A stretch of 64,000 bases of DNA. Origin: Halosegnis marinus (GTDB lineage Archaea; Halobacteriota; Halobacteria; Halobacteriales; Haloarculaceae). Within the stretch, counting starts at the first letter, position 1, and every line of letters starts with the position of its first letter. This document shows positions 1 through 64,000 of the stretch, piece after piece. The stretch is from assembly GCF_029338355.1 (NCBI RefSeq), contig NZ_CP119802.1, positions 1,674,001 to 1,738,000 of the forward strand, written 5' to 3'. Below the pieces are notes generated by a model. That model was not told the DNA's origin. It searched no databases and worked only from the letters and a program-made list of their open reading frames with translations. A program made the translations under genes and the position numbers.

Positions 1-1522
1 CGCCGGCCTGGCTGGCGACCGCGCCGGCGAGCGTCATCAGCGCGCTCTCCGTCCGGGGGTTCGCGACCGCCACCATGACGGTCGGCCCCTCGGTTCCGGT
101 CGGGGCGACCGCGTCCGTCGCGGTGACGACCTGGTCGGGGAGCGCGTCCTCGCGCTCCCGGATGAGCTGCGAGAGCACGCCGTCCTCCGTGGCTTCGCGC
201 CGCGCGTACAGGAAGTACCACAGCACCGCGGCGACGACGAACGCGCCCGAGAGGGCGATCTCGATGGCGTCCATGAACGCGACGAGCCCGAGCGACAGCA
301 CCGCGCCGAGGATGGGGGTCACGGGGTACAGCGGGACGGTGAAATCCGGGTCGTACTCGGGGAGGTCGGCCTCCCGGAAGACGATCAGCGCTGCGTTCAT
401 CAGCGCGTAGACGATGAGGTGGAGCACGCTGGCCGCCTTCGCGAGCACCTCGATGTCCCGGCCCAGCGCCGCGATGAACACGACGATGAGCCCCCCGGTG
501 AGGAAGATGGAGCGGTACGGCGTCGAGTAGTCCGGGTGGAGCTCGTTGAGCCAGTTCGTGACGATGCCGTCGCGGCCCATCGCGAAGTTGATGCGGGCCG
601 ACGCGAGGATGGAGGCGTTCGCGGACGACGCCGTCGCCAACAGCGCGCCGGCGGTCATGACGGCCGCCGCCGCCGCGGCGACGCCACCCACGGGGCCGAT
701 GGAGGCCGGGAACGACAGCTCGGCGGCCTGTGCCACCGGCGCGTCGAGGCTCAGCTCCGACCACGGCACTACGCCGAGCATCGTCGTCACGAGCACGGCG
801 TAGATGACGGTCACGATGCCGACGCTGCCGACGATGGCGATGGGGAGGTTCCGCCCGGGGTTCTTCAGCTCCTCCGCGACGGTCGCGATCTTCGCGTAGC
901 CCAGAAACGAGACGAAGACGACGGCCGTCGCCGGGAGTATCGCGCCGGTGCCGAACGGGGCGAGTCCGCCGTCGCCGGCGAGCGTCGCGTAGTCGAACGA
1001 GAAGAAGCCGGCGACGGCGAACGCGGTCAGGATGGAAAGCAGCACGAAGACGATGACGTTCTGCACGCCGCCGGTCTCCTTGGCGCCGAGGTAGTTGACG
1101 GCCACGAACACGACCCCGGCCACCAGCGCGCCGACCTGAATCGGGTTGAGGAAGGGGAGGTCGGGCAGGGAGACGAACACCGCGAGGTACTGCCCGAAGC
1201 CGATGCAGTAGAACGCCGACGCGAACGCCAGCCCCATCCAGTCGCCCATCCCGGCGACGGAGCCGAACAGCGGCCCGAGCGCCCGGTTGATGTAGTAGTA
1301 GCCGCCGCCGGCCTTCGGCATCGCGGTGCCGAGCTCGGACACCGACAGCGCGTTCACCATCGCGATGATCCCGCCGACGACGAACGAGACGACGACGATC
1401 GGTCCCGCCTCGTTCGCAGCGACGCCGGGAAGGACGAAGATGCCCGCGCCGATCATCGTCCCGATGCCGATGGTCATCGCCGAGACGAGCCCGAGGTCCT
1501 TGGCGAGTTCCGTGTCGCTCAT
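1..1522 (-). CDS. APC-family amino acid permease with C-terminal UspA domain (3' end outside window)
   Basis: A membrane permease of the amino acid-polyamine-organocation superfamily, expected to import amino acids or related cations. The N-terminus starts MSDTELAKDLGLVSAMTIGIG and carries the family GIGTMIGAGIF motif in the first membrane segment. About twelve hydrophobic segments follow to roughly residue 440, with the conserved ASANASILASARINFAMGRDG stretch near the middle. After a charged linker, a new domain begins at about residue 480 (MVAVANPRTESALMTLAGAVA), which matches the first strand and helix of a UspA nucleotide-binding domain; the window edge cuts it. Permeases with UspA tails are common in haloarchaea, and the tail probably regulates transport. 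The ATG at 1522 overlaps by one base the stop of a basic, probably spurious upstream frame. The solute is not predictable. Confidence 0.9.
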   Translation of the reverse strand, partial: MSDTELAKDLGLVSAMTIGIGTMIGAGIFVLPGVAANEAGPIVVVSFVVGGIIAMVNALSVSELGTAMPKAGGGYYYINRALGPLFGSVAGMGDWMGLAFASAFYCIGFGQYLAVFVSLPDLPFLNPIQVGALVAGVVFVAVNYLGAKETGGVQNVIVFVLLSILTAFAVAGFFSFDYATLAGDGGLAPFGTGAILPATAVVFVSFLGYAKIATVAEELKNPGRNLPIAIVGSVGIVTVIYAVLVTTMLGVVPWSELSLDAPVAQAAELSFPASIGPVGGVAAAAAAVMTAGALLATASSANASILASARINFAMGRDGIVTNWLNELHPDYSTPYRSIFLTGGLIVVFIAALGRDIEVLAKAASVLHLIVYALMNAALIVFREADLPEYDPDFTVPLYPVTPILGAVLSLGLVAFMDAIEIALSGAFVVAAVLWYFLYARREATEDGVLSQLIREREDALPDQVVTATDAVAPTGTEGPTVMVAVANPRTESALMTLAGAVASQAG

Positions 1523-1882
1523 TACCCGGTCCCCCCGCGCAGGAGCGCGCGAACCGGACCGCCGGACCGGTCGCTCGACCGCCGCACGCCGGTGACTCGT
1601 CCGTCCCGTCGTCGGGGCCGGGACGCCGCGTCGGGCGTCGTTCCCGTCCCGCGACGGGCCCTCGTCGTTCTCTCGCGTCCGCGCGAGTCGCGTTCGCCCT
1701 CGGTGGGAGTGTTCCTCATGTCCGTGCCCCTCGTGGCGGCGGGATAACGATGCCGGAAGGGGACCGAGGGGTACCCGTGAGACTCCGGGCGCGGCCGCCT
1801 CGGGCGCACAGCGGCGGTCCCGCTCGCGGGTCCCGTCCCCGAGATGGGGAGTTACTTCCTTGCTCGGCCAGTAGGGGCGCGC
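1523..1882. other. Intergenic spacer between divergent genes
   Basis: About 360 bases of very GC-rich sequence separate the permease from the CNNM-type gene. An open frame on the minus strand (start near 1719 or 1809) ends exactly at the permease start, but its product would be extremely arginine-rich, unlike the acidic neighbours, so I do not call it. Both flanking genes must have promoters here; I see no strong TATA box. Confidence 0.5.
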
Positions 1883-3271
1883 ATGTGGTCATCGCTGCTC
1901 GCTCCGCTCCCCGAGGCCAGCCTCCTCCAGTACACCGTGCCCCTCCTCGGCACGGAACTGGCTCAGACGACGGTCACGGCCATCGGCGCCGGACTGATCG
2001 TGTTGCTGCTGCTCGGGTCGGGCTTCTTCTCGTCGTCGGAGATCGCGATGTTCTCGCTGCCGGCCCACCAGATCGACGCGATGGTCGAACAGGGGCTGCG
2101 CGGCGCCCGGGCCGTCAAGTCGCTCAAGGAGGACCCCCACCGCCTGCTCGTGACCATCCTCGTCGGGAACAACATGGTCAACATCACCATGTCCTCCATC
2201 TCGACGACCATCGTCGGCTTCTACTTCGACGCGGGGACGGCGGTCGTCGTCTCGTCGCTCGGCATCACGTCGATGGTGCTCATCTTCGGCGAGAGCGCGC
2301 CCAAGTCCTACGCCGTCGAGAACACCGAGGTCCACGCCCGGCGCGTCGCCCGCGGGCTGAAGGTCGTCGAGAAGGTGCTGTGGCCGCTCATCACCGTCTT
2401 CTACTACCTGACGGGGCTGGTGAACCGCGTCACCGGCGGCAGTCCGTCCATCGAGTCCACGTACGTCACCCGCGACGAGATACGCAACATCATCAAGACG
2501 GGCGAGCGGGAGGGCGTCCTCGACGAGGAGGAGCGCCGGATGCTCCAGCGGGCGCTCCGCTTCACCGACGCGTCCGCGAAGGAGGTGATGACGCCGCGGC
2601 TCGACATGGCGGCCGTCTCCGCGGACGCGACCGTCCAGGAGGCGGTCGAGCAGTGTATGCAGACGGGCCACGCCCGCCTGCCGGCCTACGGGGAGTCGCT
2701 CGACGACATCGTCGGCATCTTCGACATCCGGAACCTCGGCGACGTGGACTACGACGGCACGACCGACCTCACGGTCCGGGACGTCGCCACGCAGGCGCTC
2801 CACGTCCCGGAGTCGAAGAGCGTCGACGACCTCCTCACGGAGATGCGCGAGAGCCGGCTCCACATGGTCGTCGTCATCGACGAGTTCGGCGCCACGGAGG
2901 GGCTCATCACGATGGAGGACGTCCTCGAGGAGATCGTCGGCGAGATACTGGTCGGCGACGAGGACCACCCGATAGAGCGGGTCGGCGACGCGGAGGTGTT
3001 GGCCCGCGGCGAGGTGAACATCGAGGAGGTCAACGAGGTGCTCGGCATCGACCTGCCCGAGGGCGAGGAGTTCGAGACCATCGCCGGCTTCATCTTCAAC
3101 CGCGCCGGCCGCCTCGTCGAGCAGGGCGAGGCCTTCGAGTACGAGAACGTCACGCTCCGGGCCGAACAGGTCGCGGACGCGCGCATCCAGAAGGTCCGGG
3201 TGACGGTCGACCGGTCGGCCGACCCCGACACGGACCCGGGTTCGTCGCCCGGGAGCGACCGGCCCGAGTGA
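1883..3271 (+). CDS. CNNM/CorC-family membrane protein (DUF21, CBS pair, CorC_HlyC domains)
   Basis: A hemolysin-C/CorC-like protein of the CNNM family, associated with magnesium or other divalent cation efflux and with membrane integrity. Domains in order: an N-terminal DUF21 membrane region with about four hydrophobic segments (from about residue 20, including GSGFFSSSEIAMFSL), a cytoplasmic CBS-domain pair (about residues 230-350, starting at the typical VMTPRLDM motif), and a C-terminal CorC_HlyC domain (about 370-450, GEVNIEEVNEVLGIDLP and TIAGFIF). The 462-residue length is normal. The frame stays open 13 codons upstream (1844), but MWSSLLAPLPEAS at 1883 is the more usual start. The acidic tail after residue 445 is haloarchaeal style. 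The transported ion is inferred from the family only. Confidence 0.9.
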   Translation: MWSSLLAPLPEASLLQYTVPLLGTELAQTTVTAIGAGLIVLLLLGSGFFSSSEIAMFSLPAHQIDAMVEQGLRGARAVKSLKEDPHRLLVTILVGNNMVNITMSSISTTIVGFYFDAGTAVVVSSLGITSMVLIFGESAPKSYAVENTEVHARRVARGLKVVEKVLWPLITVFYYLTGLVNRVTGGSPSIESTYVTRDEIRNIIKTGEREGVLDEEERRMLQRALRFTDASAKEVMTPRLDMAAVSADATVQEAVEQCMQTGHARLPAYGESLDDIVGIFDIRNLGDVDYDGTTDLTVRDVATQALHVPESKSVDDLLTEMRESRLHMVVVIDEFGATEGLITMEDVLEEIVGEILVGDEDHPIERVGDAEVLARGEVNIEEVNEVLGIDLPEGEEFETIAGFIFNRAGRLVEQGEAFEYENVTLRAEQVADARIQKVRVTVDRSADPDTDPGSSPGSDRPE

Positions 3272-3338
3272 CCGCCGGTCGCGGCCCGCGGCGGTGACAA
3301 GGCATTAGCCCACGGAGCGGGAATCCCGAGTATTCCAT

Positions 3339-4208
3339 ATGTACGAGACCATCCTCCTCCCGTACGACGGCAGCGAGGGCGCCGCCGAGGTGCTCCACCA
3401 CGCCGCGGAGATCGCGAACTGGGCCGACGCGACGGTTCGGGTCCTCTACGTCGCGGACACGAACCGGGACAGCGTCACGGTCGTCGAGGGACGCACGGTC
3501 GACGTCCTCGAAGAAGAGGGTCGGGAGATCGTGGACGAGGCCGCGGAGACGCTCGACACGCTCGGCGTCGCCCACCGAACCGATATCGTGCAGGGCAGCC
3601 CCGCGCCGACCATCGCCGAGTACGCCGAGGAGTACGACCACGACCTCGTCGTGATGCCGACCCACGGCCGCGAGGGGGTCTCGCGGTACCTCGCCGGCAG
3701 CGTCGCCGAGAAGGTGGTCCGGCTCTGTTCCGTCCCCGTCCTCTCCGTCCGGATGCAGCCGGACGAGACGCTGGAGTTCCCCTACGAGCGCGTGCTCGTC
3801 CCCACGGACGGGAGCGATGCGGCGACCCACGCGGCCGAGCACGTCCTCGAACTCGCGGGTGCGCTCGACGCGACCGTCCACGTCCTCTCGGTCGTGGACG
3901 ACTCCACGCTCGGGCCGGACGTCCGGTCGGCGGTCGCGGGCGAGGAGAGCGAGGGGGCCGCGAACGACGCCGTCGAGGCCGTCGTTTCGGCGGCCGAGGC
4001 CCACGGCGTCGCGGACGTCGTCACGCACGTCGAACACGGGCGCCCCGCGGCGGCCATCCGCGACTGTATCGAGGCGAACGACGTCCACGCGGTCGGGATG
4101 GGGACGACGGGCCGGCGCGGAACGGACCGGATTCTCCTCGGGAGCGTCGCCGAGAAGACCGTCCGGTCGGCGCCGGTGCCCGTCATGACGGTCGCGAAGC
4201 CGGACTGA
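3339..4208 (+). CDS. Tandem universal stress protein (two UspA domains)
   Basis: A 289-residue cytoplasmic protein made of two UspA domains, about residues 1-140 and 145-289. Each ends in the ATP-binding signature G-2x-G-9x-G-S/T: GREGVSRYLAGS near residue 109 and GRRGTDRILLGS near residue 258. Both halves start with a typical strand (ILLPYDGSEGA; VLVPTDGSDAA). Both ATP motifs are intact, so this is probably an ATP-binding stress-response protein. It lies about 70 nt after the CNNM-type gene on the same strand. The UspA tail of the permease at the left edge is a related domain. Client or pathway cannot be predicted. Confidence 0.93.
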   Translation: MYETILLPYDGSEGAAEVLHHAAEIANWADATVRVLYVADTNRDSVTVVEGRTVDVLEEEGREIVDEAAETLDTLGVAHRTDIVQGSPAPTIAEYAEEYDHDLVVMPTHGREGVSRYLAGSVAEKVVRLCSVPVLSVRMQPDETLEFPYERVLVPTDGSDAATHAAEHVLELAGALDATVHVLSVVDDSTLGPDVRSAVAGEESEGAANDAVEAVVSAAEAHGVADVVTHVEHGRPAAAIRDCIEANDVHAVGMGTTGRRGTDRILLGSVAEKTVRSAPVPVMTVAKPD

Positions 4209-4334
4209 CTGCGGTCGCCGAGGCCACGGCAGGTGCCGACGGCTCCACGGCTCCATCCGTCCGCCCGTCGGCCGACGGAGCTCCGGGTAAGTGATTTGTT
4301 CCTCCGGTCGCCTACTGCCCGAGGAGTCGAGACC

Positions 4335-5219
4335 ATGCCCTCGGAACACGGTCCGGTCGACCCGTCGTCGGTTCCGGCGTTGGCCGACGAGCTGAACAGC
4401 GAGGACCCATCGACCCGGCGGACGGCCCTCGACCGGTTGGCCGCCCTCGCCGACTCGGACCCGGAGTACGTCCTGTGGGTCGAGGAACCGATACTCGACC
4501 GCCTCGACGACCCGGAGCCCGAGATACAGGCACGGGCCGCCGAACTGCTCGGGGAGTTGGGCGTCGATGACGCCGAAGGGCGACTCCGCGACCTGCGGTT
4601 GCACACGGACACGCGGGTCAGCGACGCCGCCGCCGACGCGCTGCGGGCCTTGGAGAACGCGCCGACGCTCTCGCCGGAACGGCCCCCCGAGCGACCGACG
4701 AACCCGACGGCGGACGCCGGTTCGACGGCGGACGCCGGTTCGACGGAGGCGACGGGCACGACCGGGGAACGTACCCGAAACAGCCGGGCGGAGACCGTTT
4801 CGGCGGACACGAATTCACCCGACGACTCACCGACCGATGTGACGAGCGGCGACGCGACCGGGTCGCCCGCGCCCGCCGGCACGGACGGGGCGCGGAAGGA
4901 GGAGCAACGACACGAGCGTGAGTCGGCCGCGACTCGGGACGACGCCGGGAGCCGTCTCCGTTCCGCCGCGGTGTCCGCGCTGTACGGCGTCCTCGGGATG
5001 GTCTTCGCCGTCCTGCCGGTCTTCATCACCACGGACATCCCGTCGTTCGCATCGACGTCCCGTATCGCCGGCACCGTCGCGATGGGGGGCGGTTTCGTCC
5101 TGTTGGGGGCTGCCGCGGGCCGCGTGGCCGGCGTCCGCAACAGCACCACGCGCGGTATCGCGGTCGGCGGGACGCTCGTCTTCCTCACCGCGTTCGTGTT
5201 GGTCTTCCTGACCGTCTGA
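4335..5219 (+). CDS. HEAT-repeat protein with C-terminal membrane anchor
   Basis: A 294-residue protein. Residues 1-115 are helical HEAT-type repeats with the usual pattern (DPSTRRTALDRLAALADSDP; DPEPEIQARAAELLGELG). Residues about 120-205 are a low-complexity acidic Thr/Ser/Asp linker containing an 18-bp tandem DNA duplication (4706-4741). The C-terminus has three hydrophobic segments (ALYGVLGMVFAVLPVFI; IAGTVAMGGGFVLLGAAAG; GIAVGGTLVFLTAFVLVFL). It is probably a membrane-tethered adaptor. The start at 4335 (MPSEHGPVDPSS) is preferred over an upstream ATG at 4233, because the extra residues are basic. The gene at 48173-49489 also joins HEAT repeats to membrane helices, in the opposite order. 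Confidence 0.75.
   Translation: MPSEHGPVDPSSVPALADELNSEDPSTRRTALDRLAALADSDPEYVLWVEEPILDRLDDPEPEIQARAAELLGELGVDDAEGRLRDLRLHTDTRVSDAAADALRALENAPTLSPERPPERPTNPTADAGSTADAGSTEATGTTGERTRNSRAETVSADTNSPDDSPTDVTSGDATGSPAPAGTDGARKEEQRHERESAATRDDAGSRLRSAAVSALYGVLGMVFAVLPVFITTDIPSFASTSRIAGTVAMGGGFVLLGAAAGRVAGVRNSTTRGIAVGGTLVFLTAFVLVFLTV
4706..4741 (+). repeat. 18-bp tandem duplication inside the HEAT protein linker
   Basis: Two perfect copies of GACGGCGGACGCCGGTTC (4706-4723 and 4724-4741) encode a repeated TADAGS-type hexapeptide in the disordered linker. Replication slippage in GC-rich coding sequence is the likely origin. Confidence 0.85.
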
Positions 5220-5301
5220 GGAACGGGGACGGGCCGACGGCCGCGCCCTCCCCGTCGCCGTCGGGTCAAGAGTCTTCACGCCCCCGTCTGTGTGACCGGG
5301 T

Positions 5302-6018
5302 ATGGTACTCGTGCAGGCGCTGTCGTACACGGCCCTCGCCGTCGTCGCCGCCCTCGTCGGCGGCCTCATCGCCGTCTATCGCCCGCCGGGCGACCAGATG
5401 GAGAGCAACGTCCAGCACTTCGCCGCCGGGGTGGTCTTCGCGGCCGTCGCCGCCGAACTGCTCCCGGAGGTCCACGGCCGGAGCCCGCAAATCGTCGTCC
5501 TCGGCTTCGCCGTCGGCGTCGCGACGATGCTCGGCATCCACCGGCTGAGCAAGACCATCGAGAAGCGCGACGTCGGCGGCCAGTTCGCCGGCGCGGCGGG
5601 CCTGCTCATCACCGTCGGCATCGACATGCTCATCGACGGGGTCCTCATCGGCGTCACCTTCCTCGACAACCCCGACACCGGCGTCATCATCGCGGTGGCG
5701 CTGGCCATCGAGGTGCTCTTCCTCGGGGTCGCCGGGGTGGTCGTCCTCCCCGACGAGATGGGGACGCTGCGGAAACTCGCCGTCCCGGCGGGGTTCGGCC
5801 TCCTGCTCGCGACGGGCGTCACCGGCGGGGTGCTCACCCTCGACGGCGTGACCGGCGCCCCCATCGCGCTCATCCTCGCGTTCGGCTCCGCGGCCCTCCT
5901 GTATCTCGTCACCGAGGAACTGCTCGTGAAGGCGTCGAAGGTCCCCGAGACGCCCGTCTCCACGACGCTGTTCTTCGTCGGCTTCCTCACGATATTCCTC
6001 CTCGACATGCTGCACTGA
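5302..6018 (+). CDS. ZIP-family-like membrane protein
   Basis: A 238-residue integral membrane protein with about eight hydrophobic segments and the layout of ZIP metal transporters: HFAAGVVFAAVAAELLPE in an early helix, then VGIDMLIDGVLIG in the position of the ZIP metal-site helix and ALAIEVLFLGVAG in the next. In typical ZIP proteins these two helices contain H-N/S-x-P/x-D/E-G and H-E-x-P-E-G motifs. Here the histidines are replaced (DMLIDG, EVLFLG), so metal specificity or transport ability is uncertain. The family call rests on topology and the first motif. It starts 83 nt after the HEAT protein and may be co-transcribed with it. Confidence 0.75.
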   Translation: MVLVQALSYTALAVVAALVGGLIAVYRPPGDQMESNVQHFAAGVVFAAVAAELLPEVHGRSPQIVVLGFAVGVATMLGIHRLSKTIEKRDVGGQFAGAAGLLITVGIDMLIDGVLIGVTFLDNPDTGVIIAVALAIEVLFLGVAGVVVLPDEMGTLRKLAVPAGFGLLLATGVTGGVLTLDGVTGAPIALILAFGSAALLYLVTEELLVKASKVPETPVSTTLFFVGFLTIFLLDMLH

Positions 6019-6141
6019 GCGCGGCGTGTGGCGCGGTCGTCCCCGTTCGCTTCGTCGTACGTCAGGGAGACGGGCACTCGTGCTCGCCCTCGCGGACGTC
6101 CACGCCGAAGCCGTCATGACCTCCCGACGCCCACGTCGGGT

Positions 6142-6459
6142 ATGACCGAGGACCTCGACGTTCCCCGTCTCGTCGACGACAACGGGCTCGTGCTGCTGTT
6201 CGCCAACCGGACCCGCTCGCGGATACTCGCAACGCTCTTCTACGCGGGCGAGGCCCTGACGGTCGCCGAAATCGCGGCCGGTGCGGGCATCTCACAGAGC
6301 GCCGCCTACGAGGCGCTCGACCCACTGGAGCGGTTCGACGTCTTCGAGGTGGGCGAACGCGGCGACGAGACGACCTACCGATTACTGGAGGACGACGAAC
6401 TCGTCGAGGCCGTCCGGACGGTCGCCCGCCTCGCGACCGAGCGCATCCACCCGGAGTAG
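6142..6459 (+). CDS. Winged-helix transcriptional regulator
   Basis: A 105-residue acidic protein with one winged helix-turn-helix domain: helix 1 FANRTRSRILATLFYAG, recognition region TVAEIAAGAGISQSAAYEALDPLERF, and a wing (FEVGERGDETTYRL). The short size and arrangement match haloarchaeal ArsR/MarR-like regulators, with no obvious ligand domain or cysteine metal site. The ATG at 6142 is preferred; the frame is open to 6028 but the upstream residues are basic and unlike the family. It converges with the next gene, with 4 nt between the stop codons. Target genes are unknown. Confidence 0.85.
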   Translation: MTEDLDVPRLVDDNGLVLLFANRTRSRILATLFYAGEALTVAEIAAGAGISQSAAYEALDPLERFDVFEVGERGDETTYRLLEDDELVEAVRTVARLATERIHPE

Positions 6460-6463
6460 CCGC

Positions 6464-6997
6464 TCACTCGATACGCACGGTCGTCGCGGCCGTGACCGCC
6501 TCCCGGAAGGGGTCGGCGACGTTGATACCCGCCGAGAGGGTGTACTCGCCGGGCGCCGGTTCCTCCCACTCCGTCGGCGTGACGCGGAACAGGCCGCTCC
6601 ACGTCCGGTGGAAGCGCTTTCGCTCGCCGCGGGCGAAGGTCAGCCGTCCGGCATCGCCGCCGGGGTCCTCGGCGGTCGTATCGGCCTCGCGGTGGCCGTC
6701 CACCGCCCACGACCACAGCAGCGGCGACCGGGTCCGCAGCGAGACCGGGAACGGCAGCGTGTTCCGGAACTCGACGAAGAAGGGCACCTGCTCGCCGCGG
6801 GCGAAGGTGTCCGCGGGGGTGGAGACGGTCGCACGGACGGCCCGACACCGCAGTCGGTGCGGGACGACGAGGCGGCTCACCCGCTCGGCGGGCAGCGACC
6901 GCATCGCGGTCGGCCTCACGCGCGGCTCCCGCTCGTTCGGCGCGAACGGGTCGTCGTCGTCGCGGTCGAGCGCGTTCGACTCGTAGATGCGGCGCAC
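6464..6997 (-). CDS. BsuPI-like conserved haloarchaeal protein
   Basis: A 177-residue protein with an N-terminal acidic stretch (ESNALDRDDDDPF) and a beta-rich domain from about residue 50: a charged turn FARGEQVPFFVEFRN, hydrophobic strands (SPLLWSWAVDGHREA), then RGERKRFHRTWSG and the closing EEPAPGEYTLSAGIN. This pattern resembles BsuPI (intracellular proteinase inhibitor) immunoglobulin-like domains, but similarity is by eye only. The GTG at 6997 is chosen because the frame upstream runs into another gene's antisense. No signal peptide is visible. Function is unknown. Confidence 0.6.
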   Translation of the reverse strand: MRRIYESNALDRDDDDPFAPNEREPRVRPTAMRSLPAERVSRLVVPHRLRCRAVRATVSTPADTFARGEQVPFFVEFRNTLPFPVSLRTRSPLLWSWAVDGHREADTTAEDPGGDAGRLTFARGERKRFHRTWSGLFRVTPTEWEEPAPGEYTLSAGINVADPFREAVTAATTVRIE

Positions 6998-7041
6998 GGT
7001 AGTGAGGAGTACGGCGGAGACGGCTAAACGCCGTCGGTGGG

Positions 7042-8364
7042 TCAGTCCTCCGCGCCGCGCTGTCTGACCGTCGGCGGCGCGGCCGGCGCGTCGAGGTGCG
7101 CCTCGTCGAAGAGGTGACAGGCGGCCGTCCCGCGCTCTATCGGCCGGAGCTCGGGGTTCGTCGTCGTACACGGCGAGGCGAACCGCTCGGCGATGCCGGT
7201 TTCGACCGGGTCGGGCGCCGACTCGATGACCGACCGGAGCGCCGTCGACAACACCTCCTCGGCCTCCGGGTCCGAGAGCCGGTCGGGAATCCCGTACTCG
7301 CCGCGGATCGTGCTCGCGACGTTCTCGACGCTCGTGTCGTCCAGCCCGGCCTCGACGGCCTCGATGTCCAGGTCGTCGGCGGCGATGCGCGTCGTCAGGC
7401 TCAACACCGCCCGCCACTCCTCCTGCGGGAACGAGAACTCCTCGGGCGGTATCACCCGGGGACACCGGGTGTGGAACTTACAGCCCGACGGCGGGTCGAT
7501 GGGCGAGGGGACGCTCCCCTCGAGGATTATCCGCTCGGCCTCCCAGCCGGGGTCCGGCTCGGGAATCGCCGACAGCAGCGCCTCCGTGTACGGATGCTGT
7601 GGCGGCGAGAACAGCTCCTCGGGCGTGCCCATCTCGGCTATCTGTCCGAGATACATGACCGCGATCTTGTCGGCGATGTGCTCGACGACGGAGAGGTCGT
7701 GGGCGATGAACAGATACGAGATGCCGAACTCCTCCTGGAGGTCCTTCAGCAGATTGAGTATCTGCGCCTGGACGGACACGTCGAGCGCGCTCACCGGCTC
7801 GTCACAGACGATGAAATCCGGGTCGACCGCCAGCGCGCGGGCGATGCCGACGCGCTGGAGCTGGCCGCCGGAGAACTCGTTGGGGTAGCGGTTCGCGTGG
7901 CTCGCGTTCAGCCCGACGCGTTCGAGCAACTCCTTGATGCGCTCGTCGCGAGTGTCCGCCCCCGCCATCCCGTGGATGTCGAGCGCCTCGCCGATGATGT
8001 CGTTGACCGTCAGCCGGGGATTGAGGCTGGACTGCGGGTTCTGGAAGATGATCTGTATCTCCTTGCGCAGGTCCCGCAGCTCCTCGCCGTCGAGGTTCGT
8101 GATGTCGCGGCCGCGGTAGTACACCGACCCCTCGGTGGCCTCCTCCAGGCGCAACAGCGTGCGGCCGGTGGTCGACTTCCCGCAGCCGGACTCGCCGACG
8201 AGTCCCAGCGTCTCGCCCTCGCCGATCTCGAACGAGATGCCGTCGACGGCCTTGACCTTCCGTTCCTCGCCGAGCAGCCGGCTGAAGAAGCCGCTCTCGG
8301 CGTCGTAGTACTTCTTGAGGTTCTCCACCCGGACGAGCGGCTCGTCGCTACTCACCGCCGTCAC
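7042..8364 (-). CDS. dppF: Oligopeptide/dipeptide ABC transporter ATP-binding protein (DppF/OppF type)
   Basis: The second ATPase of the peptide importer and last gene of the operon. Residues about 10-330 form the nucleotide-binding domain: Walker [13 protein letters not shown], signature [15 protein letters not shown], Walker B FIVCDEP, and H-loop IAHDLSVV. After the ATPase comes the C-terminal peptide-transporter domain with the CKFHTRCP cysteine motif. There is a further extension of about 100 residues ending with a second cysteine-containing motif ([23 protein letters not shown]). The extension interrupts where the cysteine domain normally closes, a layout seen in haloarchaeal members. 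The GTG start overlaps the dppD stop by 17 nt; an in-frame GTG at 8355 is possible. Substrate is inferred from the family. Confidence 0.9.
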
Positions 8365-9415
8365 CCCGGACCGGCGAGTCCATGCCCTCGACCGTGACGG
8401 TGTAGTCCAGGTTCCCGACGAGTTCGCCGGTGTGTGCCAGACACGCGGCGCTGTGTTGTCGGTGGTCGCTCGCGTCGGCCGGCTCCGCGGTCTCGACGTC
8501 GACGAGCGGCGGCTCCGTCCGGGTACAGGCCTCCTCCGCGTACGGGCACCGGGGGTGGAACGTACAGCCGGAGGGCATCTCCACGAGGTCCGGCATCCGG
8601 CCGGGGATGGTGTCGAGCCGGTCGCGCTCGTCGCCGATGCGCGGTATCGAACTCATCAGCCCCACGGTGTACGGGTGTTGCGGGTCGTAGTAGATGTCCT
8701 CGACGGGCGCGGACTCGACCGAACGGCCGGCGTACATCACCATCACGCGGTCGCAGAACTCCGCGACGACGCCGAGGTCGTGCGTGATGAACTGGATGGC
8801 CGTGTCGAACTCCTCGGCCACCTCCTCCAGCAGTTCCAGTATCTGTGCCTCGATGGTCACGTCGAGCGCCGTCGTCGGCTCGTCGGCGATGATGAGGTCG
8901 GGGTCACACGACAGCGCCATCGCGATGACCGCGCGCTGTTGCATCCCGCCCGAGAACTGGTGGGGGTACTCCTCGTAGCGCTTCGCCGGGTCGGGAATCC
9001 CGACCGACTCCAGCAGTTCGATGGTCCGCTCGCGGGCCGCGGCGTTGCCCACCTCCTTGTGGAGGCGGATCGCCTCGGCGATCTGCTCGCCGACGGTGTA
9101 GGCGGGGTTCAGCGCCGTCCCGGCGTCCTGGAATATCATCGATATCTCGTCGCCGCGGATGGCCCGCATCTCCTCGCGCGAGAGGTCGAGCAGGTCCCGC
9201 CCCTTGAAGCGTATCGAGCCGCTCTCGATGACGCCCGGCTCGTCGATGAGCCGCATCACGGCGAGACTGGTGACGCTCTTTCCGGCGCCGCTCTCGCCGA
9301 CGACGCCGAAGCGCTCGCCGGCCTCTATCTGGTACGAGAGGTCGTCGGTCGCCTTGACGACCCCCTCCTCGGTGTAGAACCTGACGTTCAGGTCCTCGAC
9401 TTCGAGCATCGCCAT
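8348..9415 (-). CDS. dppD: Oligopeptide/dipeptide ABC transporter ATP-binding protein (DppD/OppD type)
   Basis: The first ATPase of the peptide importer, 355 residues, starting MAMLEVEDLNVRFYTEEG. It has Walker A GVVGESGAGKSVT, signature FSGGMQQRAVIAMAL, Walker B LIIADEPTTALDVT, and the oligopeptide C-terminal domain with CTFHPRCPYAEEACT. DppD and DppF ATPases pair at the cytoplasmic face of the DppBC permease. The start ATG overlaps the dppC stop by one base (TGATG), which argues for translational coupling. A second in-frame ATG lies two codons later. Confidence 0.93.
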   Translation of the reverse strand: MAMLEVEDLNVRFYTEEGVVKATDDLSYQIEAGERFGVVGESGAGKSVTSLAVMRLIDEPGVIESGSIRFKGRDLLDLSREEMRAIRGDEISMIFQDAGTALNPAYTVGEQIAEAIRLHKEVGNAAARERTIELLESVGIPDPAKRYEEYPHQFSGGMQQRAVIAMALSCDPDLIIADEPTTALDVTIEAQILELLEEVAEEFDTAIQFITHDLGVVAEFCDRVMVMYAGRSVESAPVEDIYYDPQHPYTVGLMSSIPRIGDERDRLDTIPGRMPDLVEMPSGCTFHPRCPYAEEACTRTEPPLVDVETAEPADASDHRQHSAACLAHTGELVGNLDYTVTVEGMDSPVRGDGGE

Positions 9416-10494
9416 CAGCGGAACCCCCCGGAGCCGCTCCGGTCGCCGTTCGGGTCGAAGGCGTCCCGGATGCCGTCGCCGACGAGGTTGATGGCCATCA
9501 CGAACAGGAAGATGGCGAGGCCGGGGAACACGCCGGCCCACCACCGCCCGCGGGCGATGGAGTCCTGCTCGACGTTCAACATCACGCCCCACTCGGCGGT
9601 CGCCGGCGACAGCCCGAGGCCGATGAAGCCCAGCGCGGCCGCCGTCAGCACGGTCGTGCCGATGGACAGCGTCGCCTGGACGATGACCGGGGCCATCGCG
9701 TTGGGGAGGATGTGCCGGAGGATCAGCGACCGGTCCCGCGCGCCCAACGCGCGGGCGGCGGTGACGTACTCGTTCTGCTTGACGCTGAGCACCTCCCCGC
9801 GGATGATGCGGGCGTACGACAGCCAGCCGACGGCCACGAGCGCGAGCACCAGCTCCCAGTAGCCCCGGCCGAGGATGGCGATGACCGCGATCGCCAGCAC
9901 GATGAACGGGAACGCGTAGAGCATGTCGACCAGCCGCATGATGGCGCTGTCGACGTAGCCGCCGTAGTAGCCGGCGATGGCGCCCAGGGGGACGCCGACG
10001 CCGAGCGCGACGGCGACGGCGATGAAGCCGATGGAGATGCTCCAGCGGCCGCCGAACATCACTCGCGAGAGGATGTCGCGGCCGGCCCAGTCGGTCCCCA
10101 TCAGCCGGTAGCCGAGGGGTTCGTCGTTGCCGAAGCTCTCCAGGCTCGGCGGCGAGTGGCCGAGCAACACGTCCTGCTCGGCCGGGTCGGCCGGCGCGAG
10201 CGAGAGCGGTTGGACGGTCTGGCCGGCGAGGGCCGGAACCCACTCGGGCAGGCTGATGGGGCGGGCGAACACCGCCATGAACACCATCACGCCGATGATG
10301 CCCGCGCCCAACAGCGCGAGTCGGTTGCGCTTGAAGCGCCGCCAGGCGTAGTAGAGCCGACCGTGGCCCTCCTCCTGGCGCATGTCCGGTATCCAATCCG
10401 AGAGCTGCTCGCGGCTCGTGACGCGCTCGGCGTCGAAGCCGTCGACGCTGATACGGCCGCGTTCGGTTGTTCTGTTTGGTGATTCTGTTGCCAT
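9415..10494 (-). CDS. dppC: Peptide ABC transporter permease (DppC type)
   Basis: A 359-residue inner permease with the DppC/OppC N-terminal segment (WRRFKRNRLALLGAGIIGVM). After a long loop on the outer side it has the core BPD_transp_1 domain with five to six hydrophobic segments and the EAA-type coupling loop (ARALGARDRSLILRHILPN). It should form the membrane channel with DppB. The 40 or so cytoplasmic residues before the first helix are long and acidic. Stop and start are coupled with dppD, and the gene follows dppB after one nucleotide. Confidence 0.92.
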   Translation of the reverse strand: MATESPNRTTERGRISVDGFDAERVTSREQLSDWIPDMRQEEGHGRLYYAWRRFKRNRLALLGAGIIGVMVFMAVFARPISLPEWVPALAGQTVQPLSLAPADPAEQDVLLGHSPPSLESFGNDEPLGYRLMGTDWAGRDILSRVMFGGRWSISIGFIAVAVALGVGVPLGAIAGYYGGYVDSAIMRLVDMLYAFPFIVLAIAVIAILGRGYWELVLALVAVGWLSYARIIRGEVLSVKQNEYVTAARALGARDRSLILRHILPNAMAPVIVQATLSIGTTVLTAAALGFIGLGLSPATAEWGVMLNVEQDSIARGRWWAGVFPGLAIFLFVMAINLVGDGIRDAFDPNGDRSGSGGFR

Positions 10495-10495
10495 T

Positions 10496-11446
10496 TTAGT
10501 ACCGTATCCGCGGGTCGAGGTAGGCGTAGAGCACGTCGGCGACGAGGTTCGCGAGTATCACCGACACGCCGATGATCAACACCAGTGCCTGGATGATCGG
10601 GAAGTCGCGGTTGCCGACCCGGTCGACCAGGAGCCGGCCGATGCCGGGGTAGGAGAACACGATTTCGACGACGACGGAGCCGCTGACGATGAAGGCTATC
10701 TGTATCGCCGCGACCGTGACGACGGAGATGAGCGAGTTCCGCAACACGTGCTTGGTGACGACCGTCCGCTCCGGCAGCCCCTTCGCGCGGGCCGTCCGCA
10801 CGTAGTCCTTGTCGAGCTCCTCGACCATCGACGAGCGCATCAGCCGCATCAACAGCGCGGTCGCGCCGGTGCCGATGGCGATGGCCGGGAGGACGGTGTA
10901 GCCGAGCATCGCCGGGCTGAACAGCCCCTGGTCGGTCGGCGGCAGCACCGGGAAGACGTCGAGCCAGCTCCCGAAGACGAGGATCAGGAGCAGCCCGAGC
11001 CAGAAGTTCGGCAGCGCGATGCCGACCAGCGCGAAGACGCGGCTGAGCTGGTCGACGTTCGTGTTCCGGTAGTAGGCCGCGGCGATGCCCGCCGGGATGG
11101 CGGTGATGAGGGTGACGCCGAAGGCCATCGAGCCCATCACGAGCGTGAACGGGAGCCGGTCCATGACCTCCGCGCTGACCGGCCGGCGGGTCACTATCGA
11201 CTGGCCGAAGTCGAACTGTGCGGCGTCGACCACCCAGTCGATGTACTGGATGTACACCGGCTGGTCGAGCCCGTACTGGGCGCGGATCTGCGCCTCCGTC
11301 TCCGGGTCGAGGTCCGCGAACAGCGTGATGAAGTCGATCGGGTCGCCGGGGATGATGTGGACCATCCCGAACGTGATGAGCGAGATACCCAGCAGTAAGG
11401 GGACGGTTATCAGGACGCGTTTCAGAATGTACCGCTGTAAACTCAT
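10496..11446 (-). CDS. dppB: Peptide ABC transporter permease (DppB type)
   Basis: A 316-residue permease with the family start MSLQRYILKRVLITVPLLLG, a GMVHIIPGDPID motif typical of DppB/OppB, and six predicted membrane segments. The EAA loop is VRTARAKGLPERTVVTKHVLRNSL. It partners with DppC. It lies 21 nt after the binding-protein gene, so the order in the operon is binding protein, B, C, D, F. Confidence 0.93.
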   Translation of the reverse strand: MSLQRYILKRVLITVPLLLGISLITFGMVHIIPGDPIDFITLFADLDPETEAQIRAQYGLDQPVYIQYIDWVVDAAQFDFGQSIVTRRPVSAEVMDRLPFTLVMGSMAFGVTLITAIPAGIAAAYYRNTNVDQLSRVFALVGIALPNFWLGLLLILVFGSWLDVFPVLPPTDQGLFSPAMLGYTVLPAIAIGTGATALLMRLMRSSMVEELDKDYVRTARAKGLPERTVVTKHVLRNSLISVVTVAAIQIAFIVSGSVVVEIVFSYPGIGRLLVDRVGNRDFPIIQALVLIIGVSVILANLVADVLYAYLDPRIRY

Positions 11447-11467
11447 GAATAGCGTGTGCTAAGTGAG

Positions 11468-13180
11468 TTACTGCGGGGGGAGCGTCACCTGGTCGAGGTG
11501 GGGCTTGTACAGGGTGTCGTAGCGGTTGCTGGAGTTGGGGTGTGGCTGCCAGTTGTTGACGTCGTTGACCGCGTCGGGGTTGACGACGTCTATCTGCTCG
11601 GAGGTCCACATGTTCGCCATCGGGAGCTCGTCGGCGACCAGCTCCTGGATGTCGTCGTAGATGGGCCGGCGGTTGTCCGCCCCGATGGTGACCTGCCCTT
11701 CCGCGATCAGGTCGTCCAGCTCCGCGTTCGCGTAGAGGTTCCAGTTGAACCCGTCGGGGACGTGCTGGTTCGAGCTCAGGAGCTGTTCGATGTGGCCGTT
11801 CGGGTCCGAGCCGCCGGTCCAGCCGATGCCGACGACGTCGCTACTCTGGGCGGCGCCCTCGGGGTCGAGCAGGAACGGGACGAGGTCGTCGAACGCCCGC
11901 ACGTCCAGCTCCGCCGACAGCGCGTCGATGTCGTCGAACCGCTGCTGGATGACCTCCATCCAGCGCTCGCGCGTCCGGTTGACGTTGGTGATGAGCGCCA
12001 TCTCGAACGGGGGCTCGATACCCTCCTCCTCGAGCCCCTGCTCGATGAGCCGCTCCGCCTCCTCGGGGTCCTCGGCGACGTACTGGTCGATGAGCTCCTG
12101 TTCGCGGTCGGCGTCGAAGTACGCGCCCAGCCCGGGGCTTATCGGGCCGGCGAGGCCGGTCGCGCGGCCGCCGAACACCGCCTCGATGATGTCCGTCCGC
12201 GGGATGAGCTTCGTCAGCCCGCGCCGGAAGTTGTTGTTGGTGTACGGCGACACCTGCACGGGGTAGGTGATGAAGTCGAAGCCGACGGCGCTGTCGGCGA
12301 CGACCGTCCCCGTCTGGTTCTCCCACTGCTGCAGTTCGAACGGGGCGGGGTTGTCTATCATCCCCAGCTCGCCGTTCGCCATGGCCTCCTCCTGGGTGAC
12401 CTGCTCGGTGATGACGCGGATGGTGACCCGGTCCCACGGAGCCGTCGTCGGGTAGTCGTCCCCGTCGTACCAGTGGTCCTCGTAGGGGGTGAACACGACC
12501 CGGTCCTCGGGCTGGAACGTGTCCAGCACGAACGGGCCGGTGCCGACGGACTCCGAGGCGAAGTCGAAGTCGTCGGTCTCGGGCTCGGTGGTGATGCCGT
12601 CGACGCCGCTCGGGAGGATCGGCACCGCGCTCAGGTTCGTGAGGTACGGCGCGTACGGCTCCTCGGAGGTGAGCTCGACGGTGTAGTCGTCCACGACGGT
12701 CACGTCGCTGATCCAGGAGACGTCGGCGTTGTTCGTCGTCCCGCTGGTCCGGTTGATGGAGAACTCGACGTCCTCGGCGGTCAGTTCGTCGCCGGTGTGG
12801 AACGTCACGCCCTCGCGGATGGTGAACGTGTAGGTCGTCCCGTCCACCGTCCAGTCGGTCGCCAGTTCCCCGCGGAACTCCGAGAGGTCGAACGTCGGCG
12901 AGACGAGGTTCTCGTACGAGAACGCCCCGATGGTGGAGTTCGACGTCGCGTCCGTGATGATGGTCGGGTCGAAGGTCCCGGGGTTCGCCCCCGCCGAGGC
13001 GACGAACTCCCCGGTCTGGACGTTCGACGGGTCGACCGGCGTGGAGGTGGTGCCCCCGTCGTCGTCGGTCGGCGTGGAGTCGCCGCTCGAACAGCCGGCG
13101 ATACTGATCGTCGCCCCCGCTCCCATCGCCGCGAGGACTTTTCGTCGCGTGCTTTTCGTAGCCTCTGTGCCACGTGACAT
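11468..13180 (-). CDS. Tat-exported lipoprotein, extracytoplasmic peptide-binding protein (SBP family 5)
   Basis: A 570-residue solute-binding protein, first gene of the peptide importer operon. The N-terminus has a twin-arginine signal (STRRKVLAAMGAG) followed by a lipobox ISIAGC, so it should be exported folded and lipid-anchored. An acidic Ser/Thr linker (SSGDSTPTDDDGG) precedes the SBP_bac_5 fold with typical strings such as GVTFHTGDELTAEDVEFSINR and GTGPFVLDTFQPEDRVVF. The C-terminal lobe has the usual IYDDIQELVADELPMANMW segment. Family 5 proteins bind peptides, but some bind nickel or sugars. The start is fixed by the signal peptide. Confidence 0.93.
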   Translation of the reverse strand: MSRGTEATKSTRRKVLAAMGAGATISIAGCSSGDSTPTDDDGGTTSTPVDPSNVQTGEFVASAGANPGTFDPTIITDATSNSTIGAFSYENLVSPTFDLSEFRGELATDWTVDGTTYTFTIREGVTFHTGDELTAEDVEFSINRTSGTTNNADVSWISDVTVVDDYTVELTSEEPYAPYLTNLSAVPILPSGVDGITTEPETDDFDFASESVGTGPFVLDTFQPEDRVVFTPYEDHWYDGDDYPTTAPWDRVTIRVITEQVTQEEAMANGELGMIDNPAPFELQQWENQTGTVVADSAVGFDFITYPVQVSPYTNNNFRRGLTKLIPRTDIIEAVFGGRATGLAGPISPGLGAYFDADREQELIDQYVAEDPEEAERLIEQGLEEEGIEPPFEMALITNVNRTRERWMEVIQQRFDDIDALSAELDVRAFDDLVPFLLDPEGAAQSSDVVGIGWTGGSDPNGHIEQLLSSNQHVPDGFNWNLYANAELDDLIAEGQVTIGADNRRPIYDDIQELVADELPMANMWTSEQIDVVNPDAVNDVNNWQPHPNSSNRYDTLYKPHLDQVTLPPQ

Positions 13181-13491
13181 GTTCCCATTCTTTGTGAGCG
13201 TCTACAAAGCACTATCGTTTTTTGGAGTCTTAGAGTCTCTGTGTCGTCATATCGGTGTATTAGCATTCTGCCGTGACATCTTCTGTCACTCCTCCGGGGC
13301 GGTCAAATCTATGAGTAGTGACATTTCGCTCTCCGTGTGCTCGACGGACGCCTGACGTCGCGCATGCCGACTCGTCCGCGGAGTCCCGGTCGCGTCTCGG
13401 GTCGCTCGGGCGCGGGCGCACCCACGGAACGCCTTCCGTTCGGGGGGTCGCGTTGGCAAGGTTCTTCCCGCCCCGCCCGCGACCCCGAACC
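13181..13491. other. Intergenic spacer between divergent genes (peptide importer and a membrane protein)
   Basis: About 310 bases. The 13190-13290 part is AT-richer than its surroundings and has A/T runs (for example the T6 tract near 13219) that probably belong to the promoter of the minus-strand peptide importer. The remainder is GC-rich with no convincing gene. Frames open here are basic shadows. Confidence 0.5.
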
Positions 13492-13893
13492 GTGACCGAA
13501 CAGCCCGCAGACGACGGCCCGTCTCCCGGCTTGGTCGTTCGGACGGTCGTCTTTCTCGCGGCCGTGGTCGGCGTGCCGACGGCGTTCGCGCTCGGCGGGC
13601 GCCTGCGCACGCTCGCACTCGGGGCCGTGAGCGTCCTCCTGCTCGCGGGCTTTCTCGTCGTCGGCTACCGTCACGCCCGCCGCCGGGGGTCGCTCCACCG
13701 CCACGCCGGCTTCCTGGTCGTCTGGCTCGGCGGCCTCCTGGCGGCCGGACGGCTCGCCCGCACGGCGAGCGGTCGGCTCCCGGAACCGGTCCCGTACCTC
13801 CTGGCGGTGGGCGTCTCGCTCGGCGCGCTGTGGCTCGGGTCGCGACTCGCCTACGGCGGCGCGCTCACCCGGGCGCTCTTCGGGTCGCAGTAG
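13492..13893 (+). CDS. Small four-helix membrane protein, unknown function
   Basis: A 133-residue protein with a short acidic N-terminus (TEQPADDGPSPG) and four hydrophobic segments: VVRTVVFLAAVVGVPTAFAL, LALGAVSVLLLAGFLVVGY, AGFLVVWLGGLLAAGRLA and PYLLAVGVSLGALWLGSR. Loops are arginine-rich. The GTG at 13492 (VTEQPADD) is chosen; the frame is open upstream to 13318 but those residues are basic and low-complexity. I do not recognise the family. It lies just before the heliorhodopsin on the same strand, 197 nt apart. Confidence 0.65.
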   Translation: MTEQPADDGPSPGLVVRTVVFLAAVVGVPTAFALGGRLRTLALGAVSVLLLAGFLVVGYRHARRRGSLHRHAGFLVVWLGGLLAAGRLARTASGRLPEPVPYLLAVGVSLGALWLGSRLAYGGALTRALFGSQ

Positions 13894-14090
13894 CGCTCGG
13901 ACCCGACCCTCCGAAGTGAGGGCTGCCGGTGTGCGCTTCCGCCCTGCGGTCGACGTCGTCGCGCGCGAGACTGCGGTTCGTAGCCGATTCGAGCTCGCGG
14001 CAGGTCCGGTCCCCGTTCGAGCTCCGGAGCCTCCTGGAGCGTGGCAATCCTCCCAAAAGGGGATAACGGGCGGCTGTGAAGTCGTGGGCT

Positions 14091-14864
14091 ATGGGACAGA
14101 CGACGCCGGCCGACTGGAACCTCCGGCGGTTCAACGCCGTGATGGCCGTGTTGCACTTCGTACAGGGGGCCCTGATGCTGTATTTGAGCTCGTCGCGCGA
14201 GTGGACGATCACCGCGAACCGGCTCGGCTTCGACACCGAGGCCCAGCAGCTCGTGCCGGTGATGGAGCCCATCGGGACCATCGAGCTGGCCTACCTGGCC
14301 GTCGCGTTCCTGTTCATCTCGGCGCTGGCCCACGCGCTCATCGCGACGGTGCTGTACGACCGCTACGTCGAATACCTCGGCCAGGGGATGAACCCCTACC
14401 GCTGGTACGAGTACGCCGTCAGCGCGTCCATCATGATCGTCCTCATCGCGATGCTCGCGGGCGTGTGGGAACTCGGCTCGCTCACGGCGCTGTTCGGGCT
14501 CGTCGCCGTGATGAACCTCTGTGGATTGGTCATGGAGCGGCACAACCGCCTCACCGAGGAGACCGACTGGAGCTCCTTCGTCGTCGGCTGCATCGCCGGT
14601 ATCGTCCCGTGGATCGTCATCGCGATTACGGTGTTCCGCACGTTCGACGCCGGCGGGAACCCCCCGGACTTCGTGCTCGTCATCTACGCCTCGCTGTTCG
14701 TCCTGTTCAATCTGTTCGCCCTGAACATGTGGTTGCAGTACCGCGGCGTCTGGAAGTGGGAGGACTACCTCTACGGCGAGCGCACGTACATCGTGTTGAG
14801 CCTCGTCGCGAAGTCGCTGCTCGCGTGGCAGGTGTACTTCGGGGCGCTGAACTCGCCCGTCTGA
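14091..14864 (+). CDS. Heliorhodopsin
   Basis: A seven-helix retinal protein of the heliorhodopsin family, which differs from type-1 rhodopsins by inverted membrane orientation (N-terminus inside). The 257-residue sequence shows family landmarks: H22 in helix A (VLHFVQG), H81 in helix B, the NPYRWYEYAVSASIM motif of helix C with counterion E107, and SLVAKSLLAWQVYFGAL in helix G with the retinal Schiff-base lysine K241. E107 and K241 have the same numbers as in the founding heliorhodopsin 48C12. Heliorhodopsins show slow photocycles and no clear ion pumping, so a sensory or regulatory role is usually proposed. The start ATG at 14091 fits the family N-terminus; an in-frame ATG lies five codons upstream. 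It converges on a DICT-domain gene. No retinal synthesis gene is in the window. Confidence 0.95.
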   Translation: MGQTTPADWNLRRFNAVMAVLHFVQGALMLYLSSSREWTITANRLGFDTEAQQLVPVMEPIGTIELAYLAVAFLFISALAHALIATVLYDRYVEYLGQGMNPYRWYEYAVSASIMIVLIAMLAGVWELGSLTALFGLVAVMNLCGLVMERHNRLTEETDWSSFVVGCIAGIVPWIVIAITVFRTFDAGGNPPDFVLVIYASLFVLFNLFALNMWLQYRGVWKWEDYLYGERTYIVLSLVAKSLLAWQVYFGALNSPV

Positions 14865-14927
14865 ATCCCGCTCCCCATCGCGGCCGGGGCCGGTCTCAGC
14901 ACGGACACGCGCGAGGCGCCCCGCCCG

Positions 14928-15689
14928 TCAATCCAGGTCGTCGAGAATGCCGGCGGCGGTGGCGACGCGCTCGCCGTCGAACGTCCACAGGCCGTCCCAC
15001 TCGTTGTCCGCGCGTTCGAGCGAGACGAGCGCCGACGTCTCGTCCGCGCTCCCGGACCGGTACACGACGAACCAGGTCCGCCGGTACGGAGGGGTCGTGC
15101 CCGCGTGGACGTGGAGTCCGTCCGGCGGGTCGGAGTGGTCCGGAACGCCGTAGATATGCGTCTCGACGCCGCTTTCGCCGAGGCGCGAATACACCCGTCG
15201 CGTTCCGTGTTCGTCGTCGAGCCGCGAGAGCCGCTGGAACGACGCGTGGAGCGTCCCGTCGTCCGCCGCGAGCGCCTGCCGCTCGATGAACCGCGACAGC
15301 ACGACGAGCAGGAGCTTCTCCTTGTTCGAGGCGGGGTAGCCGCGCAGCCGGAACCTCGTCTCCGAGAGGGCACGCAACACGGCCGGCGCCTCGTACTCGT
15401 CGAGGCCCATCACGCCCGTCCGGTAGTTGTCGCTGTTGACGAGGAGGTAGCCGTTCACCAGCGAATCGAGCGGCGAGGTGGCGACGACCTCGTTCCCGTC
15501 GAGCAGGAGCACGCTCGCGTCGAGGCCGGGCGTCGCGACGTCGGTCGTCACGCTGACGGACTGCGCCTCGAAGGCGGTTTCGAGCAGTCGCGACAGCGGC
15601 GTCGAGCCGTCGGCATCGACGACGACGAGCGAGCGGTCCGTCGCCGGCACGTCGAGAAACGACTCGATTCGGTCGAGAACGGTCGCCAT
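14928..15689 (-). CDS. DICT-domain sensory protein
   Basis: A 253-residue soluble protein. The N-terminal half (about residues 15-140) has the DICT pattern: LVVVDADGSTPLSRLLETAF, then VLLLDGNEVVATSPLDSLVNGYLLVNSDNYRTGV. DICT domains accompany diguanylate cyclases, two-component systems and photoreceptor-type proteins, and are suspected light-response domains. The C-terminal half has a region (residues 120-250) with helices and beta strands including FIERQALAADDGTLHASFQRLSRL and a closing tryptophan-rich stretch. Haloarchaeal stand-alone DICT proteins often lie near rhodopsins or bacterio-opsin activators. It converges on the heliorhodopsin (63 nt between stops) and is about 90 nt downstream of a HalX response regulator on the same strand. 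No catalytic residues are evident. Confidence 0.8.
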   Translation of the reverse strand: MATVLDRIESFLDVPATDRSLVVVDADGSTPLSRLLETAFEAQSVSVTTDVATPGLDASVLLLDGNEVVATSPLDSLVNGYLLVNSDNYRTGVMGLDEYEAPAVLRALSETRFRLRGYPASNKEKLLLVVLSRFIERQALAADDGTLHASFQRLSRLDDEHGTRRVYSRLGESGVETHIYGVPDHSDPPDGLHVHAGTTPPYRRTWFVVYRSGSADETSALVSLERADNEWDGLWTFDGERVATAAGILDDLD

Positions 15690-15780
15690 TCTATTCGGTC
15701 CCGTCTCCGCGGGTCGCGGTCAAGAACGTCCGGTCGCAGTCGGCGCGTGAGTCGAGGCGAACACCTTTCACGGCCCTGCC

Positions 15781-16362
15781 TCAGAAGTCCCGTATCAGTG
15801 CGTCCCGTTCCTCGTCGGAGAGCGCCGTGAGCTGCTCGTCGGCCTCCCGCCGCAGGCGATCGCGCGTTTCGAGCAGGTCCTGGAACTCCGCGTTCGTCTC
15901 CAACGCCGTCTCGCTGTGGTTCGCACGGAGCACCTCGATCTTCCGGAGCGTCGAGAACAGCTCGCCGACGTGTCGGTCGTACGCCCGCCGCCGCAGGACA
16001 CTCTCGACCGTGGCCGTGAGTTCGTCGCCCGTGACCGGCTTCTCGAGGTAGTCGTCGAACGGCATGTCCGCGATGTCCGTCTCGGGCGTCACGCCCGTCA
16101 CCATCACGACGGGCATCTCGTAGCCGCGGTCGCGTATCGTTTCGAGCACCTCGTGGCCGCTCAGCTCGGGCATGCGACGGTCGAGCAGGACGACGTCCAC
16201 CCCGTCGAGTCGGTCGAGCGCCTCGGCGCCGGAGCCGGCGGTCCGAACCGTGTAGTCGTCGAGCCAGAGGGCGAACGCCTCCGTCACGTTCGGCTCGTCG
16301 TCGACGGCGAGGACGACCGCCGCCTCGTCGTCGGTCGGCTCCGCCGCCATGGGCTCCGACAT
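15781..16362 (-). CDS. HalX-domain response regulator
   Basis: A 193-residue receiver protein. The REC domain (about 14-125) has the acidic pocket DDE at 21-23, the phospho-acceptor D61 in VVLLDRRMPELSG, the switch T89, and the conserved K108 in YLEKPV. The C-terminal HalX domain (about 125-190) is a helical module specific to haloarchaeal response regulators, with no obvious DNA-binding helix. The ATG at 16362 is preceded at about 5 nt by GGAGGGG, a plausible Shine-Dalgarno; an adjacent GTG at 16365 is an alternative. No histidine kinase is nearby. It is probably co-transcribed with the DICT gene. Confidence 0.92.
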   Translation of the reverse strand: MSEPMAAEPTDDEAAVVLAVDDEPNVTEAFALWLDDYTVRTAGSGAEALDRLDGVDVVLLDRRMPELSGHEVLETIRDRGYEMPVVMVTGVTPETDIADMPFDDYLEKPVTGDELTATVESVLRRRAYDRHVGELFSTLRKIEVLRANHSETALETNAEFQDLLETRDRLRREADEQLTALSDEERDALIRDF

Positions 16363-16726
16363 CACCGACCCCTCCGGTTCCGTGAACGCGCCGCGGGGCT
16401 CGCGTCCGCACGCCCCTCGGTGCCGTGTACCGCTGCGTGGCGAGAACGCCGCACGCCGTCCGTCCCGTCACCGCCGGCCGGTGACACTGTCACGGTCGCT
16501 CCCCACTGTCGGTGTCCGATACCGTGTCGCGCCGCCCAGATACGTCGCTGCGGTTCCCCATTCGTCTCCTCGGTAGTCACACGATTATCGGATATATAGC
16601 TGCTTGGAAAATGTCGAATAGCGAATAGTATCCGGCGGGGCCGATGGGGAGGCGCGTTCGATGTGGCGGCCGCCGCGAGGCGTCGGTACACGGTCGAAAA
16701 GGTGGATACAGTCGGATTCCGGGCGC
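16363..16726. other. Intergenic spacer with an AT-rich promoter-like segment
   Basis: About 360 bases between two minus-strand genes. The 16580-16630 part is AT-rich with a TATATA-like element near 16592-16598. On the minus strand it could start a transcript with a leader of roughly 200 nt before the response regulator. A minus-strand frame at 16490-16561 (23 codons, GAGGAG upstream) would fall in that leader. I do not call it as a gene. Confidence 0.4.
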
Positions 16727-18406
16727 TCAGTCGGACTCGGCGAACGGCGTGTCGTTGTGCCGCGCCTGTTCGCCCTCGAAGACGACGTCGAAGCCGAACG
16801 AGTCGGACTGGATGCTGTTGTCCGTGTCGAGCGGTACGGACCACTCGAAGCCGAGGTAGTAGTCCGAACACGCCTCGAAGCGGGCCGGGTCGGCGTCGAT
16901 CATCGGCGCGGCGTCGAGGACGACCCCCTCCTCCGTCGCCGCGACGAAGTCCGCGAGCGTCCCCTCGAACAGGAGCACGTCGCCGCAGATGTACAGCGCG
17001 ATGCGCTGGAACACGCCGACGACGTTGCCCTGCACGCTGCCGAACGTCAGCTGGCTGTTCGTGTCCGGATCCGCGGACGCCATCGTGCGCATCAGGTCGC
17101 GGGCCTCCAGGATGTCACCGAGGTTGTTCGGGCTCGACGGCGCGAGGTCGTACTGGACCGTGTAGACGGTCGTCCCTTCACCCTTCGCCTCGCCCGCCTC
17201 CAGGCCGGCGGCGAGCACCGCGTCGTTGGTGTCGCTCCGGCTCTCGCGGCTCGCGAGCCCGTCGCCCAACAGGACGATGTTCGCGGCCGCGCCCGACTGG
17301 CCGTTCGTGGCGAGTTCGTCGCGCGCTTCCGCGATGCCGTCCTGCATGTTCGTCCCCTGGTCTCTGGGCCCCGGGCGCTCGGGGCCGATCTCGATGGCCT
17401 CGATGGCCGCGACGATGGTCGCGGGAGCGGTCCCCAGCGGCGAGACGACCTCGCCGTCGTTCCCGAAGGTGACGAAGCCGATGTTCGTGTCCGGGCACTC
17501 GGCCAGCGACTCCACGAGCGCGATCGCGCCGGCCTTCGCGGCCTCGAGCTTGCCCGGCTCGTAGTTGGTCTGGCCGGTCGCGCCCCGGATCGAGGCGTCG
17601 GCCTCGACCATCGAGCCCGAGCGGTCGAGCACGACCATCACGTCGCGCGGCTCGCCGTCGTTCGGCTCGTAAATGTTGTCGCCGTCGTCGTACCAGACGC
17701 GGACGTCGGTCGCGTCGGCGAGCTCGCCGAGGCCGTCCGTGTCCTCGCCCTCGTCGCCGACCTCGGGCTCCGTCTGGCCGTTCTCGGCCGACGTGACGTT
17801 CTCGGTCAGCAGCCGGAGGTAGCCGGGGTTGTCGAACAGGTGGAGCGAGAAGGTGACCTCCCCCCAGTCGCCGGGCTTGACGTCGTCGAGCTGGATGAGC
17901 CCGCCGTCGAGGTCCGCCGGAACGTCCGCGAAGTAGGCCGCCTTGTACGCGTTCGTCGCCTGGCGCAGCCCCGCGCTCGTGCCGAGATTGACGCCGGGGT
18001 TCTCGGCGGCGTAATCGAGTAGGAAGACGCCGAAGTCGGGGACGTAGTCCTGGATACCGTCGGGCTGGTTCGGGTTCGTCCCGGCGAGGACGGGCTCGTC
18101 CGCGTCGAAGACGATGCGGTCGATCTGCTCGCCGCGGCTGAACGGCACCGGCTCGTACTCGTAGGTCAGCGCGTCCGGGTACGCGTTGACGTACTCCAGC
18201 CCGTTCGGGCCGTAGTAGGTCTGCTGCCAGTCGACCTTCAGGTCGAAGCTGCCCGCGACCAGCGTGTTGTTCGTGAACTCCTCCTCGTCGGAGAAGAGCG
18301 CGCTCGTTCCGAGACCGGCACCCGCGGACGCGAGGCCGACGGCCCCGAGGCCGGCGAGCACCTTGCGCCGCGAGAGGTTGTACAGGTGTGCGTTGTCTTG
18401 CTGCAT
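16727..18406 (-). CDS. Exported von Willebrand factor A protein with SipW-dependent-type N-terminus
   Basis: A 559-residue secreted protein. The N-terminus carries a twin-arginine-like signal (LSRRKVLAGLGAVGLASAGAG) followed by SALFSDEEEFTNNTLVAGSFDLKVDW. This second block matches TasA/camelysin-like SipW-dependent proteins (Ala-x-Phe-S-D plus N-T-F/L-x-A-G-T/S-F). A beta-rich region comes next, then a vWA domain from about residue 255 with an intact MIDAS motif D261-x-S263-x-S265 (VMVVLDRSGSM) and a later T-N-M-Q-D-G loop. The vWA suggests metal-dependent adhesion or assembly at the cell surface. Two HalX response regulators flank the gene. A matching SipW-type peptidase is not in the window. 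Confidence 0.85.
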   Translation of the reverse strand: MQQDNAHLYNLSRRKVLAGLGAVGLASAGAGLGTSALFSDEEEFTNNTLVAGSFDLKVDWQQTYYGPNGLEYVNAYPDALTYEYEPVPFSRGEQIDRIVFDADEPVLAGTNPNQPDGIQDYVPDFGVFLLDYAAENPGVNLGTSAGLRQATNAYKAAYFADVPADLDGGLIQLDDVKPGDWGEVTFSLHLFDNPGYLRLLTENVTSAENGQTEPEVGDEGEDTDGLGELADATDVRVWYDDGDNIYEPNDGEPRDVMVVLDRSGSMVEADASIRGATGQTNYEPGKLEAAKAGAIALVESLAECPDTNIGFVTFGNDGEVVSPLGTAPATIVAAIEAIEIGPERPGPRDQGTNMQDGIAEARDELATNGQSGAAANIVLLGDGLASRESRSDTNDAVLAAGLEAGEAKGEGTTVYTVQYDLAPSSPNNLGDILEARDLMRTMASADPDTNSQLTFGSVQGNVVGVFQRIALYICGDVLLFEGTLADFVAATEEGVVLDAAPMIDADPARFEACSDYYLGFEWSVPLDTDNSIQSDSFGFDVVFEGEQARHNDTPFAESD

Positions 18407-18890
18407 GGTTCTCCCCCGTCCGCGACCGTCCTCACCGCCGCATCGAGCCGGTCGTTTCGGGATGGTTTCCCCACAGGCTATGGGGGCTTACCCATGCAGT
18501 CGTTCAGCCCATCCGACAGTCGCTCGCGAACGCTAAACGGGCCGTTCTCCGGATTCGGGCCCGTTGCCCCTGGAATACACGCTCGGCCTACTGTGTGTCG
18601 TGTGTCCCGTAATGCTGGCCTACCGTCACGAGGTGTCGCGCTTTGGGTTTGTGCAGCGGTTCGTGGGTCGTCGCTGAAGAGTGTGTTCGAGGCTCTTCCC
18701 AGGCGTGGTCCTGCTTGCAGGAAGCTCACAGACCCCACAGACGTGGCCACAGCCGGCGACTGCGCCTCGGGGTCCCCCGAGCATGGGACAGACGACTCGG
18801 CTACAGACCAGCGTGTGGCGACGCAGCGAGGGAGGGATATCGCGACCGTATCGGCGGAGGGACTCGGTGTCGGGGACCGACGGTGACTGC
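18407..18890. other. Intergenic spacer with hairpins, no confident gene
   Basis: About 480 bases. The first part holds overlapping inverted repeats: CCCCA at 18469-18473 with TGGGG at 18481-18485, and TGGG at 18481-18484 with CCCA at 18491-18494. Open frames here have biased, non-acidic products. The base composition starts to fall in this stretch. It may hold the promoter and leader of the vWA gene, a small RNA, or remnants of an older insertion. Confidence 0.35.
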
Positions 18891-19475
18891 TCAGCCGTCG
18901 ACAGGGCTCTGTTCGATGTCCTGCAGTACGCGCTCGAAGGTGGCCGCACCCATCCCGTCGACCGCGGTGTCGGCCTGTTCGGACAGCGTTTCGAACCGCT
19001 CGACGAGGTCGGCGTACTCGCTGCTCTCCTCGCGTTGTGCCGGGGTGAGTTCGGCCTCGAGCGCCGCTCGTTTCTGCCCGAGCGCGAACAGCTCCTGTGT
19101 GATGCTATCGTGTTGTGCGACCTCGCCCAGCCGGTCGACCACCTCGGTCAGGTCCGCGGGCGTGACCGGCTTCGTGAGATACGCGTCGAACGGCATGTCG
19201 ACGATGTCTTCGTCGGGGTCAACGGCGGTCACCATCGCCACTTTACACTCGACGCCCCGCTCGCGGATGACTTCGAGCACTTTGTCCCCATGCATCCGCG
19301 GCATCATCCGGTCGAGCAGGACGATGTCGACATCGTCGTCGAGCTGGTCAAGCGCCGCCTCGCCCCCCGTGGCCGTTCGGGTGTCGTAGCTGTCGTCAAT
19401 GGCGAGCCGATAGCTCTCCAAAGCCTGTTGGTTGTCATCGACGAGCAGGACCGTCTGCCGGTGCTCAGTGTTCAT
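18891..19475 (-). CDS. HalX-domain response regulator (second copy)
   Basis: A 194-residue receiver plus HalX protein, paralogous to the one at 15781-16362. REC features: acidic pair DD at 13-14, phospho-acceptor D55 (IVLLDRMMPRMHG), T83, and K102 (YLTKPVTPADL). The C-terminal helical HalX segment covers about residues 120-190. The two paralogues share the DMPFDxYLxKPVT signature. The ATG at 19475 is preferred over an in-frame GTG at 19487. No partner kinase is nearby. It is divergent from the orc1/cdc6 gene; the 288 nt between hold AT-rich promoter-like sequence. Confidence 0.9.
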   Translation of the reverse strand: MNTEHRQTVLLVDDNQQALESYRLAIDDSYDTRTATGGEAALDQLDDDVDIVLLDRMMPRMHGDKVLEVIRERGVECKVAMVTAVDPDEDIVDMPFDAYLTKPVTPADLTEVVDRLGEVAQHDSITQELFALGQKRAALEAELTPAQREESSEYADLVERFETLSEQADTAVDGMGAATFERVLQDIEQSPVDG

Positions 19476-19763
19476 AGTATGTCCCACCCTGATTCATTTT
19501 ACCTTGTCCATCAGAAGTGAAAAGCGGTGGGCTTGCATACCAGCAATACTGTTTTTGCACTGACTACTTCACCGTCTCTGTGCTGATAGAGTCGTCTCGC
19601 ATCGGCCAATCCGGCCCCTTCGGCGAGCCATATGAGGTGTGGCGGTGCCCGTTGGTGCCGCGCTCGACGGGTATAGCGTCACAGTGGTAGTCGCTGCCAG
19701 GAGTTATATTTGACCACACATATACACTCGTAGTTCCGCTGGAACGCGTGCTAGATTCACCCC
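19476..19763. promoter_or_regulatory. Divergent regulatory region with ORB-like palindrome upstream of orc1/cdc6
   Basis: An AT-rich 288-nt interval. Before the orc1/cdc6 gene there is a TATA-like TTATATTT around 19704-19711 and, further on, GTTCC-GCT-GGAAC at 19733-19745, a perfect 5-bp inverted repeat with a 3-nt spacer. Its core resembles haloarchaeal origin recognition boxes (TTCCAnTGGAAA-type), but only one copy is visible and no G-string follows. It may serve autoregulation or origin recognition. Confidence 0.45.
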
Positions 19764-20999
19764 ATGACCGACTACGACGACCTCTTCGCGGAGACGGCGC
19801 CTGACGGCAGTGTCTTCGCCGAGAAACGAGCGCTAGACCCGTTACGGCCGCCTGAAACGATTCGAGGCCGCGACGAACACCAACACGCGATCGCCGAACT
19901 CCTCAATGGCGTGACGGAGGGGTATCTGCCCCCGACGGTCACGATCCACGGCCCGCCGGGGACCGGTAAGACGGTGACGACACGGCGGGTGTGTCAGGAG
20001 TTTGCGGCTCGCCACGACGATGTCGCGGTTGAGTACGTGAATCTCAAGGAGTGTCGGTCGCTGTTTAGTGCCGCCCGCGAGATTCATCTTGAACTGACGG
20101 GTGAAACCGTTGGAGCGTACGAGGGGCTGGATGGAGCGTTCGCTGGTATCTGGGCCGCGTTGGACGAGTATCCCGAGTGGACGGTGCTGCTCCTCGACGA
20201 GATCGACCACATCAAACAGGATGCGAACTACGATCCCTCGGAGTTCCTCTATCGGCTGTTACGCGGCGAAGGAAAGCTGAAACGCGATATCCAGCTGTCG
20301 GCGTGGCTCATCAGCAACGAGTTGCTGGAGGTGGATCTGCGCTTGGATAGTCGCGTCGAGAGTGCGATGAGCGACGAAGCGGTGTTCTTCGGACCGTATC
20401 AGCACAGCGACTTGGAGCGAGTCGTTGGCCCGCAGTTGGACGCAGCGTTCCGGGACGAGACACTGCCTGCTGCGGTGCGTGAGTACGGGATTTCCGAAGC
20501 TGCTCGGCGGTGGGGAGATGCCCGAAAGACGCTGCGCTTGTTCCGTCGTGCTGGCGAAGCAGCGACTGAGCGAGAACTGCCGGCGGTGACGCGTGAGTGT
20601 ATCGACGCGAACCTTGAGGCGACCGACGCCGAGGATGTCAAGCAGAAACTGCTCAATCTACCGTTCAACCACTTCATGGTGATTGCTAGTACCACCCTGG
20701 GGAAAGACGAAGACACGGGGGAGATTTACCAACCCGTCACCACGAATCAGATTGCTATGCGAATGCAGAGTGATGATCTCCCGGAAGATGTCCACTTGTC
20801 GGACCGGGCGATTCGGGAGGTCATTCGTGACCTGCTGACGATGGGGCTGGTCGAAACATGGATTGAGTCACGCGGGCGTGACGGCCGTGTCAAGCAAATC
20901 GAAACAACATTTGATCCGCAATGGATACGGGACATCCTTGGTCGGTATCTCCAAAATACGCCGCACCTGGAACTTGAGACTCTTTTGAACGACAAATAA
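19764..20999 (+). CDS. cdc6: Orc1/Cdc6 family replication initiator
   Basis: A 411-residue AAA+ ATPase with a C-terminal winged helix. Walker A is GPPGTGKT at residues 63-70, Walker B LLLDEID at 142-148, and sensor-2 motif SEAARRWGDARKTLRLFRRAG sits near 245-265. The winged-helix domain (about 295-405) includes TTNQIAMRMQSDDLP and LSDRAIREVIRDLLTMGLVE. Orc1/Cdc6 proteins bind origin boxes and load the replicative helicase. The lower GC and the neighbouring small regulators suggest a plasmid- or virus-derived paralogue rather than the main chromosomal initiator. The start ATG is about 20 nt after the ORB-like palindrome. Confidence 0.93.
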   Translation: MTDYDDLFAETAPDGSVFAEKRALDPLRPPETIRGRDEHQHAIAELLNGVTEGYLPPTVTIHGPPGTGKTVTTRRVCQEFAARHDDVAVEYVNLKECRSLFSAAREIHLELTGETVGAYEGLDGAFAGIWAALDEYPEWTVLLLDEIDHIKQDANYDPSEFLYRLLRGEGKLKRDIQLSAWLISNELLEVDLRLDSRVESAMSDEAVFFGPYQHSDLERVVGPQLDAAFRDETLPAAVREYGISEAARRWGDARKTLRLFRRAGEAATERELPAVTRECIDANLEATDAEDVKQKLLNLPFNHFMVIASTTLGKDEDTGEIYQPVTTNQIAMRMQSDDLPEDVHLSDRAIREVIRDLLTMGLVETWIESRGRDGRVKQIETTFDPQWIRDILGRYLQNTPHLELETLLNDK

Positions 21000-21196
21000 A
21001 TGCAAGATGTGGAGGGGTAGCGCCTAACCGTTGATTGACAGAGGACTTCTCTTAGGGACTTCTAAGTTGGAGACGTTATGTGATGCCAGCAAGTTCCTCC
21101 TCAGTAGTGCGAATAGGGGTACTGTCTATATCCTCTGTCGATTTTGAAATCCGAGCGCTACAGGTGCAGTGCAACATGCATACTGAATATCTGATC

Positions 21197-21409
21197 TCAG
21201 TTGATAGTGCCGTTGTACTCTTCAGCTAGCTCATAGACCCCTCTCCCAATGTTGTCCACTATCCCGTGTTCTCTAAGCCGAGTTAGCCGATTCTGAATAT
21301 ACTGTCTCGAATAACCAAGTTCATCTGCCAAGTTAGCCGGTAGGTTCCGGCCCTCCCGTAGGGCCGCTATGATTTTCTTATCTGCGTCATTCAAATCGAT
21401 ATTCCCCAT
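21197..21409 (-). CDS. Small winged-helix repressor (phiH1-repressor-like)
   Basis: A 70-residue protein that is one winged helix: NDADKKIIAALREGRNLPANL, recognition helix LGYSRQYIQNRLTRLREHG, and wing IVDNIGRGVYEL. Size and pattern match phage phiH1-type and other small haloarchaeal mobile-element repressors. It is transcribed away from the three small genes to its right. An AT-rich TATA-like element (minus-strand TAAAATA, about 21434-21440) sits 26-28 nt before the ATG, consistent with a leaderless mRNA. Likely target: the divergent operon, through the palindrome at 21473-21485. Confidence 0.8.
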   Translation of the reverse strand: MGNIDLNDADKKIIAALREGRNLPANLADELGYSRQYIQNRLTRLREHGIVDNIGRGVYELAEEYNGTIN

Positions 21410-21430
21410 TGTCGTAGCGGTTCAACTGGA

Positions 21431-21485
21431 GCTATTTTACTGTTGGCTGAATCGTCGAGGATTTGTTTGCTATAGTAGCTTACTA
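21431..21485. promoter_or_regulatory. Repressor promoter and operator-like palindrome
   Basis: Minus-strand TATA element TAAAATA (21434-21440) correctly spaced for leaderless transcription from 21409. Upstream of it lies TAGTA-GCT-TACTA (21473-21485), a perfect inverted repeat with 5-bp arms, between the repressor and the divergent small-gene operon. It is a candidate repressor binding site. Confidence 0.45.
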
Positions 21486-21590
21486 CCACAAACATTATCG
21501 TCGCTCAGGTGTATCTCAAAAACAGAAGCACGGGACAAGACTTGGACGGTGTTGGTACCACCGCCCGTGCCTCTGTAGGTGACAGAAGCA

Positions 21591-21737
21591 ATGACAACTA
21601 CGACTTCACAGCCTGAAAAGGCTACCGAGCGTACTGAGTGCGAAGACGACCGATGCGACGGTCCAACTGGTGAGACGCTGCCCTGTTTCGCGTGTTTTGA
21701 TCCAGATTGGACATACGACCGGGGGACGACCAAATGA
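21591..21737 (+). CDS. 48-residue cysteine-rich microprotein
   Basis: An acidic 48-residue frame starting MTTTTSQPEKATERTECE. It contains four cysteines in C-x4-C and C-x2-C arrangement (ECEDDRCD; LPCFACFDPDW), which looks like a small zinc-binding fold. Its stop overlaps the start of the next gene (ATGA at 21734-21737), so the pair is probably translationally coupled. Small zinc-finger proteins of this type are common in haloarchaeal mobile elements. The operon reads away from the repressor. No function can be assigned. Confidence 0.65.
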   Translation: MTTTTSQPEKATERTECEDDRCDGPTGETLPCFACFDPDWTYDRGTTK

Positions 21738-22138
21738 CCGACGAACTGTTACGCGACCGTGAGCGGCCCGGAGACACTCAGAACCGGCCACCAGAAACTG
21801 TCCAAGCGTCACCGCAGCAACTCCTGCGAGGGGCGTCGGTCGGGATGTCCCTTGGGCGTGTCGTCTGTCTTGAGTGTGGGGAAAGCCTCGAAGAAGGTCG
21901 TGCTGTGATGATTTATGGGTACCGAACGGCTGAGAGCCAAACGTGGACGCTCCGGCGGTGCTACTGTACAGCGTGTGCGCCGACTGCGATCGGTGACTCA
22001 ACGCTTGGTGTGGCGGAACTGTTGGTCCGCGCGTGGCTGGGAAGTCTGGCACTGCCGCGGACACGAACCCACGAGTTGTGCTTGACTGAGATTGAGGTCG
22101 TGGACTATCGGCAGCTCTCGGAGGGAAGTGATTCGTGA
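21734..22138 (+). CDS. Small zinc-ribbon-like protein
   Basis: A 134-residue protein with two CxxC-type knuckles: VVCLECGESLEEGRAV and RRCYCTACAPTAIG, separated by about 30 residues. That spacing suits a zinc ribbon. The N-terminus is charged and the C-terminus acidic. The ATG at 21734 overlaps the preceding stop; the frame extends 27 nt upstream (21707), but the overlap start is more credible. Its stop overlaps the GTG of the next gene (GTGA at 22135-22138). I do not recognise a named family. It probably acts with the two adjacent small genes of the orc1/cdc6 cassette. Confidence 0.75.
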   Translation: MTDELLRDRERPGDTQNRPPETVQASPQQLLRGASVGMSLGRVVCLECGESLEEGRAVMIYGYRTAESQTWTLRRCYCTACAPTAIGDSTLGVAELLVRAWLGSLALPRTRTHELCLTEIEVVDYRQLSEGSDS

Positions 22139-22743
22139 CCGAGAAACAGGCGCTCAGTGAGCGCGTTACTGACTTGGAGGCGACCGTGGAGGGGCTTGAA
22201 GCGCGGCTTGAGGGGGCGACGAATCGCGATATCCCGCTGCTGAAGGGAACCGTTCGGGCCGTCGTTGGTGCCGATATCGATGCAATCGGCGAGTTGCCTG
22301 ATGCCGGGCGTGCGTTTCATCGCGAGGTGGCAACGCTCGGCGAGCGCGTGGCCACGGTTGAAGAGCAGGTCGCGGCGTTCGGTGACGTTGATGCTGCGAA
22401 GACGACGAAAGCCCAGAAGCTTGCGGCGATTTGTGCCTTCGCACAGAACAAACAGCACAGTCAATCTACGACGGTGGCGGTGACGGCCGCCGATATTCGT
22501 GGCTGTGTCGGGGTATCTCGTCGATACGCCTACGAGTTGATTGATGATGCCGCGGCGGAGATTGATGGTGCTCGCGTTCGCGAGGCCACCAGTGGTCAAT
22601 CCGGCGGTGCGCCGAAAAAGAAGGCACTGCTCGTCGATTGTGAGCAAGTACGCACTGGTGATGATGGTGTGAACCAGTTCACCACAGGTGGACGTGACGA
22701 CGAGGGGGCTCAGACGGGGACGTCGATGTCGGAGGTAAGCTAA
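22135..22743 (+). CDS. Coiled-coil plus winged-helix DNA-binding-like protein
   Basis: A 202-residue protein, third in the coupled series. Residues 1-90 are heptad-rich coiled coil (ERVTDLEATVEGLEARLEG; GERVATVEEQVAAFG). Residues about 95-165 look like a helix-turn-helix module (AAKTTKAQKLAAICAFAQN; VTAADIRGCVGVSRRYAYELI). The tail is acidic. The GTG at 22135 is chosen from the four-base overlap with the upstream stop. It may be a plasmid or virus replication, partition or regulatory protein. Confidence 0.7.
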   Translation: MTEKQALSERVTDLEATVEGLEARLEGATNRDIPLLKGTVRAVVGADIDAIGELPDAGRAFHREVATLGERVATVEEQVAAFGDVDAAKTTKAQKLAAICAFAQNKQHSQSTTVAVTAADIRGCVGVSRRYAYELIDDAAAEIDGARVREATSGQSGGAPKKKALLVDCEQVRTGDDGVNQFTTGGRDDEGAQTGTSMSEVS

Positions 22744-23007
22744 TCTAATTCGGCGCGTTTCAATTCTGAACGGCGGCCGTGGATGCAATGGTTGGTTACT
22801 CGGTGGTGTGCTCGGAACGACGCTCAGCGACACTAGATATCGACCGTTCTAGAAGGCACACACTGTTTCGTGGCGTGATGAACTGGTTCACAACGGACTG
22901 TCGCTGCGGGTGCTGCCGACACTTCTAAATCGATACTACTGCCGCAGCTGCCGTCTCTGGACGAACCGAGTCCAAGCAATTATGTCTGCGTCAGTCAGTC
23001 TCCGCAT
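22744..23007. other. Intergenic spacer at the cassette/glycan island junction
   Basis: About 260 bases of mixed composition between the orc1/cdc6 cassette and the first sugar gene. I see no intact gene, repeat boundary or attachment site. Short translated matches to transposases could not be confirmed by eye. Confidence 0.4.
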
Positions 23008-23469
23008 ATGCTCACGGACTGGATCGCTCCCGACGACTGGCAGACGGTTGTTGCGAACGTGCCGATTGTCTCCGTTGATTTACTTGTTCGATATGAGGAT
23101 GGGCTTCTCTTCGGCAAACGGACGAACAAGCCCGCATAGGGGTATTGGTTCCCGCCTGGTGGTCGGGTCCGGAAGGGTGAGACGAGAGACGAGGCTGTCC
23201 ACCGAGTCGCTTCTGAAGAACTTGGGCTAGAGGTGGACATCGTCGAATCGCTCGGCGCGTTCGAACACATCTACCAGACGGCAGATGTTCCTGATGCCGG
23301 CAGGAAGCACTACCTCGCAAACGGATATGTGGTTGACGTGACTGGCGGTGAACTCACGCTTGACGACCAACACGAATCGGTTCGACCATTCACCACGCCA
23401 CCGGAGCCGCTACACACGAACGTACGGGCGTACTTAGAGGCAGCTGACAGCCTCTCACAGTGGCCGTAA
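23008..23469 (+). pseudogene. GDP-mannose mannosyl hydrolase-like Nudix gene, interrupted by a TAG
   Basis: Reading from ATG 23008, the frame is a complete Nudix hydrolase of about 153 codons with one TAG at codon 44 (23137-23139). Before it: VPIVSVDLLVRYEDGLLFGK and RTNKPA. After it: GYWFPPGGRVRKGETRDEAVH, then ASEELGL. The Nudix box lacks the Glu after Arg, a deviation typical of GDP-mannose mannosyl hydrolases, which also carry the RxNxPAxGxWFxPGG context. The residue lost is normally Gln or Lys, so a CAG-to-TAG or AAG-to-TAG change explains it. The 3' part is otherwise undisturbed, so the mutation is recent or a sequencing error. Confidence 0.8.
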
Positions 23470-23479
23470 GAAGGCCGAG

Positions 23480-24439
23480 CTATTCGTGTAGGTCGTCCCG
23501 GTTCGCTTCGTACCACTCGATTGTCTCCTTGAGCCCCTCACGGAACCGGGTGGAGGCCTCCCAATCAAACCGTGTTTTCGCCCGTGACGTGTCGAGTTTC
23601 CGGCGCGGTTGCCCGTCCGGCTTGGAGGTGTCCCACTCGATGTCGCCGCCGAAGTCGGTCATCTCGGCGATCATGTTGACGAGCCCGCGAATCGATATCT
23701 CCTCACCGCTGCCGAGGTTCACTGGATCAGACGAGTCATATCGCTCGGTTGCGTCGAGAATTCCGTCAGCTGCGTCTTCCACGTAGAGGAATTCACGGGT
23801 GGGTTCTCCGGTGCCCCACGCTGTGATGGTATCATCACCGCGCTCGCGTGCCTCAATGCACTTCCGGATGATTGCGGGAATGACGTGAGATGTTTCGAGG
23901 TCGAAGTCATCACGCGGTCCGTACAGGTTCACCGGAAGCAAATAGATACTGTTGAACCCCCACTGTTCTCGATAGGCCTTCGATTGGGTGAGCAGCGCTT
24001 TCTTCGCGATTCCGTACGGCGCGTTCGTCTCCTCTGGATACCCGTCGAACAGGTCTTCTTCGGAGAACGGGACCTCCGTGTGTTTCGGATACGCGCAGAT
24101 CGTCCCGAGGATGCTGAACTTGTCGACGCCGTACTGCCGGGCCTGTTCAAGGAGCTCAACGCCCATGATAGCGTTATCATAAAAGTAGCGCCCGGGGTTG
24201 GCCGCGTTCGCGCCGATGCCGCCAACGGTTGCTGCGAGATGGATGACGGTATCAGCGCCGGAATCCTCGAACGCTCGTTGGATTTCATCGCGGTTACGGA
24301 GATCGTACTCGTCGCTCCGCGGCACGAAGATTTCGACCGCGTCGTTCCGATGTCGCAACTCCTCGACGAAATGGCTCCCGAGGAAGCCCGCGCCCCCGGT
24401 AACCATGACTGTCTTGTCTGTCCAATAATCGTATGTCAT
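23480..24439 (-). CDS. fcl: GDP-L-fucose synthase-like epimerase/reductase
   Basis: A 319-residue extended short-chain dehydrogenase/reductase. The NAD(P)-binding motif is [12 protein letters not shown] near residues 13-24. Fcl landmarks: [44 protein letters not shown] with the catalytic Tyr-Lys pair, and [26 protein letters not shown]-fucose synthase converts GDP-4-keto-6-deoxymannose to GDP-L-fucose or a related sugar. The ATG at 24439 overlaps the stop of the upstream dehydratase (ATGA), so the two steps are translationally coupled. A neighbouring GDP-mannose hydrolase remnant fits a GDP-sugar pathway. Product stereochemistry cannot be told from the sequence. Confidence 0.85.
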
Positions 24440-25497
24440 CGCCAATCAACGCGCCCGCCCCACTTTTCAGGATTGTTCGCGTACCATTCGATCGTCCGGC
24501 GTGCACCTTCGCGCCACTCGACCTCGGGTTCCCAACCGGTTTCTTCGTTAAGTTTCTCGTAGCCGACGAGCAACTCTTCGACGTCGCTGTCGCCGGGCCG
24601 GAAGCGATTCTCTCGCTGGACGATTTTAGGGTTATCCCAATGGCCTTCCTCGCTGCCGACCTCCAGCAGCAGGTTTGCCCACTCGCGCATGGAGATGTTC
24701 TCGCCGTATCCGTAAACGTACTCTTCGCCAGGCCGTCCTTCAACAGCAACGTGGAGGTGACCGCGAACTCCATCTTCGACGAAACACATGTCACGCTTCG
24801 GCGTGAGATTACCGAGTTCGACGATATCGCGCTCGAGTGCTTGGGTAATGATTGTTCCTGTGATGTAGCGGGGGTTCTGCCTTGGTCCGTAGTTGTTGAA
24901 CATTCTGGTCGTGACGCCGGGGAGTCCGTAGGCGTCATGATAGTTCATTGTGAGGAAGTCCGCCGCAAGCTTTGAGGTGGCGTAGACTGAGGTCGGGTTG
25001 ACTGGGGACCGTTCACTGAGGATGACGCGACCATCCTCTTCGTACTCATGCTTGTCCTCCATCTGTCGGTCGACGTTACCGTATTCCTCGGACGTTCCTG
25101 CAGTGTCGAACTTGTCGATATCGATATCAAGATCGACGATTGATTGGAGGAGGTTTAGCGTGCCAGTGACGTTCGTATCGATTGTCTCGTAGGGACGGTC
25201 CCAGGACTCCCCGACGTGGGCCTGGGCGGCGAGGTGGAATACGAGAGTGTCTGAGTACTCCCGCATCGCTTTTAGTGCCTCCGAGACGGAGTGTTTATCC
25301 CGGAGATCACCACGGTGAATGGTGAGGTCATCCTGCAGGTGGCGGATATTTCGGAGTTCGCCGCTGGAGGTGGCGCGGACGAACACATGGACGTTCGCGC
25401 CTGCATGGAGCAGCCTCTCGGTCAGATGCGAGCCGACGAAACCGTCTGCCCCAGTGACGAAGACCGGTCGGCCCTCGAGACGTGCCTGGATATTCAT
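24436..25497 (-). CDS. NAD-dependent sugar-nucleotide dehydratase/epimerase (GDP-mannose 4,6-dehydratase-like)
   Basis: A 353-residue extended short-chain dehydrogenase with [38 protein letters not shown] and the YATSKLAAD catalytic Tyr-Lys region. Position next to fcl suggests the 4,6-dehydratase that supplies its substrate. However, the middle of the protein ([22 protein letters not shown]) is closer to the RmlB/UDP-sugar dehydratase branch than to canonical GMD, so the nucleotide-sugar is uncertain. The ATG at 25497 begins just before the Rossmann fold; a longer frame to 25572 adds unlikely residues. Confidence 0.75.
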
Positions 25498-26088
25498 CTG
25501 GTATGTGGTGTTATCTGTCGTGTGTGACTTCAAACGATTGCTTTCGCCGTGTCCGAGTCTCAACCGTTCCAAATCAATGAGGATGGGAACTCAACAGTTG
25601 ATTTCTTGTGTGGCGCTCAGCTCTTCACCTATGAGTATGGGCGCTGTGGACGGACCGGGCCCTGAGGCTGTCTAGCGGGCATCGTTGGCTTCGTCGCCGG
25701 GGTATCATATCGGAGGATATCAAGGAAAGAAATCGATATGGAGCGCCTAATCGCCGTCGAACTTTTCTTTCTATCGAATATTTGGACGTACTGTGTGCCT
25801 GTATGCTTGTAGTACACCTCGATCTGCTCGTCTTAGTAATAACATCTGATTCCGGACGTTCGACGGACACAAACTCAGACGCTAGGTTGCCCAACACCGG
25901 CCCTCTGTAGTGTCAGCCGACGGTGAAGCTGAGTGGGCGTAATCTCGAGGAACTATTGGCCGGATACAATAGACCGAACAAGCGAGTAAAACTCGATTCC
26001 GGACACCACAACGGAGAAGTCCAGAGTGACCGATCCCGTGGTGCGCCGAGATCACGGAACTCTGGACCGTGCGTGTGGATGACCTTGA
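25498..26088. other. Long lower-GC intergenic region, no gene recognised
   Basis: About 590 bases between the dehydratase start and the end of the methyltransferase gene. It should hold the dehydratase promoter. Open frames on both strands give non-acidic, unrecognisable products. The sequence is AT-richer than the chromosome on either side of the island. It may be a decayed gene of the variable island. Confidence 0.45.
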
Positions 26089-26922
26089 CTACTGTAGAAC
26101 GCCGATACCGAACCGATCGTCGACTCGTTCTTTTGACGGGGACAGTGCGTATTCGGTGTTCGGCCAGAACGCGACGCTGGCAAACGACGATTCGACGTAC
26201 GCTCTGAACACATTGTTGAAGCGACAATTGTCCGTAACGAGGAAGCCTCCCGGTTCCATGAACTCCGTCGCGGTTTCGAACTCGAACCGCATATGTTCGG
26301 CAGTATGCAAAGAGTCGTGGATGAATACGTCCGGCGTTTCTGTTTCTAAAACCGTTGGCAACAGTTCTTTCGCGTCTCCGAACTTTCGCGTCCAAGCGCC
26401 CTGGAGATACGGGGGGACAAGCCAACCAGCATCAACGTTCTCGATATCCGACGGAAGTCTCTCTTGATTGTTGATATCGATTGATATCAGCTCCCCGCAG
26501 CCGTTTTTACGCAGCGCAGCGAGGATATATGTCGCACTGAGCCCATCGTAAATGCCAGTTTCGACGACACACGTTGGCTCGGTGAGTCGGACCAGAACGT
26601 AGAGGAACTCACGCCAGTTGCTGTGCAAACCGTCAGGGCGTTCCCCTGTCCGCCTAAGCCCTGCGGTGAGCTCTTGCTCAACCCGGGTGTCTCCCCGTAT
26701 CTCTTCCCATACTGCGACTGCCTCGTCTTGCGAACAGTCGACGACCTGTGGAACAATCGTAACAATATCTTCCCAGTAGACTGTATTCTCGAGCGTGTAG
26801 AAGTGGTTGGTATTTCCCCGAACGACCTCGACCAGTCGTTTCGGCCTTCGTGCTGCCTCTTGAACGAGTCCGATAGGCCCGTAACGGTCGTACAGATTTC
26901 GGAGATGAACAATCCGATTCAT
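26089..26922 (-). CDS. Class I SAM-dependent methyltransferase
   Basis: A 277-residue protein with a charged N-terminal segment (residues 1-95) and a Rossmann-type methyltransferase domain: motif I VVETGIYDGLSATYILAAL, acidic loop SIDINNQERLPSD, a FGDAKELLP segment and VFIHDSLHTAEHMRFEFETA plus FMEPGGFLVTDN. The pattern fits Methyltransf_24/cephalosporin-hydroxylase-like enzymes found in polysaccharide clusters, where they methylate sugars. The ATG at 26922 (MNRIVHLRNLYDRYG) is preferred; it is about 38 nt from a minus-strand TTTATT box (26957-26962). It is divergent from the flippase gene. Confidence 0.85.
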   Translation of the reverse strand: MNRIVHLRNLYDRYGPIGLVQEAARRPKRLVEVVRGNTNHFYTLENTVYWEDIVTIVPQVVDCSQDEAVAVWEEIRGDTRVEQELTAGLRRTGERPDGLHSNWREFLYVLVRLTEPTCVVETGIYDGLSATYILAALRKNGCGELISIDINNQERLPSDIENVDAGWLVPPYLQGAWTRKFGDAKELLPTVLETETPDVFIHDSLHTAEHMRFEFETATEFMEPGGFLVTDNCRFNNVFRAYVESSFASVAFWPNTEYALSPSKERVDDRFGIGVLQ

Positions 26923-27046
26923 ACTGGATACTACACTGATGGCACGACCTCGCACGAATAAATCCGTTTGCTTCTCCTGACTCCTATTAGGACGTTTTTA
27001 TATCCCGGCCGAGTAAACGTTCAGCGTACCCGTTCTGGCTCAGTCG
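26923..27046. promoter_or_regulatory. Divergent promoter between methyltransferase and flippase genes
   Basis: Two TATA-like elements face opposite ways: minus-strand ATTTATTCG (about 26954-26963) for the methyltransferase, and plus-strand TTTTTATATCC (about 26995-27005) for the flippase at 27047. Spacing suits transcripts with leaders of about 10-18 nt. The minus element shares GAATAAAT with the two STT3-like gene promoters. Confidence 0.55.
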
Positions 27047-28462
27047 ATGAACCTCTCACGAACTATCTCTGTTGACCTGGTATCGCGCTTAGGTCGGGCC
27101 GTAGTCGCACTATGTGCAATCTCTGTCTTTATTACCATCCTCGGCTCTGATATTTTTGGTCGATTTGTCTTGTTTGAGGCTGTAGTTACCATCCTCGGAA
27201 TAGGTGTCGACATGGGGCTCGGCAGTGCCGCTCAAAAGCGTGTCGCGGATCATCGACCGTCGAAGGTGATATCGACCGTACTGGTCCTCAAGGCTCTCTT
27301 TCTCGTCATCGTCGGTACTGCTCTTTTATTAGGCGGTTCGGTCATTGAACCGTTCCTGTCCCCATCGTTGGTACCCTCGTTAATCATTGCTGTGGGGGTT
27401 CAACAACTCGGTCGGGTCGGCCTACACGCGCTTCGTGGTAGACTTCGTGTCTCCGAGGCAGCCCTCGTCCAGTTGTTCGGTGATCTTGTGCTACTAATCG
27501 CCGGCTACGCGATGGCCGTCTCTGGATTCGAGCTATTGGGGCTCGTATACGCCTTCGTTCTACAGTGGGTCCTCATTTCGGCGGTCTCGCTCTGGCTGAT
27601 AGGGTACACGCCAAGCCTCCCATCGCTAGACGTCGGCCGATCTCTGTTTGCGTTCTCGAAGTACACATTCGTCTCATCGGTAGTCGCCAGCGCACTGTAT
27701 GGATGGACGGACACCTTACTCATCGGCTACTATCTCTCACCGGGAGCGGTGGCAGTTTACGAAGCCGCGTGGCGGGTCGCACGTGCCGTTTCGCTGGTTT
27801 CGCAGTCCATCGGGACTGCCCTGTTTCCACAAGTGAGCGACTGGCAACTCAGCGATGAGCTTACAGCGGTGACCGAAACCGTCAGAGACGGCATAACCGG
27901 CGCGCTTGTCGTCGTCTTCCCTGCAATTGTAGGTGCCGCATTACTTGGAGACTCTCTTCTAGGGACGTTCGTTGACCCGACGACTGCAGCCGGTGCGATG
28001 GTCCTCGTTGTTCTTCTCGTCGGCAAGATCCCCGAGAGTCTCAATGATGTCGTTGCAAGAACACTATTCGGTCTTGATAAGCCGGCATATACAGCGTACG
28101 CCGCGGGGCTGTTCATGCTGATTAACGTCGGACTTAATGTCGTCTTGATTCCCTTGTACGGTATTGAGGGGGCGGCTATCGCGACGACTCTGGCGTTCGC
28201 CGTAAACGCGGCGGTGAATACATATTACCTACGGAGCCAAGTGGCCGTCTCTTTCGATTACCGAACCCTCGGTTACGTACTACTGTCCAGCCTGTGTATG
28301 GGTGTTGTGCTACTCTTGATAAATCAGATGATTTCTATCGACTCTCAGGTGTCGCTTCTGGGGACCGTTGTATTCGGCGGTGTGCTGTACTTTTTCGTCC
28401 TGCTGATTCCGCCAAGCGTTCGTCAGAGAGCGAAAAAGCTCAAAAAACAGTTACTTGGTTGA
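27047..28462 (+). CDS. Polysaccharide flippase (Wzx/MATE-like)
   Basis: A 471-residue integral membrane protein with about 12-14 hydrophobic segments and the pattern of oligosaccharide flippases: N-terminal FGRFVLFEAVVTILGIGVDMG, mid-region ALYGWTDTLLIGYYLSPGAV, and later GLFMLINVGLNVVLIPLYG plus GAAIATTLAFAVNAAVNTYYL. Such proteins move polyprenol-linked glycans across the membrane. It is the first plus-strand gene of the island's central run, just before the Wzy-like gene. In haloarchaeal N-glycosylation, AglR plays this role; this protein fits the same family broadly. Glycan identity is unknown. Confidence 0.88.
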   Translation: MNLSRTISVDLVSRLGRAVVALCAISVFITILGSDIFGRFVLFEAVVTILGIGVDMGLGSAAQKRVADHRPSKVISTVLVLKALFLVIVGTALLLGGSVIEPFLSPSLVPSLIIAVGVQQLGRVGLHALRGRLRVSEAALVQLFGDLVLLIAGYAMAVSGFELLGLVYAFVLQWVLISAVSLWLIGYTPSLPSLDVGRSLFAFSKYTFVSSVVASALYGWTDTLLIGYYLSPGAVAVYEAAWRVARAVSLVSQSIGTALFPQVSDWQLSDELTAVTETVRDGITGALVVVFPAIVGAALLGDSLLGTFVDPTTAAGAMVLVVLLVGKIPESLNDVVARTLFGLDKPAYTAYAAGLFMLINVGLNVVLIPLYGIEGAAIATTLAFAVNAAVNTYYLRSQVAVSFDYRTLGYVLLSSLCMGVVLLLINQMISIDSQVSLLGTVVFGGVLYFFVLLIPPSVRQRAKKLKKQLLG

Positions 28463-28665
28463 TGATTTACTCGCACCCCGCGCGGGCATCAAAAGGAATA
28501 ATTATCTTCATTGCTCTCAATCTGAGTACGTCCGAATGATACCTGTCGACTCCCGTGTGACCGTTATTGGCGGTGCGGGAGTCCCAGCTGCCCGTCTCGT
28601 CAAGGAGTCGTGGTGGCGCGGCTCCGACAACGCATCCGCCCTCTGTCGTGCGGAACGCGACTCGC

Positions 28666-30000
28666 ATGATTCAGGTGCAGTCGAACGGTGGTACCGTGAG
28701 CGCCGCAACACATAGCTCCCACCTCGAGGCGAGAGTAGTTCCCCTGTTAGTCGTCGGACTCTACGTCTCGACGATAGCAATTCCACGGATCATCGGTGCC
28801 GGGGGTGCAGTCAGGACAAAGCTCGTCCTCGAAGCGTTGTTGTTCGGGGCTGCACTCGGTGGAATCGGTCTCGTACTTTTTTGCCGCGGACGCGTACAGT
28901 TCGACCGGACCTACCAGGGTATTGCGGCGGTGTTCGGTGCGACCGTTCTGCTTTCGACTGTCGCGCTCGTCGTCGGCCTCCTGCGGGGCTACCCGACCGG
29001 TGATGTCTTTGGTGACTACTACAAGTTCATCATCCCGGCAGCGACGGTTACACTTGTGTACGCTGTAGCCGACTCGTCCGAACAGCTCGAAACCGCCCTC
29101 GCCGTCGCATTCCGGATCGGTCTCTTGCTGATCGCCAGTGTCTTGACCCTCTACGTCACCGGTGTATTAGGATTGAATGATCGACCGAGGTTCATCTACC
29201 AGTTCCCTATCCTGATTGTGCTCGGCTACTGGCAGTACAGGCAGGGGGATCCCGTCGCACGCTACGGCTTCCCGTTCCTCGTGGTCGCAACCCTCCCGTT
29301 GGTCGGGTACTCCCAGTCGTTATCGTTGCTGTTACAGACCCTACTCACGGCGGTCTTGGCCGTGACCTACGCTCGCTTCAACAGCCCGCGAGAGCTCGCC
29401 GTCGGCGGTGGGGTCGTCGCCGTTGTTGGAGTCATCGGAGGCGGGTTGCTGCTCCTTGCAGCGACGCAGCTTTCGAGTGCACAGTGGCGGGAGTACGGAT
29501 ATCTCGGCTCGAAGATGGTTGCCCTGGTCGGCGATTACACGCTCTACGAGCGCCTAATCGTGCTCGGCGGGAGCCGCGCCGCCGAACCATTCGGCGTTCT
29601 GGCCCGGATTGACGGCGGACTCCTCGAACTGCTCGTGGGGAGCGGCATGGGTAGTACCTTCATGGTCTCCTCGCCGTTCGGCTCCCCAAGGTGGATTGGG
29701 GAGGACCACTTCGTCCATGCCGGGCTTTGGGAGGCCGTGCTCCGTACGGGGCTGTTGGGTGGCCTCGCCTATTTGGGGGTGGTCGTGTCTTATATCTACG
29801 TCGGCTGGAAGGTGAGCGGCGACAGCTATCTCGGTGCCCTCGCGGCCGCGAACGCGTCCACGACGCTCCTGTTCGCTCCGCTTGTCGGAAAACTGCTCGG
29901 CCCGCAGTTCTTTTCATACGCGCTGTTCGCATACGCACTCGTGCGTTGGGGTGAGCTACGGGACTGTTCCGAAAAGCTTGCAACCACCTCGGACACCTAG
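28666..30000 (+). CDS. Wzy/WaaL-like O-antigen polymerase or ligase
   Basis: A 444-residue membrane protein with about 10-12 hydrophobic segments and a long loop. The C-terminal third has ELLVGSGMGSTFMVSSPFG and IGEDHFVHAGLWEAVLRTGLLGGLAYL, in the place where Wzy/WaaL proteins carry catalytic arginine or histidine residues. Such proteins polymerise or ligate lipid-linked glycans at the outer surface. ATG 28666 is chosen (MIQVQSNGGTV); the frame extends to 28567 and a GTG at 28696 is also possible. It follows the flippase and precedes a glycosyltransferase by 6 nt. The function is inferred from topology and cluster context. Confidence 0.72.
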   Translation: MIQVQSNGGTVSAATHSSHLEARVVPLLVVGLYVSTIAIPRIIGAGGAVRTKLVLEALLFGAALGGIGLVLFCRGRVQFDRTYQGIAAVFGATVLLSTVALVVGLLRGYPTGDVFGDYYKFIIPAATVTLVYAVADSSEQLETALAVAFRIGLLLIASVLTLYVTGVLGLNDRPRFIYQFPILIVLGYWQYRQGDPVARYGFPFLVVATLPLVGYSQSLSLLLQTLLTAVLAVTYARFNSPRELAVGGGVVAVVGVIGGGLLLLAATQLSSAQWREYGYLGSKMVALVGDYTLYERLIVLGGSRAAEPFGVLARIDGGLLELLVGSGMGSTFMVSSPFGSPRWIGEDHFVHAGLWEAVLRTGLLGGLAYLGVVVSYIYVGWKVSGDSYLGALAAANASTTLLFAPLVGKLLGPQFFSYALFAYALVRWGELRDCSEKLATTSDT

Positions 30001-30006
30001 CCGGTG

Positions 30007-30822
30007 ATGCTCTCGCTCAGTGTCGTCACGATATGCTACAACTGTCTTGAGGAACTCCCCGGAACCGTCGGGAGCGTTCGCGGGCAGACCTACGACGAGA
30101 TCGAACACGTCGTAATCGATGGCGACTCGGACGACGGAACGTCGGAGTGGCTTGCCGAGCGCGAGGAGTGGTTCGATGTCCTCGTGTCGGAACAGGACGA
30201 TGGACGATACCATGCGATGAACAAGGGGTTGGAACGGGCGACGGGCGACTACGTACTGTTCTTGAACGCTGGCGACGAGTTCCGGACCGACTCCGTTATT
30301 GAGGACCTGTTCACACGACCCGAGATCCGCGAAAACCGGCCGAACATAATCTCCGGACGGATCGAGCTCACTATCGACGGCGAGTCGCTGAACTTCACAC
30401 GACCTTGGCGGTCGGGGAAAGAAGGCCCCGGACTCCCCCACCCGGCCACCCTCGTTGACCGAGAGCTGCACCAGCAGTATAGTTTTGACGAACAGTTCAC
30501 CTACGTCGCTGATTATGAACTCTGGGCAAGACTCCGGGATGAGCGCGCGTACGATGTCCATTACGTCTCCGACGTAATCACCTTGTTCAATGTTGAGGGC
30601 GCGTCGAACTCGCCAGACGTAGCCTTCGCCCGGTATCTCGAACGGGCGTTCGTGGACTATAAATATGGGCACGGGTTCGACTCAACCGACGCTGCTATCC
30701 TCTTCTTGGCGCCGATAGCACGACAGATGCTGAGTCTGCTGCTTGGTCAACGGCGGTTCATCGCGATTCTTCGGTACCGTCGGCTCGCGAAGCGACTCCT
30801 TCGGAACGGACCGAAACTCTAA
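30007..30822 (+). CDS. Family 2 glycosyltransferase
   Basis: A 271-residue GT-A-fold enzyme. Nucleotide-binding start LSVVTICYNCLEELPGTVGS, VIDGDSDDGTSEWL and the DxD-like region VSEQDDGRYHAMNKGLERATG with DYVLFLNAGDEF. It carries the acceptor-side YVADYELWARL segment. A C-terminal hydrophobic helix (AAILFLAPIARQMLSLLL) suggests membrane association. Sequence style is like WcaA/colanic-acid-type transferases. The ATG at 30007 lies next to a GTG at 30004. Cytoplasmic face addition of a sugar to a lipid-linked glycan is the likely role. Confidence 0.9.
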   Translation: MLSLSVVTICYNCLEELPGTVGSVRGQTYDEIEHVVIDGDSDDGTSEWLAEREEWFDVLVSEQDDGRYHAMNKGLERATGDYVLFLNAGDEFRTDSVIEDLFTRPEIRENRPNIISGRIELTIDGESLNFTRPWRSGKEGPGLPHPATLVDRELHQQYSFDEQFTYVADYELWARLRDERAYDVHYVSDVITLFNVEGASNSPDVAFARYLERAFVDYKYGHGFDSTDAAILFLAPIARQMLSLLLGQRRFIAILRYRRLAKRLLRNGPKL

Positions 30823-30849
30823 ACCACTATACCTTGGACTTGCGAGTAG

Positions 30850-32133
30850 ATGGAGCGTCCCGATATCGTCCTCGTCACCGTAGATTCTCTGCGGGCAGAT
30901 TGCGTCGGTTTCCTCGGCGACGATACGCCAGCGACGCCGAACATGGACGCTGTCGCAGATGAGGCAAACGTGTCCACGGCTGCGACTACACCAAGTTCGC
31001 ACACACGAGCCTCAGTCCCCGCGATCCTGACCTCACAGTACGCCCACCGATTCTTTAACAACTTCCTACACGACGTGGAGACACCCACCATCGCACAGCG
31101 CCTCTCCGAGGTGGGGTACAGTACCGCAGCTTTCCACTCGAATCCCTTGCTCTCGCGACATTTTGGATATGATCAGGGGTTCGACACGTTCTCGGATGGG
31201 CTTCGATACGTCGAACGGACTCGACTCCCGGAGACGGCGACCCGCCTATACTCGAAGCTTATTCGCCTCCTGCGTCGGTTTCCGTACCAACCTGCAGAAA
31301 CAATCACCAGACAGGCGATCGATTGGCTCTCCGAGCACCAAGCCCGCGGCCCGAAGTTCCTCTGGGTCCACTATATGGACCCACATGGTCCCTACGCGCT
31401 CAACCGTGACCAGGGGTACATCGACAAGCTCCGATCTGAACGGTTGTGGCACAAGGCGGTCTCAGAACCCGAGAGCGTGACTACCGACGAAGTCAAGCGT
31501 CTCCGCGAAGCTTACCACAAGGAAATCGAACATACCGACCGCGAACTCGCACCGCTGTTCGATGCTATCGAGACGTACACCGACGCCGTCTGCACGGTTC
31601 TCACCGGCGACCACGGAGAAGAGTTCAGGGAACATGGGGAGTTCACCCACATGCCGAAACTTTACGAGGAGGTGACCCGCGTGCCGTTCGTCTTGGACCT
31701 ACCGCACGACGACGAGGTGCAGACTCCCGAACCGATCAGCTCATTGGACATCGTCCCAACACTTGTCGGACAGATGGACGACGTTTCGGTCGCTTCCTTC
31801 GAAGGGGTGGATTTGACAGCCCCGGAAGTGAATCGAACGGTCGTCATCTCGGAAACGAACCCAGACTCTGGTGACCCGCTCGTCGGGCTCCGGAACGAAC
31901 AGTACAAGTACATTGCAGGGGGCCCAGAACCGGAGCTCTACGATCTCGAGGCCGATCCGGTCGAGAAGACCAACCTAGTGAACTCCGGACACGAGGCCGA
32001 GTCGGAATTGGAGCGACTACTCACAGCACACCTCAACGAACACGACTTCGAAGGTGGAGACAAACTCGCAGAGACCGCCGCCGAAATGAACACGGAGATG
32101 CAGGGCAGACTTGAGGATCTAGGCTACCTATGA
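30850..32133 (+). CDS. Sulfatase/alkaline phosphatase superfamily enzyme
   Basis: A 427-residue protein of the sulfatase fold: metal-binding VLVTVDSLRADCVG, the catalytic region TPSSHTRASVPAILTSQYA, later WVHYMDPHGPY and TGDHGEEFREHGEFTHM. The nucleophile position appears to be Ser/Thr instead of the modifiable Cys seen in many sulfatases, so it may be a phospho- or phosphoglycerol-type transferase. No signal peptide or membrane helix is visible, hence cytoplasmic. Sulfatase-like proteins are frequent in haloarchaeal glycosylation clusters. The stop overlaps the next start (ATGA). Confidence 0.85.
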   Translation: MERPDIVLVTVDSLRADCVGFLGDDTPATPNMDAVADEANVSTAATTPSSHTRASVPAILTSQYAHRFFNNFLHDVETPTIAQRLSEVGYSTAAFHSNPLLSRHFGYDQGFDTFSDGLRYVERTRLPETATRLYSKLIRLLRRFPYQPAETITRQAIDWLSEHQARGPKFLWVHYMDPHGPYALNRDQGYIDKLRSERLWHKAVSEPESVTTDEVKRLREAYHKEIEHTDRELAPLFDAIETYTDAVCTVLTGDHGEEFREHGEFTHMPKLYEEVTRVPFVLDLPHDDEVQTPEPISSLDIVPTLVGQMDDVSVASFEGVDLTAPEVNRTVVISETNPDSGDPLVGLRNEQYKYIAGGPEPELYDLEADPVEKTNLVNSGHEAESELERLLTAHLNEHDFEGGDKLAETAAEMNTEMQGRLEDLGYL

Positions 32134-32912
32134 GGACGGTCTTGATGCGACACGAGGACGCCCGGTTCGAACGCGAGGTAATCGAGCCGTGGCTCGCGAG
32201 TGTGTCGGATCTCGTCGGCGTCGTCGTAATCCGAAACAAGCGAGCGCGAACGCTCGCTCGCGCACGCCGGGAACTCTCCCGTAGTGGGTTGTTTGGCTTC
32301 GCCGATGTCCTCGCGTTTCGTCTGTACTACCGCACTGTGTTGGCCGACCGCGAAGGCGAGAAGATTGACGAATTAATCGAATCGACCAGGGACAAGTACC
32401 CGGACGTGCCCGACACGGTGCCCCGGATAACGGTCGACGACCCGAATGAGGAGCCGACGAAAGAATTTCTCAAGGAGCGGGAAGCCGACGCCACGATCGC
32501 CAGAATAAAGATTCTGCTTGACTCAAACGTGTTTTCGATTCCGACCGAGGGAACGTACGTCATCCATCCCGGTATCTGCCCCGAGTACCGGAACTCCCAC
32601 GGCTGCTTCTGGGCGCTTGCCAACGGAGAGCCCGAGAAGGTAGGCTACACGTTGCTTAAGATCGACGACGGAATCGACACCGGACCGATCTTCGCGCAGG
32701 GAACCACCTCATTCGACCCGGTCGATGATGGGCACCTCTACATTCAGTACAAGGTTGTGGCCGACAACTTGGACGAGATTGCACAAGCACTCAAGGGAGC
32801 TGTTTCGGGAGCGCGAGACCAGATCGACGTGAGCGGCAGAGACAGCGATGTCTGGGGGCAACCCCGACTGAGTGAGTATCTCGGGTGGAAGCGGCGGGCG
32901 GAACGATGGTGA
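32130..32912 (+). CDS. Formyltransferase-like protein
   Basis: A 260-residue protein with the fold pattern of formyltetrahydrofolate-dependent formyltransferases in its C-terminal half: IHPGICPEYRNSHGCFWALAN and GYTLLKIDDGIDTGPIFAQG. In the family the catalytic triad is N-x-H plus a later Asp. Here His and Asp are present, but Asn is replaced by Val (YVIHPG), so activity is uncertain or altered. The N-terminal 130 residues are less recognisable. It is coupled by ATGA overlap to the sulfatase-like gene and overlaps the next deacetylase by 7 nt, which suggests sequential editing of an amino sugar. Confidence 0.75.
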   Translation: MRTVLMRHEDARFEREVIEPWLASVSDLVGVVVIRNKRARTLARARRELSRSGLFGFADVLAFRLYYRTVLADREGEKIDELIESTRDKYPDVPDTVPRITVDDPNEEPTKEFLKEREADATIARIKILLDSNVFSIPTEGTYVIHPGICPEYRNSHGCFWALANGEPEKVGYTLLKIDDGIDTGPIFAQGTTSFDPVDDGHLYIQYKVVADNLDEIAQALKGAVSGARDQIDVSGRDSDVWGQPRLSEYLGWKRRAERW

Positions 32913-33694
32913 TCCGGACGGCCCCTGGCGTCGCGTTGTTGTACCACGATATCGTGGCTCGGGAGAGAGCTACCGAGTCCGGCATCGTTACCGACGGGTC
33001 GTGGCGGTACAAGCTCCCACCGGAGATATTCCGCTCACATCTTGAACGAATCGACGCGTCGTCCCATCAAGTCGTGCTGGCTTCCGACACCGACGCTGAG
33101 CGACCGCTGCTGTTGACGTTCGATGATGGTGGCGTGAGCTGTGCAGAAACCGCCGCTCCACTGCTCGAATCGTACGGTATGCGGGGGAACTTCTTTGTAG
33201 TTACCGGTCGCCTCGGCGACGATGGCTACATGACCGAAGACCACGTGCGAGAACTCGCCGCGGCGGGCCACCACGTCGGGAGCCACACCGTCACTCACGC
33301 GAACCTCCGTGAAGTCTCCCCATCGAAACGACGAGCTGAGCTGGTCCGGAGCAAAGAGGCCCTTGAGTCGCTGCTCGGAACCACCTGTCGGTCGATCTCA
33401 ATCCCAGGTGGATTCGTTGATGAGGACGTGCTTACGGACGCGTTCGATGCCGGTTACGATTACGTCTTCATTTCAGAGCCGCGATATCTGTCGTTGCCGG
33501 TAAAGGGCAGCCCGGTCGGGCGTTGGAGTGTCTGGCACGACACCGGCGCCGACGGAATCGAACGGATACTCGACCGCAATCTCAGAACCCGGCTGTGGGT
33601 TCAGGGCAGATGGTTCACCCTGAAGAGCATCAAGCGGACGATCGGACAAAACCGGTTCGAGCGGCTCCGCCGTCCTCTCGTGTCGCGACGATAA
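32906..33694 (+). CDS. Polysaccharide deacetylase (NodB domain)
   Basis: A 262-residue NodB-domain enzyme: N-terminal VALLYHDIV, catalytic LLTFDDGG (base and metal aspartates), metal-binding histidines in SHTVTHANL, and the barrel continuation FVDEDVLTDAFDAGYDYVF. It removes N- or O-acetyl groups from sugars. No signal peptide is visible, so it probably acts in the cytoplasm on lipid-linked intermediates. The ATG at 32906 overlaps the upstream stop; a GTG at 32885 is an alternative. It ends the plus-strand run. Confidence 0.87.
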   Translation: MVIRTAPGVALLYHDIVARERATESGIVTDGSWRYKLPPEIFRSHLERIDASSHQVVLASDTDAERPLLLTFDDGGVSCAETAAPLLESYGMRGNFFVVTGRLGDDGYMTEDHVRELAAAGHHVGSHTVTHANLREVSPSKRRAELVRSKEALESLLGTTCRSISIPGGFVDEDVLTDAFDAGYDYVFISEPRYLSLPVKGSPVGRWSVWHDTGADGIERILDRNLRTRLWVQGRWFTLKSIKRTIGQNRFERLRRPLVSRR

Positions 33695-33807
33695 TCTCTA
33701 TCTTGCCGGCCGGCGGTGCGCGCAGCCTGAGGACATCGATGGCTCGGGCGAGCGCAATCTGCTGCGAGTACAAAGCTCGTGTCATCCCAACCGACGATGG
33801 GAATTAG

Positions 33808-33840
33808 ATTTAAACGGTCTAGTGTTGAAACCCAAACTAG
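33808..33840 (+). promoter_or_regulatory. TATA box fixing a leaderless GTG start
   Basis: ATTTAAA at 33808-33814 lies about 28 nt before the GTG at 33840, the spacing expected for transcription that starts at or next to the start codon. This favours 33840 over the upstream GTG at 33822 and TTG at 33825. Confidence 0.6.
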
Positions 33841-35795
33841 TGGTAAACCGACGCGACGTGCTTCTGGGCGTGATTTCGGCAGGTGTCGTCGCATCGGGAT
33901 GTAGCAACCGACGCTCCGGCACCCCCGACGACGAGACGCGCTCCGACCAATCGAAGCCGAGGGAAACGTATCACGGTGCCTCGACTGGCGAGTCCGTCGA
34001 TTTGGTCGTCGGAGGGGAGGCACAATTCGAACCGACAGTAGCGGACGAAGCAGTACCGTCGGCCACCAGAAATGAGTTCATCCACTACGCGGAGGTGAGT
34101 ACCGACATCGACTTTACCCAGGAAGCGGCTTACAGCCTTCGCTTCGAGATCGGTTCGTTCGAAAGCGTTCGTAAGGCCGTTCGAGAGGAGGCGTTTGAAC
34201 TCTGTCTTTCGAATCAAGACCTCGTCGTACGCGGCGGGGGTCCACGGGGAGTGCTCTACGGGACGTACGAGCTGCTCGAACGTGCGTTCGGAATTCGGTG
34301 GCTGGCGCCCGGCCCCGACGGGACGGTAATCCCGGACGAACCCTCCTTGACCGTACTGGTGAACGATGGCATTCACGCTCCAGACTTCGCTGCCCGGGTC
34401 GCTGGTGCGTTTCACTCGGAGGAGTACCTCCTATGGGCGATCCGAAATCGACTCCAGCCGACCTACTGGCCTGCAGTCTCGGACGCCGCGTTCACGCACA
34501 CTTCGACGGAACCCGTTGGAGAAACCCGCGGAGGGTACGTCGCTTCGACGAACATCCACTCGTTCTACGACCTGCTCCCGCCGTCGAAGTATCGCGAAAA
34601 GCACCCCGAGTGGTACAGCGAAAACCAGCTTGACCTGCGAAACGCGGCGGTACGGGATGCTCTCGTCGAGCGATGTCGGAGATTCTTCAACACGAATCCG
34701 AACGTCGACCACGTCGCTGTCACTCCCGAAGACGGGTACGGATGGCCCCCTCGGTTCGCCTCCGACTCACAGATCCGAGCACAGAGAGACGCTGGACAGC
34801 CAGCCCGTCTCAAACACCACCGAAACATCAGCGAACCGTTTTTTCGCGCGATTTCGGCAATCGCGAACCGACTAAAAAAGACTCATCCCGACAAGCGGCT
34901 CTACACATCTGCCTACCTGAACTACGTCTGGCCGCCGGTTACGCTCCAAGGAGTTCCCGACAACGTCACCGTGGCGGTCGCACACTACAACCCAGCGGAC
35001 TACGCTCATCCAATTGGCTCGACGGCGACGGAAGCGAGTGAGCGGTTCGAGACAGTTCTACAACGATGGACGGAGCGTGCTGAGGCACCGTGGCTCTACG
35101 CGTACACCGTCAAGTACGCCTTGGATTGTCTCCCGTTCCCAATCGCGAACAGGTTAGCGACGGATATCGAGACAATCTTCCAGTTGGGGTACGACGGATT
35201 CTATTCGCAAGGTGGTGAAGGGCGGTGGGGGCAGTACGGTCCACACTTCTATGTGATGGCACGAAAATTATGGAATGTCGATATTTCGGCGGACGAGGTA
35301 CTTGATCAGTACTTCGACGGGATGTTCGGTCGAGGATCGCCCCCGGTACGGAGTGCATACGACCGGCTCTGGAACGCCCTTCAGAATGCGGACCATGCGG
35401 TCGATCGCCACCCCCTCACCGAACTCCGCCCGGTCTTCACTGATGGCCTCATCGAAAGCGTGGTTTCTTCACTCGATACTGCGGTTTCGGCGACGACGAC
35501 GCCCCGAACACGACGGAACGTCCGTGCGATGCGGCTGGGCGCAGCGTACACCAAACACTACTTCGCCTTCCGGCAAGCGATCGTCGACCATGAGGAAGGT
35601 GACCGTACCTCACTTCGGCGCGTCGTAGACGCGTACAATGATATCGCGGAGCTGGTTGACCTCGGTGAGGAATGGGACTTGGACGCACTCCCCCGTTCAC
35701 TAGTTGATCCGGATGGATACTTTTCGCTCCACGGATATGCCGCCCACTTAGGCGAGGAGGTCGATACGACGGGGCCCCGGTGGACAGTCTCGTAG
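33840..35795 (+). CDS. Tat lipoprotein with DUF4838/alpha-glucuronidase-like domain
   Basis: A 651-residue exported lipoprotein. The N-terminus is a twin-arginine lipoprotein signal (NRRDVLLGVISAG, lipobox VVASGC). Next comes a hexosaminidase/GH67-type N-terminal fold (LVVRGGGPRGVLYGTYELLE; GIRWLAPGPDGTVIP), then a long catalytic-barrel-like section with TNIHSFYDLLPP, HVAVTPEDGYGWPPRFA, LYTSAYLNYVWPP and GGEGRWGQYGPHFYVMARK. This is the DUF4838 pattern, related to glycoside hydrolases. It would act outside the cell on a glycan. It is in a glycan synthesis island with no transport partner. Substrate and activity are unproven. Confidence 0.8.
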   Translation: MVNRRDVLLGVISAGVVASGCSNRRSGTPDDETRSDQSKPRETYHGASTGESVDLVVGGEAQFEPTVADEAVPSATRNEFIHYAEVSTDIDFTQEAAYSLRFEIGSFESVRKAVREEAFELCLSNQDLVVRGGGPRGVLYGTYELLERAFGIRWLAPGPDGTVIPDEPSLTVLVNDGIHAPDFAARVAGAFHSEEYLLWAIRNRLQPTYWPAVSDAAFTHTSTEPVGETRGGYVASTNIHSFYDLLPPSKYREKHPEWYSENQLDLRNAAVRDALVERCRRFFNTNPNVDHVAVTPEDGYGWPPRFASDSQIRAQRDAGQPARLKHHRNISEPFFRAISAIANRLKKTHPDKRLYTSAYLNYVWPPVTLQGVPDNVTVAVAHYNPADYAHPIGSTATEASERFETVLQRWTERAEAPWLYAYTVKYALDCLPFPIANRLATDIETIFQLGYDGFYSQGGEGRWGQYGPHFYVMARKLWNVDISADEVLDQYFDGMFGRGSPPVRSAYDRLWNALQNADHAVDRHPLTELRPVFTDGLIESVVSSLDTAVSATTTPRTRRNVRAMRLGAAYTKHYFAFRQAIVDHEEGDRTSLRRVVDAYNDIAELVDLGEEWDLDALPRSLVDPDGYFSLHGYAAHLGEEVDTTGPRWTVS

Positions 35796-35878
35796 TCACC
35801 TTGTCACAGACACGGAGAACGGTTCCAACAATGCGGTCGCGACACTACCCCGAGGGAGTCGGGACCCATGAGCTAGCT

Positions 35879-36736
35879 TTACGACTCGTTTGTACGGTCT
35901 TGAGCGTGCTCCTCTGGATTTGCTCTGAGCAGGTGTTCGTACACCGCACCTCGGAGTCTGTTTGGGAGCGTCCGCACTACAACCCTAGTGGCTGCGTTGA
36001 AGACTGCCAGCCACAGTGGAATGAACCCCCAGCGGTAGAAGTCGTACTGCATGCCGATTTCGCTCCTCGCGTATGCCATTCCCCCTCGTCGCTCGTGCAT
36101 ATTCTCTCCGGCACGAACGTGCACGAGCGACTCCGGGATGTTCCCGAACGTGGCGCCGTTCACGAGCAGTCGGACCCACAGTCGATAGTCCTCCAGCCGT
36201 CGTACGTCCTCGTAGTTGCCGACCTCCATCACCGGCTCCTTCCGGAACATCACCGTCGCCTGGTTAATCGGACTCCGGTAGCGAGCAACTGACGCGATCT
36301 CCTCATGGCGTTCCGGAACCTCGCGGACTGCGTACCGCTCTTCCGAGTCGGGGTCGAATTCTGTGAAGTAGCTCCCCACGACATCGGTTTCCAGGTTCGT
36401 GTTCAGATACTCAAGTTGCAACTCGAACCGATCCCGCCGGCAGATGTCGTCGGCATCCATCATCGCCACGATGTCGTTGGTCGTCCGCTTCACACCCTCC
36501 TGTCGCGCCTTTCCTTTTCCCCGGTTCTCCGGTAGCTGGAAGAGCTTGACCCGCTTGGGATGTTTCTCCTCGAATCGAGCGACCGTCGTCTTCAACTCGG
36601 CGGTGAGCGGTCCGTCACCGACGACGACGACCTCGTCCGGCGGGACCGTCTGGTCAAGTACGCTCTTGAGTGCCTTGGCGAGGTCTCCCGGGTCGTCGTT
36701 TTCGTAGGTTGGAATGACGACCGATAGGCAATCCAT
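35879..36736 (-). CDS. Family 2 glycosyltransferase
   Basis: A 285-residue GT-A enzyme: LSVVIPTYENDDPGDLAKAL at the N-terminus, LPENRGKGKARQEGVKRTT, the DxD motif DIVAMMDADDICRRDRFELQ, and INQATVMFRKEPVMEVGNYED with the acceptor-side EDYRLWVRLL. A C-terminal hydrophobic and basic tail may lie along the membrane. It is the last gene of the minus-strand group that includes a deacetylase and a formyltransferase. Likely transfers a sugar to the lipid-linked glycan; donor unknown. Confidence 0.9.
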   Translation of the reverse strand: MDCLSVVIPTYENDDPGDLAKALKSVLDQTVPPDEVVVVGDGPLTAELKTTVARFEEKHPKRVKLFQLPENRGKGKARQEGVKRTTNDIVAMMDADDICRRDRFELQLEYLNTNLETDVVGSYFTEFDPDSEERYAVREVPERHEEIASVARYRSPINQATVMFRKEPVMEVGNYEDVRRLEDYRLWVRLLVNGATFGNIPESLVHVRAGENMHERRGGMAYARSEIGMQYDFYRWGFIPLWLAVFNAATRVVVRTLPNRLRGAVYEHLLRANPEEHAQDRTNES

Positions 36737-36794
36737 CAGGAGCCGATACGACGAAACGGGTGTAAAGATTGACGAAGAGGCTACGCCGGTTGGC

Positions 36795-37604
36795 TTACGA
36801 GAGTGACTGCCCGATTGGCTGCCAGTCGAAGTCGTTTAGAAGTCGCCGGAGCCGGTCCTCTGTGCGGTCGAGGTTCGTGTAATGTCGGAGCCTGTAGCTC
36901 AGTGGAATCTCTTTCTGTCGGGGCTGCCCCGGATCTATATCCCATGGGTGGAGGTAGAAGACGAACGTACGCTGGCTGTGGATTCGTTCGACACCACGCC
37001 TGTAAATCTCGTAGGGGATGAACCTGAAGTAGCCGCCACCCGCCCATGGTATCCGCTTACCGAGGTTGAGTTGTGGCAGCGTCACCTCCTGAATCCCACA
37101 GTCCAGCGTCACAATGTCCTCGTTCGACGGCATGGACAGTGTCCCGTATCGGTCGTGACCGGTAACCGGAAACGAACTTGAGTCGTAGCTCAGCTCTAGG
37201 TCGGCCAGAATTTGGACCGCTTCGTCAGTGATCGAAAAGCTTGGAGCACGATAGCCATCTACCTCTCCCTGAATGAGCGGGTTCAACACACGTATCGACC
37301 GCCTGATATCTGCTCGAATCTCCGCTGGCGACTGCTCGTACAGGAGCTCATGGTTATATCCGTGGCTCGCCACTTCGTGCCCCTGGCGATCTATCTCTCG
37401 AACGACTTCGGGGTGGTTCTCTGCGACCCACCCGAGTACAAAGAACGTTGCAGAGACATCGTAGTCTGACAAGAGCTCAAGGATACGCCGTGTCCGCCCA
37501 AGGACTCTCGACTCGACGGCCTCCCATTGGTCCCTACTTACCGCAGGGCGTATATTGTGCGCGTGGAACCAATCCTCAACGTCGAACGACAACAGGTAGG
37601 TCAT
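36795..37604 (-). CDS. Polysaccharide deacetylase (XrtA-associated/DUF3473-like type)
   Basis: A 269-residue NodB-type protein. Catalytic start LLSFDVEDWFHAHN, metal-binding SHGYNHELLY with His-x3-His, the GYRAPSFSI loop, and a C-terminal segment PWAGGGYFRFIPYEIYRRG ending FVFYLHPWDID typical of the subfamily with DUF3473. It should remove an acetyl group from a sugar in the glycan. The ATG at 37604 overlaps the formyltransferase stop (ATGA), a second deacetylase-formyltransferase pair in the island. It lacks a signal peptide. Confidence 0.88.
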   Translation of the reverse strand: MTYLLSFDVEDWFHAHNIRPAVSRDQWEAVESRVLGRTRRILELLSDYDVSATFFVLGWVAENHPEVVREIDRQGHEVASHGYNHELLYEQSPAEIRADIRRSIRVLNPLIQGEVDGYRAPSFSITDEAVQILADLELSYDSSSFPVTGHDRYGTLSMPSNEDIVTLDCGIQEVTLPQLNLGKRIPWAGGGYFRFIPYEIYRRGVERIHSQRTFVFYLHPWDIDPGQPRQKEIPLSYRLRHYTNLDRTEDRLRRLLNDFDWQPIGQSLS

Positions 37605-38377
37605 CGCATTTGCCACCCGCTGGACTCAAGCTCTTTGCGCTCCCCGGCGGTCGGGAATGAGTGATACGAGCCGGACCCAGTCATCTCCTCGAGCGTGATC
37701 TCACCTGCTGCAATACGTGAGAGTGTCTCGGCAGACAGCCTCCCACCTATCCGCTTCCCTCTTTGGATAACCCCGTGGAGGCTGTTTAGATCGGTCACGT
37801 CAAACGTCGTTTGGGCTGCAATTCGACCGGCGTCGAGTTCCTCAACCATCTCGTGGATCGTCACACCCACCTCCGTCTCGCCGTGGTACAGTGCCCAAAA
37901 CGTCGGCATCATCCCACGGTACTTTGGCAGCTCAGCGGTGTGGACGTTGAGACATCCCCAGCTTGGAGCGGAGAGCAGCGACTCATCGAAGATTTCGGGG
38001 GCACTCGCGGATAGAACCACGTCGATCTCCTTTTCTTCCACAGAATCTACGAACTCCACCGTGTTTACGCTCTGAACGTGATCGACCGGAACGCCGTGTG
38101 ATTTCGAAACTCTGCCGACCGAACATCGTCTCACGCCAACGGTGTCGAGCAGGGTCCGTGACACGTACGAGACGCCGTGACGGAGGAACCCGCCGGCCCC
38201 GAACAGCCGATATGTTCGCCAGACGAGCTCCGGAAACGACTCGTTGAACGGATCAAGACACACGACCCGCGACACCGTAACGTCCTCACCCAGCTGTTCG
38301 AAGAACTCCTCAAGCAGCAAGGGGACGTAGAATGGATCGTCCTGTGTCACTATAAGCACATCTAATTTCGTGGACAT
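37601..38377 (-). CDS. Sugar N-formyltransferase-like protein
   Basis: A 258-residue formyltransferase-family protein with Rossmann-like N-terminus (LDVLIVTQDDPFYVPLLLEE) and a catalytic region GCLNVHTAELPKYRGMMPTFW with the Asn-x-His pair, followed by EELDAGRIAAQ with the catalytic Asp. All three residues are present, unlike the copy at 32130-32912. Such enzymes transfer formyl from N10-formyltetrahydrofolate to the amine of a nucleotide-linked amino sugar. It is coupled to the downstream deacetylase, so the free amine could be generated and formylated in sequence. Confidence 0.87.
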   Translation of the reverse strand: MSTKLDVLIVTQDDPFYVPLLLEEFFEQLGEDVTVSRVVCLDPFNESFPELVWRTYRLFGAGGFLRHGVSYVSRTLLDTVGVRRCSVGRVSKSHGVPVDHVQSVNTVEFVDSVEEKEIDVVLSASAPEIFDESLLSAPSWGCLNVHTAELPKYRGMMPTFWALYHGETEVGVTIHEMVEELDAGRIAAQTTFDVTDLNSLHGVIQRGKRIGGRLSAETLSRIAAGEITLEEMTGSGSYHSFPTAGERKELESSGWQMR

Positions 38378-38563
38378 TTATCCGAACCTCCGACGTGATG
38401 TGACCGACCGTCACGTCCTAATCGGTCGCCAGTTTCCGGTCTCTCTCGGTCACCAGGCGCTCGCATTTGCACCACCGGATACATGATATCCCCTCGTGGT
38501 CAAGGGTGTTCCGGCCTGCACCGGGCAGTGCTCCTCTTCCCCCCCAATTGTCCAATGGCTATG

Positions 38564-40816
38564 CTATACGGTGACGTTCCCCCCCGTATTGACAGCCTGC
38601 TCCGACACCCGTACCGTCTCTTCACTAACAGTGTAGTTACCTGGGTACGGGACGGTAACCCGGTAGCTCCCGTCCGCCCTGACCCTGACTTTGCGCTCGT
38701 AGGTGACAGACCGGTCATTAAGTTTCAGGGTTGTCGTCACAGTAATAGTTGAGCTCGGTGCTGCATTCCCTGAGATGGTCGCCCCGGGTACGAGCGTGAA
38801 TACACGATATTGCCCCGAAACGTGGACTGCACGGTAGTGTGCGAGCCCAGTCGCGTTCGTGGTCCGACTACCGAATGCGGCCAGTTGTGCGCCAACGCTC
38901 CCCGGTGGCGTCGCTTCTCCGGCGAATACGACGAACCCAGTCCGATCGCGCAGTCGCTCGTACCAGCGCTCGGGGTCTTCGCTGACAAGAAACCGTGCGT
39001 AGTTGTCCTGTGCGAAGGTGTACGAACGCGACTCGCCGTTCACGAAGTAGTTATACATCCTGTTGCGGTCCCACTGGCTGAATACGTAATCTTGCGGATA
39101 CTCCCAGCCCGCCTCGTCTGAGTACCCGTTCATCCATGCTGCAGTTTGGTATTGGGTATCGGTGACTGTGAGTTGGTTGATTTTAATTGGGACCTGCACA
39201 ATGCCTAACCCACCGACGAGCAGGAACAGCACGAGTAGTGTGATTATTTGCCGTCGCCCCGGAACAACGAACGACCGTCCGTCTGAGCTTGGGTCAAATG
39301 GAACTGGAGGCCGTGCTACGTCGATACGTTCGGCAAGATGGACGAACCCGAGCCCGGCGAACAGCGCGGAAAATATCGAAAACTCACCAACGAAGCGAAT
39401 CTGGAGTGTTGCCAGTCCAAGGAGGTACCACCCAAAGACTACCGGTACAACCCAGCGAAGGTCCTCAAGCGCCCTCCAAGACGCCCACGCCAAATATGGG
39501 ACTGCAAGAACGAGAACGAAGCCGAACAGGAGCAACCAACCGAACGACGGGCCGAAGAGGTTCTGGGTCTCGACAATCACCCCTTCACGGACCAACCTGA
39601 CGGTCACGCTCCGCACGACCAACCGCCAGAGATCGGGACGCAGAACCGACACCAGTCCGATTGCCAGACCCCCAGCAAAGACCTCTCCGAGAAACACATA
39701 CCGTGCGGTCAGCTCCGTCCTGTGAACAGCCTCACCGATGGCTGCGACAGCAAGGCCACCCCCCAGCACAATCAACGGCGCAGCCGCCCCCAGCGACGTG
39801 TGCCACCCGAGCACCGTGTGGACAATCCAGACGACTACACCACCTCCCCCAACCCCCAACAGTACGGGTGCTATCGTTCTGGCTGGCGATCGACTATGAT
39901 AAACGGCTAGGATGGACAGTACGGCTATTGTGAGTCCGACCGGGATGAGTAGCAAGACACTCGCGTCCCAGGCGAGCGTCTGTCCGGCCACACCTACCCC
40001 CAACCCACAGACCCCGAGAATGGTTTGATCGGACCGGTGTGCGCTGGCGATTAACACGGCCATCGACAGCACGACAAGTGCGAGCCAGATATAATCGAAG
40101 GCGTGGTGGTCTGCGAACCCGAGACTCGTACGCATCGCGTGGCCGGGGAGGACGCCGAGAAGTGCGACCGAAGCAATGCCAACTCGCTGGTCACCGCTAA
40201 TCTTGACACCCAGCAGGTAGAGCATGACTGCGGTGAGACCGGCGGAGACGACCGGATACCAGCTCATAACATGCCCCACCGCTGCTCTTGTCCCCCCGAA
40301 CACCTCTGCCCCCGCCCATAACGCCACGATTAACAGTGGTTCCCCATTTGCCACGCCTCCCGGGAGATTGCCCACCGATATTTCTGAACCGCTGACCAGC
40401 TGCTCAACCCAGTATCTGTACAGGTACGGATCGTTCCCAGAGAGAATGATGGTTCCCTCCTGAAAAATCCTTGGCCAAGAGACCAAGCGAAGCGCAATGA
40501 CAAGTAGTACTGCGCCACCGAGTGTGGCGGTAAGCTGCGGGTCCAGCGAGGGGACTGAAATCCTCGGGCCGGCCTCGCCCCCCGTTTCGAGATCACTGTC
40601 TAGCGCTCGACGGACGGCCTCCCGGTCAACGACGCGGTAGGCTCCGTCCTCGGTTTTCGTAATCGCACTTGATGCAGCAATCTCACCGAACGTACCTGAG
40701 CTGAGGTTCAGATCATCGAACCTGAACGGCTCGTCGGCAGCAAGAACCGCACGAAATGCGGACTCAAGCTCGGGCCGATTATCCACGAGTGAGCGAACCT
40801 CGCGGGTGATACTCAT
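38564..40816 (-). CDS. STT3/AglB-like oligosaccharyltransferase paralogue with N-terminal winged-helix-like domain
   Basis: A 750-residue protein. Residues 1-75 look like a small winged-helix-like domain (FRFDDLNLSSGTFGEIAASS; GAYRVVDREAVRRAL). Then come about 12 membrane segments, with STT3 landmarks: SGNDPYLYRYW at 126-136 in the first external loop, and SLGFADHH at 231-238. A soluble C-terminal domain starts near 560. The STT3/AglB WWDYG sequon-binding motif is replaced by QWDRNRMYNYF at W582. Canonical haloarchaeal AglB is longer (over 900 residues). It could transfer the island's glycan to protein or another acceptor. It shares 27-nt TATA-to-ATG spacing with its paralogue at 49578-51843. 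Confidence 0.75.
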   Translation of the reverse strand: MSITREVRSLVDNRPELESAFRAVLAADEPFRFDDLNLSSGTFGEIAASSAITKTEDGAYRVVDREAVRRALDSDLETGGEAGPRISVPSLDPQLTATLGGAVLLVIALRLVSWPRIFQEGTIILSGNDPYLYRYWVEQLVSGSEISVGNLPGGVANGEPLLIVALWAGAEVFGGTRAAVGHVMSWYPVVSAGLTAVMLYLLGVKISGDQRVGIASVALLGVLPGHAMRTSLGFADHHAFDYIWLALVVLSMAVLIASAHRSDQTILGVCGLGVGVAGQTLAWDASVLLLIPVGLTIAVLSILAVYHSRSPARTIAPVLLGVGGGGVVVWIVHTVLGWHTSLGAAAPLIVLGGGLAVAAIGEAVHRTELTARYVFLGEVFAGGLAIGLVSVLRPDLWRLVVRSVTVRLVREGVIVETQNLFGPSFGWLLLFGFVLVLAVPYLAWASWRALEDLRWVVPVVFGWYLLGLATLQIRFVGEFSIFSALFAGLGFVHLAERIDVARPPVPFDPSSDGRSFVVPGRRQIITLLVLFLLVGGLGIVQVPIKINQLTVTDTQYQTAAWMNGYSDEAGWEYPQDYVFSQWDRNRMYNYFVNGESRSYTFAQDNYARFLVSEDPERWYERLRDRTGFVVFAGEATPPGSVGAQLAAFGSRTTNATGLAHYRAVHVSGQYRVFTLVPGATISGNAAPSSTITVTTTLKLNDRSVTYERKVRVRADGSYRVTVPYPGNYTVSEETVRVSEQAVNTGGNVTV

Positions 40817-40838
40817 GAAAGGACCTCCAACGTGTTGT

Positions 40839-40848
40839 GAATAAATCC
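40839..40848 (-). promoter_or_regulatory. TATA-like box of the first STT3-like gene
   Basis: The minus-strand GGATTTATTC lies about 27 nt before the ATG at 40816, fitting a leaderless or near-leaderless transcript. A GGAGGTCC (minus strand, 40821-40828) also precedes the start. The same ATTTATTC and spacing recur at the second STT3-like gene. Confidence 0.55.
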
Positions 40849-40926
40849 ACCGCCTTCGAGATTACTCGGGAAAGCTATTAGTACACGGCTACAGCGACCG
40901 GCTCTCTTGCCATCGCCTGAAGTGGG

Positions 40927-42366
40927 TCATTTCTCATCGTCTCGAAATGCGTATACTACGTCTCTCCCTACCATCCAGAGCTGTCTGACGAGTATCTTTA
41001 GATCGAACCAGAAAGACTGTTGCCGAATGTACGCGATATCGTGCCGGAGCTTCTTTTCAGGGTTGAATCCCGTGATACCGTTGATTTGTGCGAGGCCTGT
41101 CAGTCCTGGCTTCACGAACCACCGGCGCCGCCACTTTTCGGTCCCTTCCTCTATCTCGTTGTCCAGTTCCGGACGTTCTGGCCGAGGCCCTACGACGCTC
41201 ATTTCGCCGCGGAGGATCGCCAGTAACTGCGGAATCTCGTCAAAATGTGTCCGCCGCAGGACTCGCCCGACACGCGTCACCCGCGGATCCGTCCCGCCAG
41301 CATCCTCTTCGCTAAGTGTTGCTCCGGTCTCCATCTCTGCCTCCGTCACCATGCTCCGAAACTTCGCGACGGTGAACATATTCCCGAACGCCGCGGTCCT
41401 GGTTTGGCGGTACAGCACTGGTCCCGGACTATCGAGTTTAATTGCTGCCGCAATCACGAGTAGCAGCGGACTCAGTATGATTAACGCCGTCACAGCAAAT
41501 GTTAGGTCGAAAATGCGCTTCGTGATGTGATCGAGCCAGTCCCACGGCTCCAACTCAATATCTACTAACTGACCGTCTGCTGTCCCCGTAGTCAACACCA
41601 CATCGGCGTGATCACGATGTGCCTTGGCTGCGACACCGTGCTCGTAGCAGGTGTCAAGCGTCCCGAAGAACTCCGCTCTATCGGGCTGGGCGAAGGCGAG
41701 CACAGCCGTCCCGACATCATACTCTACAAGCACGTCTTCTAACCGTGACAAGCCGCCCAAGTTCGGCAACGCGTCCAGTTGGGTAGGTGACCCACCGTCG
41801 GTGAGCTCAGCGGGCACCACTGTCTGGTCGCCGGGTTCCTGATACGGCGACGGTGGGGACACGTACCCGAGGACAGTCCCCTCGACGACAGTCAAAATGT
41901 CCTCCATCGTCTCGGGGTCGTCGCCGACGATAATCGTCCGCTCACCCTCCGGATGTGGCCGCCGGCGAATCACGACGAACCACGCAGGTACAGCCATCAA
42001 CACCAACACCCCACTTACGAGCAACGTTGCCCGCGGGAGTGCATACGTGTAATCGAAGTAACCGATGGCCGCCATCGCCAGCAGCGCAACTGTCACGCGT
42101 TTCATCGCATACAGCCCGATATCGAGAATTCGACGCGGCCGCGGCTTATAGAGCGGAAACAGGGCGCTAACGACAACCACAGCTGCAATGCCCGCCTCGT
42201 AGGCAAACTCTTTGCCCGCCGATCCGTCGAAGGGAAGATGGCCGATAACGGGGATCATGGAAAACCCAGCCTGCACAACCTCGGTGTTCGCGACCCCCAC
42301 CGCGGCAACGGTCAACACGGCGACTCCGGCGACGCTCAACAGCCGGTACCGCCAGCCCCCGTCCAT
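40927..42366 (-). CDS. Polyprenyl-phosphate sugar transferase (WbaP/WcaJ-type)
   Basis: A 479-residue membrane protein that should start glycan synthesis by moving a sugar-phosphate onto a polyprenyl/dolichyl phosphate. The N-terminal half has about four hydrophobic helices and a CoA-binding-like region (GERTIIVGDDPETMEDIL). The C-terminal catalytic domain (from about residue 285) has TKRIFDLTFAVTALIILSPL, AKFRSMVTEAEM, DEIPQLLAILRGEMSVVGPRP and KPGLTGLAQINGITGF, as in bacterial sugar transferases PF02397. It marks the right end of the glycan island. The start ATG 42366 follows an AT-rich box by about 30 nt. Confidence 0.92.
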   Translation of the reverse strand: MDGGWRYRLLSVAGVAVLTVAAVGVANTEVVQAGFSMIPVIGHLPFDGSAGKEFAYEAGIAAVVVVSALFPLYKPRPRRILDIGLYAMKRVTVALLAMAAIGYFDYTYALPRATLLVSGVLVLMAVPAWFVVIRRRPHPEGERTIIVGDDPETMEDILTVVEGTVLGYVSPPSPYQEPGDQTVVPAELTDGGSPTQLDALPNLGGLSRLEDVLVEYDVGTAVLAFAQPDRAEFFGTLDTCYEHGVAAKAHRDHADVVLTTGTADGQLVDIELEPWDWLDHITKRIFDLTFAVTALIILSPLLLVIAAAIKLDSPGPVLYRQTRTAAFGNMFTVAKFRSMVTEAEMETGATLSEEDAGGTDPRVTRVGRVLRRTHFDEIPQLLAILRGEMSVVGPRPERPELDNEIEEGTEKWRRRWFVKPGLTGLAQINGITGFNPEKKLRHDIAYIRQQSFWFDLKILVRQLWMVGRDVVYAFRDDEK

Positions 42367-42597
42367 TATATAATACCTGCCACACCAGCGGTTTAATCAT
42401 ATCGGCTTCTCGGCTGAGATAGCACTGTTACCATGCAAGATTGCAAACCGACTACCGGCCAGCTTGATGCTATACCGAGCAGTCCTCCGCATGAATCTCA
42501 AGCGCTTCACACCACCATAGCCACTGATTTATATTCCAGAACGGCTTTGACAGTCCTCCGAGTTACCGGAAATAATGCCTCCACAGGGTGAGCCGTC

Positions 42598-43989
42598 GTG
42601 GAACTAATCGACGACAAGGGAAACCTCTTCGGCGTCATCAACGTCGTTGACGCGCTCGTCGTCCTGTTCGTCCTCGCGGCCGTCGTCGCAGGCGCAGCAC
42701 TCGTCTTCCAACCGGATTCGGGGCCAGAAACCGCGACGACGAACGTTACCCTCGACCTGGGCACCCAGCCAACCTACATCGTCTCGGCGATCAACGCGGG
42801 CGATACGTACAACGCCACGCAGAACAGCCGCCTCACCCTCACGGACGTATACCTCACGCCGCAGGGCGATCGAACACGCGTCATCGTCCGCGCCGAAGTA
42901 CAAGCACCCACAGACGACGGCATCTCCTACGCGAACGCCCCGCTCCGGCTGGGCCGCACGCTCACGATTGCCACGAACCGCTATCAGGTGCGCGGCCAAC
43001 TCCGCGACGTCGGTCGAAACGACACCCTCACGCGCGAATCAACGACGGTCGTCATCCGCGACCGAATAGGCGCGGCCGACGCCCGCGAACTCGCGGCCGG
43101 CGATGAAATCCGACTCGCCGGCCGGACCGTCGCGACCATCGAGGACGTCGCCGTCTACGCGACGGGCAACCCGACGCAACGCGACGTATTCGTCGAAGCG
43201 ACGCTCGAAACCTACCGCTCACAGGATGAACGCCGGTTCGGCGGCACCCCCCTACACCGTGGCCAGACGGTCACCCTCCCGACCGCCGAGTACACGCTGA
43301 ACGGCCAAATTGAACGCGTCGACGGTGGCCTCGCGCTCGACAGCGCCGACGTCGTCATCGAGACCACTGTCGACGCCGAGACGGCCCAGCGACTCGCCGC
43401 GGGCGACACCGCGACGGTCGCGGGCTACGACACCGCCGAAGTGGCGAGCGTCACGGCGTACGCCACCCGCGACCCCGACCGCGTGCGCGTCGTCGTCGGC
43501 CTCTCGCTGCGGACGCTCGCGTACGGCGAGCGCGAACGCTTCGGCACGACACCGATTCAGCGCGGCGCCGGCGTCACCGTCGACACCGGCCAGTACACGC
43601 TCTCCGGGCGCATCGAGCGGACGGGCACGCTCGAACCGGCCGGCACGGCGACCACCCGCACGGTCACCCTGCGGATGAGCGAGGTGCGCGAGGACATGGC
43701 CGATGCTATCGAACCGGGTATGACCGAGCGTGCGAACGGCGAGACGGTCGCCCGCGTCACCGCGGTGGATACGCAGCCGTCGCTCATCATCACGACCGGC
43801 GAGAATGGCTCCGTGAACGTCGTCGACCACCCGTTCAACCGAGAGGTAGAAATCACGACGGCGCTTCGAGTGCGCGAGACGACGACCGGCCCACGGTTCA
43901 AAGGCGAGCCGCTCCGGCAGGGCTCGACGGTCGTCATCGACCTCGGCACCATCGTTATCGAAGCAGAGGTCGTCAGCGTCAGTGGCTAA
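42598..43989 (+). CDS. DUF4330-like membrane-anchored protein with four internal repeats
   Basis: A 463-residue protein with an N-terminal membrane anchor (NVVDALVVLFVLAAVVAGAALVF) preceded by the LIDDKGNLFGVIN motif usual for DUF4330. The rest is a large outer domain with four repeats of about 95 residues. Each begins with an A-x-x-L-A-x-G-D pattern (residues about 161, 260, and less clear ones), continues through V-x-V-x-A-Y-A-T and ends FG-x-TP-x-x-R-G-x-x-V. Examples: RRFGGTPLHRGQTVTL and ERFGTTPIQRGAGVTV. Start is GTG 42598, 70 nt after a TTTATATT box. Acidic surface-type composition. Function is unknown. Confidence 0.75.
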   Translation: MELIDDKGNLFGVINVVDALVVLFVLAAVVAGAALVFQPDSGPETATTNVTLDLGTQPTYIVSAINAGDTYNATQNSRLTLTDVYLTPQGDRTRVIVRAEVQAPTDDGISYANAPLRLGRTLTIATNRYQVRGQLRDVGRNDTLTRESTTVVIRDRIGAADARELAAGDEIRLAGRTVATIEDVAVYATGNPTQRDVFVEATLETYRSQDERRFGGTPLHRGQTVTLPTAEYTLNGQIERVDGGLALDSADVVIETTVDAETAQRLAAGDTATVAGYDTAEVASVTAYATRDPDRVRVVVGLSLRTLAYGERERFGTTPIQRGAGVTVDTGQYTLSGRIERTGTLEPAGTATTRTVTLRMSEVREDMADAIEPGMTERANGETVARVTAVDTQPSLIITTGENGSVNVVDHPFNREVEITTALRVRETTTGPRFKGEPLRQGSTVVIDLGTIVIEAEVVSVSG

Positions 43990-44058
43990 CCTCGGTTCGT
44001 CCGGCAGGGCCACTGTCGCAAACGTGGCCTTCTTATGCCGGCCAGTCAACTCACGTGT

Positions 44059-44538
44059 ATGACGCCGGCTGACAAATCCGAGGAGTCGGCCGGTCCCACC
44101 GAGAAGACACGCGACCGCGTCACCAAGGGCAGCGACCTACTGGGCGCGTCCCGGGCTGTCAGTGATCGCGTCGGCACCGCCGTCCGCAACTCGTATCTCT
44201 ACCGCTGGCTCACCAAGGAACCCGAGCCGGAGGTCATCGTTATCGACCTTCGGGAGACCTGGACTGTCGGCCCGATTATCGCGCTGTTTGACCGGCTCAT
44301 CGAGTGGCTCGCTCCCTACTGGCGCGAGTCGACGCCGAAGCGAGCACTCGATCGAGTCGTCACACTCGCCGACCGGACCGCCGGGACGCGTGCCGGACAG
44401 TTACTCGGAACATTCCTTGCACCGCCGGAGCCCCCCGACTCCGACGGCGATGGCCCCGCCGACGCTCACGGCGACGCGGACTCGTCGCTATCAGCAGAAA
44501 CGAGCGACGGAGAGACACCGCCGCCAAGTAATCGTTGA
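44059..44538 (+). CDS. Small hypothetical protein with acidic tail
   Basis: A 159-residue protein with one conserved-looking core: VIVIDLRETWTVGPIIALFDRLIEWLAPYW, possibly amphipathic or membrane-associated. A basic helix-rich part (RESTPKRALDRVVTLADRTAG) follows, and the tail is acidic and disordered (PPDSDGDGPADAHGDADSS). Start ATG 44059 preferred over 44035. It is 70 nt after the DUF4330-like gene and may be in the same transcript. I do not recognise the family. Confidence 0.6.
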   Translation: MTPADKSEESAGPTEKTRDRVTKGSDLLGASRAVSDRVGTAVRNSYLYRWLTKEPEPEVIVIDLRETWTVGPIIALFDRLIEWLAPYWRESTPKRALDRVVTLADRTAGTRAGQLLGTFLAPPEPPDSDGDGPADAHGDADSSLSAETSDGETPPPSNR

Positions 44539-44565
44539 CGCGGCGATGGCTAACACGCCGAACGC

Positions 44566-45414
44566 CTACGCGCCCGCGATGTCCGTGTTCACGATCGCGT
44601 CCGTGTCCACGTCGAGCGCCGAGAGCACCTCCGCGACGGAGCTCTCGCTCGCTCCTTCGCCGCTCGTATCGTCGACGGCGCCCAACACCGCCCGCTCCAG
44701 CTCATCGAGTCGCTCGGTCACCTTCTCCAGGTTCAGCACGCGCGGCGCGAGCGTCAGATACGTCGTGTCGCCGCGGTCGTAGAGGTCCTCGGTCGTCATC
44801 TCCGGGAGCCGGCCAGAGGCGTCGTCCGCGTCGGACTCGTCCCCCTCGTCGCCCTCGACCGTCACGTCCAGCTCGCCGAGGCCGGCGACCGTGACGGGCG
44901 ACGCAAGCTCCACGGGGCCGTCACAGATGGCCTGGGGGAGAATCGTGGTCGCGCCGTCGAGCCGCGTGTCGCCGTGGCTCCGGAACGTGTAACACAGCGA
45001 GTCCTCGACGGCGAGGCTCCGGTCGGCCGTGACGATGCCGAGGACGACACAGTTCTCTAAGACCAACTCGGTGCCGACGACGTTGCCGCGGACGACGCAG
45101 TCGGTCAGGCGGACGCGCTTGCCGGTGACCGTCCCCTCGACGGTCGCGTCCGAGCCGACGACCTTGCCGGGCGTGCCGACCTCGCCGTGGACGCGGCCGC
45201 CCTCCAGTTCGACGGCGTCGGCGGCCATCACCGACCCCTCGACGGTCGCGTCGGCGTCGGTCTCGACGGTCGCCCCGTAGACGCTCCCCTGGACGGTCGC
45301 GCCCTCGCGGATGCGAACGGGGCGGTCGAGCTCCGCCTGCACCGTCGGAATCACCTTCCCGTCGAACGTCTCGCCCGCCTCGACGACCGCGCGGGTCCGC
45401 TCGATGTCAGCCAT
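44566..45414 (-). CDS. Bactofilin-like polymer-forming beta-helix protein
   Basis: A 282-residue protein, last gene of a four-gene operon. Residues about 30-150 show short beta-helix repeats of bactofilins: REGATVQGSVYGATVETDAD, ATVEGSVMAADAVELEGG, RVHGEVGTPGKVVGSDATVE and RLTDCVVRGNVVGTELVLEN. A less regular part and an acidic linker follow; the C-terminus (225-282) is helical and may be coiled coil (VLNLEKVTERLDELERAVL). Bactofilins self-assemble into filaments and scaffold envelope processes; in haloarchaea related halofilins affect cell shape. No membrane segment. The ATG overlaps the preceding stop by one base. Confidence 0.75.
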   Translation of the reverse strand: MADIERTRAVVEAGETFDGKVIPTVQAELDRPVRIREGATVQGSVYGATVETDADATVEGSVMAADAVELEGGRVHGEVGTPGKVVGSDATVEGTVTGKRVRLTDCVVRGNVVGTELVLENCVVLGIVTADRSLAVEDSLCYTFRSHGDTRLDGATTILPQAICDGPVELASPVTVAGLGELDVTVEGDEGDESDADDASGRLPEMTTEDLYDRGDTTYLTLAPRVLNLEKVTERLDELERAVLGAVDDTSGEGASESSVAEVLSALDVDTDAIVNTDIAGA

Positions 45415-46367
45415 CAGTCGTCACCCCCTTCGATCCGCACCGGCACCGAGCCGTCGTCGGGCATCGCCTCGCGAACGGCCTCGCCGTACGACGGCGCGAG
45501 CGGCGTGGATTCGCTGTAGTCGGAGAGGTGTCGGGCCACCGCGTCGGCCGATAGCGACTCGGTTCGGCTCGGCTCCGAGACGCCCGGTGCGCCGGCCAGG
45601 AGCTGTTCCGCCCCCTCGAACGGGTCGAGCGAGACGCGACACCACTCGCTGTCGGCGTCCGTCGCGAGCGACGACGGCACGACGACCTCGCGCTGGGTGA
45701 CGCCGTCTGCCTCGTACTCGACGACGTAATAGGGGACCTGCAGGCGCTCGCGCTCGTCGGTCGGGAGCCTGGTTCCCTCGGCGTCGAACCGGTGGTCGCG
45801 GACGGTCTCGATGAGCGACTCCTGGCGGTCCACGAAGTCGTGGATCGTCTGGACGGTGTCGCCCGCGGCCTCGCGGACGCGGTCGCTCCGCTCGTCGCCC
45901 ACGGATTCGTTGTGCGCCTGGAGTGTCCGCCACGTCGGCGTCACCTGCTCGGTGAACGGCTCCTCGATGCCGGCCTCGAACTGCTCCTCGTCGAGCGCGA
46001 AGATGTGTTCGCCGAGGTCGCGGATGCGCTCGCGGGCCTTCTCGTCGAGTTCGCGCTGCTGGCGCTCGTAGCGGTCGCCGATGGAGGCGAGCCGTTCGTC
46101 GAGTTCCGCCTGTTCGGCGTCGATCTGCTCGTGTTCGGCCTCGATCTGTGGCTCCACCGCTTTCACCTCCATCACGTGGTCCATCAGCTTCAGCTCCGCC
46201 TGTGCGTGGATGTTCTCGTGAATCGCATCCCGAACCGTCTCGGCCGCCTCGCGGATCACCGAGTGGACCTTCTTGACCTCGCCGGTGAGCGTCTGGACGT
46301 CCTCGCGGAGCTTCGCGATTGTCTTGTTAATCGCCTTCAGCGGCTTGTGGAGGTCGTCGTTCGCCAT
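45414..46367 (-). CDS. Soluble coiled-coil protein of the scaffold operon
   Basis: A 317-residue acidic protein. Residues 5-130 are long heptad-rich helices (INKTIAKLREDVQTLTGEVKK; EQAELDERLASIGDRYERQ), then more helices to about 190. The C-terminal part (about 195-300) is beta-rich with RLQVPYYVVEYEADGVTQRE and a conserved-looking CRVSLDPFEGAEQLL. No membrane segment. It overlaps both neighbours by one base (stop-start TGATG), so all three downstream genes are translationally coupled. Likely an assembly or linker factor. No homology recognised. Confidence 0.75.
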   Translation of the reverse strand: MANDDLHKPLKAINKTIAKLREDVQTLTGEVKKVHSVIREAAETVRDAIHENIHAQAELKLMDHVMEVKAVEPQIEAEHEQIDAEQAELDERLASIGDRYERQQRELDEKARERIRDLGEHIFALDEEQFEAGIEEPFTEQVTPTWRTLQAHNESVGDERSDRVREAAGDTVQTIHDFVDRQESLIETVRDHRFDAEGTRLPTDERERLQVPYYVVEYEADGVTQREVVVPSSLATDADSEWCRVSLDPFEGAEQLLAGAPGVSEPSRTESLSADAVARHLSDYSESTPLAPSYGEAVREAMPDDGSVPVRIEGGDD

Positions 46368-48052
46368 CAGTCGTCACCCCCCTCGTAGGCAGTAGCTCGC
46401 ATCAGCGGCAGCCGGTCTTTCCCCATCTTGAACTGGTCAATGCGGTCGATCAGTCCCGTGCCGCCGCGGGTCTCTATCATCCAGTTCTCCCGGTGGTGAC
46501 GCTTCTCCATGTCCATCTCCTCGCTGTGTAGCTCGCCCCGCTGTTGCATCTCCGCCATCGTCCGCCGGTCCTCGCGCTCCTGCCGCGCCATGAACATCTC
46601 GGCTTCGCGGCGCCGCTTTTCGGCTCGCATCGTCTCGGCTTTCTCCTCGGCCGCTTTCTGTGCGGCGTCGATGCGTTCCTGCTCCTGGTTGCGCGTCTCC
46701 TCCAGGATGCGGTCGGTTTTGCGGTCGATCTCCGCGAACGACTCCTCGACCTCGCCGCGGAACGCCTCCTTGCGCTCCTCCTGGATGCGGTCGTACTTCA
46801 CCATCAGTTCGCCGATCTCGTCGACCTTCCCTCGCGATGCCTTGGCGTCGGTCTTCAGGTCGCGGATGCGCGAGCGGAGGTCGCGGATGCGGTCGGTCGA
46901 AGAGCGGATCTCCTCGCTGCGCTGCTCGAACTCCCGCTCTTCGAGCTCGGCCTTCTGATCCTCGATGTTCTCGTAGATGCGGCGGCGCTCGTCGTCCTTC
47001 TCGATCCACAGCTGGTCCCACACCGGGTTGACGAGGTCGTCCTTGATGCGGTGGCGCGGGACGACCGCCTCCGTCTCGTGGTGGCTCCGGCAGGTGTCGC
47101 AGTACCACTCGCCGGCCTCGGGGTCCGAGAGCTCGACGAGCGAGTCGATCTCGTCGGTCAGACAGTCCGGGCAGTAGAAGTTGTAGCTCACCAGCCCGAA
47201 CGCGTCGGCGGTCGTCCCGATGTGGTTGTTCAACAGGTCGACGGCGGACTCGTGGGCGCCGGACAGCTCGCCGACGAGCTCGCGGCTCCGCTCGGAGACG
47301 GCTTCGAGCTCCGCGGCGCCGTCGGCGGTCGCGGCCATCCGTTCGAGTTCGGCGAGTTCCGCGACGTCGGCCTCGGCGTCGTCGGCGTCCACCTCGACGT
47401 CGGCGGCCACGGTCGTACCCTCATCGGCCCGTGAAGCGAACGCCTCGACGGCGGCCGCCTCGGGACCGCTCGCGGGCACGACGGGCGCCTCGACGGTCGT
47501 CCGGTTCGCGTTCTCGATCTCCGACTTGATGCCGTCGAGCGTCCGGGTGAACTCCGCCTCGACGTTCCGGTCGTGCGGCATTACAACCGGGAAGTCGCCC
47601 ATCGCGTCGAGTTCTTCGCGGACGGCGCCGACGGCGTCCTCGTCGTCGAGCCGTTCGAGGTCGAAGCTCGTCGTCTCGACGGAGTCGGTCGCGTCGTAGA
47701 CGACGACGCCCGCCTCGTCGGGAATCGTGTAGCCGGTCCAGTACCCCCGATCGACGCTCTTCACCGTGACGTCCGGCGTCTGTCGCTGCGCGTAGAGGTA
47801 GGCGCCACCGCCGGCGGCGAGCCCGAGAACTATCAGGACGGCGCCGACCGCGACGCCGACGTTGGCCGCGATGGCCCCGATACCGAGAACGACGCCGGCG
47901 ACCGCCGCCGCCGCACCCAGCCGGCGCGTCGAGCGCTGGTCGTCGAGCGCCGCCGACACCGGCTCCCGGAGGACCTCGTTGACGGCGAGCGCGCGGGCCC
48001 GCTCCTCGTCCACGGGGTCGTCGGCCTCGTAGAGGACATCCGTTACGCGCAT
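46367..48052 (-). CDS. Membrane-anchored zinc-ribbon coiled-coil protein of the scaffold operon
   Basis: A 561-residue protein. Two adjacent membrane helices lie at about residues 45-90 (LGAAAAVAGVVLGIGAIAAN; VGAVLIVLGLAAGGGAYLYA). A soluble domain follows with a zinc ribbon at about 293-325: FYCPDCLTDEIDS and EWYCDTCRSHHE. From about 345 to 530 there is a very long charged coiled coil (EERKEAFRGEVEESFAEIDR; QEQERIDAAQKAAEEKAETM). It resembles a membrane-bound rod. The ATG is at 48052. It overlaps the next gene's start by one base. No known family recognised; a scaffold or mechanosensing role is a guess. Confidence 0.75.
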   Translation of the reverse strand: MRVTDVLYEADDPVDEERARALAVNEVLREPVSAALDDQRSTRRLGAAAAVAGVVLGIGAIAANVGVAVGAVLIVLGLAAGGGAYLYAQRQTPDVTVKSVDRGYWTGYTIPDEAGVVVYDATDSVETTSFDLERLDDEDAVGAVREELDAMGDFPVVMPHDRNVEAEFTRTLDGIKSEIENANRTTVEAPVVPASGPEAAAVEAFASRADEGTTVAADVEVDADDAEADVAELAELERMAATADGAAELEAVSERSRELVGELSGAHESAVDLLNNHIGTTADAFGLVSYNFYCPDCLTDEIDSLVELSDPEAGEWYCDTCRSHHETEAVVPRHRIKDDLVNPVWDQLWIEKDDERRRIYENIEDQKAELEEREFEQRSEEIRSSTDRIRDLRSRIRDLKTDAKASRGKVDEIGELMVKYDRIQEERKEAFRGEVEESFAEIDRKTDRILEETRNQEQERIDAAQKAAEEKAETMRAEKRRREAEMFMARQEREDRRTMAEMQQRGELHSEEMDMEKRHHRENWMIETRGGTGLIDRIDQFKMGKDRLPLMRATAYEGGDD

Positions 48053-48172
48053 GTGTCCCCCTCCACCGAACCTGCGGCGGTGTCACGGTCGGTCGTCACC
48101 GCGCCGTCGGGCCGGATGCCCGACGACACGTCGGTTCCCCCTTCGTCTCGTGTGTGATATCGTCGCATGCTC

Positions 48173-49489
48173 TCAGTCGATGTTCCGCAGTGCCCGCGTG
48201 GCCGCTTTGCTCACGTCGCTGTTCGGGTCGAGCCGGGTCCGTTCGAGCGTCGCCCTGACGCCGTCGCTTCCGGTGCCGAGCCGCCCCAGCGCCTCACACG
48301 CCGCGACACGGACATCCGGGTCGTCGTCGTGCATCCGCTCGGTCAGGGCGTCGATTGCCGCCTGTGAGTGGACGCCGTCGCCCGCGTCGTCGGCGAGCGC
48401 CGCGACGGCCTCACGGCGGGTCGCGGGGTCGTCCGCGTGCAGCCGGTCGCGGTAGGCATCGACCGTCGCGTCGCCGGTCGACCCCGTCGTCGGCTCGTAC
48501 TCGCCGGCCGACGCGGTCTCGCCGGTCGTTTCCTCATCTCTCCCCGTCTCGTCGTTCGGACTGCTCGCTGTCGTTTCGTCGTCGTTCGCCGCGCTCGGCT
48601 CCGCCGTCTCGCTCGTGGACGCACGTGACTCGGTCGCGGTCGACGTCGTCGCCGTCGACGTCGTCGCCGTCGAGGTACCCGAGTCGGACGACGATACGGT
48701 AGCGCCGTCCGTCGGCTCCGCTGATGCCTCGGCGGAGGACTCCGTCGTCCCCGACCGGGTTGGCGCGTCGTCCGTCCGACCGCTCGCCGACCCCCACGTC
48801 GCGGGCCGTGTTCGGTACCCCGACCACAGCAGACCGGCGCTCGCGGCCGCGCCGCCGAGTAGCGCCGCCGGCTCGTAGCCGCCGGAGCCGAGCAGGGCGT
48901 AGCCGAGTGCTCCGGGACCGTCCCACAGGCCGACGACCGACGCGAGCAGGAAGTCGGGGAGCGAGCCCCGGATCAGATACGACGGGACGACGAACGCCGC
49001 CCACGCGGCGCCGAGATACCAGCCCCACGAACTCCCCCGAGTGAGGCCGAACGCGGCCGCGCCGGTCACGGCGACCGGGCCGACCACCCATATCGGCTGT
49101 GCGGCGACGGCCTCGATCGGCGAGAACGCCACGCCGTCGAGGTACAGCACCGGCGCGAAGACGTTCGCGACGACCGTGACGAGGCCCGCCACGAACAGGT
49201 GGCGACGGAACCGGAGTCGGCCGGCGTCCCTCGCCGTCGAGGCACCGAGTGTCGTCGCCGTCGCGGCGCTCGTTGCGGCCGTCCCGGCGTCGTCGGACTC
49301 GTCGTCGTCAGTTCCACCGCCCGTCGTCTCGGGCTCGGCCTCCGTGTCGTCGAGGTCGAACTCGTCCCACGTCTCGTCGTCTCCCCCGCGACGGCCGAGG
49401 ACCCAGCGGACGACCGTCACCGGCAGCAACAGGAGTTTGACGAACGCTCGAACTAGGAACCGTAGCAACTTCAGCGTGAAGTACACCAT
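48173..49489 (-). CDS. Membrane protein with C-terminal HEAT repeats, first gene of the scaffold operon
   Basis: A 438-residue protein. A hydrophobic amphipathic N-terminus (VYFTLKLLRFLVRAFVKLLL) and about five membrane segments between residues 95 and 230 (HLFVAGLVTVVANVFAPVLYL; PIWVVGPVAVTGAAAFGL; YLGAAWAAFVVPSYLI). A Ser/Thr/Asp linker follows, with a short tandem DNA repeat near 48636-48675. C-terminal HEAT repeats run from about 345 (DDPATRREAVAALADDAGD; DDDPDVRVAACEALGRLG). It lies 120 nt upstream of the zinc-ribbon gene on the same strand; I infer one operon. A similar HEAT/membrane protein occurs at 4335-5219. Confidence 0.75.
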   Translation of the reverse strand: MVYFTLKLLRFLVRAFVKLLLLPVTVVRWVLGRRGGDDETWDEFDLDDTEAEPETTGGGTDDDESDDAGTAATSAATATTLGASTARDAGRLRFRRHLFVAGLVTVVANVFAPVLYLDGVAFSPIEAVAAQPIWVVGPVAVTGAAAFGLTRGSSWGWYLGAAWAAFVVPSYLIRGSLPDFLLASVVGLWDGPGALGYALLGSGGYEPAALLGGAAASAGLLWSGYRTRPATWGSASGRTDDAPTRSGTTESSAEASAEPTDGATVSSSDSGTSTATTSTATTSTATESRASTSETAEPSAANDDETTASSPNDETGRDEETTGETASAGEYEPTTGSTGDATVDAYRDRLHADDPATRREAVAALADDAGDGVHSQAAIDALTERMHDDDPDVRVAACEALGRLGTGSDGVRATLERTRLDPNSDVSKAATRALRNID

Positions 49490-49577
49490 CTATCCCCCAC
49501 GGGAACACGGCACACGGGGGTCGGCAAAAATGTTCCGTCGGTGACAAGGGAGGGCGGAAACAGGATACCGGACCGGG

Positions 49578-51843
49578 CTACGCCGACACCGTCTCGCCGT
49601 CCTCGACCGCTGCGTCCTCGACGGTCACCGTCCGGTTCCCGATCTCGTACGTCGCGGCGTAGGGGACCGTCACCCGGTACGTGCCGTTCGCATCGACCGC
49701 GACCCGGCGCTCGTACGTGAACTCCGTCCCGCTCACCTCGACGGTCGCCGCGAGGTCGAGCGTCGTGTTCGCCGTCGCGTTGCCGACGACCGTCGCCCCC
49801 GGCACGAGCGTGAACGCGGTGTACTCGCCGTCCGGCGAGACGTGTATCGCCCGGTAGTGTGCCAACCCCGAGGCGTTCGCCGTCCGGCTCCCGTACGCCT
49901 CCAGCCGTTCCGCGATACTCCCCGACGGGGCGTCGAGGGTCGGGTACACGACGAAGCCCGCGCGCCCGCGGAGGCGTTCGTACCACGTCGTCTCGTTCGT
50001 CGACGCGAGGAACGACTCGTAGTTCGCGCGTGCGTAGCCGTACGAGCGTGCCTCCCCGCTCACGACGTAGTTGTACATGCGGTTGTTGCTCCACGGACTG
50101 AACACGTACGCCGGGCGGTCGCTCCGGTTCGCCGTCTCGGTGTATTCGTCGATGGCCGCGGCCGTGTCGTACATCGCGGGCGGCGTCGTTACCTGCCCGG
50201 TCTTGACGGGCACCTGGACGAGGCCGAGGCCGCCGACGAGCAGGAAGAGGACGACGAGCGCGCCGGCCTGTCGTGCCGACGGACGCGTCACGAGCGAGCC
50301 GTCGACCCCGGAATCGAACGGCTTCGGCAGGCGTGCCACGTCGATGCGCTCCGCGAGGTGGACGAACCCGAGGCCGGCGAAGACGCTAATGAACGTCGCG
50401 AACTCCCCGACGAACCGGATTTGGATCGCCGAGAGCGCGAAGAAGGCCCACGCGTAGACGACGGGGACGACCCACGCGTCGTCGTCGAGCGCGCGTCGCG
50501 TCGCCCAGACGAGATACGGGAGCGCGAGGAAGAGCACGAAGCCGAACAGCAGGAGCCAGCCCGCGGAGTCCGAGAACAGCCCCTTGCGTCTCGGCGATGG
50601 CGTCGGAGCGGAACAGCGCGGAGTCGGCCCGCGAGGTCAGCGTGTTCCACGCGTCGGGGAGGAAGACCGCGATGCCGCCGACGCTCACCGCCCCCGTCCC
50701 GAGAATCGCTCCCGTGGCCACGCGTGCGTCCGACCGTACCCGAAAGACGAGTTCGCCGACGACGAGCACGCCGAGGGCCCCCGCGAACAGGAGTGCCGGT
50801 GCCGACGCGACGACGGGCGTGTGCCAGCCGAGGCTCGTGTGGGCCAGCCACGTGAGTGCGCCCGCGCCGGCTAGCCCGACGAGCATCGGGGCCCCGGACC
50901 GGAGCGGCGACCTGTCGGCGCGAACCCACACGACGGCGAGCGTCGCGACGGCCAGGCCGACCGGAACCACCAGCAGCGGGCCGGCTTCCCACGCGAGCAC
51001 CTGGCCCGTGACGCCGACGGCGAGCCCGAGCGTCCCGAAGACGGTCCGTCCCGACCGGAGCTCGCCCCGGACGAGCGCGACGAGCGACAGCGCCGTGACG
51101 CCGAGCCACGGGTAGTCGAAGGCGTGGTGGTCGGCGAAGCCGAGGCTCGTTCGCAGTGCGTGGCCCGCGACGACCGCGAACATGACGACGGCCGCGAGCC
51201 CGACGCGGCGGTCCTCGGTGACCTCGGTCGCGAGCAGATACACGAGCGCGCCGGAGACGAGCGCCGAGACGACGGGGTACCACGCGAGCAGCGAGCCGGC
51301 GACGGCCTCGCCGCCGAGCACCGATGCGAGGAGCCACATCGTCGCGACGTAGAGCGGCTCGCCCTTCGCGACCGCGCCCGGCAGCGACGAGACGGTGAGG
51401 TCCGGGTTCGCCAGCAGCTGTTCGACCCAGTAGCGGTAGTAGTACGGGTCGTTCCCGGAGAGGACGACCGCGCTGTCTTGGAACACCGGGCCGACGGAGA
51501 ACACGGTTCGCAGGAGAACGACGAAGGCGAGCGCACCCGCGAGCGCGAGCGCGTGCATGAGATTGATGTCGAGACTCGGCGTCGCCAGCCCGGTTCCCGA
51601 TTCCGTCGGTTCCCGTCCGGTTTCGCCGGCGAGCCCTCGCCGGACGGCCTCGCGGTCCGCGACCCGGTAGCCGTCGTCGGTCTTCTCGACGACACCCGTC
51701 GAAACGACCTCGCCGAACGCGCCCGAGTCGATATCGAGGTCGTCGAAGGCGAACGGCTCCTCGGCCTCTACCACCGCCTCGACGGCGTCTTCGAGCGCGG
51801 GGCGCTCGTCGACCAGCTCCCGAACGTCCGCGGCGGTGACCAT
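49578..51843 (-). pseudogene. Second STT3/AglB-like gene, frameshifted by one base
   Basis: A 754-codon gene in two frames. Frame 1 runs from ATG 51843 and matches the paralogue at 38564-40816 throughout: winged-helix-like N-terminus (FAFDDLDIDSGAFGEVVSTG), SGNDPYYYRYW at 129-139, SLGFADHH at 233-240. At codon 421 the G4 run (complement of CCCC, 50580-50583) holds one extra G compared with the paralogue's reading, which shifts the frame. The second frame then continues intact (GWLLLFGFVLFLALPYLVWAT) to 49578. The WWDYG equivalent is W584-S-N-N (SPWSNNRMYNY). The clean downstream frame means a recent mutation or an assembly error. It lies just upstream of the divergent S-layer-like gene. Confidence 0.8.
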
Positions 51844-51863
51844 ACGCACGCGTGCGGTCACGG

Positions 51864-51876
51864 TCGAATAAATGCC
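51864..51876 (-). promoter_or_regulatory. TATA-like box of the second STT3-like gene
   Basis: Minus-strand GCATTTATTCGAC lies about 27 nt before ATG 51843, so the mRNA is probably leaderless. Motif and spacing match the box at 40839-40848. Confidence 0.55.
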
Positions 51877-52003
51877 CCTGTTCGCCCGCGGTTTCGCTGT
51901 TCTCGCTGGAGCTACTTCCCCCTCAAACCCGCCACCCATGCTAAAGCGTCACAAACGCACGCTACGGGGCTTGTAACGGCTGATTCCACCCTTGATTCAC
52001 ACA

Positions 52004-52130
52004 AGGCTTATTACACGAACGCTAGAATGGACGTATACCCCTACCCATGGTAGCAGTACGGAGTACCGCTGTCGGGTTTCACAGCCCCACAGTGCGGAAC
52101 GATACTGTTGCCGATTGGAACTAATAAAAC
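52004..52130 (+). promoter_or_regulatory. Promoter and leader of the S-layer-like gene
   Basis: GCTTATTAC (about 52006-52014) is a candidate TATA box roughly 120 nt before ATG 52131, implying a transcribed leader of about 90-100 nt. A leader this long is unusual for haloarchaea but is known for the Haloferax volcanii S-layer gene. The leader ends with AATAAAAC just before the start codon. Confidence 0.45.
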
Positions 52131-54983
52131 ATGACTGACACATCGACAAAGGTTCGCAGCCTGTTCCTGACGGCGCTGATGGTCGTCTCCGTCTTCGGAG
52201 GCACCATCGCGTTCGCCGGGAGCGCGGCTGCAGCTACGAACGCGCAGGCCGTCTCCCTGTCCAATACGACAATGGTGGGCGGTTCCTTCGCGGTAGATGA
52301 GAATACGACTGTAAACCACGACCTGGTGTTCAACGTTGATAACGTGAGCACCGACGGTGGCACGGACACAATCCGTGTTACCATCCCGGCTGGCGAGTAC
52401 TCCAGCCTCCAAGACGTGACCGTTACCAACCGCTCTGACAACAGCAATGTCGCTATTACCGGCAGCGCGGAGGTTGTCAACAACGGCCGGACGCTCACGT
52501 TCGACATCAGCGAGGACGGCAGCACCCAGGGTATCGACATCCAGGTTGCTGTCGACTTCACGGCTAACTGGCCCGAGGTCTCCTCGGACACCAGCGGCCC
52601 GCTGAACGTTGAGGTTCAGGACAGCCAGTTCGAGGATGTCGACGCCGACATCGCGACGCTCCTGATCCGCGACGACGCGACCACCTCGGCTGACTCCGGC
52701 ATCACGAACGGCACGACCTATTGGCAGGGCCAAGTTCTGACCTACGAGAACAGCTCCGCCATCTCTGCTAACGACGACGTCGAGATCCGCCGCGTCAGCG
52801 ACGACGGCCTCGTCACGCAGGTCGAGGCGAACTCCAACGGTCAGGTCACGATTCGCACGGGCAACCTCAACGGTAACTACTACGTTGAGGGCCCGAGCAA
52901 CAACCAGCTCGTCTTCTTCGAGGTCGCTGTCCAGACGCTGGACATCAGCTTCGACCAGGACAGTGTCCGCCTCGGTGGTGACGAGACGGCCAACCTGGAC
53001 GTCGAGTCCAACCGTGCGACCTACAACCACACCATCTCCGCGACGCTGGACGGCTCCGCTGTGAGCGCGAGCACGCTCCAGACGATTCTCGGTGGCGGTA
53101 CGGTTATCGACGACACGACGGTGCGTGTCCCCGGTTCCAACAGCCAGTCGCTGCCCGCTAACTTCAGCGCGGCACCGGCCGGCAACCTGACGCTGAGCGT
53201 CCAGGTCGAGGACTCCACTGCCTCCGACGACGCCAGCCTCACGATTAATCCGGCCATCGAGGGCCAGGCTAGCTTCACCAACAGCGTCTTCTCCGAGGAG
53301 GAGGGCGACGTTGCTGAGATAACATTCGACCTGCAGGGCTCCGACACGGCGACGGTTGTCGTCGGGTCCGACACGGTCAACTACAACGCGCAGGTTACGG
53401 TCGAGGATACGGACGGTGACGGCACCGTCACGCTCCAGATGAACACGTACCTCGCCGGCGTGGGCAACAACGAGAACAGCACCACGACCGATGTGTACAC
53501 GGCTGTCGGTGACGACACCGTGACCAACGAGGTCCGCTACACCGAGGCCGTTCCGAATCGCCTCGCCGCGACCGATTACGACCTCAGCCTCCTGCTCGGC
53601 GGCGCTGACGGCTCCGAGGAGGACGTTGCGGTTCTCGCGCTGACCGACCGCCAGACGACCGGTGCCCAGACGTGGACGGCACCCGGTAACGCTGGCTCGG
53701 TCAACGTCGACAAGTACGACGGGAACGTCACCGAGCTTCTCGATGACGTCACCCAGCGCAACCAGATCGCCGAGGGCGACCTCTCGGTGATTCAGGTGCA
53801 GGCTTCGGGTATCTACGCGTACCTGGGCGACAACACGAGCGACCTCTCCAGCGACATCACGGTCAACGTGACGCAGGAGGGCACCTCGATCAACCAGGCT
53901 CCGAAGACCATCCCGGTCACGAACGCGCAGCTCATCGAGGACGCCGACAACAACCAGTTCTTCCTGGTGTTCGACGCGGACCAGATGGCTGACCGTAACG
54001 GCAACTCCGTCGGCATCGACGCCGGCGAGACGTACAACGTGACCTTCACGCTCGACAACGAGTACACCGGCTCCTCGACCGAGTCCGTCTCGACGACCTT
54101 CAACGTCGTCGAGCGCACGGCCTCGTTCGATGTCGGCTCCGACGGTAACGTCACCGTCGAAGCCTCGGCCGGTCAGGAGATCACGGGCACGACGACCGCC
54201 GCGCCCGGTACGCCCATCACGGTGCGTGCCCGCGCGACCGGCTCCAGCCCGTTCCTGAAGTCCAACTCGACGACCGTCTCCGCGGACGGGACCTTCACGA
54301 CGACGTTCGACTTCACGAACGTCTCCGAGGGTACCGACTTCACGCTGAGCACGTCCACCTCCGGCCTCTCCGCTGAGGCTACCGGTGTCGTCGCTCCGCG
54401 CCCGACCGCGACGGTCAGCATCAACGACCAGACCACCGACGGCACGACCGTCACGGTCGCGTCCGCCAGCCTCTCCGAGGGTGGCTTCGTGACCATCCAC
54501 GACGGCTCGCTGCTCGACGGTGCGACGTTCGACTCCGTCCGCGGCACGTCCGCCTACCTGGACGCCGGGGACAGCTCGAGCATCGAAGTCTCCCTCGACA
54601 CTCCGTACGAGGAGGACGGCACGGTCATCGCCATGCCGCACCTCGACACGGACGGTGACGAGACGTACGACTTCGTCACCTCCGAGGGTGCCGACGACGG
54701 TCCGTACACGACCGCCGAAGGCGACATCGTCACGGACTCCGCGTCCCTGACGGTTGACGCCGGCGCGACGCCGACGCCGACCGCGACGGCCACGCCGACG
54801 GCCACGGCCACTGCGACGGCCACGCCGACGGCGACCGCCACCGCGACGGCTACGGCGACCGCCACCGCCACCGCGACGGCGACTGACACCGCGACCGAGA
54901 CGCCGGGCCAGCCCGGCTTCGGCTTCGCTGTCGCCATCATCGCGCTCGTCGGTGCCGCGCTCCTGGCGCTGCGCCGCGAGTAA
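52131..54983 (+). CDS. PGF-CTERM surface glycoprotein (S-layer-like)
   Basis: A 950-residue secreted protein. A Sec signal (SLFLTALMVVSVFGGTIAFAG) with cleavage near AAAATN is followed by an acidic Thr/Ser/Asp-rich extracellular region. It contains many N-x-S/T sequons (for example SNTTMVGG, ENTTVNHD, NNENSTTT), several beta-sandwich-like repeats and a C-terminal adhesion-like domain (about residues 730-890). Then comes a Thr-Ala-Pro spacer (about 876-920), and the PGF-CTERM tail GQPGFGFAVAIIALVGAALL ending in LRRE. The PGF tail directs removal and lipid attachment by archaeosortase ArtA. It has the length and layout of haloarchaeal S-layer glycoproteins. ATG 52131 gives the signal peptide. 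Confidence 0.92.
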   Translation: MTDTSTKVRSLFLTALMVVSVFGGTIAFAGSAAAATNAQAVSLSNTTMVGGSFAVDENTTVNHDLVFNVDNVSTDGGTDTIRVTIPAGEYSSLQDVTVTNRSDNSNVAITGSAEVVNNGRTLTFDISEDGSTQGIDIQVAVDFTANWPEVSSDTSGPLNVEVQDSQFEDVDADIATLLIRDDATTSADSGITNGTTYWQGQVLTYENSSAISANDDVEIRRVSDDGLVTQVEANSNGQVTIRTGNLNGNYYVEGPSNNQLVFFEVAVQTLDISFDQDSVRLGGDETANLDVESNRATYNHTISATLDGSAVSASTLQTILGGGTVIDDTTVRVPGSNSQSLPANFSAAPAGNLTLSVQVEDSTASDDASLTINPAIEGQASFTNSVFSEEEGDVAEITFDLQGSDTATVVVGSDTVNYNAQVTVEDTDGDGTVTLQMNTYLAGVGNNENSTTTDVYTAVGDDTVTNEVRYTEAVPNRLAATDYDLSLLLGGADGSEEDVAVLALTDRQTTGAQTWTAPGNAGSVNVDKYDGNVTELLDDVTQRNQIAEGDLSVIQVQASGIYAYLGDNTSDLSSDITVNVTQEGTSINQAPKTIPVTNAQLIEDADNNQFFLVFDADQMADRNGNSVGIDAGETYNVTFTLDNEYTGSSTESVSTTFNVVERTASFDVGSDGNVTVEASAGQEITGTTTAAPGTPITVRARATGSSPFLKSNSTTVSADGTFTTTFDFTNVSEGTDFTLSTSTSGLSAEATGVVAPRPTATVSINDQTTDGTTVTVASASLSEGGFVTIHDGSLLDGATFDSVRGTSAYLDAGDSSSIEVSLDTPYEEDGTVIAMPHLDTDGDETYDFVTSEGADDGPYTTAEGDIVTDSASLTVDAGATPTPTATATPTATATATATPTATATATATATATATATATDTATETPGQPGFGFAVAIIALVGAALLALRRE
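54760..54905 (+). repeat. Low-complexity Thr-Ala-Pro coding repeat
   Basis: About 145 bp of irregular 6- to 12-bp repeats of CGACGGCCAC and ACGCCGACG type encode the TATATATP-like spacer of the S-layer-like protein. Such spacers cross the wall region and are probably O-glycosylated; the DNA is prone to slippage. Confidence 0.85.
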
Positions 54984-54995
54984 CTCGGCTGACTA

Positions 54996-55037
54996 ACCGG
55001 GACCCCTAACCCGGTCACAAAAATCGGGATTTTCTTT
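54996..55037 (+). terminator. Hairpin and T-tract terminator of the S-layer-like gene
   Basis: Just after the stop, ACCGGG (54996-55001) pairs with CCCGGT (55010-55015) around an 8-nt loop, and a TTTTCTTTC tract follows at about 55030-55038. T-tracts terminate archaeal transcription; the hairpin is an extra feature. Confidence 0.5.
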
Positions 55038-55120
55038 CGGACGCTACGCCGGACAGCCCCGGCGCCACTCATCGCCGCATACCTTCACGCCCCGAACTGG
55101 CCGCTCCGATTCTGGGTGCC

Positions 55121-55152
55121 TTTATATCCTTCCGCCCCGCGTTGGGATGTAG
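55121..55152 (+). promoter_or_regulatory. TATA box fixing a leaderless GTG start of tbp
   Basis: TTTATAT at 55121-55127 lies about 28 nt before GTG 55152. This spacing places the transcript start at the start codon and excludes the upstream GTG at 55116. Confidence 0.65.
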
Positions 55153-55712
55153 TGACACCGCCAGCCGACTCCGTCGAGATCCAGAACGTGGTCGCTTCGA
55201 CCGGCATCGAACAGGAGCTCGACCTCGACGCGCTCGCCATGGACCTCACCGGGTCGAGCTACGACCCCGAGAACTTCCCGGGCGTCGTCTACCGGCTCCA
55301 GGAGCCGAAGGCCGCGATGCTCATCTTCCGGTCGGGGAAGATCGTCTGTACGGGCGCGAACAGCATCGACGCCGTCCACGAGGCGCTCTCGATCGCGTTC
55401 GACCGCCTGCGCGAGCTGAACATCCCCGTGCCGGAGGACCCCGAGATCACGGTCCAGAACATCGTCTCCACGGCCGACCTGGGCGCGACGTTGAACCTCA
55501 ACGCCATCGCCATCGGGTTCGGCTTGGAGAACGTCGAGTACGAGCCCGAGCAGTTCCCGGGGCTCGTCTATCGACTCGACGAGCCGGACGTGGTCGTCCT
55601 GCTGTTCGGCTCCGGGAAGCTCGTCATCACCGGGGGGAAGACGGTTGACGACGCCTCCGAGGCCGCGACCGTGGTCACGGACGAACTCGAAAGCCTCGGC
55701 CTGCTCGGGTAA
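55152..55712 (+). CDS. tbp: TATA-box binding protein
   Basis: A 186-residue general transcription factor that binds TATA boxes and recruits TFB. It has the two direct repeats of TBP: VEIQNVVASTGIEQELDLDA with FPGVVYRLQEPKAAMLIF and SGKIVCTGANS, and then ITVQNIVSTADLGATLNLNA with FPGLVYRLDEPDVVVLLF and SGKLVITGGKT. Length is exactly that of archaeal TBPs. The start is the leaderless GTG at 55152. Haloarchaea often have several TBPs; whether this is the main one cannot be seen. It converges with the VanZ gene. Confidence 0.96.
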   Translation: MTPPADSVEIQNVVASTGIEQELDLDALAMDLTGSSYDPENFPGVVYRLQEPKAAMLIFRSGKIVCTGANSIDAVHEALSIAFDRLRELNIPVPEDPEITVQNIVSTADLGATLNLNAIAIGFGLENVEYEPEQFPGLVYRLDEPDVVVLLFGSGKLVITGGKTVDDASEAATVVTDELESLGLLG

Positions 55713-55715
55713 CGC

Positions 55716-56135
55716 TCAGCTCTCCTCGACGGTCACGCCCGACGGCAGGGGGACGTACCGGACGACGCGTTCGAGCGCGAGCCACGCCGTCGCCACGACG
55801 CCGCCCGCGAGGTTCGCGAGGATGTCGCCAACCCCGAAGTAGCGCCGCGGCAGCGTCCACTGAACGAGCTCGATACCGCTTCCGTACACGAACACCGCGC
55901 CGAGTATCACCGCGACCCGGAGCCACAGCCGGCGTTCGTCGAGCGTCGCGTACGCGAGCGCCAGGCCCAGGCCCGCGTACGCGACGAGGTGGAGTCGCTT
56001 GTCCCACCACGGGCCGGCGTCGGGAACCCGCGGCGGCCGCCCGGTGAGTGAAAAGTACGCGATGACGGCCGCGACGAGCAGGACGCTCCCGTACCGGACG
56101 ACACGGGGGAGCGCGGGAACCGGAAGCCGTCGCAT
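55716..56135 (-). CDS. VanZ-family membrane protein
   Basis: A 139-residue membrane protein with four hydrophobic segments. VanZ landmarks: VIAYFSLTGRPPR, DKRLHLVAYAGLGLALAYA, and GIELVQWTLPRRYFGVGDILANLAGG with a conserved polar Glu-Leu-x-Gln and Asp-x-x-x-Asn pair. VanZ proteins occur with envelope or glycan functions. It is the last gene of a tail of small genes behind the archaellum operon. Stop codons of this gene and tbp are three nt apart. Confidence 0.85.
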   Translation of the reverse strand: MRRLPVPALPRVVRYGSVLLVAAVIAYFSLTGRPPRVPDAGPWWDKRLHLVAYAGLGLALAYATLDERRLWLRVAVILGAVFVYGSGIELVQWTLPRRYFGVGDILANLAGGVVATAWLALERVVRYVPLPSGVTVEES

Positions 56136-56171
56136 ACAGAAAGAGGCGAACCGGGCGAGTTAGTTCCTCCG

Positions 56172-56501
56172 CTACAGCAGCACGAACACGTTCCACGCCG
56201 TCACGCCGACGCCGACGACCGAGAGCGCGAGCGGGATGGCGACACGGCCGGGGTTCGGCGCGACGCGCCAGAGCAACGCGAAGACGGCGAGGCTCCCGAG
56301 CTTGAGGAGGACGATACCGGCGAGGCCGTATCGGCCCAACAAGCCCGCTGCGAGCGGCCCGGCCTCGGCGCCACGGCCCGCGGCCAGCCCGACGAGCGTC
56401 GTCGCGAGGTCGCCGAGCCCGTAGCTCGCCAGCGCGAGGAGCCAGAGCCGACGCTGACGGTCGGCGAGCCGCCGGACAGTCGCGTCGAGCCGGGCGGCCA
56501 C
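56172..56501 (-). CDS. Small membrane protein
   Basis: A 109-residue protein with a basic start (LDATVRRLADRQRRLW) and three hydrophobic segments (LALASYGLGDLATTLVGLAA; LAGIVLLKLGSLAVFALLW; VAIPLALSVVGVGVTAWNVF). Topology resembles DUF5658-type haloarchaeal membrane proteins, but similarity is by eye. GTG start at 56501. It begins 3 nt after the stop of the 36-residue gene. Function unknown. Confidence 0.65.
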   Translation of the reverse strand: MAARLDATVRRLADRQRRLWLLALASYGLGDLATTLVGLAAGRGAEAGPLAAGLLGRYGLAGIVLLKLGSLAVFALLWRVAPNPGRVAIPLALSVVGVGVTAWNVFVLL

Positions 56502-56504
56502 GGC

Positions 56505-56615
56505 CTACAACACGAGCGTGCCGGCCGCGACCGCGAGCAGGAGCGTCGCGGCGCCGATGAGCAGGAAGTCGACGCCGGGAGAGACGACCGACGTGTCCGC
56601 GCGACGGGCCGCCAT
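56505..56615 (-). CDS. 36-residue single-pass microprotein
   Basis: A short frame starting MAARRADTSVVSPGVDF followed by one hydrophobic helix LLIGAATLLLAVAAGTLVL and stop. Its ATG overlaps the stop of the FlaD/E-domain gene by one base (TGATG), and the next gene starts 3 nt later. Tight coupling supports translation. A small tail-anchored membrane protein; possible archaellum or envelope accessory. Confidence 0.6.
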   Translation of the reverse strand: MAARRADTSVVSPGVDFLLIGAATLLLAVAAGTLVL

Positions 56616-57064
56616 CAGTCGTCACCCTCCGCCGTGACCGGCGACTCGTTCGCCTCGGCGCCCGCGTGTTCGGACGGGTTCACGCCGGCGCGGTGTTTCG
56701 CGAGCTGTGTGCGGAGCGTGTCTGCTTCGAGGTCGTCGTCCGCGAGCTCGGCGATGAACTCCAGCGACTTCGCGTGCGCGCCGAACGGCGTCCCGGACAG
56801 CGGTTCGAGCGGGCCCGAGAGCAGGCCGGGCTCGTCGTACTTCTTCGAGTGGATCTCGTCGAGCGAGAGCCCCCGGAGCTGGCGCTCGACGTCGTGGCGC
56901 ACGTCGGTGGATATCCACGAGAGCCGCTCGTAGTAGCGGAGCGCACACAGCGCCCCGGAGGTACCGAAGGTCGTCCCGAGGTACTTCGCCCACCGAACGA
57001 GCGTCTCCGAGCGGGAGAACTCGACCCGGTCTTCGAGGTACGGGCGGCCGGACGCGTCTGTCAT
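56615..57064 (-). CDS. FlaD/E (ArlD/E)-domain protein
   Basis: A 149-residue acidic protein whose central part matches the FlaD/E domain: VRWAKYLGTTFGTSGALCAL, RYYERLSWISTDVRHDVERQL. The pattern equals that of the ArlCE-type protein at 62190-62996 (EWLAALMERSGPAGALRAVD; HYEQTGWISASVKERLV). FlaD/E proteins sit at the cytoplasmic base of the archaellum motor and link to chemotaxis. C-terminus is acidic and disordered. It lies 131 nt after arlJ on the same strand. Confidence 0.82.
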   Translation of the reverse strand: MTDASGRPYLEDRVEFSRSETLVRWAKYLGTTFGTSGALCALRYYERLSWISTDVRHDVERQLRGLSLDEIHSKKYDEPGLLSGPLEPLSGTPFGAHAKSLEFIAELADDDLEADTLRTQLAKHRAGVNPSEHAGAEANESPVTAEGDD

Positions 57065-57195
57065 ACCCGTGCTTCCGGCTATCGCCTATAAAAAGCGCGT
57101 TCCGTATCGAGACGTGAGTCGGGGGTCGAACGAACCGTGGGCTCGACGCTCACGAGTTTCCCCTCTCATCGTACCGGACGAGCGGAGCGAACCGT

Positions 57196-58911
57196 CTAGA
57201 TGAGCCCCGCGACGACCCGCTGTGTGACGGCCGCGACGACGGTTCCGGCCCACGTGAGGCCGACGAAGTGCGGGAGCGCGTTCACGAAGTGGCCCCGGTC
57301 GGTGAGCCGGATCATCAGCGAGGAGAGCAGCGCGTTGAGGAGGACGACACACAGCAGGAGGAACTCCATCACCTCGATGTCGTAGTTGCCCGTCGAGAAC
57401 AGCGAATCGACGAACTCCCCGTTCTGGCTCGCGATCTCGGAGGTGATGGTGAGCATCTGCCCGGCGATCTCGAGGCCGATGAACGCCGAGAACATCGAGG
57501 CGGCGGTGATGCCGTACACGACGCCGATGAACGTCGTGCTCGCCTGCTGGCGCTGCTCGCGGACCCGTAGCACCTCGTTGATGTTCGTCGAGATGACCTG
57601 TCCCAGGCGACGGGGGTCGCCGCCCATCCGCCGGCCGACGACGTACATGTCGCCGAACTTCTGGATGAGATACGAGCCCGTCTCGGCGGCGAACAGCGTC
57701 CACGCCCCCTCGGCGTCGATGCGGGTGCGCAGCCGCTTGTAGAGGTTGTTCACGTTCGGGGTGAGCGCGCCGAAGTCCTTCGTGCGCAGCGTCTCGAGGA
57801 CGTTCGCCGTCGAGGTCTGTTTCACCGACTCGACGCCGCCGAGCGCCCGGATGAACGAGGGGAAGCCCGCGTCGCGGTCGGTCACCTTCCGCTCCTCGCG
57901 GCGCATCGCCAGGCCGGGAAGCAACAGCGGCGTCGTCGGAATCGCGAGGTAGATGGGCCGCGGGAGCGTGTCGGGCGCGAGCGGCGTGAAGCCGAGCCCG
58001 ACGGCCGCGACCGCGACCGTCGCGACGACCGACAGCGCGACGCCGACGACGAGCGGGAGCCACACGCGGTGCATCGGCGAGTGGTCGGTCTCGGGGTCGA
58101 GCCACACCGGGTCGCGCGGCGCGACGGTGTGGATGACGAACAGGAACCCCACCTGCACCAGCGCGAACATCACGATGACGCCGCCCACGAGCAGCGTCGG
58201 CGGCACGCCCAACAGGAGCGGCAACACGGTCGCGAACACGAGGATGAACGTCGTCGAGAGCATCAGCGAGAGGTACAGCTCCTGAAGCACGTCGAGCTTC
58301 GAGAGGTCCGACTCGTAGCGGATGACGAACTCCTGGATGTTCGACTCCTGTTCGTCCACGAGGAAGTCGCTCAGGCTCTGGCCCGCTCCCACCGTATAGG
58401 CGAGCCGTTCGAGGAAGTCGCCCAACAGTTCGGAGGGGACGCGTTTCGACCGACGACGGCAGGCGTCGTCGAGCGACTGGTTCCACGTATCGACGAGCGC
58501 GGTGATGCGACCCATCTCCTCGGCGAGCGCCCCGTACTCCTCGACCTGCGCGAGCGTGCGGAACACCTCGACCCGCTCGATGTTCGTGAGCGAGAGCACC
58601 GTGATGTGCGTGAGAAAGAGGTGGAACTGCTCGCGTATCTCCCGGCGGCGGCGGTCGGCGACCACCTTCGGGTAGACGAGCGCGCCGAGCAGGGGCACGA
58701 GGCCGAGCACGCCGAGCGGCGCGGCGAGGAACGCGGGGAGGTCGAGGGCGACGGCCGCGCCCCCGAGGACAAGCCCGAACAGGACCGAGGGCGCGAGGAC
58801 GAGCAGCGCGTACCGCTCGACGGGCATCTCCATGTAGCGGAAGGCCGTCGCGACCGACGCGACCAGCTCGCGCAGGTCGGGTAGCTCGGCCCCCTCGCCC
58901 TCGGCGGCCAT
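57196..58911 (-). CDS. arlJ: Archaellum platform protein ArlJ
   Basis: A 571-residue membrane protein that forms the platform of the archaellum motor and works with the ATPase ArlI. The N-terminus is cytoplasmic; two hydrophobic pairs lie at about 40-100 and 240-330, and a third set follows near 470-560 (GVVYGITAASMFSAFIGLEI). Conserved segments: LGDFLERLAYTVGAGQSLSDF and MRTKDF-like ETLRTKDFGALTPNVNNLY. T2SF domains typical of TadC/FlaJ. Stop-start distance to arlI is one nucleotide. Last core archaellum gene of the operon. Confidence 0.92.
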   Translation of the reverse strand: MAAEGEGAELPDLRELVASVATAFRYMEMPVERYALLVLAPSVLFGLVLGGAAVALDLPAFLAAPLGVLGLVPLLGALVYPKVVADRRRREIREQFHLFLTHITVLSLTNIERVEVFRTLAQVEEYGALAEEMGRITALVDTWNQSLDDACRRRSKRVPSELLGDFLERLAYTVGAGQSLSDFLVDEQESNIQEFVIRYESDLSKLDVLQELYLSLMLSTTFILVFATVLPLLLGVPPTLLVGGVIVMFALVQVGFLFVIHTVAPRDPVWLDPETDHSPMHRVWLPLVVGVALSVVATVAVAAVGLGFTPLAPDTLPRPIYLAIPTTPLLLPGLAMRREERKVTDRDAGFPSFIRALGGVESVKQTSTANVLETLRTKDFGALTPNVNNLYKRLRTRIDAEGAWTLFAAETGSYLIQKFGDMYVVGRRMGGDPRRLGQVISTNINEVLRVREQRQQASTTFIGVVYGITAASMFSAFIGLEIAGQMLTITSEIASQNGEFVDSLFSTGNYDIEVMEFLLLCVVLLNALLSSLMIRLTDRGHFVNALPHFVGLTWAGTVVAAVTQRVVAGLI

Positions 58912-58912
58912 C

Positions 58913-60589
58913 TCAGGCGTTCACCCGGTCGGTCAGCCCGTGGATATCCACGGGGAGGGCCTCGACGCCGTCGCGCTGGAACGTCTCGATGGCGTCGTTC
59001 ACCTCGTGGTAGCCCAGCACGTCGGCGTCGATGAGCCGGCGGATGAGTTCGGCGCGGCGGTCCAGTTCGTCGTATATCTTCCGCGTGTCGTCGTAGCCGA
59101 GCAGCGTCGCGATCTGGTTCTCCAGGACGTGGCTGTTGTTGCGCCCCTTGAACGTCACGTCGTCGTCGCGGGGGTCCCACGAGAACGCCTCGCGGGTGAC
59201 GACCCCGCCCTCGTGGCTGGAGTAGCCCTCTATCTCCTGGACGCTCGTGACGCGCCGGAGCACGTCGTCGCCCTGCTTCACCCGGTTTTGAAACAGCGCC
59301 ACGTCGCAGTTGTCCATGAACGTCTCGGGGACGTTGATGGGGTTCGAGGTGAACCGCTGTATCATCGAGACGATGTCGCTCGCGTGGAACGTGATGAGCA
59401 CCGGGTGGCCCGTCTGGGCGGCCTGGAACGCCATCTGCGCCTCCGCGCCCCGGACCTCGCCCACGCAGATGTAGTCCGGGCGCGACCGGAGCGCCGCGGC
59501 CACGAGGTCGAACATGTCCACGTCCGAGCCCTCGCCGTTCCCCTCCCGCGTCAGGAGCTGTTGCCAGTTCTCGTGGGGCGGCTTCACCTCGGCGGTGTCC
59601 TCCGCGGTGTAGATCTTGTGGTCGCGGGGGATGAACGAGAACATCGAGTTGAGCGTCGTCGTCTTGCCGGAGGCCGTCTCGCCGACGACGAACACGGTCT
59701 GCTCGTTCTCCATACAGAGCCACAGGTACGCCGCCAGCTCCGGCGAGATGGTGCCCCACTTCGTTATCTGGAAGATGGAGAGCGGCACGTCCTCGCCCTG
59801 CCGGATGGTGAGCGACGGCCCCTTGATGGAGACGTCGTCGGAGTAGATGATGTTGATGCGCGACCCGTTCGGCAGCGTCGAGTCGATGATGGGGTTCGAA
59901 TCGGAGACGGGGTGGTTCATCCGCTCGCCCATGTTGCGGATCCAGTTCGAGAACTGCTCGTTGTCGCCGAAGTCGACGGTCGTCTCGACCATACCGAAGA
60001 CGCCGTGGTCGACGTAACACGCGTGCGGGCCGATGACGTGGATGTCCTCGTTATCTGGGTCGGCCATCACGGGTTCGAGCGGGCCGAGGCCGACGATGTC
60101 GCGCTGGAGGACGTACCGGAGCCGGTCGTACGTCTGCGGGTCGACGGTGAAGCGGTCGCCGAGCAGCGAGGCGCGGAGGCGGTCGGGGAGCGAGCCGGCC
60201 CCCTCGCCCACGGCGAGTATCTCGTCGACGAGTTCGTCCAGGTGGCTCGTGAAGTCGCCGCCCTCGACGGGGGCGGGCTTCGTCACCGAGCGGTCGAGCA
60301 CCTCCGCGCGGACGCGCTCGTAGAGCCCCTCGTCCTCGGCCGAGAGCGTCGGCTCCAGACAGTAGTACGTCGTGTCCTGGCCGGGGCGGCCGTGGACGTG
60401 CCCGAAGATGGGCGGCTCCGCCGGGAACAGTACGTTCGGCTTCGACGTCGCGTGCTCGTCGGTCGGCTCCTCGGCGTACACGGGGTACGTGTTCGTCCGC
60501 TCGTAGAACGCCTCCAAGTGGGCGCGAACGTGCGGGTGCTCGTCGGTGACGGCGCGCAGGTCGTCGGTGAGTCTGGTGTTCGCCTTCAT
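58913..60589 (-). CDS. arlI: Archaellum motor ATPase ArlI
   Basis: A 558-residue hexameric ATPase for archaellum assembly and rotation. N-terminal domain residues about 1-230; catalytic domain with FGPHACYVDHGVFG-like region, PLSIFQITKWGTISPELAAYL, Walker A VVGETASGKTT, Asp box IYTAEDTAEVK, and Walker B RPDYICVGEVRGAEAQ. ATG 60589 gives MKANTRLTDDLRAVTDEHPH; the frame continues far upstream but overlaps arlH. It lies 2 nt after the arlH stop. All catalytic motifs appear intact. Confidence 0.95.
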   Translation of the reverse strand: MKANTRLTDDLRAVTDEHPHVRAHLEAFYERTNTYPVYAEEPTDEHATSKPNVLFPAEPPIFGHVHGRPGQDTTYYCLEPTLSAEDEGLYERVRAEVLDRSVTKPAPVEGGDFTSHLDELVDEILAVGEGAGSLPDRLRASLLGDRFTVDPQTYDRLRYVLQRDIVGLGPLEPVMADPDNEDIHVIGPHACYVDHGVFGMVETTVDFGDNEQFSNWIRNMGERMNHPVSDSNPIIDSTLPNGSRINIIYSDDVSIKGPSLTIRQGEDVPLSIFQITKWGTISPELAAYLWLCMENEQTVFVVGETASGKTTTLNSMFSFIPRDHKIYTAEDTAEVKPPHENWQQLLTREGNGEGSDVDMFDLVAAALRSRPDYICVGEVRGAEAQMAFQAAQTGHPVLITFHASDIVSMIQRFTSNPINVPETFMDNCDVALFQNRVKQGDDVLRRVTSVQEIEGYSSHEGGVVTREAFSWDPRDDDVTFKGRNNSHVLENQIATLLGYDDTRKIYDELDRRAELIRRLIDADVLGYHEVNDAIETFQRDGVEALPVDIHGLTDRVNA

Positions 60590-60591
60590 GG

Positions 60592-61302
60592 TCACGCGAT
60601 GGTCCGCGATTCGATGACGATGCCCCGCCCCTGCTGGACGGAGAAGCCGATGGTGTCGTCGACGGGCTGTTTCATGCCGGCGAAGCGCCGGACGAGCGCC
60701 TTCTTGCGTATCTCCTGGCCGACCGCCTCGCTGTGGAGTTCGAGGTACACGTCCGCGGCGCCGCGCAGCGGCCGGAGCGCCCGCTCCGTCAGCGTCGCCG
60801 GGTCGACCGTCACGACGGCGACCTTGCCGGCCGCGAGCGGCCGGTCGAGCCGCCCGAGGAACCGTTGCATCGCGCGGTCCTCGTCGCCGCTCCCGAGAAC
60901 GGGGCCGAATCGCGGGTCGTTGCGGCACAGCCGGCCGAAGCCGTCCGCGACGAGCGCGTCGCCGGTCCACACGCCGCCCGTTTCCGTCAGCGGCGCGAGT
61001 AGCGGCCGGTCGCCGTCCACGGGCGCGTGGTAGTAGCGGAGCCGCTCCGCGAGCAGGTGTTCGACCACGTCGTACGACAGCGAGTGCATCTGGTCGACGT
61101 ACTCCCGTGCCGTCGCGTCCGTCGCGACGACCGTCACCCGGGTTCCCTCCTCGGCCAGGCCGTAGGCGAACCGCGAGGCGAGCACGGACTTGCCCGCGCC
61201 CGTCCCGCCCTCGACGAGGACGAGACTCCCCTCGGGGAAGCCGCCCCCGACCGCGTGGTTGACGCGGTCGCGCGACTCCAGCCCGATGGAGAGGTGGTTC
61301 AC
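60592..61302 (-). CDS. arlH: Archaellum protein ArlH (RecA-like ATP-binding)
   Basis: A 236-residue RecA/KaiC-like protein that docks on ArlI and is thought to switch the motor. It has Walker A VEGGTGAGKSVLASRFAYG and a degraded Walker B near AAGKVAVVTVDPATL. The GTG at 61302 overlaps the arlG stop (GTGA). Residues VVATDATAREYVDQM are typical. The C-terminal part carries the conserved IGFSVQQGRGIVIESR. The protein is cytoplasmic. Confidence 0.93.
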   Translation of the reverse strand: MNHLSIGLESRDRVNHAVGGGFPEGSLVLVEGGTGAGKSVLASRFAYGLAEEGTRVTVVATDATAREYVDQMHSLSYDVVEHLLAERLRYYHAPVDGDRPLLAPLTETGGVWTGDALVADGFGRLCRNDPRFGPVLGSGDEDRAMQRFLGRLDRPLAAGKVAVVTVDPATLTERALRPLRGAADVYLELHSEAVGQEIRKKALVRRFAGMKQPVDDTIGFSVQQGRGIVIESRTIA

Positions 61303-61751
61303 GGCGCCACCCGGAACGCGAGGGTCTCGCGCTCGCTCCCCACGATGACGGTCGCGCGGTGGTCGCCGGCATCCAGCGTCCGAGTGACGGTGACGCGGAC
61401 GACCGCGCCCTCGCGCCACGCCGTGTCGCCGCCGAGCACCTCGACCGAGTCGGGCGTCGTGTACCGACCGTCCACGAGTACCTCGATGCCCGTCCCCTCG
61501 GTCTCGATGGTCCGGTCGCCCGTGTTCTTTACGAGCAGCGTCACGGTGTCGGAGCCGTCGTACACCGCGCCGCTCCCGGGGTCGCTGATTATCTCCACGT
61601 CGGTGTCGATGCTGCGGGCCACGTCCGCGCCGCGGTCGTCGAGCGAGTCGGAGATGCCGCCGACCGTCGTCACCATCGCGCCGGAGACGCCCGCGGCGAT
61701 GCTCACGGCCGCGATGAAGATGACGAGCGTCGAGACGGAGGCGCTCGCCAC
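61299..61751 (-). CDS. arlG: Archaellum stator protein ArlG
   Basis: A 150-residue protein with an N-terminal hydrophobic anchor (STLVIFIAAVSIAAGVSGAMV) and a beta-sandwich pseudoperiplasmic domain (VEIISDPGSGAVYDGSDTVT; LLVKNTGDRTIETEGTGIEV). ArlG and ArlF form the stator that binds the S-layer. The GTG start at 61751 follows the arlF stop by one base. It fits the family length. Confidence 0.92.
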   Translation of the reverse strand: MASASVSTLVIFIAAVSIAAGVSGAMVTTVGGISDSLDDRGADVARSIDTDVEIISDPGSGAVYDGSDTVTLLVKNTGDRTIETEGTGIEVLVDGRYTTPDSVEVLGGDTAWREGAVVRVTVTRTLDAGDHRATVIVGSERETLAFRVAP

Positions 61752-61752
61752 G

Positions 61753-62184
61753 TCAGGCCACCTCCGCCGTCGCCGCGACGCCCGGCCCGGTCGTCACCTT
61801 CACGCGGTTCCCGTCCAGTCCGTCCACGTTCACGACGAGCGTCTCGCCGGGCGCCCACACGTCCGTCGCGGCGTCGCCATCGACGGTCGTCTCGTCGGGC
61901 GTCACGTACTCGCCGTCGACGAGTAGGTCCACTGCATCGACGGAGAGCGTGTTCGCGCCGGTGTTCTCTATCTCGACGGTGAGGCGGTCGTCGGTCAGGG
62001 TCGGCGAATCCGTGTTCGTGATGGCGACGGCCGTGTTCTGTCGCGCCAGCGCCCGCTCGTCGTTCGCCGAGAGCGCGTCCGACCGCCGCTCCGTGAAGCG
62101 GTCGACGGCGGGGTAGAGGGTCGCGGCGCTCACCAACAGCCCGATGAACACGACCGCGGTCGCCCCGCTCACGCTGAAGCCCAT
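61753..62184 (-). CDS. arlF: Archaellum stator protein ArlF
   Basis: A 143-residue protein: N-terminal hydrophobic helix (GATAVVFIGLLVSAATLYPAV) and a C-terminal beta domain (RLTVEIENTGANTLSVDAVD; LLVDGEYVTPDETTVDGDAA). ArlF is the S-layer-interacting stator partner of ArlG. It starts five bases after the ArlCE stop. Structure and order (D/CE, F, G, H, I, J) match haloarchaeal archaellum operons. Confidence 0.92.
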   Translation of the reverse strand: MGFSVSGATAVVFIGLLVSAATLYPAVDRFTERRSDALSANDERALARQNTAVAITNTDSPTLTDDRLTVEIENTGANTLSVDAVDLLVDGEYVTPDETTVDGDAATDVWAPGETLVVNVDGLDGNRVKVTTGPGVAATAEVA

Positions 62185-62189
62185 TCAGT

Positions 62190-62996
62190 TCAGATGTCGT
62201 CGAGTTCGCCCAGCACCGTGAGGTAGCGGTGGGAGGTGGTGTGTTCGTGCGCGGTCGGCTCGCGCGGCTGCATCGGGTCGACGAACACGTCGAGCGACGG
62301 GCCGCCGATGACGCTCACGAGCCGCTCCTTCACCGAGGCGGAGATCCACCCCGTCTGTTCGTAGTGGTCGACCGCGCGGAGCGCGCCCGCGGGCCCGGAG
62401 CGCTCCATCAGCGCGGCCAGCCACTCCATCACCAACACGTCGCCGGCGTACCCCTCCGGCACCGCCGTCAGCATCGGCTCGCGTTCCGGCGGTTCCGTCG
62501 CCGCCGGCCCGCCGTCTGCGGCTGTCGGCTCGGGTTCGGGCTCCTCGCCCGGCGCGTAGTCGTCGAACAGGTCGTCGTCCATCGCCGCGTCGTCGGCCCC
62601 CTCGTCGGTCGGCTCCGCCTCGTCGTAGAGGTCGTCGAACGAGACGACGTCCTCGTCGTCCGCCGGCACCGACGCGTCGGGTGTCGTCTCTCCCGACCCG
62701 TGGCCTTCGACGAACGGGTTGTCCTCGGCGACGAGCCGGTCGTACACGCCGGTGAGCCGGCGCACCGTCTCGTGCATCTCGTCCATCGACTCGGTCATCT
62801 CCTCCTGCGAGCTCCGGATGGCCCGCACCGTCGACTCCGTCGAGTCGATATCCTCCTCCAGCTCGTCGATGCGAACGCCGAGCTCCGTCGTGTCCGGCCC
62901 CCGCTGTTCCGCGGGCTCCGTCTCCGGCGGCTCCGGCGTCGCCTCGTCCGCCTCGCCGTCCTGTGCGTCGTCGTCGTCCGTGTTGCGTCCGAACAT
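62190..62996 (-). CDS. Archaellum protein ArlCE/ArlD type
   Basis: A 268-residue fusion-type protein. N-terminal acidic disordered part; a coiled coil at about 40-95 (LGVRIDELEEDIDSTESTVRA; EMTESMDEMHETVRRLTGVY); then acidic linker; C-terminal FlaD/E domain (VLVMEWLAALMERSGPAGAL; VDHYEQTGWISASVKERLV). It links the motor ring to chemotaxis. First gene of the minus-strand archaellum operon, divergent from the archaellins across 219 nt. The frame ends three bases before arlF begins its Shine-Dalgarno-like region. Whether to name it arlCE or arlD depends on the nomenclature. Confidence 0.9.
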   Translation of the reverse strand: MFGRNTDDDDAQDGEADEATPEPPETEPAEQRGPDTTELGVRIDELEEDIDSTESTVRAIRSSQEEMTESMDEMHETVRRLTGVYDRLVAEDNPFVEGHGSGETTPDASVPADDEDVVSFDDLYDEAEPTDEGADDAAMDDDLFDDYAPGEEPEPEPTAADGGPAATEPPEREPMLTAVPEGYAGDVLVMEWLAALMERSGPAGALRAVDHYEQTGWISASVKERLVSVIGGPSLDVFVDPMQPREPTAHEHTTSHRYLTVLGELDDI

Positions 62997-63215
62997 GAGT
63001 GGATGTTCACGCGCGTGCCCCGTGCGCGCCGTGTCTTACCCACACGTCGGGCCCTCGGACACATAGGTCGGCAGTCGGTTTCGGCGGGCGTTTCGAGTCT
63101 CGATTCGAGCCCCGACTCCGCGGCCGAAAGCGTTCGCCGGTCTAAGTGGGTATCGTCCGTCGTCGGGAGTGGGAAGAACCCAACCGCCCGCTCGGGGTGG
63201 GAACACAGACAACCC
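62997..63215. promoter_or_regulatory. Divergent intergenic region between arlCE and archaellin genes
   Basis: 219 bases hold the promoters of the archaellin genes (plus) and the motor operon (minus). The sequence is GC-rich, with no strong TATA box in the last 60 bases before 63216. Archaellin promoters in haloarchaea are often regulated; no repeat was seen. Confidence 0.4.
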
Positions 63216-63797
63216 ATGAAACTACCAACAACCGACGATTCCGACCGCGGGCAGGTCGGCATCGGCACGCTGATCATCTTCATCGCGCTGGTGCTGGTCG
63301 CCGCGGTCGCCGCGGGTGTGCTCGTCAACACGGCCGGCGAGCTCCAGTCGCGGGCTTCGGACACGGGCAGCGACGCACAGGCACAGGTCTCCAATCAGAT
63401 CGACGTCGTCTCAGCGACGGGCGCGGACGACAAGGACGACGGGCTGGTCAATAACCTCACGCTGGTCGTGAAGAAGTCGCCGGGCTCGGACCCGATCGAC
63501 CTCTCGGAGGCGACCATCCAGTACACGAGCGGCCAGACAGCGACGACGCTCCAGTACGGCGCTACCGCCAACGCGACGCACTTCAGCACGGCTCTCATCG
63601 AAGGTGACGACGCGACCATCCTCGACTCGAACGGCGAGCGCGTGGAGATAGCAGTCAGTCCGGCGCTCATCGAGACTGCCGACGGACTTTCGGCCGGCGA
63701 CGACGTCTCGCTCGAGATCGTCGACCAGTCGGGTGCATCGACGGTGTACGGCGTCAACGTTCCGGACGTTATCACGGGAACCTTCGTGGAGGTCTGA
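63216..63797 (+). CDS. Archaellin (flagellin)
   Basis: A 193-residue filament subunit with a type III (class III) signal: [20 protein letters not shown], where prepilin peptidase PibD cleaves after Gly-Gln at QVGIG. The hydrophobic helix continues through [20 protein letters not shown]. The exported domain has sequons NLTL and NATH and a beta-sandwich ([20 protein letters not shown]). Nearly identical to the next gene over the N-terminal 60 residues. ATG 63216 gives the family's short charged leader ([12 protein letters not shown]). Confidence 0.93.
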
Positions 63798-63995
63798 GAT
63801 GTTCGACAACCTATTCAACGACGAGAACCGCGGACAGGTCGGTATCGGCACGCTGATCATCTTCATCGCGCTGGTGCTGGTCGCCGCGGTGGCGGCCGGC
63901 GTCCTCGTGAACACGGCGGGCGAACTGCAGTCGCGTGCCTCCGACACGGGCAGCGACGCGCAGGCGCAGGTCTCCAACCAGATCGACGTGGTCTC
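63244..63995 (+). repeat. Tandem archaellin N-terminal repeat
   Basis: Bases 63244-63408 and 63831-63995 encode the same signal helix and linker and are close to identical. Differences are mostly in third codon positions (for example GCCGGCGAGCTC against GCGGGCGAACTG). Such repeats can recombine and exchange archaellin variants. Confidence 0.75.
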
Positions 63996-64000
63996 GGCGA
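63799..64000 (+). CDS. Archaellin (flagellin), cut by right edge
   Basis: The start of a second archaellin, [20 protein letters not shown], followed by the same hydrophobic helix and [20 protein letters not shown] as its neighbour. Only the first 67 codons are in the window. Its start lies one base after the stop of the upstream archaellin (TGAGATG). The high DNA identity over about 165 bp suggests tandem duplication. Downstream genes are outside the window. Confidence 0.93.

Follow-up and report, generated by a model that had tools for sequence, protein, structure and literature searches.

Two STT3/AglB-like genes and their surroundings

Two genes for STT3/AglB-like oligosaccharyltransferases (OSTs) that lack the WWDYG motif lie within the window, the 64,000-nucleotide stretch of Halosegnis marinus DNA analysed here (NZ_CP119802.1, 1,674,001 to 1,738,000); the family to which they belong is termed OST2. 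OST-A (38564..40816, minus strand) is an intact gene for 750 residues, to which the STT3/AglB fold was assigned by an AlphaFold2 (AF2) model and structural matching. Its residues 1-75 (40592..40816) are a winged-helix domain in this model, followed by GNDPY with the catalytic Asp129 in the first external loop (residues 127-131, 40424..40438), by DHH of the GFADHH motif in the second external loop (residues 236-238, 40103..40111; Asp236) and by VIVE (residues 413-416, 39569..39580), a TIxE-like motif of which Glu416 is nearly invariant in the family and the Thr is not conserved. Where WWDYGH would be expected, OST-A reads QWDRNRMYN (residues 581-589, 39050..39076; all features on the minus strand). 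OST-B, on the same strand, has GNDPY, GFADHH and IAE in an N-terminal part of 421 codons (50581..51843), which stays in frame up to a GGGG run (50580..50583) directly after the TIxE-like motif, where a +1 frameshift splits the gene; PWSNNRMYNY lies in the C-terminal part (49578..50579). Either the frameshift is genuine, and OST-B has become a pseudogene, or the assembly is wrong at this place. An earlier note on this DNA had described two paralogues of about 750 residues with STT3-type motifs and with QWDRN and PWSNN instead of WWDYG; these motifs were recovered in both genes, whereas the length holds for OST-A but not for OST-B, which is no single ORF.

As the note had stated, OST-A lies inside a glycan gene cluster and OST-B beside a gene for an S-layer-like surface glycoprotein (52131..54983, plus strand), at a distance of 287 bp. 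This glycoprotein carries a haloarchaeal signal peptide, a BGTF surface domain and a PGF-CTERM, contains 17 N-x-S/T motifs and is, by analogy, a likely acceptor. On the OST-A side, a polyprenyl-phosphate sugar-1-phosphate transferase (40927..42366, minus strand; PF02397, TIGR03025-like) is expected to make a lipid-pyrophosphate sugar, and a DUF4330 protein (42598..43989, plus strand) is a recurrent OST2 neighbour (12/71 OST2 versus 0/20 AglB loci). The glycan island of OST-A also encodes a Wzx/MurJ-type flippase (27047..28462, plus strand) and a polytopic membrane protein (28567..30000, plus strand), which has no Pfam or NCBIfam match and, by appearance only, is possibly a Wzy-type polymerase.

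OST2, a Halobacteriales subfamily separate from AglB

The distinct OST-like subfamily supposed in the earlier note is indeed specific to the Halobacteriales and separate from AglB. With profile TIGR04154 (cut-off 450 bits), OST-A scored 123 and a Halobacterium OST2 141 bits, far below the AglBs of the same genomes (700-950 bits; the genome's own AglB, 788), and a profile made for OST2 gave at least 677 bits for intact Halobacteriales members and at most 125 bits elsewhere in the phylum. OST2 is present in about half of the Halobacteriales genomes, where it coexists, in the genomes tested, with a canonical AglB. Like OST-A, nearly all relatives are intact; in one genome (G095), OST2 remnants lie between copies of csg, the S-layer gene. 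Profile searches did not place the two proteins outside the STT3/AglB family; OST-A passes the gathering threshold of the STT3 Pfam family PF02516 (32.5 versus 24.5), with the N-terminal part of OST-B slightly below it (23.8). A PDB sequence search with OST-A returned spurious repeat-protein matches only, and no description of this second OST family was found in open-access papers.

The AF2 model of OST-A (pLDDT 93.6) found its best structural match in Archaeoglobus AglB (AfAglB; Z 36.8 over 584 residues), followed by human and yeast STT3 (Z ~33) and PglB (Z 27), with lower values for DPY19 (24.8) and PMT (23.6). The model shows the GT-C membrane core and the C-terminal globular domain of solved OSTs, and the acidic residues of the two DxD-type motifs (EL1, EL2) are present; in structure OST2 thus resembles OSTs more closely than it does PMT or DPY19. 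The shared N-terminal domain of about 75 residues, likened in the note to a winged helix, has the secondary structure H-H-H-E-E-H in the model, and all 50 of the 50 VIA matches listed for it are winged-helix proteins (top Z 7.5); Foldseek gave no match for this domain at E<0.001. Because it lies upstream of the first transmembrane helix, the domain is predicted to be cytosolic.

Among 52 OST2 members, Asp129, His237 and Arg474 are invariant and Asp236 and Glu416 are at least 90% conserved; in the TIxE/SVSE motif of EL5, the Ile is retained along with this Glu, and the Thr is mostly absent. The TIxE-type Glu participates in Asn activation in OSTs. A DGGK motif was found neither in the OST2 nor in the AglB set and was hence not used. 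The canonical WWDYGH, present in 30/30 AglBs, occurs in 0/67 OST2 members and is replaced by xW(G/S/D)xNRxYN in all 67, a recurrence that rules out chance. The W-x-N/D-N pattern proposed earlier had to be corrected to W-[GSD]-x-N-R-x-[YF]-N; PWSNN and QWDRN are themselves less typical than the consensus WGxNR.

Neighbouring genes and acceptor sites

The commonest neighbour of OST2 is a polyprenyl-phosphate sugar-phosphotransferase (41/71 OST2 versus 0/20 AglB loci, p 7e-7), and UppP-type phosphatases likewise occur at OST2 loci (14/71 versus 0/20, p 0.02), with the phosphotransferase or UppP absent from some clusters. The clusters resemble Wzx/Wzy polysaccharide loci. In 10/30 genomes csg and OST2 are at most 10 kb apart (p 1e-8 to 1e-6), and about 60 of the 71 OST2 loci have no csg-type gene within 9 kb. 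Three Halobacterium species share the block OST2-GlmS-two GlmU-like-phosphotransferase, with csg 3-4 kb away in two of the three loci.

The N-x-S/T sequon is regarded as near-universal for STT3-type N-glycosylation, and in known OSTs Trp-Trp-Asp of WWDYG forms the Ser/Thr pocket (PMC3703281). In OST2 the second Trp is invariant (67/67), while the first is lost in all members and the Asp in 62/67; no member has kept the pocket residues. Lechner, Wieland and Sumper, and Zeitler in 1998, reportedly studied the repeating-unit glycan that the Halobacterium S-layer protein carries at Asn-2. This glycan is borne on DolPP and bacitracin-sensitive, and exchange of Ser4 for Val, Leu or Asn is tolerated (PMC2952790). 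According to a 2010 review, a single OST gene had been found, handling of this glycan by AglB was stated as not known (PMC6591318), and the literature examined assigns no gene to the Asn-2 OST. One genome (G064) has a bacteriorhodopsin 100% identical to the H. salinarum query, but its csg is only closely related (the published S-layer peptide matches at 23/29 residues) and its plasmid matches are mostly transposon genes, so that it was taken as a close relative and not as H. salinarum.

In 14 Halorubrum genomes, the S-layer protein has an Asn at mature position 2-3 in 7/7 with OST2 and in 0/7 without; one of these seven Asn residues stands in N-x-S/T and six in no sequon. This small sample yields three supported independent contrasts, or five if the best tree is taken, and every contrast points in the same direction (sign test p 0.25). 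Outside Halorubrum the association is weak (3/11 with versus 1/10 without OST2, p 0.33), and S-layer proteins right beside OST2 in G296, G475 and G160 have no Asn at that position; a general association across families is not claimed. We infer for OST2, as the note did, a different acceptor, which may not be N-x-S/T, and several independent lines agree on this: the Ser/Thr pocket residues are lost throughout, OST2 has pyrophosphate-lipid enzymes and the S-layer gene among its neighbours, and the published Halobacterium site needs no Ser.

Alternatively, OST2 could have diverged from other N-OSTs without giving up the recognition of N-x-S/T, for which a rebuilt pocket (W..NR.YN) would serve, and could use another donor to add a second glycan at ordinary sequons. 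The kept Trp and the strongly conserved replacement motif may bind a side chain, the window's S-layer-like protein offers sequons in number, and the two Haloferax pathways use common sequons (PMC8241124); the disrupted pocket, the six non-sequon Halorubrum sites and the tolerated loss of Ser4 nevertheless render this rather unlikely. The Wzx/Wzy-like clusters and the absent sequon pocket would also suit an O-linked glycosyltransferase or ligase whose acceptor for lipid-pyrophosphate glycans is Ser/Thr, a lipid or some further component of the surface, as O-glycans occur on haloarchaeal S-layer proteins (PMC2952790) and their genes are not identified according to PMC10384203; the conservation of the Asn-activating Glu along with the EL1 Asp, and a structure closer to OSTs, make this reading more doubtful still. 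That OST2 is a paralogue which has lost catalysis or serves regulation, the winged helix being the regulator and the OST-B frameshift and G095 remnants being signs of decay, is highly improbable, since the catalytic residues and the new motif are conserved in 52-67 members from many genera and nearly all genes are intact.

Proposed role and known systems

On balance, OST2 is probably a second oligosaccharyltransferase of the Halobacteriales, which transfers lipid-pyrophosphate (lipid-PP) glycans to Asn of S-layer and surface glycoproteins without a Ser/Thr pocket. The polytopic sugar-phosphotransferase would put a hexose- or HexNAc-phosphate on the lipid carrier to give a lipid-PP-sugar, on which glycosyltransferases, in some clusters with a flippase and possibly a polymerase, would assemble and flip a (repeating-unit) glycan. 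OST2 would transfer it outside the membrane, with the Asn amide activated at the usual Asp/Glu/metal site; lacking the WWD pocket for the +2 Ser/Thr, it should choose acceptors by other cues, such as an Asn near the mature N-terminus, and the lipid-PP would be recycled by the UppP-like phosphatase of some clusters. For Halobacterium, OST2 would supply the Asn-2 repeating-unit glycan. This fuller proposal, in which OST2 acts independently of the sequon on the extreme N-terminal S-layer Asn and would be the enzyme that the Halobacterium work of the 1980s-1990s left missing, is put forward tentatively, as plausible but short of probable. If true, a widespread natural subfamily would have a catalytic site but no sequon pocket, so that acceptor reading would be separable from catalysis, and genes would be found for the classic puzzle of two Halobacterium S-layer N-glycans, of which one is borne on pyrophosphate and tolerates the loss of its Ser. 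The candidate is directly testable in genetically tractable haloarchaea and might serve glycoengineering.

OST2 shares with AglB (TIGR04154; A. fulgidus AglB-L, PDB 3WAJ/7E9S) the fold (584-629 residues, Z about 36), the EL1 Asp, D-x-H in EL2, the TIxE-type Glu and the C-terminal long peripheral domain PF18079, but differs in the missing WWDYG, the extra N-terminal winged helix and the gene neighbourhood. Bacterial PglB and eukaryotic STT3 have the same OST fold (Z 27-33) and draw on donors linked through pyrophosphate, which is also the proposal for OST2, whereas WWDYG and sequon reading are theirs and identity to OST-A in structural alignment is ~13%. In the low-salt (Agl15) pathway of Haloferax, too, an N-glycan is placed on the S-layer independently of AglB; the OST of that pathway is not OST2, because the Haloferax genomes examined (genus g60) have none. 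With the Halobacterium Asn-2 OST the proposed link is drawn from relatives of H. salinarum; the expected DolPP donor, the HexNAc linkage, the N-terminal Asn and the indifference to Ser at +2 all fit the OST2 cluster and the loss of the pocket in OST2.

OST2, a Halobacteriales-specific oligosaccharyltransferase subfamily

Of the two STT3/AglB-like paralogues without WWDYG in the window (64 kb, GC 65%, haloarchaeal), OST-A is intact and encodes 750 residues (38564-40816, minus strand), while OST-B, previously noted as a second protein of this size, is split over two frames and reaches ~750 residues only when its parts are joined. Its N-terminal part starts at 51843, its C-terminal part runs to 49578, and the junction, a +1 frameshift, is a GGGG run at 50580-50583 immediately past IAETQG. 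Intact relatives in same-genus genomes (loci L050, L051 and L054) are nearest to OST-B (64-65% in the N-terminal part).

OST-A passes the thresholds of Pfam STT3 (PF02516, 32.5 bits) and of the AglB long peripheral domain (PF18079), but falls far short of the cut-off of NCBIfam archaeo_STT3 (TIGR04154; 123 against 450 bits), for which the true AglB, the canonical archaeal oligosaccharyltransferase (OST), encoded elsewhere in the Halosegnis marinus genome, scores 788 bits. Across 39 related genomes the TIGR04154 scores are bimodal, with one AglB at ~600-950 bits in nearly all and additional copies at ~55-130 bits in roughly half. A relative of OST-A is present in 208 of 392 genomes of the order. 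With a profile of OST2, the subfamily holding both paralogues, intact members among 295 genomes of the phylum score at least 677 bits and occur exclusively in Halobacteriales; elsewhere scores reach at most 125 bits, representing cross-matches to ordinary AglB-type proteins. The bimodality and this gap bear out the distinct OST-like subfamily postulated in the earlier note, and OST2 is specific to Halobacteriales.

RefSeq labels such proteins merely “STT3 domain-containing protein,” or LamG-like if extended. Ten members of ~960-1000 aa carry a C-terminal extension (loci L074, L080, L082, L083, L085, L088, L089, L092, L095 and L096), and the LamG-like name of the plasmid-borne long members suggests a fused sugar-binding domain. 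OST2 as the OST of the Haloferax Agl15 pathway is excluded, since the gene is absent from the Haloferax genomes tested.

Active site and N-terminal domain

The predicted structure of OST-A (AlphaFold2 with 52 family members, pLDDT 93.6) was compared with AglB and PglB, as had been proposed, and an OST fold matched best: A. fulgidus AglB is closest (Z 36.8, 584 residues), followed by the STT3 proteins of human and yeast (Z about 33) and by PglB (Z 27), with DPY19 (24.8) and PMT (23.6) ranking below the OSTs. In known OSTs the TIxE glutamate and acidic residues are catalytic, and the Ser/Thr at +2 is held in a pocket of Trp-Trp-Asp and a DK/MI residue (PMC3703281, PMC8342417). The motifs GNDPY, GFADHH and (V)IVE/IAE are confirmed in the window, and the WWDYG site indeed reads QWDRNRMYN or PWSNNRMYNY in the two copies. 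Asp129, His237 and Arg474 are invariant in OST2, and Asp236 and Glu416 are at least 90% conserved. WWDYGH is found in 30/30 AglB versus 0/67 OST2 sequences; in all 67 the first Trp is lost, the second retained and His replaced by Arg, while Asp persists in five and Gly is changed to Asn in 63. Asn589 is invariant. With catalytic residues conserved and WWD replaced, OST2 looks to have kept catalysis and to have lost or changed sequon reading.

The N-terminal 75 residues of OST-A adopt an H-H-H-E-E-H fold in the predicted structure, and the best 50 VIA matches are all winged-helix proteins (Z ≤7.5), in agreement with the resemblance seen earlier. This domain should be cytosolic, since it is located ahead of the first membrane helix. 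OST2 unites an intact set of catalytic residues with a winged helix and a sequon motif that has been replaced.

Pyrophosphate-lipid and S-layer genes around OST2

PF02397 enzymes, polyprenyl-phosphate sugar-phosphotransferases, produce lipid-pyrophosphate sugars, and UppP recycles lipid-pyrophosphate. Within a radius of about 9 kb, PF02397 genes lie near 41 of the 71 OST2 loci, among which one plasmid is represented twice, often at <300 bp, UppP/BacA near 14 and DUF4330 near 12, whereas each is found at 0/20 AglB loci. The upstream neighbor of OST-A is a TIGR03025-like sugar-phosphotransferase (40927-42366), and its glycan island also encodes a Wzx/MurJ-type flippase together with a polytopic protein, possibly a polymerase. 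The carrier of the characterized haloarchaeal AglB pathway is dolichol monophosphate (PMC8674786).

The window further holds a DUF4330 protein with a small downstream protein (42598-44538), recurrent at 12-14 OST2 loci. In the island are a sulfatase-superfamily protein (30850-32133), whose family is found at about 13 OST2 loci, and two formyltransferase and polysaccharide-deacetylase pairs (32130-33694 and 36795-38377), which suggest that its amino sugars are N-formylated or deacetylated.

The S-layer glycoprotein gene (csg) lies within 10 kb of OST2 in 10 of the 30 genomes having both, where about one is expected (p 1e-8 to 1e-6), for example at distances of 0.2 kb (G475), 0.5 kb (G519), 0.9 kb (G257), 1.3 kb (G296), 2.6 kb (G052) and 3.3 kb (G064). 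OST2 also neighbors S-layer genes on plasmids of Salinigranum rubrum and Salinibaculum, and an HVO_2072-family csg together with an undecaprenyl-PP phosphatase on a Haloplanus GDY1 plasmid. OST2 is thereby linked to both pyrophosphate-lipid glycan genes and S-layer genes. Near the S-layer-like gene of the window an ArlJ/FlaJ archaellum assembly protein is encoded (57196-58911, 659 bits).

Asn-2 and the Halobacterium repeating-unit glycan

The near-constant signal peptide of Halorubrum S-layer proteins ends in AAPAAA, so that the mature start can be read. Among 14 genomes with this csg type, at least one S-layer protein has Asn at position 2 (position 3 in G495, AVNDGS) in 7/7 with OST2 and 0/7 without (p 3e-4; exact position 2 only, p 0.002). 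Only one of these Asn lies in N-x-S/T, the others reading NAD, NAG, NAG, NDG, NSG and NQG. OST2 presence and absence are intermixed on the csg tree, with at least five changes; the three independent well-supported contrasts are all concordant, too few for significance. Across Haloferacaceae the association is 10/18 versus 1/17 (p 0.002), but not significant with Halorubrum removed (3/11 versus 1/10). The co-occurrence of Asn-2 and OST2 in Halorubrum is suggestive. The csg product of G064 starts ANAD, one G151 copy ANEV, and the window's S-layer-like protein (A)TNAQ.

In Halobacterium, OST2 occurs in 4/13 genomes, three of which share a block of OST2, GlmS, GlmU-like nucleotidyltransferases and a phosphotransferase beside or near csg (L158:8803-16876; L097:4236-11185; L162:8854-16912), with csg 3-4 kb away in two. 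Judged by its gene content, the block would provide HexNAc supply and lipid loading. One Halobacterium genome (G095; loci L173-L175, L177 and L183) retains OST2 remnants, 53-60% identical pieces, between two csg copies.

Two N-glycans are present on the S-layer of H. salinarum. The repeating-unit glycan is attached to Asn-2 via GalNAc, has dolichol pyrophosphate as its carrier, is blocked by bacitracin and is not abolished when Ser-4 is replaced by Val, Leu or Asn (PMC2952790). According to a 2010 review, only a single OST gene had been found (PMC2952790), a novel OST was proposed in 2013 (PMC3871713), and involvement of AglB was still unclear in 2019 (PMC6591318). We infer that OST2 moves lipid-PP glycans onto surface glycoproteins, the acceptor probably being Asn, and probably without a need for Ser/Thr at +2. 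As a candidate for the enzyme of the repeating-unit glycan, OST2 fits by donor chemistry, by the supply of HexNAc, by its location and by its missing pocket.

Follow-up and report, generated by a model that had tools for sequence, protein, structure and literature searches.

We identified a three-gene core, B-C-D, in the haloarchaeon Halosegnis marinus. Its genes encode a membrane protein with a zinc ribbon and a long coiled coil, a second coiled-coil protein and a bactofilin-like beta-helix protein, respectively. Within the order, the presence of B, C and full-length D is all-or-none (9 of 195 genomes), and a fourth gene, A, which encodes a membrane HEAT-repeat protein, is an optional partner of the core. 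We propose that the core, with A where it is present, forms a bactofilin-type scaffold that is anchored in the membrane and acts together with archaeal ESCRT-like remodelling, a reading to which we give an even chance. The proposal draws on the linkage of the genes, their co-occurrence and matched divergence, the domains of their products and, in some genomes, linkage to arrays containing a Vps4-like ATPase.

Three overlapping genes and an optional partner

The four genes lie on the minus strand at positions 44566-49489 of the window, that is, of the whole 64,000-nucleotide stretch of DNA that was analysed. An earlier note on this DNA had described four reading frames on one strand, the last three overlapping by one base, and a check of the open reading frames confirmed the coordinates: B and C share a single base, as do C and D, and A lies upstream of B, with a gap of 120 bases between the end of A and the start of B (Table 1).

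Table 1. Genes of the module and features of their products, in window coordinates.
Feature	Positions	Strand	Basis or remark
Gene A, membrane protein with C-terminal HEAT repeats, 438 aa	48173..49489	-	Optional partner of the core
A, N-terminal basic amphipathic or membrane helix, residues 2-32	49394..49486	-	Hydrophobic moment, charge
A, HEAT repeats, residues 347-435	48185..48451	-	Pfam HEAT_2
Gene B, membrane hairpin, zinc ribbon and long coiled coil, 561 aa	46367..48052	-	
B, hydrophobic hairpin, residues about 44-90	47783..47923	-	Hydropathy; predicted helices 16-62 and 67-90 (low-confidence model)
B, C4 zinc ribbon CPDC-x20-CDTC, residues 294-321	47090..47173	-	Conserved cysteines
B, predicted continuous helix / coiled coil, residues 333-529	46466..47056	-	AlphaFold model, mean pLDDT 60.9
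Gene C, long coil and small C-terminal beta domain, 317 aa	45414..46367	-	
C, conserved beta segment, residues 214-246	45630..45728	-	Conservation, model
Gene D, bactofilin-like beta-helix protein, 282 aa	44566..45414	-	
D, beta-helix region, residues about 17-180	44875..45366	-	Hydropathy periodicity; profile match
D, conserved C-terminal segment, residues about 225-243, possible docking helix	44686..44742	-	Conservation

The description of A in the earlier note as a membrane HEAT protein agrees with a match to Pfam HEAT_2 (E=3e-13) and with hydrophobic segments in the hydropathy profile. Residues 2-19 have a hydrophobic moment of 0.57 and a net charge of +4, and the N-terminal helix region aligns across the A family. 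We compared 17 canonical loci, namely the window, L012-L023, L035, L069, L071 and L072. In ten of them a homologue of A adjoins the core, in three positions: upstream on the same strand in six (window, L012, L013, L020, L022, L072), downstream in three (L017, L019, L071) and, in L016, divergent with a second copy downstream. Among the 195 genomes of the order, the N-terminal part of the A family was found in six of the nine that carry the core, at the core itself, and in none of the 186 coreless ones, the exception being one short partial match to the membrane region in G038. The A-family profile as a whole has matches in 70 of the 195 genomes; the 64 outside these six, G038 aside, match via the HEAT end. 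Two matches of the A5 profile were not counted as A, one to positions 14158-14907 of L076 (63 bits; according to Pfam a zinc ribbon and no HEAT repeats) and one to HEAT repeats at 4233-5219 of the window. In three loci that lack A, an 81 aa membrane protein follows directly after D.

B and C belong to families unnamed in the libraries searched

The hydrophobic hairpin, the C4 ribbon and the long predicted helix of B bear out its earlier description as a membrane zinc-ribbon coiled-coil protein, and C, described as a coiled-coil protein, is mostly helix in its AlphaFold model (pLDDT 66). Both models are poor, that of B having a pLDDT of 61. Each of the 16 intact canonical B proteins keeps all four zinc-ribbon cysteines, and the region of C around residues 214-246 is also common to a diverged form of the protein, C', described below. 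The earlier note had recognised no family for two of the proteins; likewise, we found no convincing family for B or C in Pfam, NCBIfam or PADLOC, and no convincing relative in the PDB. Pfam and NCBIfam did return coiled-coil families, eukaryotic ones among them, for B, C and C', but these matches were taken as artefacts of the coil; a designed repeat protein in the PDB that B matches over 41 residues (3e-8) was judged in the same way. B and C are two protein families unnamed in these libraries.

D resembles bactofilins

The earlier note had called D bactofilin-like and held that a failure to match the bactofilin profile would speak against its reading. In this comparison D falls narrowly under the curated Pfam cut-off (PF04519; E=1e-5, 26.2 bits against 27.9), but the likeness itself is upheld in part, by the weak profile match and by the periodicity of the sequence. 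In the D family, 12 of 13 members match Pfam Bactofilin at E<=0.1, the best at 1.3e-6, and profile comparison of D with nine bactofilin-type proteins of the order gave 91.9% over 76 columns. Bactofilin beta-helices have rungs of about 17 residues. The hydropathy autocorrelation of 17 D sequences peaks at lags 6, 11, 17 and 33, which, at the level of sequence, is what a beta-helix with rungs of this length would predict. The conserved segment near the C-terminus (residues about 225-243) may have a role in docking. Elsewhere in the same genome two other proteins score above the Pfam bactofilin cut-off, and both are distinct from D.

The core is all-or-none and moves horizontally

B is present in nine of the 195 genomes of the order, C in the same nine and full-length D (over 350 bits) again in the same nine; the other matches of the D profile are short or weak. 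In a larger sample of 392 genomes C was found with a strong match in 16 and a weak one in a single genome, G681. A phylum sample of 392 genomes contained B in seven, one of which (G212) comes from another class and has C and D behind B. The core is rare, at about 4% of genomes. Named hosts, found by a separate scan, are Halorientalis regularis, Natronorubrum thiooxidans, Halorubellus salinus and Halolamina pelagica.

The order B-C-D on one strand is kept in all 17 canonical loci, the archaeon of the other class included. The spacing between the genes ranges from -8 to +3 bases in a set that also took in the diverged locus L076, and is mostly the same 1-base overlap; the exceptions are longer overlaps in L013 and L015, which hinge on the start codon chosen. 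In L019, B is split into two frames. Moreover, the pairwise distances of B, C and D correlate with each other across 16 loci (r=0.92-0.96; L019 and L076 left out), and none of 2000 permutations reaches these values. Of the four-gene unit claimed in the earlier note the B-C-D part thus stands, whereas A is optional (10 of 17 loci). The same holds for the co-occurrence check suggested there, in which B, C and D were always together and A only sometimes.

In a joined tree of the 16 loci the families are mixed. AU tests on this tree, for groups picked after the mixing had been seen, rejected a single f7 clade and a single f4 clade but not a single f1 clade (p=0.10). Broken copies were also found: G043 retains only the C-terminal part of D, G023 has a second D fragment, and G051 has, in addition to its broken B, an N-terminal B fragment with stops. 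Since it is rare and mixed across families, the core is an accessory, horizontally moved module and not a general shape system. A search of 72,556 plasmids with tblastn returned no relative of B or D, and a profile scan of viral contigs none of B; cargo of plasmids or viruses was therefore set aside.

The window copy sits between a surface-glycosylation gene and its neighbours, near a putative S-layer gene that was named by eye. No gene neighbourhood around the core is conserved across the 13 loci compared, and a functional tie to the oligosaccharyltransferase or the S-layer gene was for this reason set aside. When the insertion site was compared with a genome of the same genus, the S-layer gene was present and homologues of the genes flanking the module were not found in the stretch compared, so that no empty site could be demonstrated.

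A diverged version keeps the gene order

The weak C match in G681 lies in a locus with three genes, B', C' and D', in the same order as in the core. Profile comparison of the pairs gave probabilities of 96.9% for B', 95.7% for C' and 85.7% for D', and comparison of D' with nine other haloarchaeal bactofilin-type proteins gave 9.7%. Strong matches to B' were found in three of 170 genomes of the family of G681, all from one genus; a fourth match, in G718, is weak, and its stretch showed nothing. None was found in 209 genomes of the order, one spurious match aside, and a candidate for a second diverged system, in G510, proved spurious. In all three genomes B'C'D' lie on the same strand behind genes for two membrane proteins, one small and one with a zinc ribbon, as well as for a coiled-coil protein, an AAA ATPase and an SPFH protein.

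Some loci are linked to Vps4-like ATPase arrays

Searches with the proteins of such arrays as queries revealed an array with a Vps4-like AAA ATPase beside the canonical core in three of the 17 loci, those of G109, G582 and G212, in addition to the array on the same strand as B'C'D' in three of three genomes of one genus. The pair of coiled-coil and AAA genes is found at all six array-linked loci, and an SPFH (flotillin-type) protein at five; none was found near the core in G212. In G109 the genes for the coil, the AAA, the SPFH and a small membrane protein share their strand with the core and come as near to it as about 3 kb, and in G582 the same genes start about 6 kb off and are divergent to the core. 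In G212 both the coil/AAA pair and a second AAA gene, preceded by another coiled-coil gene, are upstream of the core and no more than about 14 kb from it. The SPFH protein of G681 has a double zinc ribbon, with homologues in G732, G735, G109 and G582. Finally, protein kinases are encoded within about 2 kb of the core in four of the 17 loci (L016, L017, L071, L035). Kinases and SPFH proteins are described as companions of archaeal ESCRT loci in PMC10936438.

For the AAA protein of G582 the best NCBIfam model is CdvC (residues 9 to 375, nearly the full length, E=1e-51, below the equivalog cut-off). The second AAA protein of G212 matches the CdvC/Vps4 model at 7e-64 and Cdc48, which scores higher, at 2.5e-72, both below the equivalog cut-offs. 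In the PDB the G582 and G212 ATPases are closest to VCP/Cdc48 proteins, and the best 60 entries listed include no Vps4. Judged by the PDB and in part by NCBIfam, the array ATPases thus appear to be as near to Cdc48 as to Vps4, and Pfam MIT has no match in them. In each array a coiled-coil gene precedes the ATPase gene. For its products neither Pfam nor NCBIfam gave a match of any weight, and the PDB gave no relative; these are candidate ESCRT-III genes at most. In G582 and G212 two further genes resemble arCOG08177 and arCOG09748, by eye and position only; PMC10936438 describes both as companions of archaeal ESCRT loci.

At fourteen of the 17 canonical loci no array was found nearby. In the window genome there is none within about 36 kb on one side of the core and 64 kb on the other, and at 13 further loci none in the flanks read, which span 24-28 kb on both sides for six loci, 8 and 26 kb for two and about 8 kb or less for five. 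G109 and G582 are sisters in the core tree, so the canonical linkages may be two events rather than three. By a rough hand estimate, 12 kb on either side of the core make up ~1% of such a genome, which puts the chance of seeing two independent linkages in 16 loci at about one in a hundred, the diverged version uncounted. The array linkage in some genomes is the one functional pointer here, and it favours membrane remodelling over shape.

A proposed membrane scaffold and its alternatives

The hairpin, zinc ribbon and rod of B, the amphipathic start of A, the helical C and the beta-helix of D suit a scaffold on the cytoplasmic face of the membrane. We envisage B, C and D as subunits of one complex on this inner face, in which D would polymerise into a bactofilin-type beta-helix filament, B would be anchored by its hairpin with zinc ribbon and long rod extending into the cytoplasm, and C would be the coiled-coil adaptor that bridges B and D. 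Where present, A may be an extra membrane partner that docks via its HEAT repeats. Such a scaffold might mark or stiffen a membrane patch, on which an ESCRT-like machine (coiled-coil subunit and Vps4-like ATPase), the SPFH protein and protein kinases would act, and the outcome could be budding, sorting or membrane repair. A more specific version, which we hold to be plausible at somewhat less than even chances, is that a bactofilin-type filament tethered by a zinc-ribbon rod protein is an undescribed arm of the archaeal ESCRT-like machinery, a platform for the Vps4-like ATPase, SPFH protein and kinases that has been transferred across two classes and has a diverged sister version.

The earlier note had suggested a cell-shape or membrane-domain apparatus. 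Its parts do fit a membrane-attached scaffold, but the core is too rare and too mobile for a general shape apparatus, and a general haloarchaeal shape gene was set aside on the same grounds. A narrower form of this idea is a halofilin-like scaffold for cell shape or surface curvature, unrelated to ESCRT, with the arrays nearby reflecting shared genomic islands. D is bactofilin-like, and the halofilins of Haloferax volcanii act on cell shape (review). Moreover, most canonical loci have no array nearby. However, the genome of the window already has two other bactofilin-family proteins above the cut-off, it would be odd for a general shape system to occur in about 4% of genomes and to mix between families, the nearby surface-glycosylation and S-layer genes that speak for such a role in the window are not conserved across loci, and the deeply diverged version retains the link to the array. 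We therefore consider a scaffold for shape alone unlikely.

SPFH proteins beside the diverged version and two canonical loci, together with the bacterial YdjI-PspA link quoted in PMC10936438, would also agree with a PspA/SPFH-type platform for membrane stress or repair that is independent of the Vps4-like ATPase. This is rather improbable, as it is the coiled-coil/AAA pair that occurs at all six array-linked loci and SPFH at five. A defence system, against phages or otherwise, whose parts include membrane and coiled-coil proteins would account for a patchy, horizontally mobile core with broken copies, and B has a weak match to the LmuB model (E=8e-6) and the region near L023 a weak match to an integrase. 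Yet the LmuB match falls on the coil region of B, C matches many unrelated coiled-coil models, the PADLOC matches of A fall on its HEAT repeats and D has none. Because the PADLOC matches are confined to coils and HEAT repeats, defence was set aside. It is also rather improbable given that no nuclease, NTPase or toxin domain was recognised in the core and that the plasmids and viral contigs held no relative.

Bactofilins and ESCRT machinery have so far been studied separately. If the proposed scaffold exists and acts with ESCRT-like proteins, the module would join a cytoskeletal scaffold to membrane remodelling in archaea. B-C-D is a compact gene set for deletion and tagging. Should the ESCRT link fail, it still offers archaeal cell biology a defined target, a scaffold module of three genes that is present all-or-none and moves horizontally.

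Comparison with known systems

A literature search of partial coverage, which included PMC12186497, PMC7617734, PMC11985538 and PMC10936438, each in part, found no published description of a B-C-D module. Some core loci resemble the archaeal ESCRT loci of PMC10936438 in that genes for a Vps4-like ATPase and a coiled-coil protein, together with those for an SPFH protein and a kinase, lie beside the core. They differ in that no protein resembling B, C or D in its features is described in the available part of this source, whose main text never uses the word bactofilin. The window copy, moreover, is not linked to such a locus. The linkage of core and array is new here.

The Bacillus YdjGHI/PspA membrane-stress complex brings together, in a single cluster, zinc-ribbon membrane proteins, a coiled-coil remodeller and an SPFH protein. 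By description alone, this clustering is like that at the array-linked loci, whereas the Bacillus cluster is not known to include a bactofilin or Vps4.

With bactofilins (PF04519), including the haloarchaeal halofilins, D shares the periodicity of a beta-helix, and its profile match to them, which extends over about 76-80 residues, is weak but real. It differs from them in its score below the curated cut-off and is set apart from the two other bactofilin-family proteins of the window genome. Unlike bactofilins, D also has a longer helix region with a conserved C-terminal segment, and it is always paired with B and C.

Gene content around the core and its incomplete copies

The B-C-D core was also found in an archaeon of a different class (G212), which, judging from the smallness of its class, is probably a halophilic methanogen. 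A single stretch of this genome (L035/L105, 32-36% G+C) contains the core together with a kinase and two pairs of genes for a coiled-coil protein and an AAA ATPase. Remnants and broken copies of the core were seen in other genomes. These comprise a C-terminal piece of the bactofilin-like gene D (G043), a second D piece with 96% identity across 93 aa (G023), and an N-terminal piece of the membrane coiled-coil gene B that contains stops (G051, in which the main B is likewise split).

Coordinates of genes near the module, at related loci and elsewhere in the window
Stretch	Position	Feature
Window	4233-5219	HEAT-repeat protein, 3 hydrophobic segments
Window	38564-40816	Intact gene, same blast cluster as 49578-51939
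Window	49578-51939	Oligosaccharyltransferase gene (AglB/STT3-type), two frames
L014	5876-6415	NfeD-like membrane protein, opposite strand to core
L015	6668-6913	81-aa membrane protein, 3 hydrophobic segments, immediately after D
L021	11463-11708	As L015
L023	11481-11726	As L015

The oligosaccharyltransferase gene adjoining the module is interrupted by an apparent single frameshift. The HEAT-repeat protein at 4233-5219, encoded ~40 kb from the module, was left out of the count of gene A, the optional HEAT partner. All three loci with the 81-aa protein are without gene A. Finally, the NfeD-like match, downstream of the core, is below the cut-off; NfeD-like membrane proteins are frequently paired with SPFH (flotillin-type) proteins.
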